A DNA stretch of 64,000 bases. Source: Candidatus Cloacimonadota bacterium (GTDB lineage Bacteria; Cloacimonadota; Cloacimonadia; Cloacimonadales; Cloacimonadaceae). Below are positions 1 to 64,000 of this stretch, one piece after another (positions within the stretch are counted from its first letter, which is position 1; each line of letters begins with the position of its first letter). The DNA is taken from the NCBI GenBank assembly GCA_029781115.1, contig JAKOXG010000002.1, positions 1 to 64,000 of the forward strand. Reading direction: 5' to 3'. The notes below the pieces were generated by a model that was given only the letters and a program-made list of their open reading frames with translations, was not told the origin of the DNA and did no database searches. Position numbers and translations under genes: made by a program.

Positions 1-1
1 T

Positions 2-3000
2 GATGTTAGCGGTTTTGACCTCTATATCGATAGCAACCTTGTGGTTGACAACCAGCCCGCAACCTCTTACACCCTTACCGGTTTGGAGGCAGGTGAGCAC
101 AGCTGGTATGTGGTCGCCCGCAACAATGTCGGCGTTTCAGCTCCATCTGAGACCAGGACTTTCAGTCTGGTAAATGGAGTGATCATAGGCGATGGAACTT
201 CAAATCAACAAGATCCCTTCAATGCCTGGTATGGCTATGGACGCTCTTTGGGGCTCTATACTTTTGACCAGATAGGGCAGCTTGGTTCAATCAGCACCTT
301 GGGTTGGAACGTACATACCGCCGGCACCGGAGCTATCCCTTACAAGATCTATGCCAAGCTTACCGATGATACCGCCCTCACTCAGATGACCTGGGCAGAT
401 TTTACTGCCACAGCCACTCTGGTAAAAGAGGGAACCTACACCTTCGATACTGTAGGCTGGCATCAGTTTACGCTGGATATGCCGATTGCATATACCAATG
501 GCAACTTGCTGATTGGCGTGGAAGCCAACCATGGCGGCAGTGGAGCCGGAACAGGCGGCTATCCCAGGTTCTATTACACCACCGGTAATACCGGCTCTCA
601 CCAATACTGGCGCAGAGACAATACCATCCCAGAAACCAATGGAACCCTGAACACCAATCTACCAAACATAATGATGATTCTTTCACCTCTTTCAGACGAA
701 CCTGTGTTTGTAGTCAGTCCCACAGAGTGGAACTTCGATCGCGTGATGATCAACACCACCAGCAGCCAAGCTTTCAGCATCGTAAATGGTGGAGGCGGCA
801 CTCTCAACGTCACAGGTTTGAGCCCCATGAATGATGGTCCCTTCACAGTCACCAACGCCCCTGATTTCCCAGTGGGTTTGACTTTGGGAGAATCTGCAAC
901 CTTCGATATCGAATACACTCCCACAGCAACCGGCAACCATACCGCTACCTTCACCGTCACTGCTGGCGCTGAAACCCAGACCATTACGGTAAGCGGCGAA
1001 TGCTTTGACCCCATCATCTATGACTATCCCTTCACTGATGGCTTTGAAGTGGGGCAAACTCATGGTAACCAAGTGGTGGAATGGACGCAGATTTTGGACG
1101 ATGGCAAGACCAAGTATTGGATGGCCAACTCCACCAATACCAACTACAACCGTGAGCCACGCAATGGTGACTTTAATGCCACGTTGCAGTACAATGCCAA
1201 CGCTTGGCTGATGAGACCCTTCTCACTGCAAGCAGGACAATCCTACGACGTAGAGGTATACGCCAGACAGGATGGAGCCAACGAGGCAAATGCCAGCATG
1301 GGTATTTTCTATGGAACGGATGCTACACTGGATGCCATGACCAACACCATCGCTGAGCAAACCGGTCTCATCAATGGAGATTACCAGCAGATTCGTGGCA
1401 GCTTCATACCTGCTGCCAGTGGCGTTTACTGGATTGCGTTCCATGGTGTAATCAACAGCACACCCTGGTATATCAGCATTGACGATATCGCGGTGCAGCA
1501 TTCACCGGAAACTCCCATTTTCACCTACACTCCAGATGCCATTGACTTTGGAACCAGCTTTGCAAACACTCCCACAGCCTACCAGAACGTAACCGTTACC
1601 AACAACGGCGTTGGCACCTTAGAATTGCCTGCAGCAAGCATCAGCATCGTCGGTGATGACGCAGCGATGTTTGGTTTTGATGCCACCGGCTTGCCCCTGG
1701 CTCTTACCGCATACCAAAGCGGCGTTGTTCCGGTTCGCTATAATCCCACTGCAGAAGGCACTCACAGTGCTACTTTGCGCATGGTATATGGCGGCGAGAA
1801 CTACGATGTGACCTTGAGCGGAATCGCTCTGGGTGAAAATGCTCTCTTTGAGGGCTTTGAAAGCGAAGTGTTCCCACCTCCGGGCTGGGGTGTGGTCAAT
1901 GGTGGCGGCTCCAACACTTGGGCCAGAGCTACCTCCTTCCCCTATTCTGGTGTTGCACATGCCCAGATCCGTTGGAACACCACTGCTCACGATGACTGGC
2001 TGATCAGCCCCAGGGTCGCTCCCACAGCTGCGAACCATACATTCAGCTTCTATGGAAGCAATAACAGTGGCACATATGACGAAAGATTCAACGTGCTCGT
2101 CTCCACGACAACCCCTGAAGTCACATCCTTTACCGACACCCTGGGCACAAACGTCCAGACAGGTTCTACAACTTACACCTTCCACACCTATGATCTGTCA
2201 GCGTTCATCGGCCAGCAGATTTATGTAGCCATCCAGGCTATTTCCACAAACCAACTGTATCTGCTGATCGACGATGTATCCGGTCCGGACATCGTGGCGG
2301 AAATGCCCTCTGCACCCGTCCTGCTCTCTCCTGCAGATGGTGCTGCCATGGTTTCTGTGAGACCCACCCTTACCTGGAATCCCTCTGCCGGTGGTATTCC
2401 GGCTGGTTACAAGGTGTTTTTGGATACCACAAACCCGCCTACTACCGAAGTGGCAGATGTGACTACTACCAGTTATACGCTCACAGACCAGCTTTCCGGC
2501 GAAACTACATATTATTGGACGGTGAAGGCATACAATGATGCGGGTACAAGTGATGCACCCACGGCCTTCAGCTTTACCACCTCTCCTGCCGGCACAGTGA
2601 TAATCGGTGATGGAACCTCATCTCAGCGTCAACCGTTTGGCACCTATTGGGGTTATGAGAAATCAGCTGCCTTATACACAGCTGACCAGATCAACCTCCA
2701 AGGGCTGCTCAACTTTGTTGCCTGGGATGCCAATGGCACTTCAGAAATCCAGGTTCCCTACAAGATATACGCCAAAAACACTGATGCTACTTCGCTCACA
2801 GCAGAAAGCTGGACCAACTTCAGCACAGGCATGACCTTGGTAAAAGAAGGCACACACGTCTTCAATACACCCGGCTGGAACGCATTTGCCCTCGATACTC
2901 CCTTCGAGTACACCGGTGGAAACCTGATCGTTGCCGTAGAAACCGACTTTGGCGGAAACGGTGGCGGTCAAGGACACACCTTCAGATACACCACAACCCC

Positions 3001-5158
3001 AACATCGCACATGTTCTGGAATGTTGACAACAACCCCAATCCAGACCAAAACGGCACCGTGAACAGCAGCCGTCCCAACGTCATGCTGGGCTTCCTCACC
3101 AATACCGGCAACATCTCCGGAACCGTGACAGGCGCTGGAAACCAACCCCTGGCCGGTGTGAACGTGACCCTCACCGAGCGTGAGTATCACGCCACCACCA
3201 ACGATGCGGGTGAATACCAACTGGTAAACGTTGTGGAAGGCAACTACACCCTGACCTTCACCAAACACAGCTACCAGACCCACACCCAAAACGTGACTGT
3301 GGCAGTAGATGACGAGCTGGTGATCAACGTTACCATGCAGCTCTTGCCGCAAGTGACCGTGAGCGGAACCATCCTGGCCAGCGATACAGGTGCCGGACTT
3401 GCCGGAGCCGCCATCACCCTCACAGGTTATGAGGACTATACGGCAAATACGACTGCAACCGGTGCTTTCACCATTCCCAACGTGTTTGCCAACAACGTCT
3501 ACGATTACAATATCACCGCTGCCGGTTATGTGTCTCAAAACGGACAGCTAACCCTCGCAGCCTCTGACCACGACATGGGCACGATCACGCTCCAGGAAGT
3601 GGCTTATGCTCCAGTGGGCGTAAATGCTGTAGCCAACGATGCTGATACAGAAGTGACGATTACCTGGCTTGCTCCAGATCCCAGCGCCACTGAGATCACC
3701 GAAGGCTTTGAAAGCACAACCTTCCCGCCTTCTGGCTGGACGCAAGAGATCACCAACACCGGCCCACCCAACGCTTTGGGTATGTATCCAACCTGGTGCA
3801 GAATTGGCTCGGTCACCATCTCCGGTGATTTGGTTGCCCCCATAGAGGGAAGCTACCAATCTGCACTCTACTGGTCTGAAAGCCACCAAGACGAATGGCT
3901 GATCACACCTGGCTTCAACTGCCCTCCCAGCGCATACATGACCTTTAACACCCTTGCCTTCCTGGGCTCTGAACACGATGATCACTACTATGTGAAGGTG
4001 TCCACAGACAACGGTAACAACTGGACTGTGCTCTGGGATGCCACCGCTCAAACCGGCGGCTGGACCGATTACAATACACCCATCACCATAGACCTCAGTG
4101 CCTATGCCGGCAACCAGATCAAGTTGGCCTTCCACGCTGAAGATCCACCCATTAATACCGGTCTCTGGTACATCTGGTTTATCGACAACATCTACATCGG
4201 CAACGTGATATCCAAGGTAGCCTTTGAGTCTGACGACTTCGTCAGGGTCTCCGCTTCTGATAACCTGACAAGAGCTACCACCGGTGCCATGACCTCAATG
4301 GAAATCTCACGCGATCGGGCTTATGGTGCAAAACACAACGAGCCCAGATTGCCACGTCCTGAGGCCGTCAGCCGTGTGAACAGGACTCACAGAGCCCTCA
4401 CCGGTTATAAGGTTTACAGACTCACCCCCGGCAACGAGCAGAATGAAGCCTCTTGGACCCTGCTGAACCAGGAGCCAACAGCCGATCTGAGCATCGTAGA
4501 CCCCGCTTGGGAAACCCTCGCAAACGGTGACTACCGCTGGGCTGTGAAAGCTGTTTACACAAACGACGTCCTCTCTGTTCCCAGCCTCTCCAACACGCTC
4601 AACAAGTTTGTCCAAAGAGGCAACATCATCGGAACCGTGAAAGACAAAAACAACAACTACATCAGAGGTGCAGTAGTCACAGCAGGTGAATACAGTGCCA
4701 CCACAAACTCCAGCGGTGCTTACAGCCTCTCGGTGCCTGTGGGAACCTATGATGTAACTGCCGAAGCTGATGAATTCAAATCCGAAACCAGGGAAGGCGT
4801 GGTGGTGACCGCAAACAGCAACACCACTGTAAACTTCATCCTGCAACCCGTGAGCAACGACGATCCTCAAATCCCCGTAGTGGCTACCATGCTCAACGGC
4901 AACTTCCCCAACCCCTTCAACCCTGAAACCACCATCAGTTACAGCGTGAAGGAAGCGGGCAGAGTGAAGATCGAAGTCTACAACATCAAGGGACAATTGG
5001 TGAAGACCCTGGTCAACGAAGATCAAATCACCGGTCATTACAAGCTGGTCTTTGATGGCAAGGATGCCAGCGGACGCAGCATCTCCAGCGGTGTTTACAT
5101 GCTGAGGATGACCGCTCCCGGCTATCAGAAGGCCACCAAGATGATCCTGATGCAGTAA
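2..5158 (+). CDS. Large modular secreted adhesin-like protein with type IX-type sorting domain (5' end outside window)
   Basis: The reading frame is open from base 2, so the start lies upstream and at least 1718 residues are present. Domains in order: the tail of a fibronectin III domain; a module opening 'VIIGDGTS' (about 47-215 counted from the codon at 41); an Ig-like Hydin/ASPM-type domain; a jelly-roll; a second Hydin-like domain; a cleaved-adhesin-type jelly-roll with 'DDWLISP' (about 600-750); an FnIII; a second 'VIIGDGTS' module (about 855-1020); two carboxypeptidase-regulatory-like beta domains; an FnIII interrupted by another cleaved-adhesin domain ('DEWLITP'); another regulatory-like domain; and a C-terminal sorting domain with 'NFPNPFNPETTISYSV', 'YNIKGQLV' and 'SSGVYMLRM'. 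No catalytic motif was seen. An exported surface or adhesive role is inferred from the architecture. It is the first of six proteins in this window with such a C-terminus. Confidence 0.85.
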   Translation, partial: DVSGFDLYIDSNLVVDNQPATSYTLTGLEAGEHSWYVVARNNVGVSAPSETRTFSLVNGVIIGDGTSNQQDPFNAWYGYGRSLGLYTFDQIGQLGSISTLGWNVHTAGTGAIPYKIYAKLTDDTALTQMTWADFTATATLVKEGTYTFDTVGWHQFTLDMPIAYTNGNLLIGVEANHGGSGAGTGGYPRFYYTTGNTGSHQYWRRDNTIPETNGTLNTNLPNIMMILSPLSDEPVFVVSPTEWNFDRVMINTTSSQAFSIVNGGGGTLNVTGLSPMNDGPFTVTNAPDFPVGLTLGESATFDIEYTPTATGNHTATFTVTAGAETQTITVSGECFDPIIYDYPFTDGFEVGQTHGNQVVEWTQILDDGKTKYWMANSTNTNYNREPRNGDFNATLQYNANAWLMRPFSLQAGQSYDVEVYARQDGANEANASMGIFYGTDATLDAMTNTIAEQTGLINGDYQQIRGSFIPAASGVYWIAFHGVINSTPWYISIDDIAVQHSPETPIFTYTPDAIDFGTSFANTPTAYQNVTVTNNGVGTLELPAASISIVGDDAAMFGFDATGLPLALTAYQSGVVPVRYNPTAEGTHSATLRMVYGGENYDVTLSGIALGENALFEGFESEVFPPPGWGVVNGGGSNTWARATSFPYSGVAHAQIRWNTTAHDDWLISPRVAPTAANHTFSFYGSNNSGTYDERFNVLVSTTTPEVTSFTDTLGTNVQTGSTTYTFHTYDLSAFIGQQIYVAIQAISTNQLYLLIDDVSGPDIVAEMPSAPVLLSPADGAAMVSVRPTLTWNPSAGGIPAGYKVFLDTTNPPTTEVADVTTTSYTLTDQLSGETTYYWTVKAYNDAGTSDAPTAFSFTTSPAGTVIIGDGTSSQRQPFGTYWGYEKSAALYTADQINLQGLLNFVAWDANGTSEIQVPYKIYAKNTDATSLTAESWTNFSTGMTLVKEGTHVFNTPGWNAFALDTPFEYTGGNLIVAVETDFGGNGGGQGHTFRYTTTPTSHMFWNVDNNPNPDQNGTVNSSRPNVMLGFLTNTGNISGTVTGAGNQPLAGVNVTLTEREYHATTNDAGEYQLVNVVEGNYTLTFTKHSYQTHTQNVTVAVDDELVINVTMQLLPQVTVSGTILASDTGAGLAGAAITLTGYEDYTANTTATGAFTIPNVFANNVYDYNITAAGYVSQNGQLTLAASDHDMGTITLQEVAYAPVGVNAVANDADTEVTITWLAPDPSATEITEGFESTTFPPSGWTQEITNTGPPNALGMYPTWCRIGSVTISGDLVAPIEGSYQSALYWSESHQDEWLITPGFNCPPSAYMTFNTLAFLGSEHDDHYYVKVSTDNGNNWTVLWDATAQTGGWTDYNTPITIDLSAYAGNQIKLAFHAEDPPINTGLWYIWFIDNIYIGNVISKVAFESDDFVRVSASDNLTRATTGAMTSMEISRDRAYGAKHNEPRLPRPEAVSRVNRTHRALTGYKVYRLTPGNEQNEASWTLLNQEPTADLSIVDPAWETLANGDYRWAVKAVYTNDVLSVPSLSNTLNKFVQRGNIIGTVKDKNNNYIRGAVVTAGEYSATTNSSGAYSLSVPVGTYDVTAEADEFKSETREGVVVTANSNTTVNFILQPVSNDDPQIPVVATMLNGNFPNPFNPETTISYSVKEAGRVKIEVYNIKGQLVKTLVNEDQITGHYKLVFDGKDASGRSISSGVYMLRMTAPGYQKATKMILMQ

Positions 5159-5162
5159 TGTA

Positions 5163-5231
5163 GAGTGAGTCTGCTTCGGTAGACTCGCTCTCAATAAATC
5201 TAAGCCGGCTCGAATACGGGCCGGCTTTTTT
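5163..5231 (+). terminator. Two consecutive hairpins, the second a rho-independent terminator
   Basis: A 10-bp stem (5163-5172 with 5181-5190, one G-T pair) is followed by an 8-bp GC-rich stem AAGCCGGC/GCCGGCTT (5202-5209 with 5220-5227) running into six T residues. It lies 3-70 bases after the stop of the large secreted protein, as expected for its transcription end. Confidence 0.8.
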
Positions 5232-5449
5232 GGCTCATGTTCATTTATAGTGGGTCAAATGACTGCCACCTGCTGGTATTACCAAAGCAGAATAATGTCC
5301 CTCACCAACTTCTTCCTTACTGAGCCTCCCGGATATTACCCGGATCCTCCCGTAAAAAACCCGAGTATCTCCACGGCATCACCGGGCGGGTAAGTAAGGG
5401 CCAAGTCAGTGATAAACTTCTACCCACTAAAACTGAACATGAACCAAAA
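5228..5449. repeat. 222-bp element bounded by ~28-bp imperfect inverted repeats
   Basis: Bases 5230-5255 and 5422-5447 are inverted repeats matching at 23 of 26 positions (core ACCCACTA..TGAACATG), and one or two more pairs extend the outer ends. The interior holds smaller GC-rich self-complementary pieces around 5332-5395 and no credible reading frame. This is the form of a miniature inverted-repeat element or a very long stem. The outer end touches the T-run of the terminator before it. No second copy was noticed in the window. The rest of the gap, 5450-5642, contains nothing recognised beyond the leader of the next gene. Confidence 0.5.
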
Positions 5450-5642
5450 GTACTGTAGAAATGTGGCTATCTCATGAATGGACTTACCCACTTAGTTTGA
5501 AAGTGAGCCTTTTAATATTGTGTGTCACAAGTAGTTAAGGTTGAGCAAGTTGTGGGCAAATATTCCACAACATTTGGAATGGATATTGCTTGCCATGTGC
5601 CGCATAATGATAAATCCCGGTAAACGAGAGAGGAAAAGAATA

Positions 5643-8600
5643 ATGAAAAAATACGTTCTCTTAATCGTAGTGGCATTGATCGTAGGCTTTGCATTTGCGG
5701 CAGTCAGTGATTATGTGCCTGTCGACTACAGGTCGGCCTTTGAGGTCACCAACAGTAATACTGGCAAGATGAACATTCGTTTCACACTGCCGGAATACAC
5801 GCTTGAAAATGTAACTGTGGGAGACATGCAGTTTCAAAGAGTCCATATCCAGGATGCTGGACAGACTGTGCAAGATGGTCTTCCGCAACTCCCTTATTTG
5901 ACAATCACGCTTGCTATCCCATATCAGGGAGCACCGCAGCTGAGTTTGATTGGTGCTCAGACGCAAGTGATCAATAACATCAGAGCATATCCCGTTCAAG
6001 AGGGGATGGCTGAGGAGAGCCCCAAGGGATTTGTGTATGATGCTGAATTTTACCAAACCAACACTCTATATCCGCAGAGTCCCTTGGAATGTAGCGAGCC
6101 CTACATCCTCAGAGATTTCAGGTTGGTAAGTATCCAGGTCAATCCCTTTAGCTACAACGCCACCACGCAAGAGCTCACCGTGAGCGAGAGCATGGAGTTT
6201 GAGCTGGATTTTACGGATCAACCCAGTGCAAATGAGATTGCAGGAGAGTTCGTGGGCTATTCGCCTGCATTCAGGAAGATTTATGAAGCCAACATCTTCA
6301 ATTTTGATGATTACCGAAATCATGTGACCGCAAACCAGCCACCGCGCTATCTGATAATCTACGGTGGCTCCAATCATGACAACAGCTTCCAAACCGCGCT
6401 GGACAACTTTGTGCTCTGGAAGAGGCAGAAAGGTGCAGAGGTGGATTTAGCCGGCAGAAACGAGACCGGAAGCTCAAACACCACCATCAAAAGCTACATT
6501 CAAGGCAGATATGACAACCCCCTCACCCGGCCTGACTTCATTATCCTGCTCGGGGATACCACGGGTTCATACAGCATCCCCTGCTTTGCTACAGATAACA
6601 GTGGAGTATCTGACTACAATTACACCTTTTTAGCCGGCAACGACTCGGTGGGTGATGTGATGATTGGCCGTATTTCTGTGGAAAACATCTCACAATTGCA
6701 GACTCTTTTTGCCAAGATCTATCTCTATGAGAGAGACCTGAACATAAGTACTGCAGATTGGCTTAATAGGATGCTTTTGGTGGGGGACCCCAGTAGCAGC
6801 GGAATAAGCTGTATTTACATAAGCAAATATATCAAAGAGCTGGCTCTCAAGGTCAATCCCAATTATACCTTTACCGAACTCTATAGTGGCTCCTTTTCTA
6901 CCGGTACAAACCAGGCTATCAACAACGGTGTAGCCTTCTTCAGCTATCGTGGTTACATCAGCATGAGTGGCTGGAGTCCAGATGATCCACAACTTTCCAA
7001 TGGCTATAAACTGTTGCATGCTGTCATTCCTACCTGCGGTAGCGGCAACTACGGTAGCACCGCTACCTCTGAGAACTTCATCAGATTGGGCACGGCAACT
7101 GCGCCCAAGGGAGCTGTGACCGCTACGGGAATGTGTACCATCTACACCAAGACAATTACCAACAACACACTTAGTGGCGGCACCTTTGGTGGTCTTTTCA
7201 TTGGGGGCATGCGCACCATGGGTGAAGCGGTGCTGAATGGAAAGATCCTGTTGCACGAAACATTTGGCCCGAGCTACTACAACTCCACAATGTTGAAACA
7301 CGCTTCTTGGTTTAACCTGATGGGCGATCCCACTATGGAAGTCTTTGTCGGTATTCCGGATACATTCAGTGCTATCGTTCCCACCACAATCGCTTTGGGA
7401 TCCCGTCTCCTTGATGTGGTCGCACTCAATGGAGCCCTGGAGCATGTAGCTGATGCCAGCGTGACCCTTTCCCAAGGACAAAGCATCCTCAGTAAGGGTT
7501 ATACTGATGCAAACGGAGCAGTCACTCTGTTCCTGCCAGCTGAGATGGACAGCACGGATTGCGTGCTTACCATCAGCAAACATGACTTTAAACCCGTCCA
7601 GATCACCATTACCGTGGATGCTACCGGCACTTTGACGCCTGGCACGCTGATTGTGGATGACGACAACCAAGGCCAATCCCAGGGCAATGCGGATGGAAAT
7701 ATCAATGCGGGTGAAACGATCGAATTGACGTTTGGCATCAACAATACCAAGGCGCAAGCCATCAATGGCGTGAGCGGATATCTGATCTGCGATAGCCCCT
7801 ATGTGACTATCGTGGATTCCACCGCTACCTTTGGCAATATTCCCGCCGGCCAGATGATCTTCAACAATCCTCCCATCGTGTTGCAGATCGCCAACAATAT
7901 CCCCAACAACACCAATATCAAGCTTACCCTGCAGTTGATAGACAGTGAATACAAGGAATATCAAGTGGTGGACCAGCTCTCGGTGGGCAACGCTGAGATC
8001 ATGTACCACTCCTATCAAGTGATAGATGCAGGCGTAAACAATGTGCTGGATCCGGGCGAAACGGGCGGCTTGAGAGTTACTTTGAGCAACGTAGGCGCTC
8101 AGGACTTGACGGGTGTCTCTGCCCGGCTTTATAGCGACAACGATCTGGTCTCGGTAACCAGCAGCAACATCGTTTTTTATGGTGACCTGCTGCAAAATAT
8201 AGAGATTACGCCCAACAGTGAAGCCTTCGGGCTCAAGGCAAGGGATCAGGTGCTGCCCGGAATGACCATTCCCATGCGGATGAAAATATACAATGATGCA
8301 GGATTTGAACAATGGGTCTATTTCAGCTTTACCGTTGGCAGTGTCACTGTGCACTCTCCTCTTGGGCCAGACGAATACGGCTATGTGATCTATGATGATG
8401 GCGACGTGTTTTATGAAGAATGCCCCATCTATGACTGGATTGGAATAGCGCCCGCAGAAGGCGGATTTGGCACAGCTTTACCTATTACAGACACCTACTC
8501 TTCTTACAACGAAGGAGACCAAACAGCAGCCAATTCTTTAGCAGTGGTCACACTGCCTTTCACCTTCCAGTTTTATGGAGAATCTTATAGCCAGATTACG

Positions 8601-11132
8601 GTGTGCTCCAACGGCTTTCTCGTGATGGGAATTACAGAAAATGCCGAGTTTAGAAACTATCGTATACCCGGCCCTATGGGTCCAGGCCCCATGATCGCAC
8701 CTTTCTGGGATGACCTCGCTACACACACTGGCAGCGGCATTTACACCTTCTTTGATCGGAGCAACCATGCCTTCATCATCGAATGGTACAACATGCGCAA
8801 TGGAGCAAACGGAAATTCACCGGAGACATTCCAAGTGATATTGTATGACCCTGCAGTGCACGCCGGTTCAATGGGTGATGGTCCCATCAAAATCCAATAT
8901 CATACCTTCAATAATGTGGACGCTTCGACGTCGGTCCCAGGTCACCATGGACGCCATGCTACCATAGGCATCCAAAATGGCTTGGGCGACGTTGGCTTGG
9001 AATATAGTTTTGCCAATACCTATCCCGCCGCTGCTTCACCACTGGGGAACAACCGTGCGCTCTATATCACCAATGTCCCCATCCACTATGAAGCACCGCA
9101 TATGGTGATCGGTGAAACACATGTAACTGATCCCAACAATAACGGCGTGTGTGAACCGGGCGAAACCATCAATCTTGGTGTGGAACTCAGCAACATCGGC
9201 AACACCGTGGCAGATCAGCTTAGAGCTACTTTGAGCACCATGAGTCCCTATGTGACCATGGTACAGGATACTGCGGCCTATTATCCCATCGATGGAGAAG
9301 CTTCGGGTTACAACCGTACTCCCTTCATCTTTGAAGTGTCCGGATGCTGTCCAGATGGAACGATACTGGATTTTAATCTCGATGTCACAGATGGAGAGGA
9401 TGCCGCCTGGTCCAGACCCTTTACCCTCAGAGTGGATGCTTCAAACTTGGAGTATCTGGGCTTTTTGATCAATGATGCAGACGCTGTCTATGATGGCGTG
9501 ATCGAACCCGGAGAAACCATCAAGCTGGCCATAAATGTTAAGAACAACTCTTCCGTGGCGGCTACGGGCTTGATGGCGACGCTCAGCTCCACTGATTCAA
9601 ATCATATACTGATCAACAACCCTATTATCTTCAAAGACTCTGTGGATGCAAACGACATCATTCAGTTTGTCTTTGAAATAGAGTTTGAGCTCACGGATAC
9701 CGAAAGCTCTTATAAACCAATGCAATTCAATGTAGGTTTGGATAATGGCTTGCCGATGAGCACCAACATCATGGTTCCCTTCAACATGAACAATATCTTC
9801 AGCGATTTTGAGACCGAAAATGGTGGCTTCACGCCTGAATTAGGTTGGACTTGGGGCACACCTGCCCAAGTGACACCCTTCTCCGGAATCAGGCTCTGGG
9901 CTACCAATCTGAGCGGAAACTATCCAGACTCTGCGACATGGGATCTCTACACCCCTGTTTATGCTTTGCAGACAGGCTCGCAGCTCAAGTTTATGCATCG
10001 CTATGGATTTGAAAATGGCCGCGACGGTGGCAATATCGCCATCTCTACTAACAATGGGGATACCTGGACCTTGCTTACACCCAGTGGAGGCTATACACAC
10101 AATAGCTTGACGGGGCTGAACTCACAACCGGGCTTTTCCGGATTCCTCAGTATGTGGCAACAAGTGGTCTGTGACCTCAGCCAATATGCAAACCAGATGG
10201 TGATGTTCAGATTCCGCTTGGGTTCTGATGAAACAAATGAATCCATCGGCTGGTTCATAGATAACTTTGAGCTCAGCGGTGTTGACCAAAAGACCGGCTA
10301 TATCACCGGAACGGTATTCCCAACTTCCGACGCCGATGTCACCAAAGCAAACGTCAGAGCCAATACATTCTATTCGACCAATCCTGATGAAACTGGGCAC
10401 TATACGCTGTATCTGCCCAATGGGACACATAGCATCACAGCTTCGTTGCCTTATCACCAGTCATCCACCGTAAATGGTGTCAGTATCTCGCCATCAGCTC
10501 CGACATATGAGCTGGATTTCACCCTGATCAACCTGCCCCCTCCGGCTGAACTGGCCTTTACTGTGGACAATGATACGGGATTGGTCTCACTTGCCTGGGG
10601 TGCACCTTTCGATCCAGTGAACCAAGTGATGGGATATTACGTATATAAACGCTTCAATACCGGGCCATTTGTGAGATATCAAGAAGTCAATAGCCAGACC
10701 CTTGGCTTTGAGGATCACATTGACCTGGATATGTTGGGTCAATACAAATACTACGTCACCGCCAAATATCTCAATACTGAAGGTGAGCCCAGTAATCTGG
10801 CAGAATTTGACTTCCCATACTACCCGCCTCCAGAAGCAGAGCAGACACCTGCCTTGGTCACCAAATTGGCACAAAACTATCCCAATCCCTTCAACCCTAC
10901 CACTACGATTAGCTTTGACCTGGCCAGACCCGGACAGGTGAAACTGAACGTCTACAACATCAAGGGACAATTGGTGCGCAGCTTGGTTAATGGTGCTCTG
11001 AGTGCCGGTAGTCACAAGGTGGTATGGAACGGAACGGATGCCCGCAACCGCAGCGTCGCTTCCGGCATCTACTACTACCGCCTGGAAACTAAGAACTATA
11101 CCAAAACCAACAAGATGGTTTTGATGAAATAG
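5643..11132 (+). CDS. C25 (gingipain)-like secreted protein, catalytic His position changed, sorting domain
   Basis: 1829 aa. The ATG at 5643 was chosen because GAGAGGAAAAG precedes it and a signal peptide (MKKYVLLIVVALIVGFAFA) follows; the longer frame from 5541 adds an unlikely extension. Residues ~20-220 resemble a C25 propeptide. The C25 domain follows: 'PPRYLIIYGG', 'PDFIILLGD', 'DVMIGRIS', then 'FFSYRGY' and 'IPTCGSGNY', ending at 'NLMGDPTMEVF'. Active gingipains have G-H at the first site and C at the second. Here the His position appears to be Tyr438 while Cys465 remains. Several beta domains containing 'EPGETI' motifs follow, then a jelly-roll, an FnIII domain and a C-terminal sorting domain (NYPNPFNPTTTISF). 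It is probably exported by a type IX system. Whether it is a protease is uncertain because of the His change; a scaffold or adhesive role is possible. Confidence 0.85.
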   Translation: MKKYVLLIVVALIVGFAFAAVSDYVPVDYRSAFEVTNSNTGKMNIRFTLPEYTLENVTVGDMQFQRVHIQDAGQTVQDGLPQLPYLTITLAIPYQGAPQLSLIGAQTQVINNIRAYPVQEGMAEESPKGFVYDAEFYQTNTLYPQSPLECSEPYILRDFRLVSIQVNPFSYNATTQELTVSESMEFELDFTDQPSANEIAGEFVGYSPAFRKIYEANIFNFDDYRNHVTANQPPRYLIIYGGSNHDNSFQTALDNFVLWKRQKGAEVDLAGRNETGSSNTTIKSYIQGRYDNPLTRPDFIILLGDTTGSYSIPCFATDNSGVSDYNYTFLAGNDSVGDVMIGRISVENISQLQTLFAKIYLYERDLNISTADWLNRMLLVGDPSSSGISCIYISKYIKELALKVNPNYTFTELYSGSFSTGTNQAINNGVAFFSYRGYISMSGWSPDDPQLSNGYKLLHAVIPTCGSGNYGSTATSENFIRLGTATAPKGAVTATGMCTIYTKTITNNTLSGGTFGGLFIGGMRTMGEAVLNGKILLHETFGPSYYNSTMLKHASWFNLMGDPTMEVFVGIPDTFSAIVPTTIALGSRLLDVVALNGALEHVADASVTLSQGQSILSKGYTDANGAVTLFLPAEMDSTDCVLTISKHDFKPVQITITVDATGTLTPGTLIVDDDNQGQSQGNADGNINAGETIELTFGINNTKAQAINGVSGYLICDSPYVTIVDSTATFGNIPAGQMIFNNPPIVLQIANNIPNNTNIKLTLQLIDSEYKEYQVVDQLSVGNAEIMYHSYQVIDAGVNNVLDPGETGGLRVTLSNVGAQDLTGVSARLYSDNDLVSVTSSNIVFYGDLLQNIEITPNSEAFGLKARDQVLPGMTIPMRMKIYNDAGFEQWVYFSFTVGSVTVHSPLGPDEYGYVIYDDGDVFYEECPIYDWIGIAPAEGGFGTALPITDTYSSYNEGDQTAANSLAVVTLPFTFQFYGESYSQITVCSNGFLVMGITENAEFRNYRIPGPMGPGPMIAPFWDDLATHTGSGIYTFFDRSNHAFIIEWYNMRNGANGNSPETFQVILYDPAVHAGSMGDGPIKIQYHTFNNVDASTSVPGHHGRHATIGIQNGLGDVGLEYSFANTYPAAASPLGNNRALYITNVPIHYEAPHMVIGETHVTDPNNNGVCEPGETINLGVELSNIGNTVADQLRATLSTMSPYVTMVQDTAAYYPIDGEASGYNRTPFIFEVSGCCPDGTILDFNLDVTDGEDAAWSRPFTLRVDASNLEYLGFLINDADAVYDGVIEPGETIKLAINVKNNSSVAATGLMATLSSTDSNHILINNPIIFKDSVDANDIIQFVFEIEFELTDTESSYKPMQFNVGLDNGLPMSTNIMVPFNMNNIFSDFETENGGFTPELGWTWGTPAQVTPFSGIRLWATNLSGNYPDSATWDLYTPVYALQTGSQLKFMHRYGFENGRDGGNIAISTNNGDTWTLLTPSGGYTHNSLTGLNSQPGFSGFLSMWQQVVCDLSQYANQMVMFRFRLGSDETNESIGWFIDNFELSGVDQKTGYITGTVFPTSDADVTKANVRANTFYSTNPDETGHYTLYLPNGTHSITASLPYHQSSTVNGVSISPSAPTYELDFTLINLPPPAELAFTVDNDTGLVSLAWGAPFDPVNQVMGYYVYKRFNTGPFVRYQEVNSQTLGFEDHIDLDMLGQYKYYVTAKYLNTEGEPSNLAEFDFPYYPPPEAEQTPALVTKLAQNYPNPFNPTTTISFDLARPGQVKLNVYNIKGQLVRSLVNGALSAGSHKVVWNGTDARNRSVASGIYYYRLETKNYTKTNKMVLMK

Positions 11133-11216
11133 GCAAGGTCCTTGACGCTTTAACCTGCTAATCTTCCCTGCACGTAAAAGCGAACAGCGTTGAGGGCGGC
11201 CTTGCAAATTGAAGAT

Positions 11217-11244
11217 GGGCCTTTTTTGCTTGCAAAAGAGGCCC
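11217..11244 (+). other. 13-bp hairpin in the leader before tpiA
   Basis: GGGCCTTTTTTGC pairs with GCAAAAGAGGCCC over 13 positions (one G-T), with a minimal loop. It lies about 85 bases before the tpiA start and about 85 bases after the preceding stop. There is no T-run after it, so it is not a clean terminator on the plus strand. It may end transcription of the upstream gene or act in the tpiA leader. Confidence 0.4.
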
Positions 11245-11324
11245 ACTTTGGAAAAGCCTTGACGAAAGCAGCCCCTCAGTTTCCTTTGGCTTCAAATATA
11301 TTTAATTGCACAAGGAGAACAAGC

Positions 11325-12107
11325 ATGAGAGATATCATCATTGCAGGCAACTGGAAGATGAATAAAGACGCCGGCGAGACAGCCAAGTTTTGCGGCGAAT
11401 TGAAAGACAGGTTGGCAGATGTGTCTGCCCCCGGATTGAGGGTCATCGTAGCGCCCGCTTTCGTATTGCTTCCCGCAGCCAAGCAGGCCTTGACGGGCAG
11501 CAGGATAGAGGTGAGCGCTCAGGATGTCAGCAGTCATGTTCAAGGTGCTTTCACCGGCGAGGTGAGTGCCCCGATGTTGGCTTCCTTACAGGTTTCTTAT
11601 GCGATTGTGGGTCACTCCGAGCGGCGCCAGTATCATGCCGAGACAAATGAACTGGTGCGTGACAAAGTTCAGATGCTGTTGGATCATCAGATCATCCCCA
11701 TCATGTGTATTGGTGAGACTTTACAGCAGCGCGAAGCCGGCGAGACGGAAGCTGTGTTAGAAAGCCAGCTTACGGGCTGCCTGAACGGGATTGAGCTGCA
11801 AACAGGAAAAGAGCTGGTGATCGCCTATGAACCCGTCTGGGCGATCGGCACGGGCAAGACCGCCACTTCCGAGCAAGCTCAACAGGCGCACGCCTTCATC
11901 CGCAATTGGCTGCAAGCTCGCTTTGACGCCCAGATTGCACAGAATCTGTCCATCCTCTATGGCGGCAGCATGAAGCCCGGCAATTGCGAAGAGCTTATCT
12001 CCCAGCCTGATATAGATGGTGGGCTGATCGGCGGTGCCTCGCTCAAGACCGATGACTTCGTCTCCATGGTCCACACCGGTATCTCCGTGCTGAAGAAAGG
12101 AAAGTAA
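11325..12107 (+). CDS. tpiA: Triosephosphate isomerase
   Basis: 260 aa, normal length for the family. The enzyme interconverts dihydroxyacetone phosphate and glyceraldehyde 3-phosphate in glycolysis and gluconeogenesis, in the cytoplasm. The substrate-binding start 'AGNWKMNK' is present, as are the catalytic His motif 'VGHSERR', the catalytic Glu motif 'AYEPVWAIGTGKTA' (loop 6) and the phosphate-binding 'LYGGSMKPGN' and 'GLIGGASL'. The ATG at 11325 follows AAGGAG at a good distance. A longer in-frame start at 11190 would add 45 residues unlike any TIM. serS follows after only 3 bases, so the two are probably co-transcribed. Confidence 0.97.
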   Translation: MRDIIIAGNWKMNKDAGETAKFCGELKDRLADVSAPGLRVIVAPAFVLLPAAKQALTGSRIEVSAQDVSSHVQGAFTGEVSAPMLASLQVSYAIVGHSERRQYHAETNELVRDKVQMLLDHQIIPIMCIGETLQQREAGETEAVLESQLTGCLNGIELQTGKELVIAYEPVWAIGTGKTATSEQAQQAHAFIRNWLQARFDAQIAQNLSILYGGSMKPGNCEELISQPDIDGGLIGGASLKTDDFVSMVHTGISVLKKGK

Positions 12108-12110
12108 ACC

Positions 12111-13367
12111 ATGTTGGATATCAGGTTTATCAGAGCTAATCTGGATTTGGTGAAGTCTGCTGTCACCAACAAAAACGAGAAGGCAGATATCGAAGCTATC
12201 ATCGCTCTTGATGATGAGAGGCGTGAGAAGCAGTTTGCCTTTGAAAACTTGCGTGCGCATCAAAACAAGGTTTCTGCCGACATCGCCCTCAAGAAGAGAA
12301 ACAAAGAGGATGCCAGCGAACTGTTGGAGGAAATGGGCAAGGTGGCCTCCGAGATCAAGGAACTCAATGGCAAATTGGGTGAGATCAACGCGGAGCTGGA
12401 AAAGCTCTTGCTCACCGTTCCCAATGTCCCCGATGCCCAGGTGCCGGTTGGCAAAGATGAAAGCGCCAACAAAGTGATAAAGACTTGGGGGAATCCGCCC
12501 AGCTTTGACTTTGAGCCTGCGGATCACATCAGCCTCATGGAAGCCAACAAGATGCTGGATCTGCAAAGAGGAGCCAAGATCAGCGGTTCCGGCTTCCCCA
12601 TCTACACCGGCACGGGCGCCATGTTGGAGCGCAGCCTCATCCACTTTATGCTCAGCAAACACATCTTTGAGCACGAGTACACCGAGCTGCACGTGCCGCT
12701 TTTGGTGACCAGAACCACGATGACGGGCACCGGCCAACTGCCCAAGCTTGAAGAAGATATGTATCATGTGGGGGAGGACGACCTCTTTTTGATTCCCACC
12801 GCCGAGGTTCCCGTCACCAATATCCACAGCGGTGAGATTCTGGATCTCGACGCTTTGCCTCTGAAGTATGTGGCCTACACACCCTGTTTCAGGCGTGAAG
12901 CCGGCTCTTACGGCAAGGATACCAAGGGCTTGCAGCGTCTGCACCAATTCAATAAAGTGGAGATGGTGCGTTTTGTGGAGCCGGAACAATCCGAGCAGGC
13001 TTTAGAGGAGATGGTAGCCGATGCCGAAAGCATCTTGCAGCACTTTGGCCTGCACTATCGCGTGATCGAGCTCTGCACGGGCGATCTCAGCTTTGCTTCT
13101 GCGCGCACCTACGATATTGAGGTATGGTCGGCTGCCACGGGCAGGTATCTGGAAGTATCCTCCGTGAGCAATTTCAGGGATTTCCAAGCCCGCCGCGCCA
13201 ATATCCGCTACCGCACCAAAGAGGGCAAACCCGCCTTTGTGCACACGCTCAATGGCTCCGGTGTAGCTACACCCAGGCTGATGATTGCGTTGGTCGAACA
13301 CTTCCAGGCTGAAGGACTCCAACTGAGGTGGGACGAGATCATCCGCTTGCTCACCGAACAGAAGTAA
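12111..13367 (+). CDS. serS: Seryl-tRNA synthetase
   Basis: 418 aa, class II synthetase that charges tRNA-Ser (and tRNA-Sec where present). The N-terminal ~110 residues form the charged antiparallel coiled-coil arm that grips the tRNA long variable loop. The catalytic core has 'TAEVPVTN', motif 2 'CFRREAGSYGKDTKGLQR' and motif 3 'NGSGVATPRLMIALVE', all intact. GGAAAG lies just ahead of the ATG at 12111. Tight spacing with tpiA (3 bases) and the flippase gene (7 bases) suggests one transcript. Confidence 0.97.
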   Translation: MLDIRFIRANLDLVKSAVTNKNEKADIEAIIALDDERREKQFAFENLRAHQNKVSADIALKKRNKEDASELLEEMGKVASEIKELNGKLGEINAELEKLLLTVPNVPDAQVPVGKDESANKVIKTWGNPPSFDFEPADHISLMEANKMLDLQRGAKISGSGFPIYTGTGAMLERSLIHFMLSKHIFEHEYTELHVPLLVTRTTMTGTGQLPKLEEDMYHVGEDDLFLIPTAEVPVTNIHSGEILDLDALPLKYVAYTPCFRREAGSYGKDTKGLQRLHQFNKVEMVRFVEPEQSEQALEEMVADAESILQHFGLHYRVIELCTGDLSFASARTYDIEVWSAATGRYLEVSSVSNFRDFQARRANIRYRTKEGKPAFVHTLNGSGVATPRLMIALVEHFQAEGLQLRWDEIIRLLTEQK

Positions 13368-13374
13368 AGGACTT

Positions 13375-14700
13375 GTGGCGGGAATAAACCTCAAAAAGAA
13401 CATCCTCATCAGCTCTTTCTATAGGGTGCTGGGGATGGTTTTAATCTTCCTGACCGGGTGGATTTCCACCCGTTTTTTGGGTGTGGAGCTCAAAGGGCAA
13501 TATGGCTATCTGATTACTATCAGCAGCTTTACTTGGCTGATCATAGACCTGGGCATCCACAAGACCTATCCCTACCTCTTGCGCAAGGAGCCGCAGCAGG
13601 GCAATATCCTCTTCACTTGGTCCTTGCTGCAATTCTGCTGTGAAATCCTGTTCTTCAGCGGCGTCGGTCTTGCGCTCATGCCTTTCCTCTCGCAGATCCT
13701 CAAATTTGACTTCAGCCCCCCCATCATCCTCCTCGTAAGTGCTGCCATCGCTCTCACCAAGCTCAATATGCACATGCAGATGTATCATCTGGGGCAGGAC
13801 AATGTGAGGTATAGCCAATCCTGCCAGACGCTTAACAGCTTGATGATGTTGATAGTCGTGGTGCTGGGCTATCTGTTTTTCACCTCTGCAGACAGACTGA
13901 TCTATGTGCTCTGTGCCTACAACTTGGCGATGTTGACCAGCGTCACCGGCCTGGTCTTTCCCAAGCTGTTCACCCGCTTTTGGAAGGGCTTTGACCTCTC
14001 CTACATCTTCAAGAGCTACAATCTCGGCTGGCGCGTCTTTCTCTCTTCACTCTTCATCAATCTGCTCATCCGCTTTGATATCATGCTGATCCGCAGATTT
14101 TTGCCTTTTGAACACCTTGGCATCTATAGCGTTGCCTCCAACATCGTGGAAATGCTGCAAATGGCCTCCAACATGGTTGGCTCGCTGCTGTTGGTCAAGC
14201 TTTCGGATCTGGATGATCAGTTCCAGAGCTGGGCTACGCTGAAGAAGGTGTTTATCTTCTTCTTCGGCCTGCTGACCGTGGCGAATCTGGGCTTTGTGCT
14301 CGTAGGCAAGCCGCTGCTTGGCTTCATGTATGGCAAGGATTTCACGCCCGTTTACAATGTCTATCTTTGGTTGATTCCGGCGAGCTTTGGCCTCTCCTTT
14401 GGCTCGCTGCTCAATACCTATCTTTGGAGCAAGGGCTTCCCCTGGATCAGCGTGCTCTTGCCAGCCTTGGCGCTGCTGCTGAATATCATCCTGGATATCA
14501 TTCTCATTCCCATCATGGGCATTTCTGGAGCCGCATTAGCTACCAGCATCAGCTATACAGGCTGGTTTATCGCCATCATGCTCTATGAAAACCATAGGAC
14601 TGAGGGCTTGTTCTTCACCCACCTCAAGCCCAGTCGTGCCGACCTGCAACAGATGAGCTCAAGCATGAAAAGCTGGGCAACAAAACTAAAAGAGTGGTAA
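13375..14700 (+). CDS. Polysaccharide flippase (Wzx/MATE-like membrane protein)
   Basis: 441 aa and strongly hydrophobic throughout, with around a dozen predicted membrane segments. The first begins 'LISSFYRVLGMVLIFLTGW' and is followed by 'STRFLGVELKGQYGYL', the usual opening of lipid-linked oligosaccharide translocases of the MOP superfamily. GTG start at 13375, with AAAGGA overlapping the serS stop. It should move undecaprenyl-linked sugars across the inner membrane. The adjacent Asn-synthase-like gene (4 bases downstream) fits a surface-glycan role, although no glycosyltransferases are in the window. The substrate cannot be told from sequence. Confidence 0.8.
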   Translation: MAGINLKKNILISSFYRVLGMVLIFLTGWISTRFLGVELKGQYGYLITISSFTWLIIDLGIHKTYPYLLRKEPQQGNILFTWSLLQFCCEILFFSGVGLALMPFLSQILKFDFSPPIILLVSAAIALTKLNMHMQMYHLGQDNVRYSQSCQTLNSLMMLIVVVLGYLFFTSADRLIYVLCAYNLAMLTSVTGLVFPKLFTRFWKGFDLSYIFKSYNLGWRVFLSSLFINLLIRFDIMLIRRFLPFEHLGIYSVASNIVEMLQMASNMVGSLLLVKLSDLDDQFQSWATLKKVFIFFFGLLTVANLGFVLVGKPLLGFMYGKDFTPVYNVYLWLIPASFGLSFGSLLNTYLWSKGFPWISVLLPALALLLNIILDIILIPIMGISGAALATSISYTGWFIAIMLYENHRTEGLFFTHLKPSRADLQQMSSSMKSWATKLKEW

Positions 14701-14704
14701 GATT

Positions 14705-16438
14705 ATGTTTGCTTTTATCAAGGGTTTAACACCACCTGAGGGACTGCCGGAAAGGCAGCTGAAGCTGTCGAGCTTGGCAGCTCAGGATTGCCATCTCATC
14801 ACCAACTCTGCCCCGGAGGTCAGCAACGATTCTTATTTGTATCAGGATGAGGTTACCCTCGCCTGCTTTGATGGCTGCCTGGCAAATTCCAAAAGCCTGA
14901 TAGATTCCTATGCCGTCCAGGGCATCAATGAACTGTTGGAAAAGGTGTTGGTGGATCAGGATACCGGTTTGCCTCATTATTTCTATGGCCAGTTCACCTG
15001 CATGAGCTACCGCGCAGAGGAGCAAGGGAAGGGCATCTTCTTTGGCAATCAGGTGGGTTCCGCCAAGTTGTATTACTGGCATCAGGGGCAGCAGCTGATA
15101 GTCTCCGGCTCTTTGGCCATGGTGGTGGCCATTTTGCGGCACAACAATGTAAAGTGCGAGCTCGATGAGATTGGTGTGAGGATGCTGATGGCGCATGGCT
15201 ATCTCTATGCGGATTATACCACTATCGCCGGCGTCAAACACCTGGAAGCGGGCAGCATCCTGCATTGGGATGGGGGAGAGCTCAGAGAGACAAAGTATTG
15301 CCGCTACCCCACCGAGATAAGCTCAGACGGCATGCACAAAGCCGTGCATATTCTGAACGACCTCTTCAGAGAATCCGTGCAACACATCCATGAGTGGGAT
15401 TTACGTCACCAGAGAAAGCATCTTGCTTTCCTGAGTGGTGGTCTGGATTCACGCATGACCGTTTACACGGCAAAAGATCTGGGTTTTAAAGACCTCAGTG
15501 TGCTCAATTTTTCGCAAACAGGCTACAAAGACCACACCATCGCCCGCAAGATTGCCCGCAAAGAGGGCTTGAACTTCCTGTTTTATCCTTTGGATGGAGG
15601 CAGGTATCTACTGGATTCTCACACTGCCATCAACTACAATGATGGTCAGGTCTTTTATCAGGGAGCCACGCATCTGGATGCAGCTTTGAGAGCTATCAAT
15701 CAGGTGGAGTTTGGCATCATCATGAGCGGGCAGATTGGGGAGTTGATGTTGGGCAGGTTTTTAAACAAGCCCGAGCACGAACCAGCAGGTGCCAAAAGCA
15801 TCAGCATAAACCCGGTGCATGACCCGGCGCTGGATGACGTCATGAAGCAGGTGGAAGCTGCTTATCCCAATCACGAACACTTTTCCATGTACAACCGCTG
15901 CTTCAATTCTGCCTCCAATGGAGATTGGGCCTGCTTCCAAAAGGGGCACTCCATCTCGCCCTTTACCTACACACCTTTTATGATCTACAGCTTCTCTTTG
16001 GATCCCAAAATAAGATACAACAACCAACTGTATTTCAAGTGGTTTAACACCTATCAGAAACGGGCAGCAAGAGTGCCTTGGGAAAAGACATGGCTGCCAC
16101 CCTCTCTGGGGTTGAAAGCGATGGAGCTGGGCATGTTGGCGCACAAAGTGAGGGACAGGCTCAACATGATGGGACTCACCCTGCCCCAAAACATGAATCC
16201 CTATGCCCGCTGGTTCAAAGCCGATCCCGCGCTGCTCAAGAGCCTGGATGAGATGATCAGCAATTCTGACACTCACGGAGTGATGGCCGCTTCCAATCTG
16301 GCTGCTTTGTTCAATGAAAACATCAATTCACCGCTCTTTAATGTTCGCATGAGTGCCTACACGGCTGCGCATTCCCTCAATAAGATGCTGGGTGGCGATC
16401 AGCCCTGGATCCCTGAGCGGTTTACAGGAGGATTTTAA
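14705..16438 (+). CDS. Asparagine synthase-like protein lacking the N-terminal glutaminase cysteine
   Basis: 577 aa. The C-terminal part carries the ATP-pyrophosphatase PP-loop 'LSGGLDSRMTVYTA' (about residues 241-254) typical of asparagine synthase B-type enzymes, which adenylate a carboxylate and add ammonia. The N-terminal ~200 residues have the Ntn-glutamine-amidotransferase fold pattern but begin MFAFI instead of MCGI, so the Cys2 nucleophile that releases ammonia from glutamine is absent. 'GNQVGSAKLYYW' resembles the GDxxGxxPLYY strand. It may use free ammonia or make another bond. Close paralogues in glycan and lasso-peptide loci have diverged in a similar way. With the flippase just upstream, an amide-forming modification of a surface polysaccharide is a reasonable guess. 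Confidence 0.8.
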   Translation: MFAFIKGLTPPEGLPERQLKLSSLAAQDCHLITNSAPEVSNDSYLYQDEVTLACFDGCLANSKSLIDSYAVQGINELLEKVLVDQDTGLPHYFYGQFTCMSYRAEEQGKGIFFGNQVGSAKLYYWHQGQQLIVSGSLAMVVAILRHNNVKCELDEIGVRMLMAHGYLYADYTTIAGVKHLEAGSILHWDGGELRETKYCRYPTEISSDGMHKAVHILNDLFRESVQHIHEWDLRHQRKHLAFLSGGLDSRMTVYTAKDLGFKDLSVLNFSQTGYKDHTIARKIARKEGLNFLFYPLDGGRYLLDSHTAINYNDGQVFYQGATHLDAALRAINQVEFGIIMSGQIGELMLGRFLNKPEHEPAGAKSISINPVHDPALDDVMKQVEAAYPNHEHFSMYNRCFNSASNGDWACFQKGHSISPFTYTPFMIYSFSLDPKIRYNNQLYFKWFNTYQKRAARVPWEKTWLPPSLGLKAMELGMLAHKVRDRLNMMGLTLPQNMNPYARWFKADPALLKSLDEMISNSDTHGVMAASNLAALFNENINSPLFNVRMSAYTAAHSLNKMLGGDQPWIPERFTGGF

Positions 16439-16442
16439 ACAC

Positions 16443-17246
16443 ATGCCAGAACTACCAGAAGTCCAGACCGTCCTCGGTGGCGTGATCCAAAAGCTTGGCA
16501 CCAAGCAGATAACGGGCTTGGAGTGCTACTATCCGGGCACCGTGATCGACAGGCTTTCCCCGCAGGATCAGCCTTTCCCTGCCAAGCTGCGCCAAGGCTA
16601 CCGCCGCGGCAAATATATGATTTTGGAATTGACCAGTGGTTTTGCGCTCATCATTCATTTGAGGATGACGGGCAAACTGGTGTGGGACAAGGACGATGGC
16701 GAGCCCAAAGCCCATGAAAGGGCGGCGATCCTGGTCTCGGGCGGCAATCGCCTGAGGTTTATCGACATCCGCACCTTCGGCAAAATCACGCTTTTACCCG
16801 GCACGCAGGTGCACGAGGCTTTGCCCAATCTGGGAGCAGAGCCCCTGCAGCAAGGCTTTGGAGCCGCATATCTCAGCGCACGCTTAGCCAAGAGCAAGCG
16901 TCCCATCAAGACCGCACTTTTGGATCAAAGCATCGTCGCCGGCCTGGGCAACATCTACGTCTGCGAGATCCTCTATGAAGCAGGCGTGAATCCCTTCAAG
17001 TTCTGCAATCAGCTGAACGAAGAAGATTTTGCCAAAATAGCCGCAGCAACCAAGCTCATTTTGGCGCAGGCTCTGATGCACAACGGCACCTCCATCTCGG
17101 ATTTTAGAAGGGTGGACGACAAAGCGGGCTCCTTTCAAAACTTCCTCAAGGTATACCAGAAAGAGCACTGTCCGCAAGGTCATGAGGTGCAGAAGCTTAA
17201 GCAGGCCGGGCGCAGCACCTACCTCTGCCCGGTGTGTCAGAAATAG
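16443..17246 (+). CDS. mutM: Formamidopyrimidine-DNA glycosylase (Fpg)
   Basis: 267 aa. Excises oxidised purines such as 8-oxoguanine and cuts the resulting abasic site. The ATG at 16443 gives the required N-terminus M-P-E-L-P-E-V, whose Pro is the catalytic nucleophile and Glu3 the proton donor; the longer frame from 16353 would bury it. The H2TH region contains 'LLDQSIVAGLGNIYVCEIL', and the C-terminal zinc finger ends 'GRSTYLCPVCQK'. The first zinc-ligand pair is CPQGH (Cys-x3-His) instead of Cys-x2-Cys, a variant I recall in other bacterial Fpg proteins. AGGAGG lies in the end of the preceding gene. Confidence 0.95.
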   Translation: MPELPEVQTVLGGVIQKLGTKQITGLECYYPGTVIDRLSPQDQPFPAKLRQGYRRGKYMILELTSGFALIIHLRMTGKLVWDKDDGEPKAHERAAILVSGGNRLRFIDIRTFGKITLLPGTQVHEALPNLGAEPLQQGFGAAYLSARLAKSKRPIKTALLDQSIVAGLGNIYVCEILYEAGVNPFKFCNQLNEEDFAKIAAATKLILAQALMHNGTSISDFRRVDDKAGSFQNFLKVYQKEHCPQGHEVQKLKQAGRSTYLCPVCQK

Positions 17247-17344
17247 CACTTCACACAGGAGAAAATAGTGCTTGGCAAGCCCCGGAATTTACATAACCTA
17301 TCACCAAGATTTGATAAACAATAAATGCAAGGAGAATCAAAATC

Positions 17345-17857
17345 ATGATCAGCAAAAAACTCGAAAAAGCAATAAATGAACAGATCAAACACGAACTCTA
17401 CAGCGAATATCTCTATATTTCCATGCAGGCATGGTTCGCTGGCGAGAATCTCGACGGTATGGCCTCTTGGATGGAAGCTCAGAGCCAGGAAGAGCGTTTT
17501 CACGCCATGAAGTTTTTCCGCTATCTCTTGGATCGTGGTGGCAAGGTGGAGCTGATGGCCATCGAAAAGCCTCCCGTCGATTTTAAAAACCCGCTCAACG
17601 CTTTCAGAGAAGCGCTGAAGCACGAACAGTTTGTCACCGGTAAGATCAACGAACTGATGGACTTGGCTTGCAAGGAAAACGACCACGCTTCCAAAAGCTT
17701 TATCCAATGGTTTGTGGATGAACAAGTGGAGGAAGAAGCCACCGCAGAAGGAATTGTGCGCCAATTGGAGATGATCGACGGCAATACTGCCGGCATCTAT
17801 ATGATCAATGCCGAGTTGGGCAAACGCACCTTTACTGCGCCAGACACAGAACAATAG
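17345..17857 (+). CDS. ftnA: Ferritin (bacterial non-haem FtnA type)
   Basis: 170 aa, a four-helix bundle that oxidises Fe(II) and stores it as a mineral core in a 24-mer. Ferroxidase ligands are visible: Glu in 'KHELYSEYLYISM', Glu/His in 'QEERFHAMKFF', a later Glu in 'EALKHEQ', and 'WFVDEQVEEEAT' for the E-Q-E site. AAGGAG precedes the ATG by 8 bases. The gene stands alone between mutM and its own terminator. It may be linked physiologically with the Fur/Feo operon 21 kb away, but no clear Fur box was seen in its 98-base leader. Confidence 0.95.
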   Translation: MISKKLEKAINEQIKHELYSEYLYISMQAWFAGENLDGMASWMEAQSQEERFHAMKFFRYLLDRGGKVELMAIEKPPVDFKNPLNAFREALKHEQFVTGKINELMDLACKENDHASKSFIQWFVDEQVEEEATAEGIVRQLEMIDGNTAGIYMINAELGKRTFTAPDTEQ

Positions 17858-17884
17858 AAACAATCACATCCCCCTAATGTGTAA

Positions 17885-17930
17885 AAAGGCGCAAAAAAGC
17901 ACTTGCAATTTTGCGCCTTTGCCTTATATT
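17885..17930 (+). terminator. Rho-independent terminator after ferritin
   Basis: AAAGGCGCAAAA (17885-17896) pairs perfectly with TTTTGCGCCTTT (17909-17920) around a 12-base loop, with T-rich sequence after it. It starts 28 bases after the ferritin stop and separates it from the diguanylate cyclase gene. Confidence 0.85.
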
Positions 17931-17984
17931 TTTCACTTTAAGGATGCTGATAGGCTAATCAATACGATAATTGGAGGAAATTGT

Positions 17985-18896
17985 ATGTCCGAATTGGAGA
18001 TATCCCGTATTTACAGCAAAGTGTTCCAAAGCTCGATGGTGGCTATTGGGATCACTGATATAGAGGGCAACTACATCATGGTCAATCCCGCTTGGTGTAA
18101 TTTTATGGGTTATACTGAGGAAGAGGCTCTCAAACTGAATGTGAATGATGTGACTGTGGAAGAAGATATTAAACGCAGTGACAGATCCATGAAAAACCTG
18201 GCCAATGGCACCGCAGCCAGCATCCGCATCAAAAGACAATTCAAACGCAAAGACGGGAAAGTGTTTTGGGCGGAGCTGCATGTGTCGCCGCTTTTGGATG
18301 ATGATGGGCAGACCGACGGCATCATCGGAATGCTGATCAATATCGATAGACAGGTGAAAGCAGAGAAAAAACAAAAGGTGCTCAACCGAAAACTGGAAAA
18401 ACTGGCAAGGCATGATCCGCTGACCGGATTGTACAACCGCAGAGCCATCAGTGAAATAATGGAAAGACAACACAGAATAGCCAAACGTTATTCCAGGGGC
18501 TTTGCCGTAGCCGTTGCCGATCTTGATGATTTTAAACAGATAAACGACACCTACGGCCACCAATGCGGAGATATGGTGCTGAAACGCTTGGCACAAATTT
18601 TCTTGAAGTGGATTCGTGATACGGATAGCGTGGGCAGATGGGGCGGAGAAGAATTTCTTTTTGTGTTTGCAGAAACGGATTGCGATGGAGCAATTACCGT
18701 GGCAGAACGTATCCGCAAAAGCTTGGACGCAGAATTGTTTGAATGGGATGGGCACAAGTTTCGCATCAGCATTACCATCGGCATCAGCTATCGAACCCAG
18801 CAAACAACGATCCAGGAAATGATAGAAGAGGCTGATAAGGCCACATATGAGGGGAAAGCCAACGGCAAAAACCAGGTAGTATGCAAGAGGTATTGA
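17985..18896 (+). CDS. PAS domain-containing diguanylate cyclase
   Basis: 303 aa. A PAS sensor domain (residues ~8-125, 'SSMVAIGITDIEGNYIMVNPAW') is joined by a short coiled segment to a GGDEF domain. The active site is GGEEF ('VGRWGGEEFLFVFAE') with 'HDPLTGLYNRRA' and 'VADLDDFKQINDTYGH' upstream. RDTD lies five residues ahead of GGEEF, so the product-inhibition I-site appears intact. It should make cyclic di-GMP from GTP. There is no membrane segment, so it is cytoplasmic. The ATG at 17985 follows TTGGAGGAAA; the frame from 17808 runs through the terminator and is rejected. c-di-GMP often controls type IV pili and matrix secretion, both relevant here, but no direct link is visible. Confidence 0.93.
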   Translation: MSELEISRIYSKVFQSSMVAIGITDIEGNYIMVNPAWCNFMGYTEEEALKLNVNDVTVEEDIKRSDRSMKNLANGTAASIRIKRQFKRKDGKVFWAELHVSPLLDDDGQTDGIIGMLINIDRQVKAEKKQKVLNRKLEKLARHDPLTGLYNRRAISEIMERQHRIAKRYSRGFAVAVADLDDFKQINDTYGHQCGDMVLKRLAQIFLKWIRDTDSVGRWGGEEFLFVFAETDCDGAITVAERIRKSLDAELFEWDGHKFRISITIGISYRTQQTTIQEMIEEADKATYEGKANGKNQVVCKRY

Positions 18897-18970
18897 AGTT
18901 AGTGGGCTGTAAACTGGTCGGTTGATAACGACACATCAAACTAATAAAAACATAGCAACAGCTTATGCTG

Positions 18971-19281
18971 AACTCCTACTGAAATAGTAGGAGTTTGTTG
19001 CTGAGGTCAGCCCCCGGTAGACCTCGTCCGAAAGTCAATATTTGCCTTATTGGCAAACTTATCTCAAGAAAAACCTCCCTTTTTGCCATCCCTCAAATGC
19101 CGATTCCATGCGGCTTGCCAACTCCGCCCCTGCTGCTCTCCTGCTCCTCGATCAAGTAAGCAGTAAGAAAGCAGGCAGTTAGGAGCAGGAGCCAAGCGGG
19201 AGCGAAGGCGGCTTTTGGAGGGTGGTCATCCGGGGTGAAAAGTCAATATTTGCGTAAATGCCTGTTTTTAGCAAGGAAATT
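18971..19281 (+). repeat. Intergenic element copy 1 (hairpin + direct-repeat-bounded core)
   Basis: Hairpin AACTCCTACT/AGTAGGAGTT (18971-18995, possibly also the terminator of the cyclase gene); 35 nt; direct repeat AAAGTCAATATTTGC at 19031-19045; core with CTCCTGCTCCT (19138-19148) and its complement AGGAGCAGGAG (19181-19191); second direct repeat at 19239-19254; 16 nt; GCAA at 19271. Non-coding. The other copies are at 38448, 49900 and (inverted) 59851. The remaining gap to 19495 contains only two nearby GGTGTAAACA repeats (about 19410-19435) and nothing else recognised. Confidence 0.8.
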
Positions 19282-19498
19282 ATGGGGTAAGATTGAGCAT
19301 TTTGGGGAGATAAAACAGCCCCGATTCCCACCAGGTTGAGGATGCGCTTTGGAGGCCAAAGCCCATCTTGCTGGCAGGCATGCAGTTTGTTTCCCTGCCG
19401 GGCGCCGGTGTAAACACCTCCTTTCGGGTGTAAACATAGTGGACAAAACGGCATGCTGTCTATCAAGCGGGGCTTTATTCAGTCAGTTTGCGCACCAC

Positions 19499-19527
19499 AA
19501 AAAAAGCCCCCGCAAGAAGCGAGGGCT
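19499..19527 (-). terminator. Rho-independent terminator of the parvulin-type foldase gene
   Basis: Read on the minus strand, AGCCCTCGC pairs with GCGGGGGCT (one mismatch) around TTCTT and is followed by seven T residues. It sits 20 bases beyond the stop of the minus-strand gene ending at 19548. Confidence 0.85.
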
Positions 19528-19547
19528 GATAGTCTTTTGGGTTTGCT

Positions 19548-21737
19548 TTATTTCTTCTTTTCTTTCTTGGCCTTTTTCTCATTTTTGGCTTCTTCATCTT
19601 TTTTCAGTTCTTTCACCTTTGGGAGCTCATTCTCCTTTTGAGGCTCATTTGCTTTCTGCAGTTCGGGCTCCTGCCGCAGTTCTGGTGCTTCTTCCGCTTC
19701 CGGCGCTTGCTCAAAGCCCTCTATCTCCAGTTCGACGTTGCCTTCCAGGGTGTCGATCATAAACTGGGCAGAGTCATTGAGTTCGCCACTGGGATATTTG
19801 ACCAGGAATGCCTTGAAGAGGTCTAAGGCCAAATCTGTATTCTGCATCTCTTCGGCGATCAGGAATGCTTTCATAAAGCTTGCTTTATAGTCGTCTGAGC
19901 CGTTGGGATAGTGTTCGATGATTTGGTTGTAATAGTTGATTGCATCTTTAAATCTGCGCATTCTGGCGCTGTCATCGGCGAGGTTGAAGAGCTCTTCCAC
20001 GCTCAGTTTCAGCTTGATCCTGTCGAGGTGTTTTTGCAGGTTGTATTCTTCAAAGAGTTCGTTTGTGACCTGGGTCTGTTGGCTGCTTTCTTTTTCCTTT
20101 TTGAGTATGCCAAAGATGCGGGGTTCCATCTCGGTGAAGCTTTTCACTTCGGGTGGGTTTTCTTTGGTGGTGCGGAAGAAGACGATATCGCCACGGGCGG
20201 TGGTAAATACGGGGCTGAGGTATCCCACGGGGTTTTCCCAGATCATTTTGGAAAATTCTTCATCGGGGCCGATGCCGGTGACGATGCCGTTGTTGTATTG
20301 GTGGTCAAAGATGCTTTGGTTTGGGTTTTTGGAATCTTTGTCGATAATCTTTTGCATCCGCTTTTCGTCGCCCAGCTTGTGCACGCGGCTAAACTTCTTT
20401 CTGGCGGATTTGGCTTTTTTCATGTTTTCTGCCCAAAATACCTGGATGCATCTGGAGGCGGGGGTGGTGTAATCAGCGATGTGGCTGTCATAGTATGCCC
20501 GGATCTCTTCTTGAGGCACTTCGATGGTGTCCACGATCAGCTTTCTATAGACGGCATTGAGGATGAAATAGTGTTTCATCTGGATGAATTCTTCTTTTTC
20601 TTCCACATATTGCCCGTAGTTTTCCTCGATCGCATCATGGAGCATCAAAGCGCGGCTCAGCTCTTGGTCTATCACCGCTCTCGCACCTTCTCCCTTGATG
20701 TAGAAGATCTGCTCCTGGGGGGTGAGCTTGTTGAAGGAATCCAATATCTGTCCCACGGTGAAGCTGATCTCAGCTTGCGGTGCTTCGATGACAAATTGCT
20801 CGCGGATAGCATCGTTGTTTTCCATGGTTGCCAGGTCTATCTGGGCGGCCAATTCTTCGTTGACGGTTACGCTATATTTGACCACCAGCTCCTCTCTCAG
20901 AGCTTCCATCTTCATTCTTTCCATGGTGGGGCGCAGGCGTTGCTCGATCTCTGGCAAGACTTCTTCATAGCTCTTGTCGCGTCTGGGGATGTGTTCGGTA
21001 ACCATAAAGAGGTGCCATCCCGTTTCGGTTTTCACCGGGCCGACGATCTGGTTCAGATTGTCCAGATTTGCTTCGATGAGCTGCTCGAGTTCTCTATCCG
21101 TGCCGACACCGGGGATGTTGCCATTGAGGCGGATATTTTTGATCACGCCCTTGAGGCCTTTGATGTAGTTGTTTCTGCTAAAGGCGTTTGATACTTCTTC
21201 CCAGCTGACGTCGGTACGCAGCTCGGCCAGGGCGGCCTTGGCTTCGTCTTCCGTGGCAGTGCTGATGTAGTTGATCGTGATCACGGGCAACATCACAAAG
21301 AGCTCTGTGTTTTCGGTGAAGAAGTCTTGTCTGTCAGCCTCGGTGATCTCTACTTTGTCTACCACCATCCTTTTGTAATACTCTTGGATGTAAAACTGGC
21401 GTGTGCCTGTCTCGATGCGCTCCTTTACCTCAGGATCGTTCTCGATATCCATTTCAATTGCTTTTTTGAGCAATACGTTTTCCAGGGACAATACGTCCAA
21501 AACCTGGATCTGTCCTTCAATGGTGCGGAAGCGTCCCTGCTGGTTTGGCGGGATTTTGGAGATGCGGTTATCCAAGTCTTTGCGGGTGATGGTGCCACCC
21601 TCATATTCTACGAGGACGGTGTCGTCGTCCATTTGGTTTTGATTGCTAACGGTCACTTCTGCTTTTTCGGCAGCAAATAAGGCTAAGCTTAGGCTGAGTA
21701 GAAGCAGAATAATCGGTAAGGCGGAATATCGCTTCAT
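19548..21737 (-). CDS. Periplasmic peptidyl-prolyl isomerase (parvulin/SurA-like) with C-terminal TPR region
   Basis: 729 aa from the ATG at 21737, which follows AAGGAG; an upstream in-frame ATG at 21776 would place that ribosome site inside the gene. A signal peptide comes first (MKRYSALPIILLLLSLSLALFA). Next come a SurA/PpiC-like chaperone region and a parvulin domain (~150-285, 'VGPVKTETGWHLFMVTEHIPRRDKS'). A second parvulin-like segment follows (~440-560, 'VGYLSPVFTTARGDIVFFRTT'), then TPR-like repeats ('DAINYYNQIIEHYPNGSDDYKASF') and a Glu/Lys-rich low-complexity tail. It probably helps fold exported proteins, of which this window encodes many. It is transcribed divergently from the pilus locus. 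Confidence 0.85.
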   Translation of the reverse strand: MKRYSALPIILLLLSLSLALFAAEKAEVTVSNQNQMDDDTVLVEYEGGTITRKDLDNRISKIPPNQQGRFRTIEGQIQVLDVLSLENVLLKKAIEMDIENDPEVKERIETGTRQFYIQEYYKRMVVDKVEITEADRQDFFTENTELFVMLPVITINYISTATEDEAKAALAELRTDVSWEEVSNAFSRNNYIKGLKGVIKNIRLNGNIPGVGTDRELEQLIEANLDNLNQIVGPVKTETGWHLFMVTEHIPRRDKSYEEVLPEIEQRLRPTMERMKMEALREELVVKYSVTVNEELAAQIDLATMENNDAIREQFVIEAPQAEISFTVGQILDSFNKLTPQEQIFYIKGEGARAVIDQELSRALMLHDAIEENYGQYVEEKEEFIQMKHYFILNAVYRKLIVDTIEVPQEEIRAYYDSHIADYTTPASRCIQVFWAENMKKAKSARKKFSRVHKLGDEKRMQKIIDKDSKNPNQSIFDHQYNNGIVTGIGPDEEFSKMIWENPVGYLSPVFTTARGDIVFFRTTKENPPEVKSFTEMEPRIFGILKKEKESSQQTQVTNELFEEYNLQKHLDRIKLKLSVEELFNLADDSARMRRFKDAINYYNQIIEHYPNGSDDYKASFMKAFLIAEEMQNTDLALDLFKAFLVKYPSGELNDSAQFMIDTLEGNVELEIEGFEQAPEAEEAPELRQEPELQKANEPQKENELPKVKELKKDEEAKNEKKAKKEKKK

Positions 21738-21848
21738 AATTGAGTTTACTCCTTGCTTGAGTCTGTTGATAATCATAAAGCCAAAAAAAATGGTGGACAG
21801 GAAACCGTCAAGTATTTTATTGTTCCCATAACGTGGCGAACACTTTTT

Positions 21849-21876
21849 TTGACAATTGGCTCGTTACGTGCATCAT
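21849..21876 (+). promoter_or_regulatory. Putative promoter of the type IV pilus operon
   Basis: TTGACA at 21849-21854, 16 bases, then CATCAT at 21871-21876 (4 of 6 to TATAAT). It is followed by a leader of about 40 bases with the strong ribosome site CAGGAGGAAA ahead of the prepilin start. Confidence 0.5.
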
Positions 21877-21919
21877 GAAATTGGAACACTAAAAACATTT
21901 CCCAGGAGGAAAAGCGAAA

Positions 21920-22357
21920 ATGCTGAGTAAACTCAAGAACCAAAAGGGTTTCACCCTTATCGAAATCTTGGTGGTTGTGATTATCGTAGCCATCTTGGCG
22001 GCCTTGGCCGTGCCTCGTTATCTAAGGTATGTGGAAAAATCACGTTCCACCGAAGCCCAAACAGCAATTAGCACACTACGTAAAGTCTATGACGTTCAAT
22101 TGCAGACAACCGGAACCACTGAAGGTTTCACCAAAGAACAAGCTTTGAAAGAAGCTCGCTTGGGCGAAGCCACAGTCCGCAACTGGCAATTTGAAGTCAC
22201 CGGCAACCCCCCAACCAAATATATTGCCACCTCCACTGCTGATTTCCCCGGCGGCGAAGGCAAGCAAGTTTGGTATGATGTAAAAGAAGCCAAATTCCAT
22301 GGTTATGGTATTGATACTTGGACAAACCCGGAATCCGGAGGGACCGAAACCGACTGA
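21920..22357 (+). CDS. Major type IV prepilin / pseudopilin (PilA/GspG-like)
   Basis: 145 aa. The short leader MLSKLKNQKG ends in the prepilin-peptidase site G|FTLIEI, with the conserved Glu at +5 and a ~20-residue hydrophobic helix ('LVVVIIVAILAALAVPRYL'). The small globular domain resembles GspG-type pilins and has no cysteine pair. It has the strongest ribosome site of the locus (AGGAGGAAA) and comes first after the promoter, consistent with it being the most abundant subunit. It is processed and assembled at the inner membrane by the machinery encoded downstream. The prepilin peptidase (PilD) is not in this window. Confidence 0.93.
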   Translation: MLSKLKNQKGFTLIEILVVVIIVAILAALAVPRYLRYVEKSRSTEAQTAISTLRKVYDVQLQTTGTTEGFTKEQALKEARLGEATVRNWQFEVTGNPPTKYIATSTADFPGGEGKQVWYDVKEAKFHGYGIDTWTNPESGGTETD

Positions 22358-22372
22358 TCTGGAGGATTTAAG

Positions 22373-23428
22373 TTGACTATCCACGAACTACTACGGTTCA
22401 CAGCCGAAGCAGGAGCCTCGGACCTTCACGTGGCCGCCGGAGCTCACCCGATGGTGAGAGTCAACGGCCAGATGAAGAAGCTGAATCTACCCGTCCAAAC
22501 ACTGGAAGATGTGGAAAGCCTCGTTTATGGAGTGATGAACGAAAGTCAGCAGGTGCTTTTTAAGAAGAACCTTGAGATCGACTTTTCCACCAAGCTCTCA
22601 AACGATGTCCGCTTCCGTGTGAACGCTTTTCATCAGATCAACGGCATATCAGCAGCTTTCCGCGTGATCCCGAACGAGATCAAGCCCTATGAAGAGCTGC
22701 ACTTGCCCGAGGTGATCAAAAAACTAACGCAAAAGGAAAAGGGATTGATCTTGGTGACAGGTCCCACCGGTAGCGGTAAATCCACCACACTGGCAACTAT
22801 GATTGATACCATCAATGACACACGTTTTTGCCATGTGATCACGGTGGAAGACCCCATCGAATTTGTGCATCGCAGCAAAAACTCATTGATCAACCAAAGA
22901 GAGCTGGGGCATGACACCTGGAGCTTTACCGCCGCACTCAGAAGTGCCCTGCGCGAAGACCCCGACGTGATCCTCGTTGGTGAAATGCGTGACCTTGAGA
23001 CGGTATCTTTGGCACTGACGGCTGCAGAGACCGGGCACCTTGTGTTTGCTACTTTGCATACCGGAAGCTGCACAAAGTCGATTGACCGCGTGATTGACAT
23101 GTTTCCCAAAGAACAGCAACAACAAGTTCGTTCCATGCTGTCTGAATCTTTGGAAGCGGTGATTTCACAGACGCTTATCCAAACCAAGGACGGCAAAGGA
23201 CGTGTGCCTGCAGTGGAGATCATGATCGCCAACGCCGCGGTGCGAAATCTGATCCGTGAGGAAAAGACATATCAGATTCCTTCCGTGATCCAATCCAGCA
23301 CCAAAGAAGGCATGCAGACGCGTGATCAATCTCTCTACAACCTTGTAATGAACAACCTAATCGAGCGCACAGTAGCTGAAGAATTGGCAGACAATCCCAA
23401 GCTCTTTGCTACCGGCGCAGGATTTTAA
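22373..23428 (+). CDS. pilT: Type IV pilus retraction ATPase PilT
   Basis: 351 aa, TTG start at 22373 preceded by GGAGG. A hexameric cytoplasmic ATPase that depolymerises the pilus for twitching and DNA uptake. An N-terminal PAS-like domain 'GASDLHVAAGAHPMVRVNG' precedes the RecA-like domain with Walker A 'GPTGSGKST', the Asp box 'ITVEDPIEF', Walker B 'DPDVILVGEMRDLET' and the His box 'AAETGHLVFATLHT'. The hallmark 'AxxLRxALRxDPD' is present as 'AALRSALREDPD'. It sits 15 bases after the prepilin. Confidence 0.95.
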   Translation: MTIHELLRFTAEAGASDLHVAAGAHPMVRVNGQMKKLNLPVQTLEDVESLVYGVMNESQQVLFKKNLEIDFSTKLSNDVRFRVNAFHQINGISAAFRVIPNEIKPYEELHLPEVIKKLTQKEKGLILVTGPTGSGKSTTLATMIDTINDTRFCHVITVEDPIEFVHRSKNSLINQRELGHDTWSFTAALRSALREDPDVILVGEMRDLETVSLALTAAETGHLVFATLHTGSCTKSIDRVIDMFPKEQQQQVRSMLSESLEAVISQTLIQTKDGKGRVPAVEIMIANAAVRNLIREEKTYQIPSVIQSSTKEGMQTRDQSLYNLVMNNLIERTVAEELADNPKLFATGAGF

Positions 23429-23430
23429 TT

Positions 23431-23907
23431 ATGAAGCTTCCGATCATGGGCGAAAATCCAAACTCAGATAATGAGAGCAAAGCAAACCCCATGACCATAC
23501 TTCGCCAAGCCAGGGGCTTCACTCTGATTGAAGCCCTGGTTTTGGTGTTGGTCATTGTTGTTCTCGTTACCAGCCTTTACATAGGCATCATCTATGCCGA
23601 GAAAACCCTGGCTACAAACTACCGAGACAGGGTGGTTACACTCCTCTTGGTAGGCCAACTGGAGCTGGAATACTACCGCAAGGAAAATGGCCAGCCCTTC
23701 CAATTGCAAAACAATAGAGAATATGTAATCCAAGAACTGGACAAAGGCAGACCTATCACCGGAAAGATGACGATTACAGCTCGGGTTGGAAATGATGTAT
23801 CAAACGACAGGTCCCTTCAATTCACGGCCCTGACAGCTACGATGACTTGGAAAGACCCCTCCACCAAACAAGTTAGAACCCTGAGTATGCGTGAGGATTT
23901 CTTCTAA
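23431..23907 (+). CDS. Minor type IV prepilin
   Basis: 158 aa. The cleavage site 'QARG|FTLIEA' is followed by a hydrophobic helix ('LVLVLVIVVLVTSLYIGIIY'). Two starts are possible: 23431 (35-residue leader before the cleavage Gly's partner residue) or the in-frame ATG at 23491, which would give a short leader MTILRQARG more typical of the family. Neither has a strong ribosome site. It is probably a minor pilin of the PilV/FimT kind that primes assembly at the tip. It lies directly after pilT and is joined end to end with the next prepilin gene. Confidence 0.8.
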   Translation: MKLPIMGENPNSDNESKANPMTILRQARGFTLIEALVLVLVIVVLVTSLYIGIIYAEKTLATNYRDRVVTLLLVGQLELEYYRKENGQPFQLQNNREYVIQELDKGRPITGKMTITARVGNDVSNDRSLQFTALTATMTWKDPSTKQVRTLSMREDFF

Positions 23908-24573
23908 ATGAGACGCAGACACCTTAAGACACCAAATATAATATCAAACCAACGAGGCGTCAGCCTGATAGAGCTGATCGTGGTGATGGGTATCATCGTG
24001 ATCATGTCGATGATATCGGGCGGTGGTGTGGCTCTTTTCTTTAGAAAATATGATGAACTGAGAAAATATGCCGAACTGCAAAATGACGCCATTGAGCTGC
24101 TGAACTATATCAAGTTTGGCATCCCCGTGGGCGATGAAGGTGCAGCCCTCACTCAGACCGGCCTTGGCGACTACCAATTTCACAAGCCAAAAGAGTATTA
24201 TGGAGTCAACAACGCCCTTACCATCCAATTTTTGAATGCTCCCTATGGAGCCAGACAATCAAACTCCATCAGAGTGATTCCCATACTCGTACAAGATCAT
24301 GGGCTCACACCCTCTGATTATGCAGATTTTTATTACCATAATGGTACTGTGCGTTGCAGAAGGAGCTATCAAGGCTCAGGGTCTTCGACAGTCCTGACCC
24401 TATTTCCCAAAACCGGGACAAGGGATTACATCTCCCTGGATGAAATATCGTTCAAACAGTTGAACAACGGAAGCAACATCTCAGTGCTTGATGTGACCCT
24501 CAGGGCCAAGGTCGAAGTTGGACCCAAAAGATATAAACGTTTAATGTATCGCACCCAAATGGTGAAGAAGTAA
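23908..24573 (+). CDS. Minor type IV prepilin (PilW-like)
   Basis: 221 aa. The ATG immediately follows the previous stop (TAA ATG), suggesting coupled translation. The leader ends 'NQRG|VSLIELIVVMGIIVIMSMI' with Glu at +5. The large globular part (~180 aa) with 'FYYHNGTVRCRR' fits PilW/PilJ-type minor pilins. Its last ~100 bases (from about 24475) are the left edge of the 2.1-kb tandem duplication; a diverged copy of this 3' end is found at about 26591-26682. Confidence 0.8.
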   Translation: MRRRHLKTPNIISNQRGVSLIELIVVMGIIVIMSMISGGGVALFFRKYDELRKYAELQNDAIELLNYIKFGIPVGDEGAALTQTGLGDYQFHKPKEYYGVNNALTIQFLNAPYGARQSNSIRVIPILVQDHGLTPSDYADFYYHNGTVRCRRSYQGSGSSTVLTLFPKTGTRDYISLDEISFKQLNNGSNISVLDVTLRAKVEVGPKRYKRLMYRTQMVKK

Positions 24574-24606
24574 CATGGCACCTTTTATGTTGTTGAGGAG
24601 TGTATC

Positions 24607-26508
24607 ATGAAAGCAATTTTAAGAAACCCAAGCGGTAACGTTAGCGTCGCCATGCTCTTGGTGGTGATAGCCACGATGTCCGGCTTTACCTTGGCTGGGC
24701 TTGCCTATAGGGACATCATGAGTTTTCACTATGAGTATGAAAACGTTCAATCCCTGTTGCTGCTGAGGAGCGAAGCCCTGAGAGGCCAAGCCCTTATGGG
24801 TGCCTTGGGTATGATTACTATGCCCGTAGTCACCAGCGAGCGAACTGTGGAAGTTTCGGGAACCCAGGCAAGCAAGAGCTTCAAGATCAAATCCCTGATC
24901 GTTCCCGGTGGTTCAGCACTTGTGGATGAAAATATAACGCAGGGCGATTCCAGACAAATTACCAACGTTCATAGCCGCGTGTATGTACACAGGGGCACCA
25001 AGTATGCGTCTGCCGGCAATCCCAGATCCGTAGTGCAAAAGTATGGTGTCTATACCTTGGAATATGAGACCTTTGCCAAGTTTATGTATTTTACGGATTT
25101 TGATAAAGACCCAAACGGTTACCCGATTCGCCACTATGGCCCTGACATATTCTACGGCAGAGTGCATAGCAATGAGGATATCTGGATACGCCAGGCCGGT
25201 GGTGGAAACAACGCTGGTTGGCCCACCTTCAATGGCTGGGTTACTACGGCCGGAATTGTGAGAGTGTATCCCGGTGGTGGGCATGATTTCCCCGAAGATA
25301 CTATCTTCAAGGGCGGCCTCACCGAAAACTATGCCTATACAAACTTCCCCGACGAAGCTATCACTTTGAGAAATAAGGCAAATACACTGGGGCCTACCAT
25401 TTACGATAAAAAATACATCGTCTACTTCAATGCCAGTGGTGGCAGTGCAGACGTGCTTTTGGGTAATGTCGGTCTCGGTATGATGGAAAGTTTGGCGGTT
25501 TATCCGCCCAATCTCTATCCTCCGGGAACGGTGGAACCCCTATATGCAAACTATTACAGGGTACCGGATACTACTTGGACCAGACTTAACGCCGGTGGTC
25601 TTTCAGGAAAATCATTCTACTCTTATAACAAACTGTGGATCAAGGGTCATTTTACCGGTTACCAGACCTATGGAAGCCGAGATACCATCTTTATACTGGG
25701 GGATATCCTGCTTACAGGAACACCCAGGGGGCTGAACCCGGAAGGCAACAAACGAGATGTGGTGGGCTTGGTGGCTGAAAAATCCATTGTGGTCAAGTAT
25801 GGCTATCGCGATCCTGTTGATACCTTGCGCCACCATGATACCAGTGGTTCTACCACAAGCGATCCCTTGGGCGGAGTATGGATCTATGCTGCCATGGCCG
25901 CTTTGGGTGATGGCCAAGGTGATCCCAGAAAAGACGGCGTATTTACATTTGAATATCAACACCCACATCCATCAGTACCCGATGTGAGAATGAATAATAT
26001 CATTTATACCAAGGTAGACCTGCATCGCAGACGCTTCCCTCAGCAAAACAATACCGGTTGGAGCCAAGCTGACTCCAGGATAGACTACCCTTGGTACAAT
26101 CCACTTTGGCCTGAAAGAGCACCTTATCTGGAGCGTGGATATATAAACGTCCATGGCTCCATCTCGCAACGCAGACGTGGATTTGTGCATCGCAACTATC
26201 TTGACAGCGATCATCCTAATAATGCCGGAGTTTGGGATCAGCCCCAAGATCTGTGTGGGAGAAGCAGTGCTCCCGCTGCGGTGCGCCATTCAGACCCTGT
26301 CGTGCCGGGCCTTATACTCGAGACGAGAAACTATCCGGGAGCCTCCGGAAGCGGTATCGGCTACCAAAAGAACTATCACTACGACAATCGCTTTTACTAC
26401 ACCTCACCCCTGCACTTTCCAGAAGTAACACGTGAAGAATCCAAAACCTTCACCGGGGTGAAATGGGAAGTCAAAAACCCGAGCTCAATGCCACATCCTA
26501 TCAGGTAA
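24607..26508 (+). CDS. Pilus-operon protein of unknown function, copy 1 (PilX-like N-terminus)
   Basis: 633 aa. The N-terminus 'NPSGNVSVAMLLVVIATMSGFTLAGL' resembles a class of minor pilins: a Gly before the hydrophobic helix but Ala instead of Glu at +5, so PilX-like anchoring is possible. The rest is rich in Tyr, Gly and Pro ('WPTFNGWVTTAGIVRVYPGGG', 'YEYQHPHPSVPDV'-like segments) with a beta-structured look and no catalytic motif I recognise. Its place between minor prepilins and pilM suggests a pilus-tip or assembly component, perhaps in the role of PilX/PilY1. ATG at 24607 after GAGGAG. It is closely similar over its whole length to the gene at 26714. Confidence 0.85.
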   Translation: MKAILRNPSGNVSVAMLLVVIATMSGFTLAGLAYRDIMSFHYEYENVQSLLLLRSEALRGQALMGALGMITMPVVTSERTVEVSGTQASKSFKIKSLIVPGGSALVDENITQGDSRQITNVHSRVYVHRGTKYASAGNPRSVVQKYGVYTLEYETFAKFMYFTDFDKDPNGYPIRHYGPDIFYGRVHSNEDIWIRQAGGGNNAGWPTFNGWVTTAGIVRVYPGGGHDFPEDTIFKGGLTENYAYTNFPDEAITLRNKANTLGPTIYDKKYIVYFNASGGSADVLLGNVGLGMMESLAVYPPNLYPPGTVEPLYANYYRVPDTTWTRLNAGGLSGKSFYSYNKLWIKGHFTGYQTYGSRDTIFILGDILLTGTPRGLNPEGNKRDVVGLVAEKSIVVKYGYRDPVDTLRHHDTSGSTTSDPLGGVWIYAAMAALGDGQGDPRKDGVFTFEYQHPHPSVPDVRMNNIIYTKVDLHRRRFPQQNNTGWSQADSRIDYPWYNPLWPERAPYLERGYINVHGSISQRRRGFVHRNYLDSDHPNNAGVWDQPQDLCGRSSAPAAVRHSDPVVPGLILETRNYPGASGSGIGYQKNYHYDNRFYYTSPLHFPEVTREESKTFTGVKWEVKNPSSMPHPIR

Positions 26509-26532
26509 CAGAGTCCATATACAAGAGTAACC

Positions 26533-26682
26533 ATGAAGAAACACAAATCGCTCAAGTTCAAGGAATCGGTTGGAACTGATCTTGGCAGAGACATTACAGT
26601 GCTTGATATGACCCTCATGGCCAAGGTTAGGCCCAGACGATATGAACGCTCAATGTATCGCACCCCGGTGGTGAAGGAATAA
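26533..26682 (+). pseudogene. 49-codon chimera of pilM start and PilW-like gene end at the duplication junction
   Basis: The frame opens MKKHKSLKFKESVGTDLG, matching the first 18 codons of pilM (28640) with two changes. After GGCAG (26588) it switches to 'TVLDMTLMAKV..YERSMYRTPVVKE', the diverged C-terminus of the PilW-like protein at 24573. The fusion is in frame from ATG to TAA. It is best read as a leftover of the tandem duplication; a translated product is possible because a start and stop survive, but no function is implied. Confidence 0.85.
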
Positions 26683-26713
26683 CAACATCTTTTATGTTGT
26701 TGAGGAGAATCTC

Positions 26714-28615
26714 ATGAAAGCAATTGTAAGGAAGCCAATAGGTAATGTGAGCGTCACCATGCTCTTGGTGTTGATAGCCACTATGTCTGGTTTTACTTTG
26801 GCCGGACTTGCCTATAGGGATGTTCTATGTTTTCACTATGAGTATGAAAACGTTCAATCCCTATTGATGCTGAGGAGCGAAGCCCTGAGAGGCCAAGCCA
26901 TTATGGGCGCTATAGGTGTAATCACCATGCCCGTGGTTACCAGTGAGCGCACCGTGGAAGTTTCCGGAACTCAGGCAAGCAAGAGCTTCAAGATCAAATC
27001 CCTGATCGTTCCCGGTGGCTCAGCACTTGTGGATGAGAATATAACGCAGGGCGACAGAAGGCAGATCACCAACGTCCATAGCCGCGTGTATGTGCATAAG
27101 GGCACCAAGTATGCACCTGCCGGCAAAACCAGGTCTATCGTGCAAAAGTATGGCGTCTATACCCTGGAATATGAGACCTTTGCCAAATTCATGTATTTTA
27201 CGGATTTTGATAAAGACCCAAACGGTCACCCGATTCGCCACTATGGCCCGGACGTATTCTACGGCAGAGTGCACAGCAACGAGGATATTTGGATACTCAA
27301 AGGTAGTGGTGGAAACAACTCCGGTTGGCCCACCTTCAATGGCTGGGTTACTACTGCGGGAACGGTGAGAGTATATCCCGGTGGTGGGCAAGATTATCCC
27401 GAAGATACTATCTTCAAGGGCGGGCTCACCGAAAACTATGCCTATACTAATTTCCCTGATGAGGCTAATACCTTGAAGAACAGTGCTCAAAAGGTGGGGC
27501 CTCCCATGCAAGATCAAAAATACATCGTCTACCTGAAAGTTAATGGTACCAGTGCAGACGCACTCTTGGGCACAGTTGGTGATGGCACTTTGGAAAGTTT
27601 GGCGGTCTACCCACCCCACCTCTATCCCCCGGGAACAGGGGAACCCCTATATGCAAACTATTACAGAGTACCGGATACTACCTGGACCATGCTGAGCCCG
27701 GGTGCCCTTTCCAATAAGTCATTTTATTCCATGAATAAACTCTGGATTAAAGGTAATTTTACAGGTTACCAGACCTACGGAAGTGAAGATACCATCTTCA
27801 TATTGGGGGATATCCTGCTTACCGGTACACCCAGAGGGCAGGAACCAGAAGGCAACAAACGAGATGTGGTGGGCTTGGTGGCCAAAAAATCCATCGTAAT
27901 CAAGTATGGTTATTATGATCCTATCGATACCGAACGCCACCATGATACCAGTGGTGCCAGCACCAGCCAACCCTGGGGAGGAGTGTGGATCTATGCTGCC
28001 ATGGCCGCTTTGGGCGACGGTAAAGGTGATGCCAGAAAAGACGGTGTGTTTACCTTTGAGTATCAACACCCACACCCATCCGTGCCCGATGTGGTAATGA
28101 ATGATATCATTTACACCAAGATAGACCTGCACCGCAGACACTTCCCTCAGCAAACAAACACCGGTTGGAGCCAGGCTGATCCCAGGATAGATTACCCTTG
28201 GTACAATCCGCTTTGGCCTGAAAGCCAACCTTATCTGGAGCGGGGATATATAAACGTCTATGGCTCCATCTCGCAACGCAGACGTGGATTTGTGCATCGC
28301 AACTATACAGACCGTGACCACCCAAACAATTCAGGCATTTGGGATCAGCCCCAGGATCTATGCGGATATAGTAGTGCTCCCTTTGCTGTGCGTCATTTTG
28401 ATCCAGTCGTGCCGAACCTTTTACTCGTGACGAAAGACTACGAGGGATCTTCCGGAGGAGGTATCGGCTACAAGAAAAACTATCACTACGACAATCGCTT
28501 TTACTACACCTCGCCCCTGCACTTCCCAGAGGTGACGCGTGAAGCATCCCAAACCTTTACCGGCGTGAAATGGGAAGTCAAAAACCCGAATTTAATACCA
28601 AGTGCTATACAATAA
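26714..28615 (+). CDS. Pilus-operon protein of unknown function, copy 2
   Basis: 633 aa, the same length as the copy at 24607 and alignable end to end without obvious gaps. Long identical blocks include 'TSERTVEVSGTQASKSFKI' and 'DTIFILGDILLTGTPRG'; differences cluster in the middle (around residues 255-300) and near the C-terminus. The hydrophobic N-terminal helix is kept (VSVTMLLVLIATMSGFTLAGL). Both copies remain open, which argues that both are under selection. ATG after GAGGAG at 26701. It is followed by pilM. Confidence 0.85.
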   Translation: MKAIVRKPIGNVSVTMLLVLIATMSGFTLAGLAYRDVLCFHYEYENVQSLLMLRSEALRGQAIMGAIGVITMPVVTSERTVEVSGTQASKSFKIKSLIVPGGSALVDENITQGDRRQITNVHSRVYVHKGTKYAPAGKTRSIVQKYGVYTLEYETFAKFMYFTDFDKDPNGHPIRHYGPDVFYGRVHSNEDIWILKGSGGNNSGWPTFNGWVTTAGTVRVYPGGGQDYPEDTIFKGGLTENYAYTNFPDEANTLKNSAQKVGPPMQDQKYIVYLKVNGTSADALLGTVGDGTLESLAVYPPHLYPPGTGEPLYANYYRVPDTTWTMLSPGALSNKSFYSMNKLWIKGNFTGYQTYGSEDTIFILGDILLTGTPRGQEPEGNKRDVVGLVAKKSIVIKYGYYDPIDTERHHDTSGASTSQPWGGVWIYAAMAALGDGKGDARKDGVFTFEYQHPHPSVPDVVMNDIIYTKIDLHRRHFPQQTNTGWSQADPRIDYPWYNPLWPESQPYLERGYINVYGSISQRRRGFVHRNYTDRDHPNNSGIWDQPQDLCGYSSAPFAVRHFDPVVPNLLLVTKDYEGSSGGGIGYKKNYHYDNRFYYTSPLHFPEVTREASQTFTGVKWEVKNPNLIPSAIQ

Positions 28616-28639
28616 TAAGGTCCATACATAAGAGGAACT

Positions 28640-29710
28640 ATGAAGAAACAAAAATCGCTCAAGTTCAAGGAATCGGTTGGAATTGATCTTGGCAGCCACA
28701 GCGTTAAAGTCGTGCATCTTAAACGACTGAACGAAGGCTTTAAGCTGCTCAATTATGAAATCCGACCCACAGTTGCCCACGGAGTGGAATACATTCCGGG
28801 CGACCTGCGTCCTGAACGCTACGGCCCCGTGCTGGTGGACATCCTCAAGACCCTGCGTATCAACCCCAAAAGAGTCCAACACCTGGTCACTTCTGTGGGA
28901 GGAGACAACACCAGCATCAAACAAATCAAAACCATCTTTCTTCCAGACGACGAGCTGGAATCAGCCCTCTTCTTTGAAGCCAAGAAACACATTGCCATCT
29001 CTGGATCAGATATGGTGTTGGATTATCAGGTGCTCAGCGTTGAAGAGAAGACAAACAACATGAACATCCTCTTGGGTGCCACCTCCAAAGAGCTGATCAA
29101 CGAACACACCAACATCTTGCAGACTGCCGGTCTGGCACCAAACTTGGTGGATATCGACTCTCTGGCTGTGGCCAATAGCTTTATGCTCAATGCCTTTGTC
29201 GAAGAAGGTGTTTATGTGTTATTGAACCTGGGAGCTCATCGCACCAATATGGTGATTTGGGGCCCCGATGCAAGATTCTTTTCCCGTGATATCCCCTTTG
29301 GTGGCTACAACTTCACCAAAGACATCATGCGCAAACGCTCAATGGAATGGGAACAGGCAGAGAATTACAAGCTGGAATTTGGCCTGCTGGACGATCCCAG
29401 CAACCCCGAAGTTCGCACTCTGAGCATGCTGGATATCACCGAGAAGCCCACCGAAGAGGCTATCGTCGAAGAGATACGTCGCTCGCTGCGCTTCTACGTC
29501 AAAGAAGCTGGCAACAGCGATTTTCGCAAAGTCTATCTGATGGGTGGAACCGCAAAGTTGAAAGGCTTACCTGAGTATATCGAGGAGAAAGTCAACCTTC
29601 CCACCGAGATATTCTTGCCCTTCATCAATGTGGAGATGCCCGAAAAGTTTATCGATAAAAAAGACCCTCAATTGGCTCTGGCAGTTGGCCTGGCCATGCG
29701 GGCGGAATAG
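28640..29710 (+). CDS. pilM: Type IV pilus assembly protein PilM
   Basis: 356 aa, actin/FtsA-like ATPase fold of the cytoplasmic face of the alignment complex. Nucleotide-binding segments: 'VGIDLGSHSVKVVHL' near the N-terminus, 'VDIDSLAVANSF', 'VLLNLGAHRTNMVIW', 'PFGGYNFTKDI' and 'VYLMGGTAKLKGLPEYI'. It binds the N-terminal tail of PilN. RBS AGAGGA lies before the ATG at 28640. Its first 56 bases are duplicated at 26533. It is first of the pilMNOPQ run. Confidence 0.95.
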   Translation: MKKQKSLKFKESVGIDLGSHSVKVVHLKRLNEGFKLLNYEIRPTVAHGVEYIPGDLRPERYGPVLVDILKTLRINPKRVQHLVTSVGGDNTSIKQIKTIFLPDDELESALFFEAKKHIAISGSDMVLDYQVLSVEEKTNNMNILLGATSKELINEHTNILQTAGLAPNLVDIDSLAVANSFMLNAFVEEGVYVLLNLGAHRTNMVIWGPDARFFSRDIPFGGYNFTKDIMRKRSMEWEQAENYKLEFGLLDDPSNPEVRTLSMLDITEKPTEEAIVEEIRRSLRFYVKEAGNSDFRKVYLMGGTAKLKGLPEYIEEKVNLPTEIFLPFINVEMPEKFIDKKDPQLALAVGLAMRAE

Positions 29711-29719
29711 GAAGATGGT

Positions 29720-30319
29720 ATGAATCAATTTTACTTCAAAATCAATCTAAACAAATACGGCGATCTGAAGCTGCAAGCAGAACGTGAAAACAAGATGTTT
29801 ATCCAGGCAGTCGTCGTGTTTGCCATTGGAATTGTAATCCTTTTGGCCGCCCACTTTTATATCAGTTCACAGCTGAACAAAAAGGTAGCCAACAGGCAGA
29901 AGTTCCTGAAAGAGACACAAGCTCAGATTGATCAGTTTAAAACCAGTGGAGAATACCTTTCCAGCCAAGACTTGGATCGTCTGGGAAAGACCTTCAATGA
30001 TCGTATCTTCTGGGCAAACAAGCTGGTGGCACTCTCTCAGGAAATTGACCACAAGTTAGCAGTGCGCAAATTTACCTTTGCCAACGGTGTGCTCACGCTC
30101 AATGGGATCACACCTGTAGACAACAATGTGAGGGAGATCGACCTGATCAACGAGTTTATCCTGCGGTTAAAATCCAACCCAGAGATAAGCAACGACTTCC
30201 CCTACATCAAATCTGGTGCCATAAGCAAGCAGGTAGTCAAGGACACCGCAATCATGGAATTTGTGATTGAGTGCTACAGTAAGGAGCCCTCAAGAGTTCC
30301 AGGAGGTGAGATACAATGA
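29720..30319 (+). CDS. pilN: Type IV pilus inner-membrane protein PilN
   Basis: 199 aa. A short N-terminal tail 'MNQFYFKINLNKYGDLKLQ' carries an INLN-like stretch typical of PilM binding. One membrane helix follows (about residues 28-50, 'FIQAVVVFAIGIVILLAAHFYI'), then a coiled coil and a small periplasmic ferredoxin-like domain. It pairs with PilO; the two genes overlap by four bases (ATGA). The assignment rests on topology and position between pilM and pilO as much as on sequence. Confidence 0.85.
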   Translation: MNQFYFKINLNKYGDLKLQAERENKMFIQAVVVFAIGIVILLAAHFYISSQLNKKVANRQKFLKETQAQIDQFKTSGEYLSSQDLDRLGKTFNDRIFWANKLVALSQEIDHKLAVRKFTFANGVLTLNGITPVDNNVREIDLINEFILRLKSNPEISNDFPYIKSGAISKQVVKDTAIMEFVIECYSKEPSRVPGGEIQ

Positions 30320-30864
30320 GGGAAAAATATCTCGTATTCATCGTGCTGATGATCTTGATTGCCGTGCTGATCTTTACTGCCAGTGCCAACAACCTCAACA
30401 GTGGCCTCAAGAAAGTGAAAGACTATGACAACCAGATCAAGACTGCACAGGAAAGGCTGAATAGCGCCCGCATCATGAATGAAAAGCTGTCCCAGTTTTC
30501 ATTGATCATCGACAACAGCTTGTCAAAATCTGGAAAATTCACCTTTGAAGAGATCAACGACTTCAAAAGGCGCATCGGCGAACTGGCCCATGACCGCAAA
30601 ATTTCCATCAACAAGCTCTCGGATACCAACAAGTTCTCATTGCCGGGGCTGATCGAAACCACCTACAACTTGGAACTGGAGGGAACCTTCGTTCAGATGG
30701 GACAATTCCTTTCAGACCTGGAAGCTCTCGACAATATCATTAAAATCCACTTCATAGACGTCACTCCTTCTGCTGAAGGCGATAAAAAGACGGAAGACTA
30801 TGCGGTGTCCAGATACAAAATAATGATTGAACTTTCCATATTCAAAGTGAAGAAGGAGGCGTAA
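30316..30864 (+). CDS. pilO: Type IV pilus inner-membrane protein PilO
   Basis: 182 aa. One N-terminal membrane helix ('YLVFIVLMILIAVLIFTASA'), a coiled coil (~25-80) and a periplasmic domain with 'YNLELEGTFVQMGQFLSDLEALDNIIKI', the characteristic PilO strand-helix pattern. It starts inside the pilN stop (ATGA) and ends one base before the next gene, so translation is probably coupled along pilN-pilO-pilP. Confidence 0.88.
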   Translation: MREKYLVFIVLMILIAVLIFTASANNLNSGLKKVKDYDNQIKTAQERLNSARIMNEKLSQFSLIIDNSLSKSGKFTFEEINDFKRRIGELAHDRKISINKLSDTNKFSLPGLIETTYNLELEGTFVQMGQFLSDLEALDNIIKIHFIDVTPSAEGDKKTEDYAVSRYKIMIELSIFKVKKEA

Positions 30865-31410
30865 ATGCAACTGAGATATCTAAAAGACCTGGCCGTCACT
30901 TTGATCGTGATCATCTTCCTGGTATTGGGAGTTCGTCTCTATACAAATTACTACAAGATGAAAAATGTCCCAGAGCATTCCATTCACTCCAAGGAATCCG
31001 TATCGGATGCGCTGCTCACGGATATCAAGGCGATTGAAAGCTCCATCCAGGACCGTAAGGAGTTTGTCTTTACTATCACCCGTGACCCATTGCGTCAGGG
31101 CAATATCATCAAAGACAAATTGGATCTGGAGCGTGAGTTCCTCGAGAGTGTGAGAAACACCTTCAGGCTTTCCTCCACCTCTGTGCTGGAGAATGGAAAG
31201 AAATATGCAACCATTGAATATCGTGATCAAAACTACTATGCCACAATCGGTGAAACCGTGGAAGGCCGTAGGATCGTTGATATTGGTGAAAACTGGATCA
31301 AGTATTATTACGGTGGCAACACGGTGACCGCCTACCTGGCACCCAGACCACCCATGCCAGATTTTGACGCCATGAACGTCAAGAATACTGACAACACTGG
31401 AAATTGGTAA
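30865..31410 (+). CDS. PilP-like pilus assembly protein
   Basis: 181 aa, immediately after pilO. An N-terminal membrane segment ('LAVTLIVIIFLVLGVRLY') with no lipobox cysteine, then a coil containing 'RDPLRQGNII', close to the PilP/GspC-type 'RDPF' motif, and a short beta domain ('GKKYATIEYRDQNYYATIGETVEGRRIVDIGENWIKYYYGG' split by turns) like the secretin-binding HR domain. It probably bridges PilNO to the secretin. It differs from classical PilP in being membrane-anchored instead of a lipoprotein, which makes a GspC-like reading possible too. Confidence 0.7.
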   Translation: MQLRYLKDLAVTLIVIIFLVLGVRLYTNYYKMKNVPEHSIHSKESVSDALLTDIKAIESSIQDRKEFVFTITRDPLRQGNIIKDKLDLEREFLESVRNTFRLSSTSVLENGKKYATIEYRDQNYYATIGETVEGRRIVDIGENWIKYYYGGNTVTAYLAPRPPMPDFDAMNVKNTDNTGNW

Positions 31411-31442
31411 ATAAATATAATGTAAATAATGGGAGAACCTAA

Positions 31443-32867
31443 ATGACACTTAGCCCAAACTCAAAATCATTTTTGCGGATCATCCTCCTGTTGGCCATGG
31501 CATGGCTGGCTGTTGGGCTGATGGCGCAATCCAGCAAACTTACTACCAAAGTTAGCTACAATGCCGATGATGCAACGCTGTCTTCGGTATTGAACGCCTT
31601 GTCACGCCAAAGTGGCTGCAACATTGTGCTGGCTGCCGATCCCCGCGCAGCCGCCGATAAGGAAGAACGTAGAGTGACCCTGAATATCAAGGATGTGCCT
31701 ATCGAGACAGCAGTATCCTTGGTGGCCAGAGTTGCTGGGCTTGCCTACAAAGTAGAGGGTGAAAACACCTTCATCGTAGGTACCAAGCAAAACATTTCTG
31801 AAGAATCCGGAGAACGCAGCAAGATCATCTATCTCAAGAACCTTGATGCTGAAAAAGTGGCCAAATCCTTGGAAAACACCGCCGGCAAGGTGGTGCCTCT
31901 GGAAGGCCAAAACGCAGTGATGGTCTATGCAAATCCCGAAACATTCAAGAATATCGAAGATTTGGTCACCAGCATCGACGTGGATCAAAAGCAGATTGAG
32001 ATCAGAGTGCGCCTCATCGAAGTGCATCTCAACCATGCAAGAAAGATGGGCATCGACTGGAGCCGCCTCAACCACCTCACCACAATCTTGGCTGAAGACC
32101 CTGTAAATGCCAGAGGCACAGGACTTCCCTTCAACTACACAGATGTTGAGGGATACCTGCCGCACGGCGACCCCATGGACTTTGAACAGCTCCCAAGAGA
32201 GCAACACTTCCAACGCATCAATGGATTGAAAGACATCGGCCACTTCAGCCGTCAACTCACCGCTTTTGACATCACGGTAGATTGGCTCTTGGAAAACAAC
32301 GCTGCTCAGCTGCTCACAGACACACGCGTTACTACCATAAACGGCTCAGAAGCTACAATCCACATGGGAGAAGTGGTGCCCTTTGTGGTGACAGACAACG
32401 ACAAGCAAGTTCAGGTCGAGCGCGAAGAAGTCGGTATCATCCTCACCGTCACACCCACCGTAAATTCCGACGGTATGATCACCGCGGCAATCGCTCCCGA
32501 AGTAAGCTCTGTGACTGACCTCGTGGGTGGCTATGTTCCCCGCACAAAAGTGCGTAAAGTGACCTCTACCGTCACAGTTCCCAACGAACAAAAAATCGTT
32601 ATTGGTGGTCTGCTCAACAGCAGCATCAGTAAGAAAACCAATAAAGTTCCTTTCCTTGGTGACCTGCCTTTCGTCGGCAAGCTTTTCCAACACCATTATG
32701 AAGTGGTGGAAAATACTGACCTCATCATGGAGATCACCCCCCGCTTGGTATCGGTCTTTGAGGCAGCTCCCGAAATCAAAGTGGATGAGAGACTCACACG
32801 TCAGTTGATCGAATATGAAGAGGAAGAAGTAGAAGGTGAGGAAGTCGGGGAAGAAGGGGGAGAATAA
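31443..32867 (+). CDS. pilQ: Type IV pilus secretin PilQ
   Basis: 474 aa. Signal peptide (to about residue 28, 'AVGLMAQSS'), then a STN/N0 domain ('LKVPIETA'-like, 'NIKDVPIETAVSLVARVAGL'), an N1-type repeat ('NAVMVYANPETFKNIEDLVTSIDV') and the secretin barrel ('KVTSTVTVPNEQKIVIGGLL', 'VPFLGDLPFVGKLFQ', 'LIMEITPRLV'). It ends with a Glu-rich tail. It forms the outer-membrane pore for the pilus and implies a diderm envelope. Short for a PilQ: no AMIN domains. Its TAA overlaps the ATG of the next gene (TAATG). Confidence 0.93.
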   Translation: MTLSPNSKSFLRIILLLAMAWLAVGLMAQSSKLTTKVSYNADDATLSSVLNALSRQSGCNIVLAADPRAAADKEERRVTLNIKDVPIETAVSLVARVAGLAYKVEGENTFIVGTKQNISEESGERSKIIYLKNLDAEKVAKSLENTAGKVVPLEGQNAVMVYANPETFKNIEDLVTSIDVDQKQIEIRVRLIEVHLNHARKMGIDWSRLNHLTTILAEDPVNARGTGLPFNYTDVEGYLPHGDPMDFEQLPREQHFQRINGLKDIGHFSRQLTAFDITVDWLLENNAAQLLTDTRVTTINGSEATIHMGEVVPFVVTDNDKQVQVEREEVGIILTVTPTVNSDGMITAAIAPEVSSVTDLVGGYVPRTKVRKVTSTVTVPNEQKIVIGGLLNSSISKKTNKVPFLGDLPFVGKLFQHHYEVVENTDLIMEITPRLVSVFEAAPEIKVDERLTRQLIEYEEEEVEGEEVGEEGGE

Positions 32868-35188
32868 TGAGATATATCTACAGACCCTTAATGCTCTCTG
32901 TCATGGTGTTGATGCTCGTGATTTTGGCCACATCTTGCGATAGGCGCAATATCCCCGTGGTCTTGGATCAGGAGCCGGTACCTGTCTCATCAGAGCGTTA
33001 TATCACCTCGATAGTAGCTACACCGGATACCATCTATGCCGACAACAACATCACCTATTCCCACATCAAGGTGCAGGTGAAAGACGGTGAAGGCTTTGGC
33101 GTTCCAAGCCAGATAGTGAGCTTTAAGACCGACCTCGGCAGGGTGCTCACCAACGTGCCTACAGATAGCACAGGTGTGGCCACCACTACCTTCTGGGATG
33201 ATGGAGACGAAGGCCAAGCCACAATCACCGCAGTGGTACGCAAGTATTCTGAAGAAGACGAAACCGTCGTAATCTCAGAAGCTGTCGAAACCATCAATGT
33301 GCAAATCTTGCCGGTTCCCGCCATTGAATCAATTACTCTCAAGGCGCCCAGTTTCTCAAAGGTGACCCAAACCCATTCTATCACTGCTACAGTGAAAAAC
33401 GAGCTGGGTCAAAGTGTGCCCAATAACACACTGGTAACCTTTGATTGCATCATGGGTTCGTTCTGGACGGATGCAGGTGGAGGTGAAGCTGGTGCAGAAT
33501 TGGGCAACTCAACCGTCGTAAAAACTATCAACGGCATTGCCAAGGTTACCTACAAGGCCTCCAACCTCATCACGGATGACGAGAACGTCGAAACCATCAC
33601 TGCCTCGATCGGAGCAGTGCGCAAGAGCCAAAATGTGACTATCACTGCAGGCGATCCTGCCGCTCTGACATTGCAGACATTTGTGATCGACAATGGTGTT
33701 CCCAATGAGACGGATACCAGTGCCTTGGAATCTGACGATGAGATCCGCCTCTCTGCGAAGCTTACAGATATTCACGGCAACGTCTGCAGCGGCAAAAGGG
33801 TCAAGTTTGGCACCAACCTCGGCACCTTTATCAATACCCAACAGCAGATCAACATAAACACGCAGGCTGACGGCTATGCGCATACCCGCCTGATCCCCGG
33901 CTTATTGGCTGGTGCTGCCACCATCACGGCTTCCGCCAATGGAGACACTCTCCAAGCTGAAACCGTATTCACCATCACTTCCAGCATGATCTACTCCATC
34001 GGATTTACCCAGGAAAGTTCCATTAAACTGTGGGTAGCCAACACAGGTGGAGAATCATCAGCCATCCTGAGAGTAAAGCTCAGAGACATCAATGGCAACT
34101 TGGTTGATACCCAGCAACCGGTATGGTTTGAGATGGTGGGCGCTGTCCCGGCAGGAGCAAACCTGAACAACCAACCTCCCAACGCACCAGTGATGGTGAT
34201 GAGTACAGGAGGTGAAGCCCAGATATCGGTCAACGCCGGAACTGAATCCGGAGTTCTGGCCATCAAAGCTTCACACACAAGAGAATCAGATAACGTGGAA
34301 ATCTTTGCTATCAAGACCAATATCATCATCCAAGGTGGTCCTGCTGCATCCATTACTCCTTTCATTGGTCGCCAGAATTCAGGACAGGATATGGGTGGTG
34401 GAGTGTGGCGCGTTGTGGCAGGGGCAAGTGTATTTGACATCTATGGAAACCCCGTGATAGATGGAACCACGGTTCACTTTGAACTGATCAACAATATGAC
34501 CAACTGTACCATCGATGCTGCTGGTTTGGTGGGCAACGTGAGCGTGGATGACGACTCTCTCGCCGGAACTGCCTACACCGTTATCACCTATTCCGGCATC
34601 TACACCAACGAAATGATCACTGTCAAAGCCTCCACAGGTTCTGCAGGGAACCCCAATGGTATCTTCGGTGTTGCCAACCTCAAATTGCCACTCAATGAGC
34701 CTCATCTGGAGATCATACCCAACCCCTTGCATATCAACTTTGGTCTGGAGGGTCCCCCAGTATGGAAGTATGTAAGTGTCTATTGCACCGTCACTGACGG
34801 GCAAGGCCAAAAGATAGGCAAACAGCCCATACACATTACAACCACATTGGGAAACGTCGTGCTTATAGGATCTTCACAACCAAACCTGACACCAGAACTT
34901 GATGAATCGATCTATGCTCCGCCGGTCAACGATCCGATTTATCCGTGGATTATCAACACGGTGAGCATGTTCAATCCCGGTCCTGATGCCAATCCAAACC
35001 TGATCGACTATCACGGTATGGCCAAGAGCAGGGTCAAGTATCACAGAGATATGTGCCCTCCACCTGACCAGCCAGGTGTCGCCGGAGAAAACTCCGGTAA
35101 CATTATCGCCACCTTGCTTGGATATGACGTCAGTGCGACTACGACTATCGGATTAAGACGTTACTGGTATGATCCAGTACCATTCTAA
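32867..35188 (+). CDS. Ig-like (invasin/Big_1-type) lipoprotein translationally linked to pilQ
   Basis: 773 aa. The signal peptide ends in a lipobox 'LATSC' (Cys about residue 24) followed by Asp. The rest is a chain of about five bacterial Ig-like domains of the invasin/intimin type, with recurring patterns such as 'ITAVVRK', 'DGEGFGVPSQIVSFKT', 'DSTGVATTTF', 'LGQSVPNNTLVTFD', 'DIHGNVCSGKRVKFGTNLGTF' and 'DGYAHTRLIPGLLAGAATITA'. The start overlaps the pilQ stop, so expression is tied to the secretin. It could be a pilotin-like or surface-exposed partner of PilQ or an adhesin shown with the pilus. I do not know a described pilus protein with this architecture. Confidence 0.8.
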   Translation: MRYIYRPLMLSVMVLMLVILATSCDRRNIPVVLDQEPVPVSSERYITSIVATPDTIYADNNITYSHIKVQVKDGEGFGVPSQIVSFKTDLGRVLTNVPTDSTGVATTTFWDDGDEGQATITAVVRKYSEEDETVVISEAVETINVQILPVPAIESITLKAPSFSKVTQTHSITATVKNELGQSVPNNTLVTFDCIMGSFWTDAGGGEAGAELGNSTVVKTINGIAKVTYKASNLITDDENVETITASIGAVRKSQNVTITAGDPAALTLQTFVIDNGVPNETDTSALESDDEIRLSAKLTDIHGNVCSGKRVKFGTNLGTFINTQQQININTQADGYAHTRLIPGLLAGAATITASANGDTLQAETVFTITSSMIYSIGFTQESSIKLWVANTGGESSAILRVKLRDINGNLVDTQQPVWFEMVGAVPAGANLNNQPPNAPVMVMSTGGEAQISVNAGTESGVLAIKASHTRESDNVEIFAIKTNIIIQGGPAASITPFIGRQNSGQDMGGGVWRVVAGASVFDIYGNPVIDGTTVHFELINNMTNCTIDAAGLVGNVSVDDDSLAGTAYTVITYSGIYTNEMITVKASTGSAGNPNGIFGVANLKLPLNEPHLEIIPNPLHINFGLEGPPVWKYVSVYCTVTDGQGQKIGKQPIHITTTLGNVVLIGSSQPNLTPELDESIYAPPVNDPIYPWIINTVSMFNPGPDANPNLIDYHGMAKSRVKYHRDMCPPPDQPGVAGENSGNIIATLLGYDVSATTTIGLRRYWYDPVPF

Positions 35189-35213
35189 TTGAATAAACAA
35201 ACCAATATAAAGG

Positions 35214-35241
35214 GCACCGGAAGGCTCCGGTCTTCCGGTGC
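35214..35241 (+). terminator. Hairpin between the Ig-like lipoprotein gene and pilB
   Basis: GCACCGGAAG (35214-35223) pairs perfectly with CTTCCGGTGC (35232-35241) around GCTCCGGT. The following sequence (TCAACAAATAATG) lacks a T-run, so termination would be weak; it may attenuate read-through into pilB or stabilise the upstream message. Confidence 0.5.
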
Positions 35242-35331
35242 TCAACAAATAATGACACTGAAAGGAATGCTATCGACACAAGCGGCTAACCTTAGCTTTA
35301 CTTTTAAAAAATACCATTTAAGGAAGAGCCA

Positions 35332-37041
35332 ATGAGCTACAACCCACAATTTGCCCGTATCGGCGAAGTGCTGATAAATGAGGGCTTTGTAAACGAAGAT
35401 CAGGTCAAGGAGTCCATGATCAAGCAAAACAATTTCGGTCTGAAATTGGGTGAAACGCTGATCAAACTGGGCTATTTGACCGAAAGACAACTTTTGACAG
35501 CATTGCACCTTCAGTTGGGCTACGACATCGTAGACACCACTGAATTGATGGACTTGGATTTGGAAATTGTGTCCTTGATCCCGGAGCCCTATGCGCGGGA
35601 AAACCGGGTCATCGCACTGCGTGAAGAGGCTGATGGCGTTGTGGTAGCCTTAGCTGACCCCGAAAACCTCACGGTTTTGGACAGCGTCAAAAAGCTGATA
35701 GGAAAACCCATCAAGCCGGAACTGATCGGCGATACCACACTCAATGACACCATCGAGAAATACTACAAAAGCATCCGCACCACCAGCCAGGTGGAAGACG
35801 CAGTGGGAGACTTTGATTTTGTGGCTGTCGACGAAGATGAAAACGAGATCACCATCTCCGCCTCCTCGTCAGAAGCAGATGCACCGGTAGTCAAGCTGCT
35901 GAACCTCATCATCAACGAAGCCATCAAAGCAGGTGCAACTGATATTCACATCGAACCTTTAACCAAAAACACCCGCATCCGCTACCGTGTAGACGGTGCC
36001 CTGCGTGAGGTAATGACGCCACCCATAGGCATGCACCCCGGTTTGGTCTCACTCACCAAGGTGATGTCCAAGCTGAATATCGCCGAACGCCGCCTGCCTC
36101 AGGACGGTCACATCTCACTCAAGACGGCCATGAAAAGCGTGGACGTCCGTGTGTCCATCACTCCCACGGTGTTGGGCGAAAAGGTCGTGATGCGTCTGTT
36201 GGACAAGGGAGAATTTGGTTTCACCCTCTCCACTTTGGGATTTGAAGAAGAGGATATGGAGATCTTTAACAAGATCATCCGCAGACCTTACGGAATCATC
36301 ATCGTTTCCGGTCCCACCGGTAGCGGTAAATCCACCTCGCTGCACGCTGCGCTCAAAGAGATTCAAGACGTCGAAACCAACATCATTACCGTGGAAGACC
36401 CCGTGGAATACCGCTTGGATGGAATCACACAGATCGAAACCAAAGAGCAGATCGGCCTCACCTTTGGTGTTGCCCTGCGCTCCGTCTTGCGTCAAGACCC
36501 TGACGTGGTGCTCATCGGTGAAATTCGTGACGAAGAAACCGCTGACATCGCCATCAAGTTCTCACTCACCGGTCACCTGGTGTTCAGCACGCTGCACGCC
36601 AACGACGCCCCGTCCACGGTCACACGTCTGATAGATATCGGAATCAAGCCCTATCTCGTGGGTTCGTCTCTGTCCCTGGTGATGGCACAGCGCTTGATGA
36701 GAAAGATCTGCCCCTATTGCATAGATGATTATCAACCCACACCGCAGGAAATAAGCGACGCAGGACTCACCGAGGAAGAAGCTGCCACGATCAAGTTTAA
36801 GCTTGGCAGAGGCTGTGTACACTGCGACAACACCGGCTTCGCTGGCCGAACCGGTATCTTTGAATGCCTTACCGTGAATCCTGAAATCAGGAAAATCATC
36901 TATGAAGGCGGCAACCAGGATATGATCAGAGATGCTGCGCTGAGAGCCGGCATGCGCACTCTGCACGATGCAGCTATCGTTAAAATGAAACGTGGCATCA
37001 CGACTATTCGTGAGGTCATCAAAATGACAATCGTCGAATAA
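35332..37041 (+). CDS. pilB: Type IV pilus extension ATPase PilB
   Basis: 569 aa. N-terminal MshE-N/GspE-N domain ('RIGEVLINEGFVNEDQV', 'KLGETLIKLGYLTERQL') of the kind that binds c-di-GMP in some relatives. The ATPase core has 'GATDIHIEP', Walker A 'VSGPTGSGKSTS', the Asp box 'ITVEDPVEY', 'ALRSVLRQDPDVVLIGEIRDEET' in two parts and the His box 'GHLVFSTLHAND'. The zinc-binding four-cysteine insert (CPYC ... CVHC) typical of PilB/GspE is intact. It powers pilus polymerisation and is followed by pilC after 25 bases. The c-di-GMP link to the cyclase at 17985 is speculation. Confidence 0.95.
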   Translation: MSYNPQFARIGEVLINEGFVNEDQVKESMIKQNNFGLKLGETLIKLGYLTERQLLTALHLQLGYDIVDTTELMDLDLEIVSLIPEPYARENRVIALREEADGVVVALADPENLTVLDSVKKLIGKPIKPELIGDTTLNDTIEKYYKSIRTTSQVEDAVGDFDFVAVDEDENEITISASSSEADAPVVKLLNLIINEAIKAGATDIHIEPLTKNTRIRYRVDGALREVMTPPIGMHPGLVSLTKVMSKLNIAERRLPQDGHISLKTAMKSVDVRVSITPTVLGEKVVMRLLDKGEFGFTLSTLGFEEEDMEIFNKIIRRPYGIIIVSGPTGSGKSTSLHAALKEIQDVETNIITVEDPVEYRLDGITQIETKEQIGLTFGVALRSVLRQDPDVVLIGEIRDEETADIAIKFSLTGHLVFSTLHANDAPSTVTRLIDIGIKPYLVGSSLSLVMAQRLMRKICPYCIDDYQPTPQEISDAGLTEEEAATIKFKLGRGCVHCDNTGFAGRTGIFECLTVNPEIRKIIYEGGNQDMIRDAALRAGMRTLHDAAIVKMKRGITTIREVIKMTIVE

Positions 37042-37066
37042 TAAACTCAAATAAAAGGTACTACCC

Positions 37067-38320
37067 ATGCCAAATTTCGCTTATGTCGTAAAAGATGCTA
37101 AAGGTGCTCGCGTTGAGGGAGTTATCAAAGCGGATACCTTGGATATAGCAGTGGATAAACTGGCCAAAGAAGGCAGCACCATCATCAGTGTTAAAGCTGC
37201 AGCAGAAGGCGCTTTCAAAGGGAAACTATCGCTCTTTGACAAGCTGATGTTCACCTTCTACAAGTGGCGCACGGGCGTTTCCCTGCGCACTTTGGTGTTC
37301 TTTACGCGTCAGCTTTCCACTATGTTTAGTGCAGGTCTCACCATTGAAAAGGCTGTCACAGACCTGGAAAAGGAAGAGAAAAACAAACGCTTCAGCCGTG
37401 TGCTGCGTAAAATTTCAGATGATATCCGCAAGGGATATTCACTCTCGGAAGCGATGCAGCAACACCCCGGCGTGTTCAACCCCCTATATGTGGCATTGGT
37501 TACAGCGGGCGAAGTTTCAGGTACTTTGCACACCGTCTTGGACGAACTGGCAGAATACCAGGAAAAGATTGAGGATACACGCCGAAAGGTGATGTCAGCG
37601 ATGGCTTATCCAATATTCATCCTGGTTTTCCTGGCTGGCGTGACATGGGCTCTGTTCTATTACATCATCCCAATGTTTGCCGAGGTGTATGGTGACTTCG
37701 GAGCAGAACTTCCCGGTCCCACATTGGCCGCAATTGCCATGTCAAACTTCATTGTGAACAATGTCTTCGGCACCTTTCTCATCGTGATTGCGATAGTGAT
37801 AGGATTGTTTTTGGTCTATCTTACAGATAGAGGCCGCTACATTATCGACTCCCTGAAACTCAAAATCCCTGTGATTGGCGGAGTGCTTTCAAACTCCATC
37901 ATGAGTAAGTTTGCCCGCACATTCTCCATCCTCATGGCCGCCGGTGTGCCGATTATGGACACCATGGAACTCACGGAAAACGTGGTCCAAAACGCCGTCG
38001 TGGAAGGCGGAATCCGCAAAGCAAGAGTGCTGGTAAAAGAGGGTTATGGGGTGGCAAATGCCTTCCGTAGAACCGGTATTTTCCCACCCACCCTGTTGCA
38101 GATGATTGCCACCGGTGAAGAAACAGGAGATATGGATAAACTCCTGGGTAAAGCAGCTGAGTTTTATGAGAAACTTGTGGACGCCGTGATCGACAGGCTC
38201 ACATCACTGATCGAACCCCTCCTGATCGTGATTATGGCCGCCATCGTGGGTAGTATCATCGTCGTGATCTACCTGCCCATCTTCGACCTCGGTGATGCCA
38301 TCAGCCAAGGATTTAACTAA
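37067..38320 (+). CDS. pilC: Type IV pilus inner-membrane platform protein PilC
   Basis: 417 aa. Short N-terminal segment ('FAYVVKDAKGARVEGVIKAD'), then two GspF domains, each with 'FTRQLSTMFSAGLTIEKAV'-like and 'FARTFSILMAAGVPIMDTM'-like starts, and three main membrane stretches (around residues 180-200, 230-250 and 380-405). It is the platform through which PilB and PilT act on the pilus base. It is the last gene of the pilus locus, with a strong terminator 38 bases on. Confidence 0.95.
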   Translation: MPNFAYVVKDAKGARVEGVIKADTLDIAVDKLAKEGSTIISVKAAAEGAFKGKLSLFDKLMFTFYKWRTGVSLRTLVFFTRQLSTMFSAGLTIEKAVTDLEKEEKNKRFSRVLRKISDDIRKGYSLSEAMQQHPGVFNPLYVALVTAGEVSGTLHTVLDELAEYQEKIEDTRRKVMSAMAYPIFILVFLAGVTWALFYYIIPMFAEVYGDFGAELPGPTLAAIAMSNFIVNNVFGTFLIVIAIVIGLFLVYLTDRGRYIIDSLKLKIPVIGGVLSNSIMSKFARTFSILMAAGVPIMDTMELTENVVQNAVVEGGIRKARVLVKEGYGVANAFRRTGIFPPTLLQMIATGEETGDMDKLLGKAAEFYEKLVDAVIDRLTSLIEPLLIVIMAAIVGSIIVVIYLPIFDLGDAISQGFN

Positions 38321-38357
38321 CACAGACATACATACTTACTCCTTAACTCTGAAAAGT

Positions 38358-38390
38358 GGGCGAAGTTGATCAACAACTTCGCCCCTTTTT
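38358..38390 (+). terminator. Rho-independent terminator after pilC
   Basis: GGGCGAAGTTG (38358-38368) pairs perfectly with CAACTTCGCCC (38374-38384) around ATCAA, followed by CTTTTT. It marks the end of the pilus locus. Confidence 0.92.
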
Positions 38391-38447
38391 GTAACCTCAT
38401 TGATTCGGAGCAGAAAAACCGGAGCTCTACAGCTATTTGTTCTATCA

Positions 38448-38757
38448 ATCACCCATGAAAATAGTGGGCGATATTTGGATAAACGAGGAGCTGCAAAACC
38501 GGAGCAAAAATCAACAATTGCTCTCAGGATAGAATAAGGTTAAGCAAAACTGCCTTTTTCGATACCTCTCAAATGCCCATTCCATGCGGGCTCCCAACTC
38601 CTTCCCTGCTGCCCTCCTGCTCCTCGAGTAAGCAAGCAGTAGGAAAGCAGTAAGTTAGGAGACAGAGCCAAGAGGGGGTGGAGGGGATGTCAGGCAGGTG
38701 GGTAGCACAGGCGAAAAATCAACCTTTGTGCTTTCCTCCGATTTTGGCAAACAAATT
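38448..38757 (+). repeat. Intergenic element copy 2
   Basis: Imperfect hairpin ATCACCCA/TGGGCGAT (38448-38472); 34 nt; direct repeat AAAATCAACAATTGC at 38507-38521; core with CTCCTGCTCCT and a degraded partner arm; second direct repeat at 38714-38730; 16 nt; GCAA at 38747-38750. Bases from about 38495 to 38757 are nearly identical to inverted copy 4 at 59851. The rest of this 724-base gap, 38758-38985, shows no gene and nothing further recognised. Confidence 0.8.
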
Positions 38758-38987
38758 GCTCGGGTTCGATTGTGATGGGTAAACTTGATCACCCCTCTCT
38801 ACTGGTATTACAGAGAAGGTCATTATGCATTCTTTATAATCCGTTGAATTTATTAATGTTAAGATTGTTCGGTGTCGCACTGTATTCTGTCCTGTCATGA
38901 GGCTACGACGCTCCATTCACCCTAATCGAACATAAGCCATGTATTTCTTTCAAAACTCCCCTTTTTGCTTCTTTTTGCAGATATGTC

Positions 38988-39029
38988 TTGACAGAAAAGG
39001 CGGGTCTGAATAAATGAGATTCATTCTCA
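38988..39029 (+). promoter_or_regulatory. fur-feo promoter with overlapping Fur box
   Basis: TTGACA (38988-38993), a 17-base spacer and TAAATG (39011-39016) form a plausible sigma-70 promoter. TGAGATTCATTCTCA at 39015-39029 is a 7-1-7 palindrome of the Fur-box form TGATAATNATTATCA (arms match each other at 6 of 7). It covers the -10 and start region just ahead of fur, so iron-dependent autoregulation of fur-feoB-feoA is expected. Confidence 0.65.
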
Positions 39030-39044
39030 ACAAGGACTACTAAG

Positions 39045-39494
39045 ATGCAAGAACAAGAATATGAACAAATCTTCAGCAGGTTCTTAGCCAAGAAAGGCTT
39101 GCGCTTGACCCTGCCCCGCAAACAGATACTCGATGCAGTATTCTCGCTGCACAGTCACTTTGACGCTGAGCAGCTCTTTGATGTGTTGCGCATTCGCAAT
39201 GCAGAGGTGTCTCTGGCCACTGTCTACAGAACCCTGCCATTGCTGCTGGAATCAGGCCTGATCCAGCATTCCATGCGCCAGGAATCCAGGGATGTGTATG
39301 AGCATATCTTTGGGCATCCCCGTCATCTACATTGGATCTGCCGCCAGTGTGGCTCTGTGTCTGAGACTTCGCTGGATGACATCATGCCTTATCTGGAGCG
39401 TTCAGCGCGGGAGCAACACTTTGAGCTGGAGGATTTCAGCTTGAATCTGATGGGTCTTTGTTGGAGATGCAAAAATGAGAATAGGAATCAATAA
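39045..39494 (+). CDS. fur: Ferric uptake regulator (Fur family)
   Basis: 149 aa. An N-terminal winged-helix domain ('LRLTLPRKQILDAVFSLHSHFDAEQL', 'VSLATVYRTLPLLLESGL') is followed by the metal-binding dimerisation domain ('YEHIFGHPRHLHWICRQCGSVSE' in two parts). Two CxxC pairs are present (CRQC and CWRC at the C-terminus), the usual structural zinc site. The palindromic Fur box overlapping its own promoter and the feoB gene 3 bases downstream support an iron sensor over a Zur or PerR role, although the subfamily cannot be proven from sequence. Confidence 0.9.
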   Translation: MQEQEYEQIFSRFLAKKGLRLTLPRKQILDAVFSLHSHFDAEQLFDVLRIRNAEVSLATVYRTLPLLLESGLIQHSMRQESRDVYEHIFGHPRHLHWICRQCGSVSETSLDDIMPYLERSAREQHFELEDFSLNLMGLCWRCKNENRNQ

Positions 39495-39497
39495 GCC

Positions 39498-41606
39498 ATG
39501 AGTAAACAGCAGTTGACCATCGCCTTAGCCGGTAACCCCAATGTGGGCAAGACCACATTGTTCAATGCTTTGACGGGTAGCCGTCAAGTGGTGGGCAATT
39601 GGCCTGGTGTAACCGTGGAGCAAAAGACGGGTTACTACCAATACCAAGGCCAGCGCTATGATGTCGTGGACTTGCCTGGAATTTACTCCTTCCTGGGTGG
39701 CAGTCCCGACGAGCAGATTGCCCGTGATTATATCTTCAATGAGAAACCAGACCTGGTAGTCAACATTGTGGACAGCTCCAACCTGGAGCGCAACCTCTAC
39801 CTCAGCATGCAGTTGATGGAGTATGGCATCCCCATGCTGATGGTGCTTTCCATGTGTGACATCACCGAACGCAACGGCATCGCCATCGACACGGAGCACT
39901 TGCAGTCACACCTGGGCGTGAAGGTGATTTCTGCCACGCTGACCAAGGGCTTGGACGTTGACGCCGTGATGCAGGAAATAGCACAAACTGTGCAGAATCC
40001 CACCACTCCCATCGCCCCGCACTATGACGAAGTGGTGGAGAAGGCTCTGGAGAGAATCCAGGCCGAGCTGAAAGCAGAAGATGCTTCCACCGCCAGAAAG
40101 CAGGCTTTAAACTACTTGGAAAAGGAACTCCCCGCCGAGCTGAAACCGGAGCTGAAAGAGCTCATCGCCGCAGAGATAGACGGCATTGAAAAGCACCGCG
40201 GGCAGAAGGTTACAAACGTGATCGCCGATGACCGCTACGCCTACATCCGTGGCTTGGCGCGGGACGTGATCAACCGCAGCAAAGCCAAGAAACTCACCTA
40301 CTCGGATCGCATCGACAAGGTTGCCCTCAGCGGCGTCTTTGGGCTGCCGATGTTCTTTGTTGTGATGTATTTAGTGTTTTTGGTTGCCGTCAAAGCCAGC
40401 GATCCGCTCATCGGCCTCGTCGAAGGCGGGCTTGAGTGGCTCATTGTCGAGCAATTTGGCGGGCTACTCAGCTCCTGGAGTCTGCCTGAGTGGCTGGTGT
40501 CTCTTTTGGTAGACGGCATCGGAGGCGGCATTATCACGATCGCCTCGTTTATCCCACCCATATTTTTTATCTTTCTTTGTTTAGCTTTACTTGAAGACAG
40601 CGGCTACATGGCCCGAGCGGCCTTTGTTGCCGATAAGTTTCTCACGCGCATAGGCTTACCCGGCCGTGCCTTCATCCCGCTGATGGTAGGTTTTGGCTGC
40701 ACCGTGCCCGCCATCATGGCCACTCGCACCCTGGAAAGCAAGCGCGACCGCATCTTTGCCTCGTTGCTCACGCCTTTCATGAGCTGTGGTGCCAAGCTAC
40801 CCGTCTACACTTTCCTGGCCATGATCTTCTTCCCCAAGCGTGCTGACATCGTCATCTTCGGCCTCTATCTGTTTGGTGTGGTGCTGGCTATGCTCTTTGG
40901 CCTGATGCTCAAAAAGACCATCTTCAAGAGCCCTCCCGGCAGCTTTGTGATGGAACTGCCCGCCTACCATATGCCCACCTTCAGAGGCATCATGGGGCAC
41001 ACCTGGTTCAGGCTCAGAGACTTCATCCTCAGAGCGGGTAAGACCATCCTGATCGCCATCATCCTGATGAACCTGCTGCAACTCATCACCGTGCCTTTCG
41101 CCGGCAACGAGGAAGGCAGAGCCAGTCTCTTGGAGCTTGCGGGCCGGGGCATGGCACCGGTTCTTGCTCCCATGGGCATCGGCTCTCACAATTGGGAAGC
41201 TGGCGTATCCTTGGTGAGCGGACTCTTTGCCAAGGAAGCCATCGTGGGCACGCTGCAGAGCCTCTACCAACGGGGCGGCACCCTGGAAGCCGCATCCGTA
41301 AACATCATGCAGGGCTTTGGCTCCAGTGCAGCAGCTTTGGCCTACATGGTCTTCGTGCTGCTCTACGCACCCTGTGCCGCCGCTTTGGCTGTTCTCTTCA
41401 AAGAACACGGCTTCAAGTGGTTGGCCTTTTCTTTTGTCTATCTCACCATCCTGGCCTGGATTATGGCCGTTTTGGTGTATCAAATCCTTTACTTTACCGC
41501 TGCCTCACTGCTCTGGATTGGTGTTGCCCTTCTCCTGGTAGCGGCATTTTACTATTCAATGAAACTCATCGGAAGGAGCGAAAGCAATGAATTCAAACAA
41601 GCATAG
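39498..41606 (+). CDS. feoB: Ferrous iron transporter FeoB
   Basis: 702 aa. Imports Fe(II) across the inner membrane. The N-terminal G-protein domain has G1 'GNPNVGKTT', the switch region 'NWPGVTVEQ' and G3 'DLPG'. The usual G4 NxxD is read here as 'SMCD', so Asn is replaced by Ser. A helical guanine-dissociation-inhibitor-like spacer follows (~170-260). The membrane part has two Gate/nucleoside-recognition motifs, including 'GFGCTVPAIMATRTLES' and 'LLTPFMSCGAKLPVY'. It sits 3 bases after fur and overlaps the FeoA-like gene by 20 bases, a tight operon. Confidence 0.95.
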   Translation: MSKQQLTIALAGNPNVGKTTLFNALTGSRQVVGNWPGVTVEQKTGYYQYQGQRYDVVDLPGIYSFLGGSPDEQIARDYIFNEKPDLVVNIVDSSNLERNLYLSMQLMEYGIPMLMVLSMCDITERNGIAIDTEHLQSHLGVKVISATLTKGLDVDAVMQEIAQTVQNPTTPIAPHYDEVVEKALERIQAELKAEDASTARKQALNYLEKELPAELKPELKELIAAEIDGIEKHRGQKVTNVIADDRYAYIRGLARDVINRSKAKKLTYSDRIDKVALSGVFGLPMFFVVMYLVFLVAVKASDPLIGLVEGGLEWLIVEQFGGLLSSWSLPEWLVSLLVDGIGGGIITIASFIPPIFFIFLCLALLEDSGYMARAAFVADKFLTRIGLPGRAFIPLMVGFGCTVPAIMATRTLESKRDRIFASLLTPFMSCGAKLPVYTFLAMIFFPKRADIVIFGLYLFGVVLAMLFGLMLKKTIFKSPPGSFVMELPAYHMPTFRGIMGHTWFRLRDFILRAGKTILIAIILMNLLQLITVPFAGNEEGRASLLELAGRGMAPVLAPMGIGSHNWEAGVSLVSGLFAKEAIVGTLQSLYQRGGTLEAASVNIMQGFGSSAAALAYMVFVLLYAPCAAALAVLFKEHGFKWLAFSFVYLTILAWIMAVLVYQILYFTAASLLWIGVALLLVAAFYYSMKLIGRSESNEFKQA

Positions 41607-41889
41607 AAACCGTCAGCGCCGTTCGAGAGCAAGGCTCTTCTTCAATCCCAAGCCCTGCCCCTGCGAGAGAGGCGAATGCGTCGCACTCAAAGAATTGCAG
41701 GAAGATCAAAGCGCAGTCATCACCAGAAATGGCAACCTGGCCACCTTAGAACGCGGCCTCAACCAAGGCATGAAGATCACCATGTTTCGCAACGAACCAA
41801 ACGAGCCGAACCTGATCATCGCCGTGGGTGACGCCAGATACGTGCTGGATAGAAGGCTGGCTGCCATGATCATGGTCAGAGTTATCTAA
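41587..41889 (+). CDS. FeoA-domain protein with cysteine-rich N-terminal extension
   Basis: 100 aa. Residues ~33-100 ('ALKELQEDQSAVI', 'GLNQGMKITMFRNEP', 'VGDARYVLDRRLAAMIMV') match the SH3-like FeoA fold that works with FeoB. Ahead of it lies an Arg-rich stretch and 'CPCERGEC', three closely spaced cysteines not expected in plain FeoA, perhaps a metal or Fe-S site or a FeoC-like sensing function. It starts within the feoB 3' end (20-base overlap) with AAGGAG 8 bases ahead. FeoA usually precedes feoB, so the downstream position is less common. Confidence 0.8.
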   Translation: MNSNKHRNRQRRSRARLFFNPKPCPCERGECVALKELQEDQSAVITRNGNLATLERGLNQGMKITMFRNEPNEPNLIIAVGDARYVLDRRLAAMIMVRVI

Positions 41890-41902
41890 GCCATATACGA
41901 AA

Positions 41903-41947
41903 GATCCTGAAGCCGGGGCAAAAAACCTTGGCTTCGGGGTCTTTTTT
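41903..41947 (+). terminator. Terminator of the fur-feo operon
   Basis: GATCCTGAAGCC (41903-41914) pairs with GGCTTCGGGGTC (41930-41941) over 12 positions (two G-T), followed by TTTTTT. It begins 14 bases after the FeoA-like stop. Confidence 0.9.
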
Positions 41948-41978
41948 CCCGGGAAGACAATTCTTTCCCGTTTATGGA

Positions 41979-42008
41979 TTGATTCTTGCATTCCATAGGC
42001 AATATAAC
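41979..42008 (+). promoter_or_regulatory. Putative promoter of the M14 carboxypeptidase gene
   Basis: TTGATT at 41979-41984, 18 bases, TATAAC at 42003-42008 (5 of 6 to consensus), ending 20 bases before the ATG and followed by AGGAGA. It lies just beyond the fur-feo terminator. Confidence 0.5.
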
Positions 42009-42028
42009 CATATACTTTAGGAGAATCA

Positions 42029-44326
42029 ATGCGTTACATCGCCGCTATAGCCTTGCTTATGAGTGTGTTAGCTCTCGGAGCTGTGCCACTTCCAAGCTAT
42101 TATTATACCTACGCCCAGATTTCGGATATGTTGACCGATTATCAAGCCCAACATCCCGATATCGCAGAGAAGGTGCTGATCGGTCATTCCCAAGAGGATA
42201 ACGTGCCTATCTATGCCATGCGCATCACCGGGGACATTGCACAGGAGCAGTATAAACCCGCCCTGCTCTTCATCGGCCAAGTGCATGCCGAAGAGGTTTT
42301 GGGCGTGCAGATCACCATGAGCGAGATCGCTGAGATATTGGCCAACCGCCAACAGCGACCTTACAGTGAGTGGCTCAACACCCTGGACATTTGGTTTATC
42401 CCCACCCTCAATCCCGAAGGGCACAATGTGGTCACCGCCAATCCGGAGATGGACCGTTCTTACCGCAAAAACAAGCGAGACGCCAATGGTAATGGTATCT
42501 TTGATTATGACCCCCGGGTAGGCTATGACGAAGATGGCGTCGACCTCAACCGCAATATGAGCTTCAACTGGGTGCATGGGGACACGCTTTTCGCCCCCAC
42601 TACCACTGCTACACCCGAGCTTTATGACTACTATCGCGGCCACGCTCCCATGAGTGAAAGCGAAAGTCAGGCCTTGGCTCAACTTTGTGAAGAGCGCCGC
42701 TTCATCTACTCCATCGTCTGGCACTCCTCACGCACCGGAAACCTGAGCGAAAAGTGCTATTATCCCTTCAATTGGAAGCAGGTGCGTCCTTCTCCAGACC
42801 TCAGTTTTGCCACCTCAATAGCCAACGGCATGGCCGCCACCATCGTCAAAGAAGACGGCAGCGGCACCTATGAACCCTCGCCTAATCTCAGCCGCAAAGG
42901 CGCCACGCACGACTGGATGTATCAGCAATTTGGCACCTTCCAAACCCTGATCGAATGCGGCACTTCAAACCTGCAACCGGACAGCACCCTGATGGTAGAC
43001 ACCGTGCAACGCTGCAGCAATGCCACTCGCTGGCTGCTCAACCGTGCCCTGCGAACCTCGGATTTACCCAGCAACTCCCTGCTGACCGGTGTGATAACCG
43101 ACGCCGTGACGGGTGAAGGCTTGGTAGCGGAAATCATCATCGAGGAGCGTCACGCCCCGTGGTTCAGACCCAGGCTTTCCTATGAAAACGGACGCTATTA
43201 CCGCCCGCTTGCCACGGGAATGTACACCCTCAGAGTGCGCAAAAAGGGCTATTTTGATGAAGTTGTTCAGGCTGGAGTTTTCAACAGCAACTGGACTACA
43301 AGGAACGTGCAGCTCACGCCCAAACAACCCGCCACCATGTGCGGCAGGATACTCAATGGAGATAGCGAAATACCCGCTCTGATCGTGATCGGAGACGTCT
43401 ACGTGGACAGCCTCAGCGTGAATGGCAACTACGTATATGAAGGCTTCGAGGGAGAATATCCCATCACCATCCATGCCGATGGTTATTTCCCCTACATCGG
43501 CACTGTGAACCTGGCGCCCGGCGTCAACAACCACAGCTTCCAGCTCAGCCCCATCAACCTCGTCTTTGAAGAGGACTGGGAAGATGGCTTGGACGGCTGG
43601 GACATCAACGGCCCCTGGGTCTTGCAGGACGAGCTAAGTGTTTCCGGCAGTGCGATTACAGACAGCTGGGGCGGCAATGGCTTCTATGCCCAAAACTGCG
43701 ACGTGTGGATTCAGACGCAAAGTCCCGTCAACCTCCCCACCGGCGTGAATTGCCTGCTCAGCTTTGATTCCCACCTCTACACCGAGTATGAATATGACCC
43801 CGTGATGGTGCAGCTTTCTGCCGATGGCGACGAGTGGACCACCCTTTGGACGGATTCCGGGCAAAAAGACTGGTGGCAGCGCATCTACGTTGATCTGTCC
43901 GAGTATTCAGGCGCTCATTACCTGCGCTTCAGGCTCACCGACCAGTCCACGCATATCGAGCTGACCGACCCGGGCTGGACTATCGACAACATCCGCATCT
44001 TCAGCGGCACAGCCGTGAGCAACGACGACCACAGCAGCCCCCAGATCGGCTCCTATGCGCTCTATCCCAACATCCCAAACCCCTTCAACCCCACCACCAC
44101 CATCAGCTTTGCCAATGCCCAACCCTCAGCCGTTAAGCTGGAAATCTTCAACATCAAAGGGCAGAAAGTGCGCACTCTGGTAGACGAAATGCTGGGCGCC
44201 GGCACACATAAAGTGGTGTGGGATGGCGACGACGACCAAGGCCAGAGCGTATCCAGCGGCCTCTACCTGTATCGTCTCAGCGCACCTGATTTTGTGAAAA
44301 CACGCAAGATGATGCTGGTCAAATAA
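42029..44326 (+). CDS. Secreted M14 zinc carboxypeptidase with sorting domain
   Basis: 765 aa. Signal peptide (MRYIAAIALLMSVLALGAVP). M14 domain ~20-345: zinc ligands His86 and Glu89 in 'QVHAEEVLG', His232 in 'VWHSS', substrate-binding 'DLNRNM' and the catalytic Glu309 in 'TLIECGTS'. The site looks complete, so an active metallocarboxypeptidase is expected. It continues with a carboxypeptidase-regulatory-like beta domain (~350-420), a second beta domain, a jelly-roll (~510-670) and a C-terminal sorting domain ('NIPNPFNPTTTISF', 'FNIKGQKVRTLV'). It is probably exported through a type IX system to trim peptides outside the cell. Own promoter and terminator. Confidence 0.93.
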   Translation: MRYIAAIALLMSVLALGAVPLPSYYYTYAQISDMLTDYQAQHPDIAEKVLIGHSQEDNVPIYAMRITGDIAQEQYKPALLFIGQVHAEEVLGVQITMSEIAEILANRQQRPYSEWLNTLDIWFIPTLNPEGHNVVTANPEMDRSYRKNKRDANGNGIFDYDPRVGYDEDGVDLNRNMSFNWVHGDTLFAPTTTATPELYDYYRGHAPMSESESQALAQLCEERRFIYSIVWHSSRTGNLSEKCYYPFNWKQVRPSPDLSFATSIANGMAATIVKEDGSGTYEPSPNLSRKGATHDWMYQQFGTFQTLIECGTSNLQPDSTLMVDTVQRCSNATRWLLNRALRTSDLPSNSLLTGVITDAVTGEGLVAEIIIEERHAPWFRPRLSYENGRYYRPLATGMYTLRVRKKGYFDEVVQAGVFNSNWTTRNVQLTPKQPATMCGRILNGDSEIPALIVIGDVYVDSLSVNGNYVYEGFEGEYPITIHADGYFPYIGTVNLAPGVNNHSFQLSPINLVFEEDWEDGLDGWDINGPWVLQDELSVSGSAITDSWGGNGFYAQNCDVWIQTQSPVNLPTGVNCLLSFDSHLYTEYEYDPVMVQLSADGDEWTTLWTDSGQKDWWQRIYVDLSEYSGAHYLRFRLTDQSTHIELTDPGWTIDNIRIFSGTAVSNDDHSSPQIGSYALYPNIPNPFNPTTTISFANAQPSAVKLEIFNIKGQKVRTLVDEMLGAGTHKVVWDGDDDQGQSVSSGLYLYRLSAPDFVKTRKMMLVK

Positions 44327-44424
44327 TATAGCTTGGTCGGCTTCCGGCAGCTATCTACCAAAGGCAGAATGAGTTACCGGATGCTTGCTCGGAGAGTTGG
44401 AGCGATAGCAGAACAAACAGCTAT

Positions 44425-44459
44425 AAGGGAAACAGCCGCCAGGCTCTTTCCCTTTTTTT
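44425..44459 (+). terminator. Terminator after the carboxypeptidase gene
   Basis: AAGGGAAA (44425-44432) pairs with TTTCCCTT (44447-44454); AGCC/GGCT pairs inside the loop, and a run of seven T residues ends the structure. Confidence 0.85.
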
Positions 44460-44514
44460 AAATGTTGACAGAATCCAAGCCTCCATTAAAGATGCAATCA
44501 ATACATTTTGCTTG

Positions 44515-45195
44515 ATGGAGCCTCAAATGCGTAATCCACTATCGTCGATTTTGACGCCTTCTGAACAGAAAGCGCTACTCTTTCTGCTGATCTGTTTCTT
44601 TGCGGGCAGTTTGCTCAACCGGCTGGGATTTTCAGCCATCGCTCCCCTTTCTGCAAATAAAGACTCGCAACTCACAGATCTGCAAAGCTTTGAGGATTCC
44701 CTGCAAACCGACGTGGTTCCCATCATTGACATCCGCACTGCCACCCTGGAAGAGCTCATCCTTTTGCCCGGCATCGGCGAAAAGCGGGCTCAGGACATCA
44801 TCGAACACCGCAGCCGCAACCCTTTTCAAAACGTCAATGAGATCATGCTGATCAAGGGCATTGGGCTCAAAACCTATGAGAAAATGAGGCCCATGCTGCT
44901 GGTTTTTGGCAACGATGAACCAATAGACAAGAGCTCCACAAGCTCCAAAACCACTACCGAAGCCGGCAGCAGCAAAACCAGCACCAAGAAAGCTGACCTC
45001 ACCGGCAAGGTAAACCTCAACACCGCCACCTTGGAACAGCTCTGCACCCTCGTAGGCATCGGCCCTGCAAAAGCCCAGGCCATAATCGATTACCGAACCG
45101 AGCACGGAGCTTTCACCGCCATTGAAGACATCACCAAGGTAAAAGGGATTGGCCCCGCCACCTTTGCCAAAAACAAGGACAGGCTGGAGATCTGA
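44515..45195 (+). CDS. ComEA-like helix-hairpin-helix protein
   Basis: 226 aa from the ATG at 44515 (a TTG three bases earlier and an ATG at 44530 are alternatives). One hydrophobic segment near the N-terminus (residues ~20-45, 'LFLLICFFAGSLLNRLGFSA') anchors it or exports it. Two HhH units follow: 'DIRTATLEELILLPGIGEKRAQDIIEHR' (in parts) with 'IKGIGLKTYEKM', then a Ser/Thr/Lys linker, then 'NLNTATLEQLCTLVGIGPAKAQ' and 'VKGIGPATF'. ComEA binds incoming double-stranded DNA in the periplasm, and together with the type IV pilus locus it suggests competence. A possible TTGACA promoter element lies at 44465-44470. Two HhH modules instead of one is a variation on the family. Confidence 0.85.
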   Translation: MEPQMRNPLSSILTPSEQKALLFLLICFFAGSLLNRLGFSAIAPLSANKDSQLTDLQSFEDSLQTDVVPIIDIRTATLEELILLPGIGEKRAQDIIEHRSRNPFQNVNEIMLIKGIGLKTYEKMRPMLLVFGNDEPIDKSSTSSKTTTEAGSSKTSTKKADLTGKVNLNTATLEQLCTLVGIGPAKAQAIIDYRTEHGAFTAIEDITKVKGIGPATFAKNKDRLEI

Positions 45196-45209
45196 GGCAG
45201 GGATTCGGC

Positions 45210-47240
45210 ATGTTAAGAGCGCAACTGACAGGATATAAAACCATTCCAAAGGCCTTGCAAGCCGCGCAGCGCAGCAAAGCCCTGCTCATCTTCCTGGCTC
45301 TCAGCACGTTACTGGGCTTCGCCTTTGCCCAGACCGTTCAGATCGGTAACGGCAACCTCCTGCGTCAAGGCCTGCCCATAAAACCTTATTTTGATTACAG
45401 TTACTCCCAGCAGCTCTATTATGCCACCGAGATTGGCAGCCCGGGCTTGATCACGGGAATATCCTTTCAATACGATGTCCACGACAGCTATTATTACCAA
45501 AACAACTGCCAGTTCAGGGTGTGGATGACCTCCAGCCCGCGCACTGCGTTCAGCACTTGGATGGATCCCGACAGCCTCAGCCTGGTTTTTCAAGGTCATG
45601 TTTCCCAATCCGCTTACTCCGGCGGTCTACCCGGAACGGGATGGATGTATATAGCCTTGGATACGCCTTTCGACTACACCCAGCAATCCAACCTGGTCAT
45701 TGCCGTGAAAGAAGAAAGCCCCGGTCGTGGCAACACGAGTGACGACTTTTTCTGCACCTCGCATCCGGCTGCACGTGGCATCACCTGTTCCGCCCTGGAA
45801 GACTTTGCCATCGGAGAATTCCCTGCAAACAGCACCTACGTGCGCCAAGCCCATGCCAATCTCCGCCTGCACATGATCAGCACCCAAATGACGCCCATCC
45901 AGCCCTCTCCCGCTCACAACGCCATCAATGTCCCGCTGGATACCGGCTTTTCCTGGCTCAGCGTTGCCAGCAGCTTTGATTTTTACTTTGGCAGTCAGCC
46001 AAATCAGCTGCAATTGCTACAGAGCAATCTCACACAGCCCTCTTTCAGTTTATCAGAGCCACTCCAGATGCTGCAACGCTACTATTGGCAAGTGGTTGCG
46101 CATCATGATGGCAACACCTATACCGGCGACGTCTGGAGCTTTTTCACCTGTGGCGAGCAGATCGATCCGCCGCAAAACTTCCAAGCCTGGTTTCAGGATG
46201 GCAGCGTGCATTTGAGCTGGAATCCGCCCCAGATCGGCAATGCCTGCGAATACCTCATCTACAAAGACGAGCTGCTGGTGGCGAATACCTCTCAAAACTC
46301 CTACATTGACAGCGACGTAATCCTCGGCAATACCTACAGTTACTACCTAAAAGCCCGCAACCAACAGAACCAGCTTTCCGATCCCACACCCACGCTGCAA
46401 GTGAGTGTGCCCTACATTGACCCCAACTGCATTATCTTTCAAGACTTTGAAGCCTTGCCGCTCTGGAGCTCAGAGATCCCGGGCTGGACAGTCCTTGATC
46501 TCGATGGCAGCCTCACCTGGCAATGGGAAAACTACAGCTTCCCGCATAGCGGTGAACCTTGCGGCTGGATGGTATTTTCGCCCTCTTTCACCACGCCGCC
46601 GCACAACTTTCTGGAGGCTTACAGCGGCATCAAGATGCTGATGTCGCCTGATGCAACCAACCCTCCGGACGACAACTGGCTGATCTCGCCCTCCGTCTAT
46701 TTGGGCGTGAATCCATCCGTGGGCTTCTGGGCGCGCTCGCTCACGGATAACTATGGCTTGGAAAGACTTAAGGTGTTGATCTCCACCGGCGGCACCGACC
46801 CCGGCAACTTCACCACTCTGCACAGCACACCATGGCTAAATATCCCTGCCGCATGGACTTACTATGAATATGACCTGAGCGCATATCAGAACCAAAGCGT
46901 GCGCCTGGCTTGGCAGGCGGTGTCCAACGATGCCATGGCTCTGTTTTTGGACGACATCGAGATCAAGGGCACGGGTGGCTATGTGGGCAACTGTGACGAA
47001 CTTACGCCCGCAGCACGGCTCCGTGTCTCACCCAACCCCAGCACCGGTGAATTCAGCATCCAAGGGATCAAAGGGCGCTATGAACTGACTATCTACGACA
47101 TCAAGGGGCGCAAAATCCACCGGAGCACGCAACAAGAGGGCAGCAAAAACCGGCATCCCAAGCTGGCAAACGGCATCTATATCGTGCAGGTCAAGCAGGC
47201 AAATCTTTGTCTCACAGCCAAGTTAGTGATCTGCAAATAA
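45210..47240 (+). CDS. Secreted protein with 'IGNG/IGDG' module, cleaved-adhesin domain and sorting domain
   Basis: 676 aa. A long n-region before the signal helix ('ALLIFLALSTLLGFAFAQ') suggests the start could be later, e.g. TTG at 45255; the ribosome site is weak either way. The N-terminal module (~42-225, 'VQIGNGNLLRQ', 'DTPFDYTQQSNLVIAVKEE') is related to the two 'VIIGDGTS' modules of the protein at 2-5158. Then FnIII-like domains (~230-400), a cleaved-adhesin-type jelly-roll ('DDNWLISPSVYL', 'YDLSAYQNQSVRLAW') and a shorter sorting domain ('SPNPSTGEFSI', 'YDIKGRKI'). It is exported; its function is not evident. Confidence 0.8.
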   Translation: MLRAQLTGYKTIPKALQAAQRSKALLIFLALSTLLGFAFAQTVQIGNGNLLRQGLPIKPYFDYSYSQQLYYATEIGSPGLITGISFQYDVHDSYYYQNNCQFRVWMTSSPRTAFSTWMDPDSLSLVFQGHVSQSAYSGGLPGTGWMYIALDTPFDYTQQSNLVIAVKEESPGRGNTSDDFFCTSHPAARGITCSALEDFAIGEFPANSTYVRQAHANLRLHMISTQMTPIQPSPAHNAINVPLDTGFSWLSVASSFDFYFGSQPNQLQLLQSNLTQPSFSLSEPLQMLQRYYWQVVAHHDGNTYTGDVWSFFTCGEQIDPPQNFQAWFQDGSVHLSWNPPQIGNACEYLIYKDELLVANTSQNSYIDSDVILGNTYSYYLKARNQQNQLSDPTPTLQVSVPYIDPNCIIFQDFEALPLWSSEIPGWTVLDLDGSLTWQWENYSFPHSGEPCGWMVFSPSFTTPPHNFLEAYSGIKMLMSPDATNPPDDNWLISPSVYLGVNPSVGFWARSLTDNYGLERLKVLISTGGTDPGNFTTLHSTPWLNIPAAWTYYEYDLSAYQNQSVRLAWQAVSNDAMALFLDDIEIKGTGGYVGNCDELTPAARLRVSPNPSTGEFSIQGIKGRYELTIYDIKGRKIHRSTQQEGSKNRHPKLANGIYIVQVKQANLCLTAKLVICK

Positions 47241-47247
47241 GCTTCCC

Positions 47248-49755
47248 ATGCCACCAAAAGACTTTATCTATCATCTCTTTAGCGATGATCAGCTTGGCAA
47301 AAACATCGTTGCGCAGCAAAAGCTTGAGCCGCGTGAAGCCGGCTTCGCCGCTTGGCCGGAAGGCTTGGCTCCCGCCTTGCTCCAGAGCCTGCGTTCTTTG
47401 GGTATAGAGCAGCCCTACGAGCATCAAGCGGAGGCCATCCAAGCCAGTTTGGCAGGCAAGCATCTGGTGATCAGCACTCAGGTAGCCAGTGGCAAAAGCC
47501 TTTGCTATCAGGTTCCCATCATCCAAAGCCAGATCACCAACCCCAAAGCCAGAGCCCTGCTGCTTTTCCCCACCAAGGCCTTGGCACGCGACCAACAGCA
47601 CAAACTGCACAACTTCCTCTTTGAACTCAGCCGTGATTCACGTGATTTTGCCAAACTCAGCTGCGCCACTTACGATGGAGACACACCCGCCAACGCCCGC
47701 AGCCAGATCAGAGCCAAAGCCCGCAGCATCTTTTCCAATCCGGATATGTTGCACGCCGGCATCTTGACCAATCACAGCCTCTGGAGCAGCTTTTTCGCCG
47801 GTCTCACGCATGTGGTCATCGACGAAGTGCACATCTACCGCGGCGTTTTCGGCTCGCATTTTGCCAACGTGATCCGCAGATTGAAACGCATCTGCGACCT
47901 CTACGGATCCTCGCCGCAATTCATCTGCACTTCAGCCACGGTGTCCAATGCCTTGGAACTGGCTTCCAGCATCGTGGAAGCACCGGTAAAGCTGATCGAT
48001 AAAGACGCTTCACCCCGCGGCGAACAGCTCTTTTGCATCTTCAACCCGCCCGTGGTCAACAAAGCTTTGGGCATCCGCCGCAGCAGCATGGTGGAAAGCA
48101 TCAAAATCGCCAAAAGGTGGATCAATACCGGCGGACAGGCCTTGCTCTTCAGCTCCAGCCGCCGCAGTGTGGAGATGCTCTACCGCTATCTGACCGACAA
48201 TCCGGCCTTCAGAGACAAGGCGAGCAGCTACCGCAGCGGCTATTTGCCCGCAGAGCGCAGAAAGATAGAACAGGACTTGCGCGAGGGCAAGCTCTCGCTG
48301 GTGATCAGCACCAACGCACTGGAATTGGGCATAGACATCGGAGGTCTGGATGCCGTATTTATAAACGGTTATCCTGGTACCATTTCCGCCACACGTCAGC
48401 AGGCCGGCCGAGCGGGACGCAAAGGCAAGAAATCACTCTGCATCCTGGTAGCCTCCTCAAATCCCTTGGATCAATACATCTGCCAGCATCCCGGCTATCT
48501 TTTTGACAACAATCCCGAGCAGGCTCTCATCGATCCCGACCACTCGGAAATCCTCAAAGCGCAGTTGCATTGCGCTGTTCAAGAGCTTTCCCTGCACGAA
48601 GATGAGGGCTTTGGCAGCTTGGGCCCCGAACACATATTGCCCCATCTCATTCTCCTTGAGCAAGATGGCCGCATCCGCAAGTATCAAGACCGCTGGATCG
48701 GCAAACTGGACGCCTACCCCGCCGGCGAGGTGTCCTTGCGCAATATCGGTCACAATCTCAGCATCATGCACGCTGAGGAGATGATCGGCACGGTGGATAT
48801 CGCCAGCGCAAACTGGATGACCCACCCCGGTGCCATCTACCTCGATCAGGGCGACAGCTACTTGGTAAACAGCCTCGACCCCGAAGCGGGAGTTGTGAAG
48901 GTAAGTCCCACAGATGCAAACTATTACACCCAAGCTATCCAGTCATCTGACATGGACATCCTCAGCGTCTTGCGAGCCAGCACCACGGAAAAGACCAAGA
49001 AATACTTTGGCAACGTCAAAGTCACCAGCGTTGTAACCGCCTATAAACGACTGAGATACATCACCATGGAGCTCTTGGGCTGCGAAGATTTGAACCTGCC
49101 GCCCTCCATCCTGCACACTCAAGCGTGGTGGTTCAGCATCCCCGCCCAAGTGGTGCATAAGGTGCAGGAAATGGGGCTTTGGCGAAATTACGATAACGAC
49201 TATGGCACAGACTGGCCCAAGATTTCACAACAGATCAAGGAACGGGACAGATTCCAGTGTCAACATTGCGGCGCAAGCCAAAATCAGGAAAGCTTTGCCG
49301 TGCATCACATTAAACCATTCAGAACCTTCGCAAATGCCCAAGAGGCAAACCAGCCGGACAACCTGATCACCTTATGCCCACGCTGCCATAGACTTGCAGA
49401 ACAGCAGGTGAAGATCCAAAGCGGGCTGGCAGGCTTGGCTCACTTGATCGTCAACCTGTCTCCTTTTTATGTGATGTGCGATCGCCGCGACCTCGATGTC
49501 ATCTTCCAGGAACGCTCCTCACATACAGAGCTCAACCCCATGATCGCCATCTACGATACCACTGCCGGCGGCATTGGCCTGGCCCGCCGCCTCTACGACC
49601 TGCAGGACACCATCCTCAAAGACGCCCTAAACTTGGTGGAAAGATGCCCCTGTGAAGAGGGCTGCCCCTCCTGCGTGGGTCCCGTGGCTGAAAATGGCTC
49701 GGGAGCAAAAGCGCATGCTATCGCTATTTTGAAAGAACTGCTTGCCTCACAATAA
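47248..49755 (+). CDS. MrfA/YprA-like DEAD/DEAH helicase with an inserted HNH endonuclease domain
   Basis: 835 aa. Superfamily 2 helicase: Walker A variant 'QVASGKSLCYQ', 'LFPTKALARDQ', DEVH box 'VIDEVHIYRG', 'CTSATVSN', 'ALLFSSSRRSVEML', 'STNALELGIDIGGLDAV', and motif VI 'RQQAGRAGRKGK'. The C-terminal MZB/DUF1998-type region has 'YDTTAGGIGLARRLY' and the four-Cys cluster 'CPCEEGCPSC'. Inside that region, residues ~660-725 form an HNH domain: Cys671/Cys674 (CQHC), His686-His687 (VHHIKPF), Asn in 'QPDNLITLCPRCH' and Cys710/Cys713/His714. MrfA works in mitomycin-type DNA damage repair in Bacillus. Here a nuclease seems built in. Seven bases after the preceding gene. Confidence 0.88.
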   Translation: MPPKDFIYHLFSDDQLGKNIVAQQKLEPREAGFAAWPEGLAPALLQSLRSLGIEQPYEHQAEAIQASLAGKHLVISTQVASGKSLCYQVPIIQSQITNPKARALLLFPTKALARDQQHKLHNFLFELSRDSRDFAKLSCATYDGDTPANARSQIRAKARSIFSNPDMLHAGILTNHSLWSSFFAGLTHVVIDEVHIYRGVFGSHFANVIRRLKRICDLYGSSPQFICTSATVSNALELASSIVEAPVKLIDKDASPRGEQLFCIFNPPVVNKALGIRRSSMVESIKIAKRWINTGGQALLFSSSRRSVEMLYRYLTDNPAFRDKASSYRSGYLPAERRKIEQDLREGKLSLVISTNALELGIDIGGLDAVFINGYPGTISATRQQAGRAGRKGKKSLCILVASSNPLDQYICQHPGYLFDNNPEQALIDPDHSEILKAQLHCAVQELSLHEDEGFGSLGPEHILPHLILLEQDGRIRKYQDRWIGKLDAYPAGEVSLRNIGHNLSIMHAEEMIGTVDIASANWMTHPGAIYLDQGDSYLVNSLDPEAGVVKVSPTDANYYTQAIQSSDMDILSVLRASTTEKTKKYFGNVKVTSVVTAYKRLRYITMELLGCEDLNLPPSILHTQAWWFSIPAQVVHKVQEMGLWRNYDNDYGTDWPKISQQIKERDRFQCQHCGASQNQESFAVHHIKPFRTFANAQEANQPDNLITLCPRCHRLAEQQVKIQSGLAGLAHLIVNLSPFYVMCDRRDLDVIFQERSSHTELNPMIAIYDTTAGGIGLARRLYDLQDTILKDALNLVERCPCEEGCPSCVGPVAENGSGAKAHAIAILKELLASQ

Positions 49756-49773
49756 AACACCCAGCAATTGTAG

Positions 49774-49818
49774 GGTCGGTCGCCGGACCGACCTTGTACG
49801 GGCGGTCGCTGAACCGCC
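49774..49818. repeat. Pair of GC-rich REP-like hairpins
   Basis: GGTCGGTC/GACCGACC (49774-49781 with 49786-49793) and GGCGGT/ACCGCC (49801-49806 with 49813-49818), joined by TTGTACG. Motifs of the GTAGGG...GTACGGGCGGT type are a widespread extragenic palindrome class. They lie 19 bases after the helicase stop and may end its transcript. From 49819 to 49899 nothing else was recognised. Confidence 0.6.
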
Positions 49819-49899
49819 GCTGTTTCGCATACCCTCGCTCCCCGAAAAAACACACTAACCTCCGTGAAGTGCGCAGCACCTCAAATCTGTCACCTAATC

Positions 49900-50207
49900 A
49901 CCTACCAAATTGGTAGGTATTCATCACTGGCTTCCTCCTCCTGAAAAAGCCAAGTCAAAATCAATATTTAACCTCCACATATAACCTGATAAAGCAAAAC
50001 CGACTCTTTCGACCCCTCTCAAATGCCCATTTCATGCGGACTCCCAACTCCTTCCCTGCTGCTCTCCTGCTCCTCGAGCGACTAAGGAGTAAGAAAGCAG
50101 TAAGTTAGGAGCAGGAGCCAAGTGGGGGCAAAGGCAGCTTTTGGAGGGCGGTCAACCACTGCCCAAAGTCAATATTTGCGCATAGCTCTGGTTTCTGCAA
50201 GCAATAT
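49900..50207 (+). repeat. Intergenic element copy 3
   Basis: Hairpin ACCTACCAA-A-TTGGTAGGT (49900-49918); 38 nt; direct repeat AAAATCAATATTTA at 49957-49970; core with the perfect palindrome CTCCTGCTCCT (50064-50074) / AGGAGCAGGAG (50107-50117); second direct repeat AAAGTCAATATTTGCG at 50165-50180; 16 nt; GCAA at 50197-50200. It is closest to copy 1. No coding potential. Bases 50208-50339 are AT-rich leader of the next small gene, with a TTGACA at 50285. Confidence 0.8.
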
Positions 50208-50339
50208 AAGTGGCATAAGGGGGCACTTATTTGGAAATAATAGAGGCTTCTTTCTGAAGTGAGTCAGATCAAGCAATTTTTAGATTGACAGTATCCAGGG
50301 TCTAAATAAGTTTGGACTAAATATTAAATGGAGGAACTC

Positions 50340-50561
50340 ATGACCAGAGATCGCAAACATGAGACTACAATTAAAGCTCCGCGTCAAGAGATTGGAAATG
50401 GAGTGTACGTTATTAGTTGCCACTATGACGGAGAAAAGATTGGTGAAACAAGGTTTTCCAGAGGTTCCGTTGAGGTAGTGGTCAAAGAAGGTCGTAGAAT
50501 TATCAAGAAATCCGGTAAGATACCTTGGAAGAAATTTTACGAAATGATGCTTAAAGACTAG
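50340..50561 (+). CDS. Small orphan protein of unknown function
   Basis: 73 aa, charged and basic, no membrane segment or cysteine pair ('VYVISCHYDGEKIGETRF', 'SVEVVVKEGRRIIKK', ending 'WKKFYEMMLKD'). The ATG at 50340 has GGAGG at the ideal distance; an upstream in-frame ATG at 50328 is less likely. TTGACA at 50285-50290 could be a -35 element. It is AT-richer than its neighbours and lies between element copy 3 and the gene-fragment region. I do not recognise it. The good ribosome site and beta-strand-like pattern argue that it is real; a small regulator or nucleic-acid binder is only a guess. Confidence 0.55.
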   Translation: MTRDRKHETTIKAPRQEIGNGVYVISCHYDGEKIGETRFSRGSVEVVVKEGRRIIKKSGKIPWKKFYEMMLKD

Positions 50562-50570
50562 AACAGGCAC

Positions 50571-50820
50571 TCAATAGTTTCTTATCAGCAGCTCAATTTC
50601 AGTCTGGGAAAGCTCCAGCAGAGAGGTGCTGTGTCTCGACTTCCCAGACCACACATCCTCTGTGTAGCCATTTGATGTAAGGATCGTTGTTGTTGTGGGA
50701 TAGCAGGAACTTATCCCTGCACTGCTTCAAGGCTTCTGCCAGTATTTCATGATAGCTGAGGAGGTTTGCAACCTCATGCTCGCAGATGTGATCCTCAGTA
50801 TAATGGGGAGGGAGTGCGGG
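50571..50820 (-). pseudogene. C-terminal fragment of a D12-class adenine-N6 DNA methyltransferase, frameshifted
   Basis: On the minus strand, about 60 codons from ~50820 read 'TEDHICEHEVANLL' and 'KFLLSHNNNDPYIKWLH', like the region after the DPPY motif of Dam/D12 methyltransferases. After 'VVWEVET' this frame ends in 'QHLSAGAFPD' and a stop. The next frame gives 'STSLLELSQTEIELLIRNY' with a stop at 50571-50573, the normal family ending (ELLI-NY). The fragment therefore appears frameshifted and lacks the N-terminal SAM-binding half. It is joined at about 50800-50825 to an ABC-transporter fragment on the opposite strand. The family assignment is from recall of motifs. Confidence 0.55.
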
Positions 50821-51451
50821 AAAATCGACGCTTGCCAAGCTGATCTTAGGTTTCTTTGAGGCAGAATCTGGTGAGATATTCGTCAACGGACATCCCATCA
50901 ATGATGTTTCCTTAGACTCACTCAGGCGGCTATTTGGCTACATCCCTCAAGATTGCTACTTGCTGCCGGGAACGATCTACGAAAACCTGGTCTATGGAAC
51001 TGATGATCCTGACGCTGAGCGGATAGACAATATGTTGAGAGCTCTGAGGTTGGAGAGCTTTATCGACTCCTTGCCCAATGGTCTTGAGACCTCAATCAAT
51101 GAGTTGGGAACCAATCTCTCAGGCGGCGAGAAACAGAGGCTGGCCATAGCCAGAGCCATACTGTCGAATGCAGAATGCATCATTGCAGATGAGATGTCCG
51201 GCAACCTGGATTTCAAAACCGAAGCCAGTGTGATGGGCGCGGTCTTTGAGGCAGTGAAAGGAAAAACAGCTATCATCATCGCTCACAGACTGGCAACCAT
51301 TACCTCGGCAGACACCATCTTCGTGATGCAAAACGGCTCCATCATTGAGGCTGGCAAACATCACGAACTACTAAGCAATGAAGGAGTTTACGCCGCTCTG
51401 TGGCAAAAGCAGAGCGTTGAAGTTTCACCACATCAAGGTGAAATGGAGTAG
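50807..51451 (+). pseudogene. Truncated ATPase domain of an ABC exporter
   Basis: Reading begins right after a TAA at 50801-50803 with 'WGGSAGKSTLAKLILGFFE', a Walker A one residue short of the usual GGSGAGKST. It continues 'GYIPQDCYLLPGTIYENL' (Q-loop), signature 'LSGGEKQRLAIARA', Walker B 'ECIIADEMSGNLD', and the H-loop 'IIIAHRLATI'. The whole membrane domain and the start of the ATPase are missing, so this is the 3' remnant of an exporter of the MsbA/HlyB kind. An internal ATG at 50960 could start only a shorter, useless piece. Its broken edge coincides with the methyltransferase fragment. Confidence 0.8.
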
Positions 51452-51522
51452 TATCTCAAAAAGCTGTCGCTATCTCAGCCTAAAATAGTATTTGACAAAT
51501 AGCTTAAGCCACAAAACCATGT

Positions 51523-51597
51523 CCAGACCACCTGTAGGCTATTGAAAACGTTTCCAACGTGGGATATAGATAAGTCAATGTTTAAAACGTGGTCTGG
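51523..51597 (+). promoter_or_regulatory. Inverted repeat with a LacI-family-like operator
   Basis: CCAGACCAC (51523-51531) and GTGGTCTGG (51589-51597) form a 9-bp inverted repeat 57 bases apart. Between them, TGAAAACGTTTCCA (51543-51556) is a near-perfect palindrome around AAACGTTT, the form bound by LacI/GalR-family regulators, and it fits the cre consensus TGWAANCGNTNWCA at all but one position. It lies 65-140 bases ahead of the secreted protein gene at 51662. No such regulator is in the window. Confidence 0.3.
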
Positions 51598-51661
51598 GTC
51601 ACAAAGTGGCTTCAGATCAGGATTAAATAGATTCAGTTCATCTGATGAACAAGGAGTATAG

Positions 51662-53248
51662 ATGAAAAAGTCAGTTTTAACACGCATCGCCATCACGCTT
51701 GCCTTTTGCATGTTTGGCTTGGTGCTGTTCGCTCAGCAGCCGGTCATTTCGGTGATCATGAGTGATTCTGTGCCCATCCCTCACAGCTATGATGACGTGA
51801 TCATGCTTCCCAACGGTGATTTACGGTTTTTGGACTTCACCCTCAGCGAAGGCAGTATCGCCGTCACGGATTTCAGGTATCTTGCGCGTAGCGGCATGTT
51901 TACGGATGTTATGGAACTGGCTGTGATCACGGGACTGGATGGACTGCCTCAAAGATCGATCACTGCAGACCGGTTTGGCAGGCTCTATGCCGTGTATCAA
52001 TACCCCTGGATTGGGACTCCTACAGGGCTGGTGGTGTTCAGTTTTGCCGATGATGACATGGAATATCGGGTGATAGATGAGCTGAATCTGGTGGCAGGCT
52101 TTGATGCTCAGCATCATGCGGACATCGTGGGTGAAAACACCCTGGCTGTCGCTCTGGCAAACCATATGATTTGCTACAACTTGGATGATGGCAGCCAATC
52201 TACCATCCTCGACGGTGACAGCTATCCCAGCAGCGCAGGCTTCAAAAAGACCATTGCCATCCCGGATGGGCACTTTTTGCTCACCTATTTCTCTGGTTAT
52301 GAGGACCTTACGCACACCTTTGTCGTCTTTGATTCCACCGGCACGCAGGTAGCCACAACCGCACTCACAGACCCAAGGTTTGATAGCTTTACCTGCTTTG
52401 ATCCTTCCTGGAGCAAAGATTACACGATGGTAAACGACAGGTTTTACCTCACCATACCCGGCTATGATTACGATGAGCTGATCCTCGAATGCCACTTTCC
52501 CACGGCGGACTCGCTGCACTGCCACATCCACCCTGATGCTTCGGCTTTCAGTGTAAACTCAAGACCCTCCTACCAGTTTAAGGAGTTTGGAGATGGCTAC
52601 CTTGTCAGAGCCTATTGGGGCGTGAACGAATTGTATGAAGATTACTCTGCCATTGAGTTCACAGACGGCATTTATGGAGACGATCACCAAGTGATTGGTC
52701 AATACGTCATCAGCCCCAATAAAACGCATCTTAACGACGTGGGGAACAATCTGTTAGCCATCACCGCTCGCCAGTTGGATCAGATCGACATCAACATCCT
52801 TTGTCCCCTGGATTTCCCCACAAACCACAGCTTTAGCTTCAGCAGCCCCTACGACGGTGAATTGCGCTATCATCACAGCAAGGTGTTCTCACGCACCGGC
52901 TGGCTGACATTTGTGAGCAAACAGAACATTTTTGGCTTTAATGTGCATTACTCTGTGCCCAATGATGATGAAGTGGCAACCCCGGCAGTGAACGCCTTTA
53001 CCGTCTACCCTAACCCGGTATACTTGAATCACATGATCTCTATCAAACACTCACTCCAAGAGCAGGTGAAGCTGGATATCTTCAACATCAGGGGGCAGAA
53101 GGTTAAGGCTCTGAGCTTTGACGCTGACAATAGCATCAAGTGGGACCTGCGCAACGATAAAGGCGAAAAGCTGCCCGCAGGCGTGTATCTCGCCAAAGCC
53201 CGCAATAGACAGGACTTAAAGCCCTTCAAGTTTGTGATAATACCTTAG
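51662..53248 (+). CDS. Secreted beta-propeller-like protein with sorting domain
   Basis: 528 aa. Signal peptide (to about residue 25, 'LVLFAQQ'). The middle (~30-430) consists of repeated beta-strand stretches with Asp-Gly turns ('LPNGDLRFLDFT', 'DRFGRLYAVYQ', 'NLDDGSQSTILDG', 'TVFDSTGTQVA'-like), suggesting a propeller, but no named family is recognised. The C-terminus is a divergent sorting domain ('VYPNPVYLNHMISI', 'FNIRGQKVKAL', 'LPAGVYLAKARN'). ATG at 51662 preceded by AAGGAG. It is probably surface-located or released. Confidence 0.75.
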   Translation: MKKSVLTRIAITLAFCMFGLVLFAQQPVISVIMSDSVPIPHSYDDVIMLPNGDLRFLDFTLSEGSIAVTDFRYLARSGMFTDVMELAVITGLDGLPQRSITADRFGRLYAVYQYPWIGTPTGLVVFSFADDDMEYRVIDELNLVAGFDAQHHADIVGENTLAVALANHMICYNLDDGSQSTILDGDSYPSSAGFKKTIAIPDGHFLLTYFSGYEDLTHTFVVFDSTGTQVATTALTDPRFDSFTCFDPSWSKDYTMVNDRFYLTIPGYDYDELILECHFPTADSLHCHIHPDASAFSVNSRPSYQFKEFGDGYLVRAYWGVNELYEDYSAIEFTDGIYGDDHQVIGQYVISPNKTHLNDVGNNLLAITARQLDQIDINILCPLDFPTNHSFSFSSPYDGELRYHHSKVFSRTGWLTFVSKQNIFGFNVHYSVPNDDEVATPAVNAFTVYPNPVYLNHMISIKHSLQEQVKLDIFNIRGQKVKALSFDADNSIKWDLRNDKGEKLPAGVYLAKARNRQDLKPFKFVIIP

Positions 53249-53400
53249 GTTATGAGGACGAATATAGAGAACCGCCACTTGAGACTTTGCAGAATCTGGA
53301 GTCCGCTCGCTGAGATTTTCCTTGACTTCAGCACTTTTCTGCTTAATAGGTATCATTCTTGCATGTCATATTGCATAGCCTCATCTATATAGGAAGAACA

Positions 53401-56400
53401 ATGAAAGTTAAAACTCTCTCTCTTATCGCTTTAATGCTGTTGATGGGCGTCTGCCTGGCTGCATTTCAGATCGACCTGGTAGCCCCGGATTATGCTCTGC
53501 AACAGCAAAATAAAAGTGTGCTCATCAAAGCCGGTGAGCCCATGTTGGCCTATTACCCCGTAAATATACTGCTGCCTTTTGGCATGGACTTGGTGGATGT
53601 GCAAGTGCAGCTCGGCAGTCCCGTGCAAACCCACAGCCGCATGGAAATCCCCATGGCCAGGATGCAACAGCCTATCTCTCTGGCCAGTATAGATATGACG
53701 GAGCCTAACAAGGACGTCTACGAAAGCAACAGCTTCTGGCCAGCTAAGGATTATGACTACTTGGGCACGCAGATGCAGCGTGGCTACCGCATCGCCGTCC
53801 TCAACGTCTACCCCTACAAATACAACCCCGTCAGCAAAGAGCTGCTCACCTACACAGATATTTCCATCACTGTCGAAGGCAGCCATAGCGAGGCGCTTAA
53901 GAGCCGGCAGGCCAATATGTTGCGCAGTGACGCCAAGGCTATCAGCGAGCTGAAGCAGATCATCGTAAACCCTGAAAACATCAGCAGCTACAGCCAAAGT
54001 TCAGCTTGGCGCACTCACAGTCCCAAAAGCAGATTGATAGACCTTTCCCAGCCCAAAAGCATGATCGTGATCACCTCCAGCTCTGCCGCAGAATGGTGGA
54101 ACGACTATGTGGCCTGGAGAAACGCAAAAGGCATCAGCACAGCCATCTACACCACCAATGAAATCTACAGCACCTACACGGGAGAAGATAACGCCGCCAA
54201 GGTCAGAGCCTTTATCCAGGATGCATACCAGAGCTGGGTAAACACCCCCACGCCGCTGGAATATGTGATCCTGGGAGGAGACGACGAGCTGGTTCCGGAG
54301 CGGGGAGCCTTTGGACGAGTGGGATATACGGTGGATTTCCGCATGCCGACAGACATCTATTTCAGCAATCTGGATGGCGACTGGAACGCCAATCAAAACG
54401 AAATCTATGGAGAACCCACGGATAATGTAGACATGTTGCCGGAAGTGCACATCGGCCGCTTCCCTGCGGAGACGCAAGCCGAATTTGCCAATATGTTCCG
54501 CAAAACCATGTATTATACGGATAACGACACCTATAGCAACAACATCAGCATCATGTTTGGCGAAAACCTGAACAACAACCCGCTCACTTGGGGTGGAGAT
54601 TACAAGGATGAAGTAAAGCTCCTCATCCCAGACGACTATGAGATGCATACCCAGTATCAACGAGACGGCACCTACAGCAGCACCACCGTGTGGGCAGCGA
54701 TCAACAGCGGTGCAAACGTGATGAACCACATGGGACATGCCAACGAAAACATCCTGATGGGTCAGGGAAGTGGCAGCATCAGTCGCTTTGAGAACACCGA
54801 ATATGGCTTCCTTTACTCTCAGGGCTGCTATCCAGCCGCCTTCGACCAAAGGACAAGTGGCGCCAATGCCGATGGCGAGAGCGTGGGCGAACACTTTGTA
54901 ACTGCCGCTGGAGGCTTGTTTGCCTTCATCGGCAACACACGCTACGGCTGGTATTCTCCGGGCAACACTGATGGCGCATCCCAATACTTTGACCGTGAGT
55001 ATTTTATCGGCCTCTACCAAGACGATGACACCACGCTGGGCGAAGCGCTCACCTATAGCAGAGTCCACAACCTGCATGCCTCCATGCAATCCGATGTAAT
55101 GCGCTGGTGCTACTATCAGATGGTGCTCTTTGGTGACCCGTCCATTGCGGTTAAACAAGCTGATCCCTTCATGCCAAAGCTCAGCCTGGAAAGCTATTAC
55201 TTCTCAGATGTCGAAGGTGACGACGACGGCAGCATCAACCCCGGCGAGATCATCCGCTTTTACCCAACTATCAAAAACGCAGAGAATTGGGACATTGCCA
55301 CGGACGTAACCGTCACCCTGGAGGGACTTCCCGAGGGAACCGAGATGGTGAATAACAACTTTATCATCAATTCCCTGGCTGCTGGAGAGACCTCCCATGA
55401 AGACCTTTACATCAGCTTTCAACTGCCCAAAAACTTGCCCTATGGTGAGTTTCACCTCCGTGTGCTGGTCGATGGCAAACATATCCTCACGCAGGAAAGC
55501 GTTGGTGTGCGCAGCTTTCCCGCCAGTTTTGATGTGACTCTGATAGACAACCGTTTCCCCTGGGATTGCATGCACAACACCGCCAGCTCGCCCATAGTCT
55601 ATGATTTTAATGATGATGAGGAGCTGGAAATACTCTATCAGGACGTCTATGGCGACGTGTATTTCTTGCAGAATGATGCCCAGCAATTTGGTGGATTTGA
55701 CTTTAACGAGCAGCACAACCTGATGCGCAGCAGCGCCTTGGGAGACGTGGATGGTGACGGAACACCTGATCTGGTGTTTGCCGGCCGTGCCGGAGAGCTG
55801 GTAGCCTGCACCCTTGAGGGCGAGATCATCTTCAATTTCGAGACCGCATCGTCCTTCCTCTTCACACCCGTTTTAGCCGACCTGAATGCAGACGGCAGCT
55901 ACGAGACCATCTGCACAGCTCTCAATGGCAAAGTGTATGCCATAAAAGGCGATGGCAGCCTGCTGCCGGGCTTCCCGGTACAACTGGAATCGCCCAATGC
56001 CTCCGAAATCGCCGCCGCTGACCTGGATGGAGACGGCTATTTCAGCATCATTGTGGCCACCATGCAGGGTAAACTCCACGTCATAGACTATCAGGGCAAT
56101 CCACGCGCCGGCTTCCCCGTGAATTTGGGAGGCTCAGCCAAGGGCGCTCCCCTGGTATTGGAAAACAATCGTATCGCCGTAGGTGCCGGCAACAATATGG
56201 TTTTGGTTGAACCCAATGGAGAGATCGTCTTCAGCAAGCAACTGGGCTCGAGCTGCAATATCGGAGCTGTGGCCGCTGATTTGAACCGTGATGGAGCCAC
56301 CGAACTGATATTCACCACCATCAATGGCTGGCTGCATCTGATGGATCAGGCGGGCAACTACCTCAGCGGCTATCCAGTGAACGTGGGAGGCAGCTTCACT

Positions 56401-57021
56401 TCGCCACCCCTGATCGCAGACCTCACCGGAGACAACTATCCGGACATCCTGCTCCAAAACTACATGAGCAGCGTGTTTGCCTATGACAGACACGGCAATT
56501 TGATGCCCGGCTTCCCCTTCCATACCATATATAGCGGCAACACACCCGCCACCTTGGTAGACCTTGATGGCGATGGCCTGATGAAGCTGGTGTGCGGCTA
56601 TTCCACCGGAGTGGTGGTGATCAGTCTGAGGATACCCACCACCGCCAAAATGCCCTGGACGGTATACAGAGGCAGCCTGCTGCGTCAAGGCAGCGTGAGC
56701 TCCACCGGTTATGTATCAGGCGATGATCCAACCATCCCGCCGGTAAAGACCACTCTGGCACAAAATTACCCCAATCCCTTCAACCCCAGCACCACCATCA
56801 GTTTCAGCCTGGCCAAGAGGGATAAAGTGAACCTGAGCGTCTATAACCTCAAAGGCCAATTGGTGAATACCTTGCTGGCGTCCAATCTGGATGCAGGCAC
56901 GCATTCCCTGGTGTTTGATGGCAAGGATGCCTCAGGACGTCCCCTGGCTTCCGGCATGTATTTTTACCGCCTGCAAACCTCGGAAGGTAGCCTCACCAAG
57001 CGCATGCTGCTGGTAAAATAA
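53401..57021 (+). CDS. C25 (gingipain-family) cysteine protease with FG-GAP/VCBS repeats and sorting domain
   Basis: 1206 aa from the ATG at 53401 (AGGAAG ahead; signal peptide 'LSLIALMLLMGVCLA'). The propeptide-like region reaches ~210, then the C25 domain: 'KSMIVITSSSAAEWW', 'YVILGGDDELVPE', 'EVHIGRFPAET', with His446 in 'MNHMGHAN' and Cys476 in 'YSQGCYPAAFD', the catalytic pair. Next comes a short Ig-like domain (~610-710), then about six FG-GAP-like calcium-binding repeats ('LGDVDGDGTPDLVFAG', 'ADLDGDGYFSIIVA', 'VDLDGDGLMKLVCG'), as in integrin-type propellers. It ends in a sorting domain ('NYPNPFNPSTTISF', 'YNLKGQLVNTLL'). It should be an active extracellular protease, in contrast to the paralogue at 5643. 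Confidence 0.92.
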   Translation: MKVKTLSLIALMLLMGVCLAAFQIDLVAPDYALQQQNKSVLIKAGEPMLAYYPVNILLPFGMDLVDVQVQLGSPVQTHSRMEIPMARMQQPISLASIDMTEPNKDVYESNSFWPAKDYDYLGTQMQRGYRIAVLNVYPYKYNPVSKELLTYTDISITVEGSHSEALKSRQANMLRSDAKAISELKQIIVNPENISSYSQSSAWRTHSPKSRLIDLSQPKSMIVITSSSAAEWWNDYVAWRNAKGISTAIYTTNEIYSTYTGEDNAAKVRAFIQDAYQSWVNTPTPLEYVILGGDDELVPERGAFGRVGYTVDFRMPTDIYFSNLDGDWNANQNEIYGEPTDNVDMLPEVHIGRFPAETQAEFANMFRKTMYYTDNDTYSNNISIMFGENLNNNPLTWGGDYKDEVKLLIPDDYEMHTQYQRDGTYSSTTVWAAINSGANVMNHMGHANENILMGQGSGSISRFENTEYGFLYSQGCYPAAFDQRTSGANADGESVGEHFVTAAGGLFAFIGNTRYGWYSPGNTDGASQYFDREYFIGLYQDDDTTLGEALTYSRVHNLHASMQSDVMRWCYYQMVLFGDPSIAVKQADPFMPKLSLESYYFSDVEGDDDGSINPGEIIRFYPTIKNAENWDIATDVTVTLEGLPEGTEMVNNNFIINSLAAGETSHEDLYISFQLPKNLPYGEFHLRVLVDGKHILTQESVGVRSFPASFDVTLIDNRFPWDCMHNTASSPIVYDFNDDEELEILYQDVYGDVYFLQNDAQQFGGFDFNEQHNLMRSSALGDVDGDGTPDLVFAGRAGELVACTLEGEIIFNFETASSFLFTPVLADLNADGSYETICTALNGKVYAIKGDGSLLPGFPVQLESPNASEIAAADLDGDGYFSIIVATMQGKLHVIDYQGNPRAGFPVNLGGSAKGAPLVLENNRIAVGAGNNMVLVEPNGEIVFSKQLGSSCNIGAVAADLNRDGATELIFTTINGWLHLMDQAGNYLSGYPVNVGGSFTSPPLIADLTGDNYPDILLQNYMSSVFAYDRHGNLMPGFPFHTIYSGNTPATLVDLDGDGLMKLVCGYSTGVVVISLRIPTTAKMPWTVYRGSLLRQGSVSSTGYVSGDDPTIPPVKTTLAQNYPNPFNPSTTISFSLAKRDKVNLSVYNLKGQLVNTLLASNLDAGTHSLVFDGKDASGRPLASGMYFYRLQTSEGSLTKRMLLVK

Positions 57022-57044
57022 CCAAGACTCATACTGGAGAGAAG

Positions 57045-59771
57045 ATGAAACCCACGCTGTATTTGATCGATGGGACGGCACTGCTTTACCGTTCCTATTA
57101 CGCCTTTATTGCCAAACCTTTAGTTAATTCCAAGGGACAGCACACCAGCGCCATCTTTGGCGTAATCAACAGCTTCCTGAGACTGCTTGAGCTCAAAGAA
57201 GCCGAGTATATCATGATCAGCTTCGATCGCAAAGCCCCCACCTTCAGGCACGAATTGAGCGAGGATTACAAGGCTACGCGTCCGCCCATGCCGGATGATC
57301 TGGTCACGCAAGTGGAGCCGGTAAAGGAGTTCTTTCAGCTCATTGGGTTGGAAGATATTTCCCTGGATGGTTATGAGGCAGACGACGTTTTGGCCACCCT
57401 CGCAGAGAGGTATAAACAGGACTATCAGGTGGTGATGGTGACGGCGGACAAGGACTATTCGCAACTGGTGGACAAAGACGTGAGCATCTGGGATCCCGGC
57501 AAAGATCAGAGCTATGACGAGGCTGGCATATTTGAGAGATACGGCGTGAGGGCAGATCAATTCATCGACTATTTGGCTCTGACGGGAGACGCTTCCGACA
57601 ATATCCCCGGCGTGAAGGGAATTGGCCCCAAGAGTGCAGTGGAGCTGCTGAACAGCTTTGAAAGCGTGGAAGATATCTACAACAATCTGGATGCAGTGCC
57701 ACCCAAATACCGCAAAAGGCTGGAAGGGCAACAAGAAGCCGCCAAGCTCTCCCATCAATTGGCGACCATCGTGAGGGATGTGCCCATAGAATCTGAGCCG
57801 CCGCAGCTCTTTGATATACAGGCTCTTAAGAAGGCAATGGCTTTCCTGGATCACTATGAGCTCTTCACGCTCAAGCGCAGGATTCAAGCCCGCATAGCCA
57901 CTCCTCAAGAACCTGAAGCCACCATCCAAGGTGACATTTTTGCAGATGAAGCGCCCCCGGAGCCCGATGCACCGAAGTTTACCGCCAAAATGGCTACTGC
58001 AAAAGACCTCAATACCATCCTGGCAGAGATCAGCAGCTGTGAAGAAATAGCCCTGGATACAGAGACGGATAACGTGGATTCCATACTGGCAAATCTGGTG
58101 GGCATCTCCTTGGCTTACAAGCAAAACGAGGCTTGGTATCTGCCTCTGGCGCATCAGTTTCACGACAACCTTCCTCTGGCAGAAACGCTGACCAGCCTCC
58201 AGTCGGCGCTGAAAGGTAAGCTGCTCATCGGCCACAACCTCAAATATGACCTCATCGTGCTCAAAAGGCATGGCTGGACGGTGGATAACCCCATCTTTGA
58301 CACCATGTTGGCCGCCTATGTTTTGGATGCCGGAACTGCCAGCTATTCCCTGGATAAATGTGCACAGAAAGAGCTGAATCACCAGATGATAGACATCAAG
58401 GAGATCATCGGCAGCGGCAAGAACGCCATCACCTTTGATCAGGCAGACATCCAAAAGGCCTATGTGTATGCGGCAGAAGATGCTTGGGCTACACTCCAGC
58501 TGGCTCCCATCTACCGGCGCAGATTGCAGTTTGCCTCACTGGACAAGCTCTACAACCGGATCGAGCTGCCGTTGATCAAGACCCTGGCGCGCATGGAGAT
58601 GAACGGCGTGTGCCTGGATACGGCGATGCTGAAGGAGCTCTCCAAGAGCATCAACAACCGGCTCAGCGAGCTCACCGACCGCATCTATGACTATGCGGGC
58701 TATCAGTTTAACATCAATTCCACGCAGCAATTGGCCAAGGTGCTCTTTGAAGAAAAGGGCTTGCCCGCCAAGAAGAAGACCAAGAGCGGCTTTTCCACGG
58801 ACAGCAGCGTGCTGGAAGAGCTGGCGGTCGATCACGAGATCGCCAAAGATCTGCTCGAATACAGGATGTTGAACAAGCTGGACAGCACCTACGTGGCTGC
58901 ACTACCCGCACTGATAAATGAGCAGACAAACAAGATTCACTCCAATTTCAACCAAACCGTTACTTCCACCGGCAGGCTGTCCAGCTCTAACCCCAATCTG
59001 CAGAACATCCCCGTGAGGACCGAGCTGGGACGCGAAATCCGCAAAGCTTTTGTGCCCTCCGCACCCGATAGAGTGATCTTGGCCGCAGACTATTCACAGA
59101 TTGAGCTGAGGCTGCTGGCGCTCTTTTCACGGGATGAAACCCTGCTCAAGGCCTTTGCGCAAAACCTGGACATCCACAGGCAAACTGCTGCCATCATCTA
59201 CAATACACCCGTGGAAGACGTGAGCCCAGACCAGAGGCGTGAAGCCAAAACCATCAACTTTGGCATCCTTTACGGCATGGGACAGGTCAAGCTCTCCCGT
59301 GAGCTCAGCATCACCCGAAATGAAGCCAAAGAGATGATAGACAATTACTTTGAGCGCTTCCCAACCATCCAGTCCTACATCAACAGCAGCGTGCAGAGCG
59401 CCAGACAACATCACTTTTGCAGCACCCTCTTTGGCCGCAAGCTGTACCTGCCCAATATCACCAGCTCCAATCAGGGGCTCAAGAGTGAAGCAGAGCGCGT
59501 GGCTGTAAACATGCCCATCCAAGGCACCGCCGCCGATCTGATCAAGATCGCCATGTTGGAGATTGACAGTCAGATCAAGGATAACCCGCAGATCAAGATG
59601 ATCCTGCAGGTGCATGACGAGCTGGTCTTTGACGTGGAGGAATCTGTGGTCGAGCAGGCCAGCGCACTGATCCGCAAAGCCATGGAAGATGCTCTGCCAG
59701 ATCAATATAGAGAGATTATCCAGTTGAAAACCGACATCGACGTCGGCAAAAACTGGTTTGAAGCACACTGA
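57045..59771 (+). CDS. polA: DNA polymerase I
   Basis: 908 aa, full length. N-terminal 5'-3' exonuclease ('LIDGTALLYRSYYAF', 'YEADDVLATLA', 'VTADKDYSQLV', 'GDASDNIPGVKGIGPKSA'). The 3'-5' proofreading domain keeps its acidic residues ('ALDTETDN', 'IGHNLKYD', 'YAAEDAW'). The polymerase domain has motif A 'DYSQIELRLLA', motif B 'RREAKTINFGILYGMG' and motif C 'VHDELVFDV'. It fills gaps in repair and Okazaki-fragment processing. Proofreading appears intact, which is lost in some phyla. It starts 23 bases after the C25 gene with GGAGAG ahead. Confidence 0.97.
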   Translation: MKPTLYLIDGTALLYRSYYAFIAKPLVNSKGQHTSAIFGVINSFLRLLELKEAEYIMISFDRKAPTFRHELSEDYKATRPPMPDDLVTQVEPVKEFFQLIGLEDISLDGYEADDVLATLAERYKQDYQVVMVTADKDYSQLVDKDVSIWDPGKDQSYDEAGIFERYGVRADQFIDYLALTGDASDNIPGVKGIGPKSAVELLNSFESVEDIYNNLDAVPPKYRKRLEGQQEAAKLSHQLATIVRDVPIESEPPQLFDIQALKKAMAFLDHYELFTLKRRIQARIATPQEPEATIQGDIFADEAPPEPDAPKFTAKMATAKDLNTILAEISSCEEIALDTETDNVDSILANLVGISLAYKQNEAWYLPLAHQFHDNLPLAETLTSLQSALKGKLLIGHNLKYDLIVLKRHGWTVDNPIFDTMLAAYVLDAGTASYSLDKCAQKELNHQMIDIKEIIGSGKNAITFDQADIQKAYVYAAEDAWATLQLAPIYRRRLQFASLDKLYNRIELPLIKTLARMEMNGVCLDTAMLKELSKSINNRLSELTDRIYDYAGYQFNINSTQQLAKVLFEEKGLPAKKKTKSGFSTDSSVLEELAVDHEIAKDLLEYRMLNKLDSTYVAALPALINEQTNKIHSNFNQTVTSTGRLSSSNPNLQNIPVRTELGREIRKAFVPSAPDRVILAADYSQIELRLLALFSRDETLLKAFAQNLDIHRQTAAIIYNTPVEDVSPDQRREAKTINFGILYGMGQVKLSRELSITRNEAKEMIDNYFERFPTIQSYINSSVQSARQHHFCSTLFGRKLYLPNITSSNQGLKSEAERVAVNMPIQGTAADLIKIAMLEIDSQIKDNPQIKMILQVHDELVFDVEESVVEQASALIRKAMEDALPDQYREIIQLKTDIDVGKNWFEAH

Positions 59772-59850
59772 TTTCTCAAAACTGATCCATGCCCAAAGAC
59801 CGGACTGTTTTTGGTTTTTCGGTGCCTGATTCCTGCCAAAACTCGCCCCT

Positions 59851-60160
59851 ATTTTATTTGCCACAATCGGAAGAAAGCGCAAAGGTTGACTTTTCGCCTG
59901 TGCTACCCACCTGCCTGACATCCCCTCCACCCCCTCTTGGCTCTGCCTCCTAACTTACTGCTTTCCTACTGCTTGCTTGTTAGAGGAGCAGGAGGGCAGC
60001 AGGGAAGGAGTTGGGAGCCCGCATGGAATGGGCATTTGAGGGGTATCAAAAAAGCGGGTTTTGCTTAACCTTGTTCTATCCTGAGAGCAATAGTTGATTT
60101 TTTACCCCGGTTTATCGGGTTCCGAATCTCTGAGATTAACTCCTAATGTTTTTGTAGGAG
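59851..60160 (-). repeat. Intergenic element copy 4 (inverted)
   Basis: Read on the minus strand: hairpin CTCCTA/TAGGAG (60160-60140); 36 nt; direct repeat at 60103-60087; core nearly identical to copy 2; second direct repeat AAAAGTCAACCTTTGCG at 59894-59878; 16 nt; GCAA at 59861-59858. A second similar hairpin sits at 60166-60186. The remainder of this 639-base gap (59772-59850 and 60187-60410) has no gene and nothing recognised. It lies between the 3' ends of polA and the McrC-like gene. Confidence 0.8.
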
Positions 60161-60410
60161 ATAAGCTCCTGCCTTTTTAGTAGGTGTTTGGCTCTGATTT
60201 CCGAAGGGAAAACTGTGGTTCTTTAAGCAGATCTCATGCAACATCCTGATCAATGATAGAGTTAAAGAACTTCCACCCACTCTTGTTGCACTCGAGCCAT
60301 GGTTTTGTGGACCGTTGACTTAGGTATGTTGCCCCATTGCTACTTTGTCTTTGAAAGATCCACTGAAATTGGAGATGAGTTGATTAGCGTATCTACTCAG
60401 TAATCAAGAG

Positions 60411-62624
60411 TTACGTTGCAGCCTTAATTACCTTTATCTTACTTCCCACAGGATTCCTGAGGTTGTAAAGTGTCGTATACTTATACACTCTGATCGGATC
60501 TTCCAGCTTGTAGTAGGCATCACCTTTGATCAAGTGTCGGTTACCCAATGTGAGGACCAATCTTTCTGATTGGTCATTCGCTTTATACAAAGGATGGTCC
60601 GTAGGGAAGATCTCGTCTCTTTTGACCAGCTCGTAGTCCAGTATTTCATAATACTCCCTAATTCCTTTTTGGGCTATATAGGGCACAAAGTACTTCAGCT
60701 CCGAGTATCCAAACTTGGAAGGCTTTGCCGATCCGGTATGGTAAAGAACTGCTTGGGCTTGGGAAAAGTATTCGATCTGCTGCGGTGAGGATACTATCCC
60801 GATCAGGGCCTGAGGATTCGGTTGCTCGTAGTGCAGGTCCTTGTGGGGGATGAGCCCGTTTAGGATATCCTCGGTTGATGCCTCTAGTAAGCTTTTCAAA
60901 TGTGCTGAGAGGATGAATTCTATCTCGTCATTGTTTGGTTTGAAAGGAAAGGCACCAATATTGATCTTGCCAATCGATGCAAAGTAATTGCATTTTTTGA
61001 ACTCCTCCGCTCCGACTGATCCGGGGAAGAGGATGTATCCCCCGATGACTTCTTTTTCCGGCTTCTTAGTAACCTTGTTTTCATAATAGATAGCATCCCG
61101 GTAGCGATGCATTTGGTTGATTGCATCCTCGGGAGGTTTGTCAATCGTATCTCCTGCTTCTTCGATCCTGTATTTGGCATCGAAAAGGTAGGTGAAGGTA
61201 TATTTGTCTTTCAAGTCGTTTTTGGTTATCTTGAGGACAATGTCAGGTTTCTGCTCCAGGGTATATGTCCTGTTCCCCGCCTGATTTTGCCTGTAACGAA
61301 ATTCGTGGATGATTTCCACCTCATCTGAGTTTGCCCATTTAAAGACCACCCTTTTCTGTAAACCGCTCTCAAAGAAGAAGGGCCTTTTATTGATGGGGGG
61401 CTCAAAGCGTTGCTCCACCTTATCCTCAGGAAGCAGGCTACCGATCATTTGTTTCAGCTTCACAAAGCACCAAAGCTGATAAAGTTCGTCGATGTTCTTG
61501 AGTTCTATCTTCTTCAACCCATTCAAAAAGTCAATCCCCTTTTCCAGGATGATCCAAGCCCGGAAGACCTGAGAATAGCCGCTTGCTTTGTGCATTACCA
61601 ATGACTCCTGTTTGAGAATGGTAGGTTTTCCTATTTGGGTAAAGAAATGATGCTGTTTTAGCTTCTTTAGCTTCAGTTTCCTTTCTTCTATCTCTCTCTT
61701 AGTTTCGTCGGATAAGTTACTGCCATAGTTGGCAAGAATCATGGCACTTATCCTTAGATAATTCTTATATATGAAGAAGACAATGTACTTGAGAAAGCGG
61801 TTTTCAGAATTGTCCAGAGACCGGACCTTGTTTTCAATGTAGTAATACTTGTTTGGGATATGCCTGTATCTGGCTATCTCCTCTTCCAGCAAAGGATCTA
61901 CTTTCTTGATCCTGTCCAGCTTGAGATATTGGTGATCTTTAGATAACTTTCTATAGGGATGATCAATGATCATAGTAGCATACTTAATCAGCTCGTCGAA
62001 TAGGTCCCTGAAAGTCTGCCACCAAACAATCGGATTGTTCAGTTCGCTTCCTGTGCTTAAGCCATGAAAAGTCTTTTTTAGATAGGAGAGCACTAGTCCA
62101 GTATATTCATCGTTGATATCCTTAACGATTGCCAGATAGTCACTTTTGTAATCCATCTTGCGGGGGAAAACCTCATAACCCAGCAAGACCCGCCTGTTCT
62201 TACCATCAACGCAATAATCGATGCACAGCAGTGTGTTGCCGATCTCGTTTCCATAATTGATCGATACTGGCAAATAATCATTGGACCGGTCGAATCTCTT
62301 TTCCATCTGATATAGCTTGGAGTGGGATGTCCTCAGGATGGGCACCCTGTCTAAGTCTAAGAGATTCGTGAATGTTAGGTCAAATGTATACTCCGTGTTT
62401 TCAAAAAAGACTGGGTGTACTTTGGCACCCAGCTCTGTTATTTCCAACTGCTCTGACACAGGGTTACAAAGCTCAAATTCCATTATGTCCGCGCCATCAA
62501 CGGAATAAGTTGTCGCGTTGCGGAGTCCCTCGTTTCTCTTCTTCGCGGCTTTATATGTCTCATTAAATCTTTTCGCGTATATGCAGAGGGTAAATTCAGT
62601 TGTTTGCAACTTGAGGACTATCAT
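60411..62624 (-). CDS. McrC-like nuclease subunit (DUF2357 + PD-(D/E)xK)
   Basis: 737 aa. The large N-terminal half (~60-330) has features of the DUF2357-type domain of McrC-like partners ('YLPVSINYGNEIGNTLLCID', 'DHPYRKL', 'NKYYYIENKVRSLDNSENRFLKYI'). The C-terminal part contains a PD-(D/E)xK core: 'QKPDIVLKI' followed by 'YLFDAKYRI', giving P-D ... D-A-K. It lies 8 bases after the McrB-like AAA+ gene. Together they should form a GTP-driven restriction system that cuts modified or specific-site DNA (McrBC or LlaJI-like). Lower GC than the rest of the window suggests acquisition. No methyltransferase partner is visible downstream. Confidence 0.8.
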   Translation of the reverse strand: MIVLKLQTTEFTLCIYAKRFNETYKAAKKRNEGLRNATTYSVDGADIMEFELCNPVSEQLEITELGAKVHPVFFENTEYTFDLTFTNLLDLDRVPILRTSHSKLYQMEKRFDRSNDYLPVSINYGNEIGNTLLCIDYCVDGKNRRVLLGYEVFPRKMDYKSDYLAIVKDINDEYTGLVLSYLKKTFHGLSTGSELNNPIVWWQTFRDLFDELIKYATMIIDHPYRKLSKDHQYLKLDRIKKVDPLLEEEIARYRHIPNKYYYIENKVRSLDNSENRFLKYIVFFIYKNYLRISAMILANYGSNLSDETKREIEERKLKLKKLKQHHFFTQIGKPTILKQESLVMHKASGYSQVFRAWIILEKGIDFLNGLKKIELKNIDELYQLWCFVKLKQMIGSLLPEDKVEQRFEPPINKRPFFFESGLQKRVVFKWANSDEVEIIHEFRYRQNQAGNRTYTLEQKPDIVLKITKNDLKDKYTFTYLFDAKYRIEEAGDTIDKPPEDAINQMHRYRDAIYYENKVTKKPEKEVIGGYILFPGSVGAEEFKKCNYFASIGKINIGAFPFKPNNDEIEFILSAHLKSLLEASTEDILNGLIPHKDLHYEQPNPQALIGIVSSPQQIEYFSQAQAVLYHTGSAKPSKFGYSELKYFVPYIAQKGIREYYEILDYELVKRDEIFPTDHPLYKANDQSERLVLTLGNRHLIKGDAYYKLEDPIRVYKYTTLYNLRNPVGSKIKVIKAAT

Positions 62625-62632
62625 GGATGTGC

Positions 62633-64000
62633 TTATGTCCAGAATGAAGTGTAGTGGTTAGCTTTTCTTAGATCGTTCATGAGTTCTGCTTTTGCCATGG
62701 ACTTATCAAGGTTATGTTGTCCAAAAACCTTTATAAGGCCGTCCAAGACATCAGTTTTATCATCGTCACCCTCAATCCTGGGCAGGATCTTGATCAGTGT
62801 CATCTCGTCTAAGATAGCTTTGAGCTCGGCATCAGGATTCTGCAATCTGTAATTGTAAGCAAAGAGCAGAAATTCATCCCTCACCCGGTAAGCCACTTTA
62901 AATGGGGTGTTTTCCAGCTTCTCATTAACTTCTTTCAGATATTCTATGATCTCGTCCTTTAGGTTACCTAACTTGTCAGCGACATGATATCCGTGCGTAT
63001 ATTGAGGTATTGCCAGATCAGCATCATATGGTGTTTCTGGATATTCCCAAATATCGGCGGTATCGTCCAGACCGAGGGATAAGTCAATATCGTCGATTTC
63101 AAGTGACATTGCCCTGTCCAAGACCTTCCGACTGAAGGAATAAGTGGTCTCGTCCATATTCACTGTCCCCATTACGATGAGGTTTCTGGGCATGGTCAAG
63201 CCATCGGCTTTGAACTGCCGTTTTAGACCGTCTTTTTTCACTTGCAACTCTTTCCAGAACTCTTTATCTTCCTCATACTTGTTGAAGATGGAGGAAGAGA
63301 TAAAGGGTTCCGACTTTAACACATCATCCTTCAAAAACCTGGTCTCGAGAATGCTGAGATACTCAGCAAAGTATTGCTCCACCGGGGCCAGATTCATCTC
63401 GTCCAGGCACAAGAAAAACGGGGCATCAGGATGATGCCAGGCTTTGACGATGAACCTGATGAAGTCCGTGATTATGTATTGAGGCTTGTTGATCCTGGAT
63501 TCATACCCGATCAGTTCGGATGAATCGTGCCAGTTTGGCTTGACCTTGATCAGTTGGTAGTTCCCCGGGGACTGATCGCTTTGAAGTTCCTTTGGGCAAA
63601 ACATGTAAGCCAGTTCTTTGACCAGGCGGGTCTTACCAGTCCCGGAAAGCCCGGCTAGAAGGACAAAGGGCTTGGTTTTTATAATCGAGAACAGGGTGTT
63701 ATACTTTGACGTTTTTGGTTTGGGTTGTTTCGGATTATTACTTGTCTGGTTGCTGAATCGCTCTTTGAACTGCTTTGTAATCTTCTCCAAATCATCAAAA
63801 ACAGCTTGTTCATCCAAGCCATAGTTGCTGTCATTAGGTAATATCTTATAAGCCTTATAAACGTAAGAGTTCCTGTAGACTTCAGGTTCATCTAAATTTT
63901 GTTGTTTGAAGTATTCTTTTATCGTAGGTGGAGTTTGCACGAAATTCCATTTTACGTCAGCTGTCTTCGAGGCACTTACCCCGTAGGCAAGCACTAGAGT
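62633..64000 (-). CDS. McrB-like AAA+ GTPase (5' end probably outside window)
   Basis: The frame stays open to the window end; a GTG at 63994 is the first possible start, but the true start and the DNA-recognition domain may lie beyond. The AAA+ motor has Walker A 'LAGLSGTGKTRLV', Walker B 'FLCLDEMNLAPVEQYFAEYL' and the McrB signature 'GTVNMDETTYSFSRKVLDRA', which corresponds to the MNxxD GTP-binding motif. At least 455 residues. It provides the motor for the nuclease encoded 8 bases downstream. The ~95 residues ahead of Walker A show no domain I can name, so the specificity is unknown. Confidence 0.85.
   Translation of the reverse strand, partial: TLVLAYGVSASKTADVKWNFVQTPPTIKEYFKQQNLDEPEVYRNSYVYKAYKILPNDSNYGLDEQAVFDDLEKITKQFKERFSNQTSNNPKQPKPKTSKYNTLFSIIKTKPFVLLAGLSGTGKTRLVKELAYMFCPKELQSDQSPGNYQLIKVKPNWHDSSELIGYESRINKPQYIITDFIRFIVKAWHHPDAPFFLCLDEMNLAPVEQYFAEYLSILETRFLKDDVLKSEPFISSSIFNKYEEDKEFWKELQVKKDGLKRQFKADGLTMPRNLIVMGTVNMDETTYSFSRKVLDRAMSLEIDDIDLSLGLDDTADIWEYPETPYDADLAIPQYTHGYHVADKLGNLKDEIIEYLKEVNEKLENTPFKVAYRVRDEFLLFAYNYRLQNPDAELKAILDEMTLIKILPRIEGDDDKTDVLDGLIKVFGQHNLDKSMAKAELMNDLRKANHYTSFWT

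Follow-up and report, generated by a model that had tools for sequence, protein, structure and literature searches.

Two diverged copies of a large minor-pilin-like gene in a Cloacimonadota type IV pilus operon

The phylum Cloacimonadota, known from anaerobic digesters, is uncultured. The genome considered here (2.25 Mb, 99% complete) carries a single type IV pilus operon, and between pilW and pilM lie two consecutive genes of equal length, each encoding a 633-aa protein. This arrangement raises two questions: how the second copy arose, and why both have been kept. Our window is a 64,000-nt stretch of one contig, to which coordinates refer unless another locus is named. The duplicated gene is called X, and its copies X1 and X2.

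Anatomy of the duplicated unit

The operon reads pilA, pilT, pilV, pilW, X1, remnant, X2, pilM, pilN, pilO, pilP, pilQ, a gene for an Ig-like protein, and pilB. Its parts are as follows:

21920–22357 (+), pilA-like major pilin, Glu at +5 (N_methyl Pfam E 1.5e-9, one of only three N_methyl matches genome-wide)
22373–23428 (+), pilT-like retraction ATPase (T2SSE Pfam 1.9e-49; conserved synteny)
23431–23907 (+), pilV-like minor pilin, Glu at +5 (N_methyl 1.3e-3 and PilX_N 7e-3, neither reaching the Pfam cut-offs)
23908–24573 (+), pilW-like minor pilin, Glu at +5 (N_methyl 1.6e-5); its last ~105 nt open the duplicated unit
24607–26508 (+), X1, putative 633-aa large minor pilin in the GspK/PilX position; the conserved copy (omega ~0.12)
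26533–26682 (+), remnant at the junction, the head of pilM (26533–~26588) joined to the tail of pilW (~26584–26682)
26714–28615 (+), X2, second 633-aa copy, faster-evolving (omega ~0.28), with its own GAGGAG ribosome-binding site
28640–29710 (+), pilM, intact (PilM_2 Pfam 6.7e-48); its first ~56 nt close the duplicated unit
29720–32867 (+), pilN, pilO and pilP (named from position; synteny) and the pilQ secretin (Secretin Pfam 1.8e-38)

In-register direct repeats start at 24469, with spacings of 2115, 2109 and 2107 bp, and define a unit of ~2.11 kb that runs from the end of pilW (24469–24573) through the X gene to the start of pilM (28640–28695). X1 and X2 align without a gap over their full length. 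The proteins differ at 104 positions (83.6% identity), and the genes are 84.2% identical, with 69, 47 and 185 nucleotide differences at codon positions 1, 2 and 3, respectively. The repeat is far beyond chance, and both the duplication and the retention of the two copies are established. A preliminary description, made from the letters of this DNA, had reported a 2.1-kb tandem duplication from the end of pilW to the start of pilM and an equal-length pair alignable end to end, and it was right on both counts. No third copy was found in a search of the source genome.

Between X1 and X2 lies a 150-bp remnant in which the head of pilM is joined to the tail of pilW at a short imperfect match (GGCAG / GGAAG). 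It offers a comparison of the same age as the X1/X2 pair. Its pilM head shows 2 differences from pilM in the first 54 nt, and its pilW tail shows 20 differences from pilW in 96 nt, plus a 6-nt deletion. Given the 16% divergence of X1 and X2 and the changes in this remnant, the pair cannot be one sequence duplicated by the assembly. X was duplicated inside the single pil operon when the tail of pilW and the head of pilM underwent an unequal (illegitimate) exchange.

The remnant also contains a 49-codon in-frame fused ORF. A functional mini-ORF was considered and rejected as unproven, because the frame would stay open by chance after 22 random substitutions with p 0.16 (~0.05 counting the indel), the Shine-Dalgarno sequence is weakened (GAGG to GAGT), and 12 of the 17 changed codons in the pilW part are nonsynonymous. 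One oddity is that the pilM head of the remnant (26533–26588) is nearly unchanged despite the age of the unit (dS ~0.55 in X). This may partly stem from slow synonymous change of pilM generally, dS to G005 being 0.36 for pilM versus 1.08 for X1.

A scan of the region for promoters and terminators gave matches no more numerous than in shuffles, and hairpins predicted 5' of X are weak and differ between the two copies. Adjoining pilA and divergent from it is a gene for a 742-aa protein (19548–21776, −), labelled PPIase-like by its look and not from a family search; this neighbourhood is kept in the family. The Ig-like protein between pilQ and pilB (773 aa; Big_1, Invasin_D3; 32867–35188, +) is conserved family-wide and is a possible outer-membrane or pilus-associated partner.

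Age of the duplication and selection on the copies

The order pilV-pilW-X-pilM is conserved across the order. All five congeners carry a single X between pilW and pilM, as do the remaining pil loci of the family wherever these are readable. In the wider count of relatives that the preliminary description had called for, one copy is present in 61 of the 65 sampled species whose slot could be read, and the remaining four (the source genome, G054, G069 and G070) have two or three. That description had also named, as an outcome that would tell against it, a descent of single-copy relatives from the duplicated state. The pilW-X and X-pilM spacers of relatives are short and contain no remnant (three congeners inspected base by base), indicating that these relatives did not derive from such a state. 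X1 and X2 are sisters within the genus (support 100/100), and dS between them is 0.55, compared to about 1.0–1.1 to the nearest relatives (NG86). The single copy in relatives, the sisterhood of X1 and X2 and the dS values together show that one copy is ancestral and that the duplication is lineage-specific and fairly old, postdating the split from the nearest sampled relatives.

Horizontal replacement of the putative tip genes was considered as well and rejected. dS versus G005 is ~1.05 in pilW and X and nearly as high in the flanks (PPIase-like gene 0.94, Ig-like gene 0.87), so there is no sharp islet of replacement. In the G001 locus L013, read from pilV to pilP, the genes pilV, pilM and pilO are broken up or out of order, as if this MAG had been wrongly scaffolded.

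Selection was analysed with a purpose-written GY94-type codon model and five taxa. Synonymous branch lengths are equal for X1 (0.76) and X2 (0.74), as expected for tandem twins. Omega is 0.12 for X1, 0.28 for X2 and 0.18 for the background, and unequal values for the two copies are favoured (P = 0.023), although the difference is modest. Omega = 1 is rejected for X1 (2dlnL 36, P ~ 2e-9) and for X2 (2dlnL 22, P ~ 2e-6). Both frames are intact, which tells against degeneration of either copy. These data show that purifying selection maintains both copies, bearing out the selection on both frames that the preliminary description had proposed and had suggested checking by dN/dS.

The two copies have not changed to the same extent. 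Derived residues, polarised by two outgroups, number 9 in X1 versus 27 in X2 (P = 0.004), and polarised third-position changes are balanced (46 and 54, respectively). Those of X2 are enriched in residues 1–67, which comprise the leader and helix (9/60 versus 18/423 polarisable sites elsewhere, P = 0.003); X1 has none in this region. X1 has remained near the ancestral protein, and X2 evolves faster, especially in its leader and N-terminal helix. This asymmetry could reflect relaxed constraint on a redundant copy instead of a new role.

Recombinational variation between the copies, a further suggestion of the preliminary description, did not hold up. We found no exchange of segments between X1 and X2: there is no gene conversion tract (longest shared run at third positions, P = 0.74), the variance of identity among windows is not significant (P = 0.07), and the pairing of X1 with X2 is favoured by the informative sites of every 60-codon block but the last, a three-way tie. 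Concentrated patches of substitution do exist, as described, notably at residues 255–345 (30% different). The residues that differ between X1 and X2 are the most variable sites between species (entropy 2.15 versus 1.42 bits, P = 2e-11), and the patchiness belongs to the whole family; it is not a diversification specific to this pair.

X as a candidate tip pilin

X has a prepilin-like leader whose last residue, a G at −1 (G10) before the hydrophobic helix, is invariant in 68 of 68 homologues. Residue +5 is A, V, T or S in all 68 and Glu in none; PilA, PilV and PilW, the sole N_methyl pilins found in the genome, all have Glu at +5. GspK of type II secretion systems also lacks Glu5. X stands third, after the V(I) and W(J) minor pilins, which is the PilX/GspK position. 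Proteins of the PilX/GspK type cap the tip complex, GspK being the tip subunit of GspI-J-K (PMC7248040). As core minor pilins they share with X the third place after V and W, the lack of Glu5 and a leader ending in G. GspK resembles X further in having an inserted domain that makes it far larger than other pilins. The insertion in X (a protein of about 630 aa) is predicted to be beta-rich, and the searches turned up no solved GspK insert like it; X also differs from GspK and PilX in the tandem duplication of a single gene.

AlphaFold models of both copies (pLDDT 78.5 and 83.5) predict a helix at residues 8–67, four strands up to 153, a beta-rich insertion, and closing strands at ~584–591 and 615–623. 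The X family profile matched no PDB chain at E <= 10 (hmmsearch; GspK and ComZ, 6QVI, included), and Foldseek searches of the X1 and X2 models against the PDB and viral models returned no significant match. The fold assignment consequently rests on topology read from DSSP, and, given the lack of a sequence or fold link to ComZ or GspK, membership is unproven and the analogy stands. A Tapirin C-terminal domain, at rank 2 in the fold search (E 0.7), is only a lead, and a literature search on it found nothing. X matched neither PilX_N nor T2SSK in Pfam, and the PilY1 domain (PF05567) matched neither X1 nor X2; it had zero matches over 50 genomes, control genomes likewise giving zero. DUF4900 (PF16241), a domain of unknown function, weakly matches X1 at residues 134–215 and matches 34 of 44 homologues (best 3.4e-6), with X1 and X2 under the Pfam cut-off.

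From its sequence features, X looks like a capping minor pilin of the GspK/PilX type and is likely to be a tip cap. The pilus-tip protein envisaged in the preliminary description is plausible in this respect, while the location at the tip is something we infer from hallmarks, gene order and predicted topology. Most likely, X would cap a PilV-PilW priming complex at the pilus tip, with its beta-rich domain facing outward.

Relatives also have longer X paralogues of about 930–1000 aa, which share residues ~160–600. The one examined (G001; L063:4008–6788, −) begins with a stretch resembling a signal peptide, ends in a T9SS Por_Secre_tail and lacks the pilin helix; a T9SS-tailed paralogue that shares the X domain supports an extracellular role of that domain. 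Similar ORFs occur in L008, L010, L011 and L062, often in tandem (G082:C43, G098:C138). No such long paralogue was found in a search of the source genome. The T9SS C-terminal sorting domain is matched 96 times in that genome, and the matches in the window lie near 4904, 10878, 44075, 47028, 53003 and 56767.

Recurrence of the duplication and readings of the two copies

Multiple X genes occupy the pilW-pilM slot in three other genomes (three in G054, two in G069, and two in G070, whose contig stops inside the second copy), and each set is monophyletic. The inter-copy spacer of G070 (L100, 1945 to 2101) contains pilM-head sequence (MSKKKKLKFKEVIGLDIDSH...) that continues into a stretch resembling the pilW tail; its duplication is an independent event with the same type of junction. 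Spacers in G054 and G069 are 21 and 34 nt, with no visible remnant, and copies within these sets are 58–71% identical. These data show that at least three other species independently acquired tandem X copies in this slot.

We regard as probable an account in which an exchange-born duplication gave two copies of a tip cap, both under selection, with X2 diverging. Each pilus would then be primed with either X1 or X2, and from this we reason that a cell may form two alternative tip variants. More broadly, the pilW-pilM slot may be a 'tip-variant' site, subject to recurrent cap duplication (at least twice with pilW-tail/pilM-head breakpoints), where two or three alternative caps and a shared PilV/PilW would yield differing tips per cell; this extension is tentative.

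It is somewhat less plausible still that the second copy serves dosage or redundancy, in which case two copies would boost one limiting tip subunit and X2 would drift under relaxed constraint with no distinct role. The higher omega of X2, the spread of its changes across helix, insertion and C-terminus, and the coincidence of divergent patches with the variable sites of the family all fit such drift. Yet the codon model rejects omega = 1 for X2, and the two frames have stayed free of indels at dS ~0.55, whereas the remnant next to them carries an indel and its changes are mostly nonsynonymous. Moreover, diverged copies have been kept repeatedly and independently in the same slot (G054, G069), which is unlike pure dosage, because dosage favours similar copies.

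Under another reading, X is a ComZ-like competence tip pilin and its duplicate broadens or doubles DNA capture. ComZ of Thermus thermophilus binds DNA and is argued to sit at the tip, and its pilin fold carries a large beta-solenoid, inserted after the penultimate strand and before the last one (PMC6561018). Like X, it is a large pilin encoded among minor-pilin genes. The order of helix, strands, beta-rich insertion and closing strands recurs in X as predicted model topology. The source genome also has a ComEC homologue, but ComEC is widespread and non-diagnostic (10 of 14 control genomes). X has neither detectable sequence similarity nor a fold-search match to ComZ, which is single-copy in its published locus, and proteins predicted to be T9SS-sorted, unconnected with competence, carry the beta-rich domain too. 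We consider a DNA receptor unlikely. More doubtful by far is that the tandem copies swap segments and so generate new tip variants. The tandem layout and the arrays of related copies in G061 and G062 would suit such swapping, but it is already disfavoured by the missing conversion tract, the X1+X2 pairing favoured or tied in all blocks, and the even third-position divergence; in addition, the repeats are direct, and neither an invertase nor silent partial cassettes were seen at the locus. The least credible reading is an artefact, in which two strains were joined in the assembly or the second copy is degenerate. Although the tandem is known from one assembly of the species, both frames are intact, a diverged pilM/pilW remnant lies exactly at the junction, and G070 also has two sister copies with a junction of the same kind.

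Paralogous pilus tips are already known, mostly as whole minor-pilin clusters, as are duplicated and diverged minor pilins. Divergent roles of retained duplicates have been shown for PilEVWX1/2 and FimT1-3 in Xylella (PMC9956873) and suggested for minor pilin/PilY1 clusters 1–3 in Myxococcus xanthus (PMC13190605). Duplication in those systems took in several genes or entire clusters; here it concerns only the cap-like gene, inside the core operon, and one PilV/PilW set would serve two caps. What is new is duplication of the presumed cap only, repeatedly and independently, at one operon position. The locus provides a clean natural experiment on the divergence of one cap gene with single PilV/PilW partners, and it draws attention to large tip-like pilins, a family that has received little study.

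X copies also occur away from the pil locus, some in tandem arrays, in G046, G047, G053, G061 and G062. At L083, L084, L087 and L088 (G061, G062), two or three X genes stand in an array outside a pil operon.
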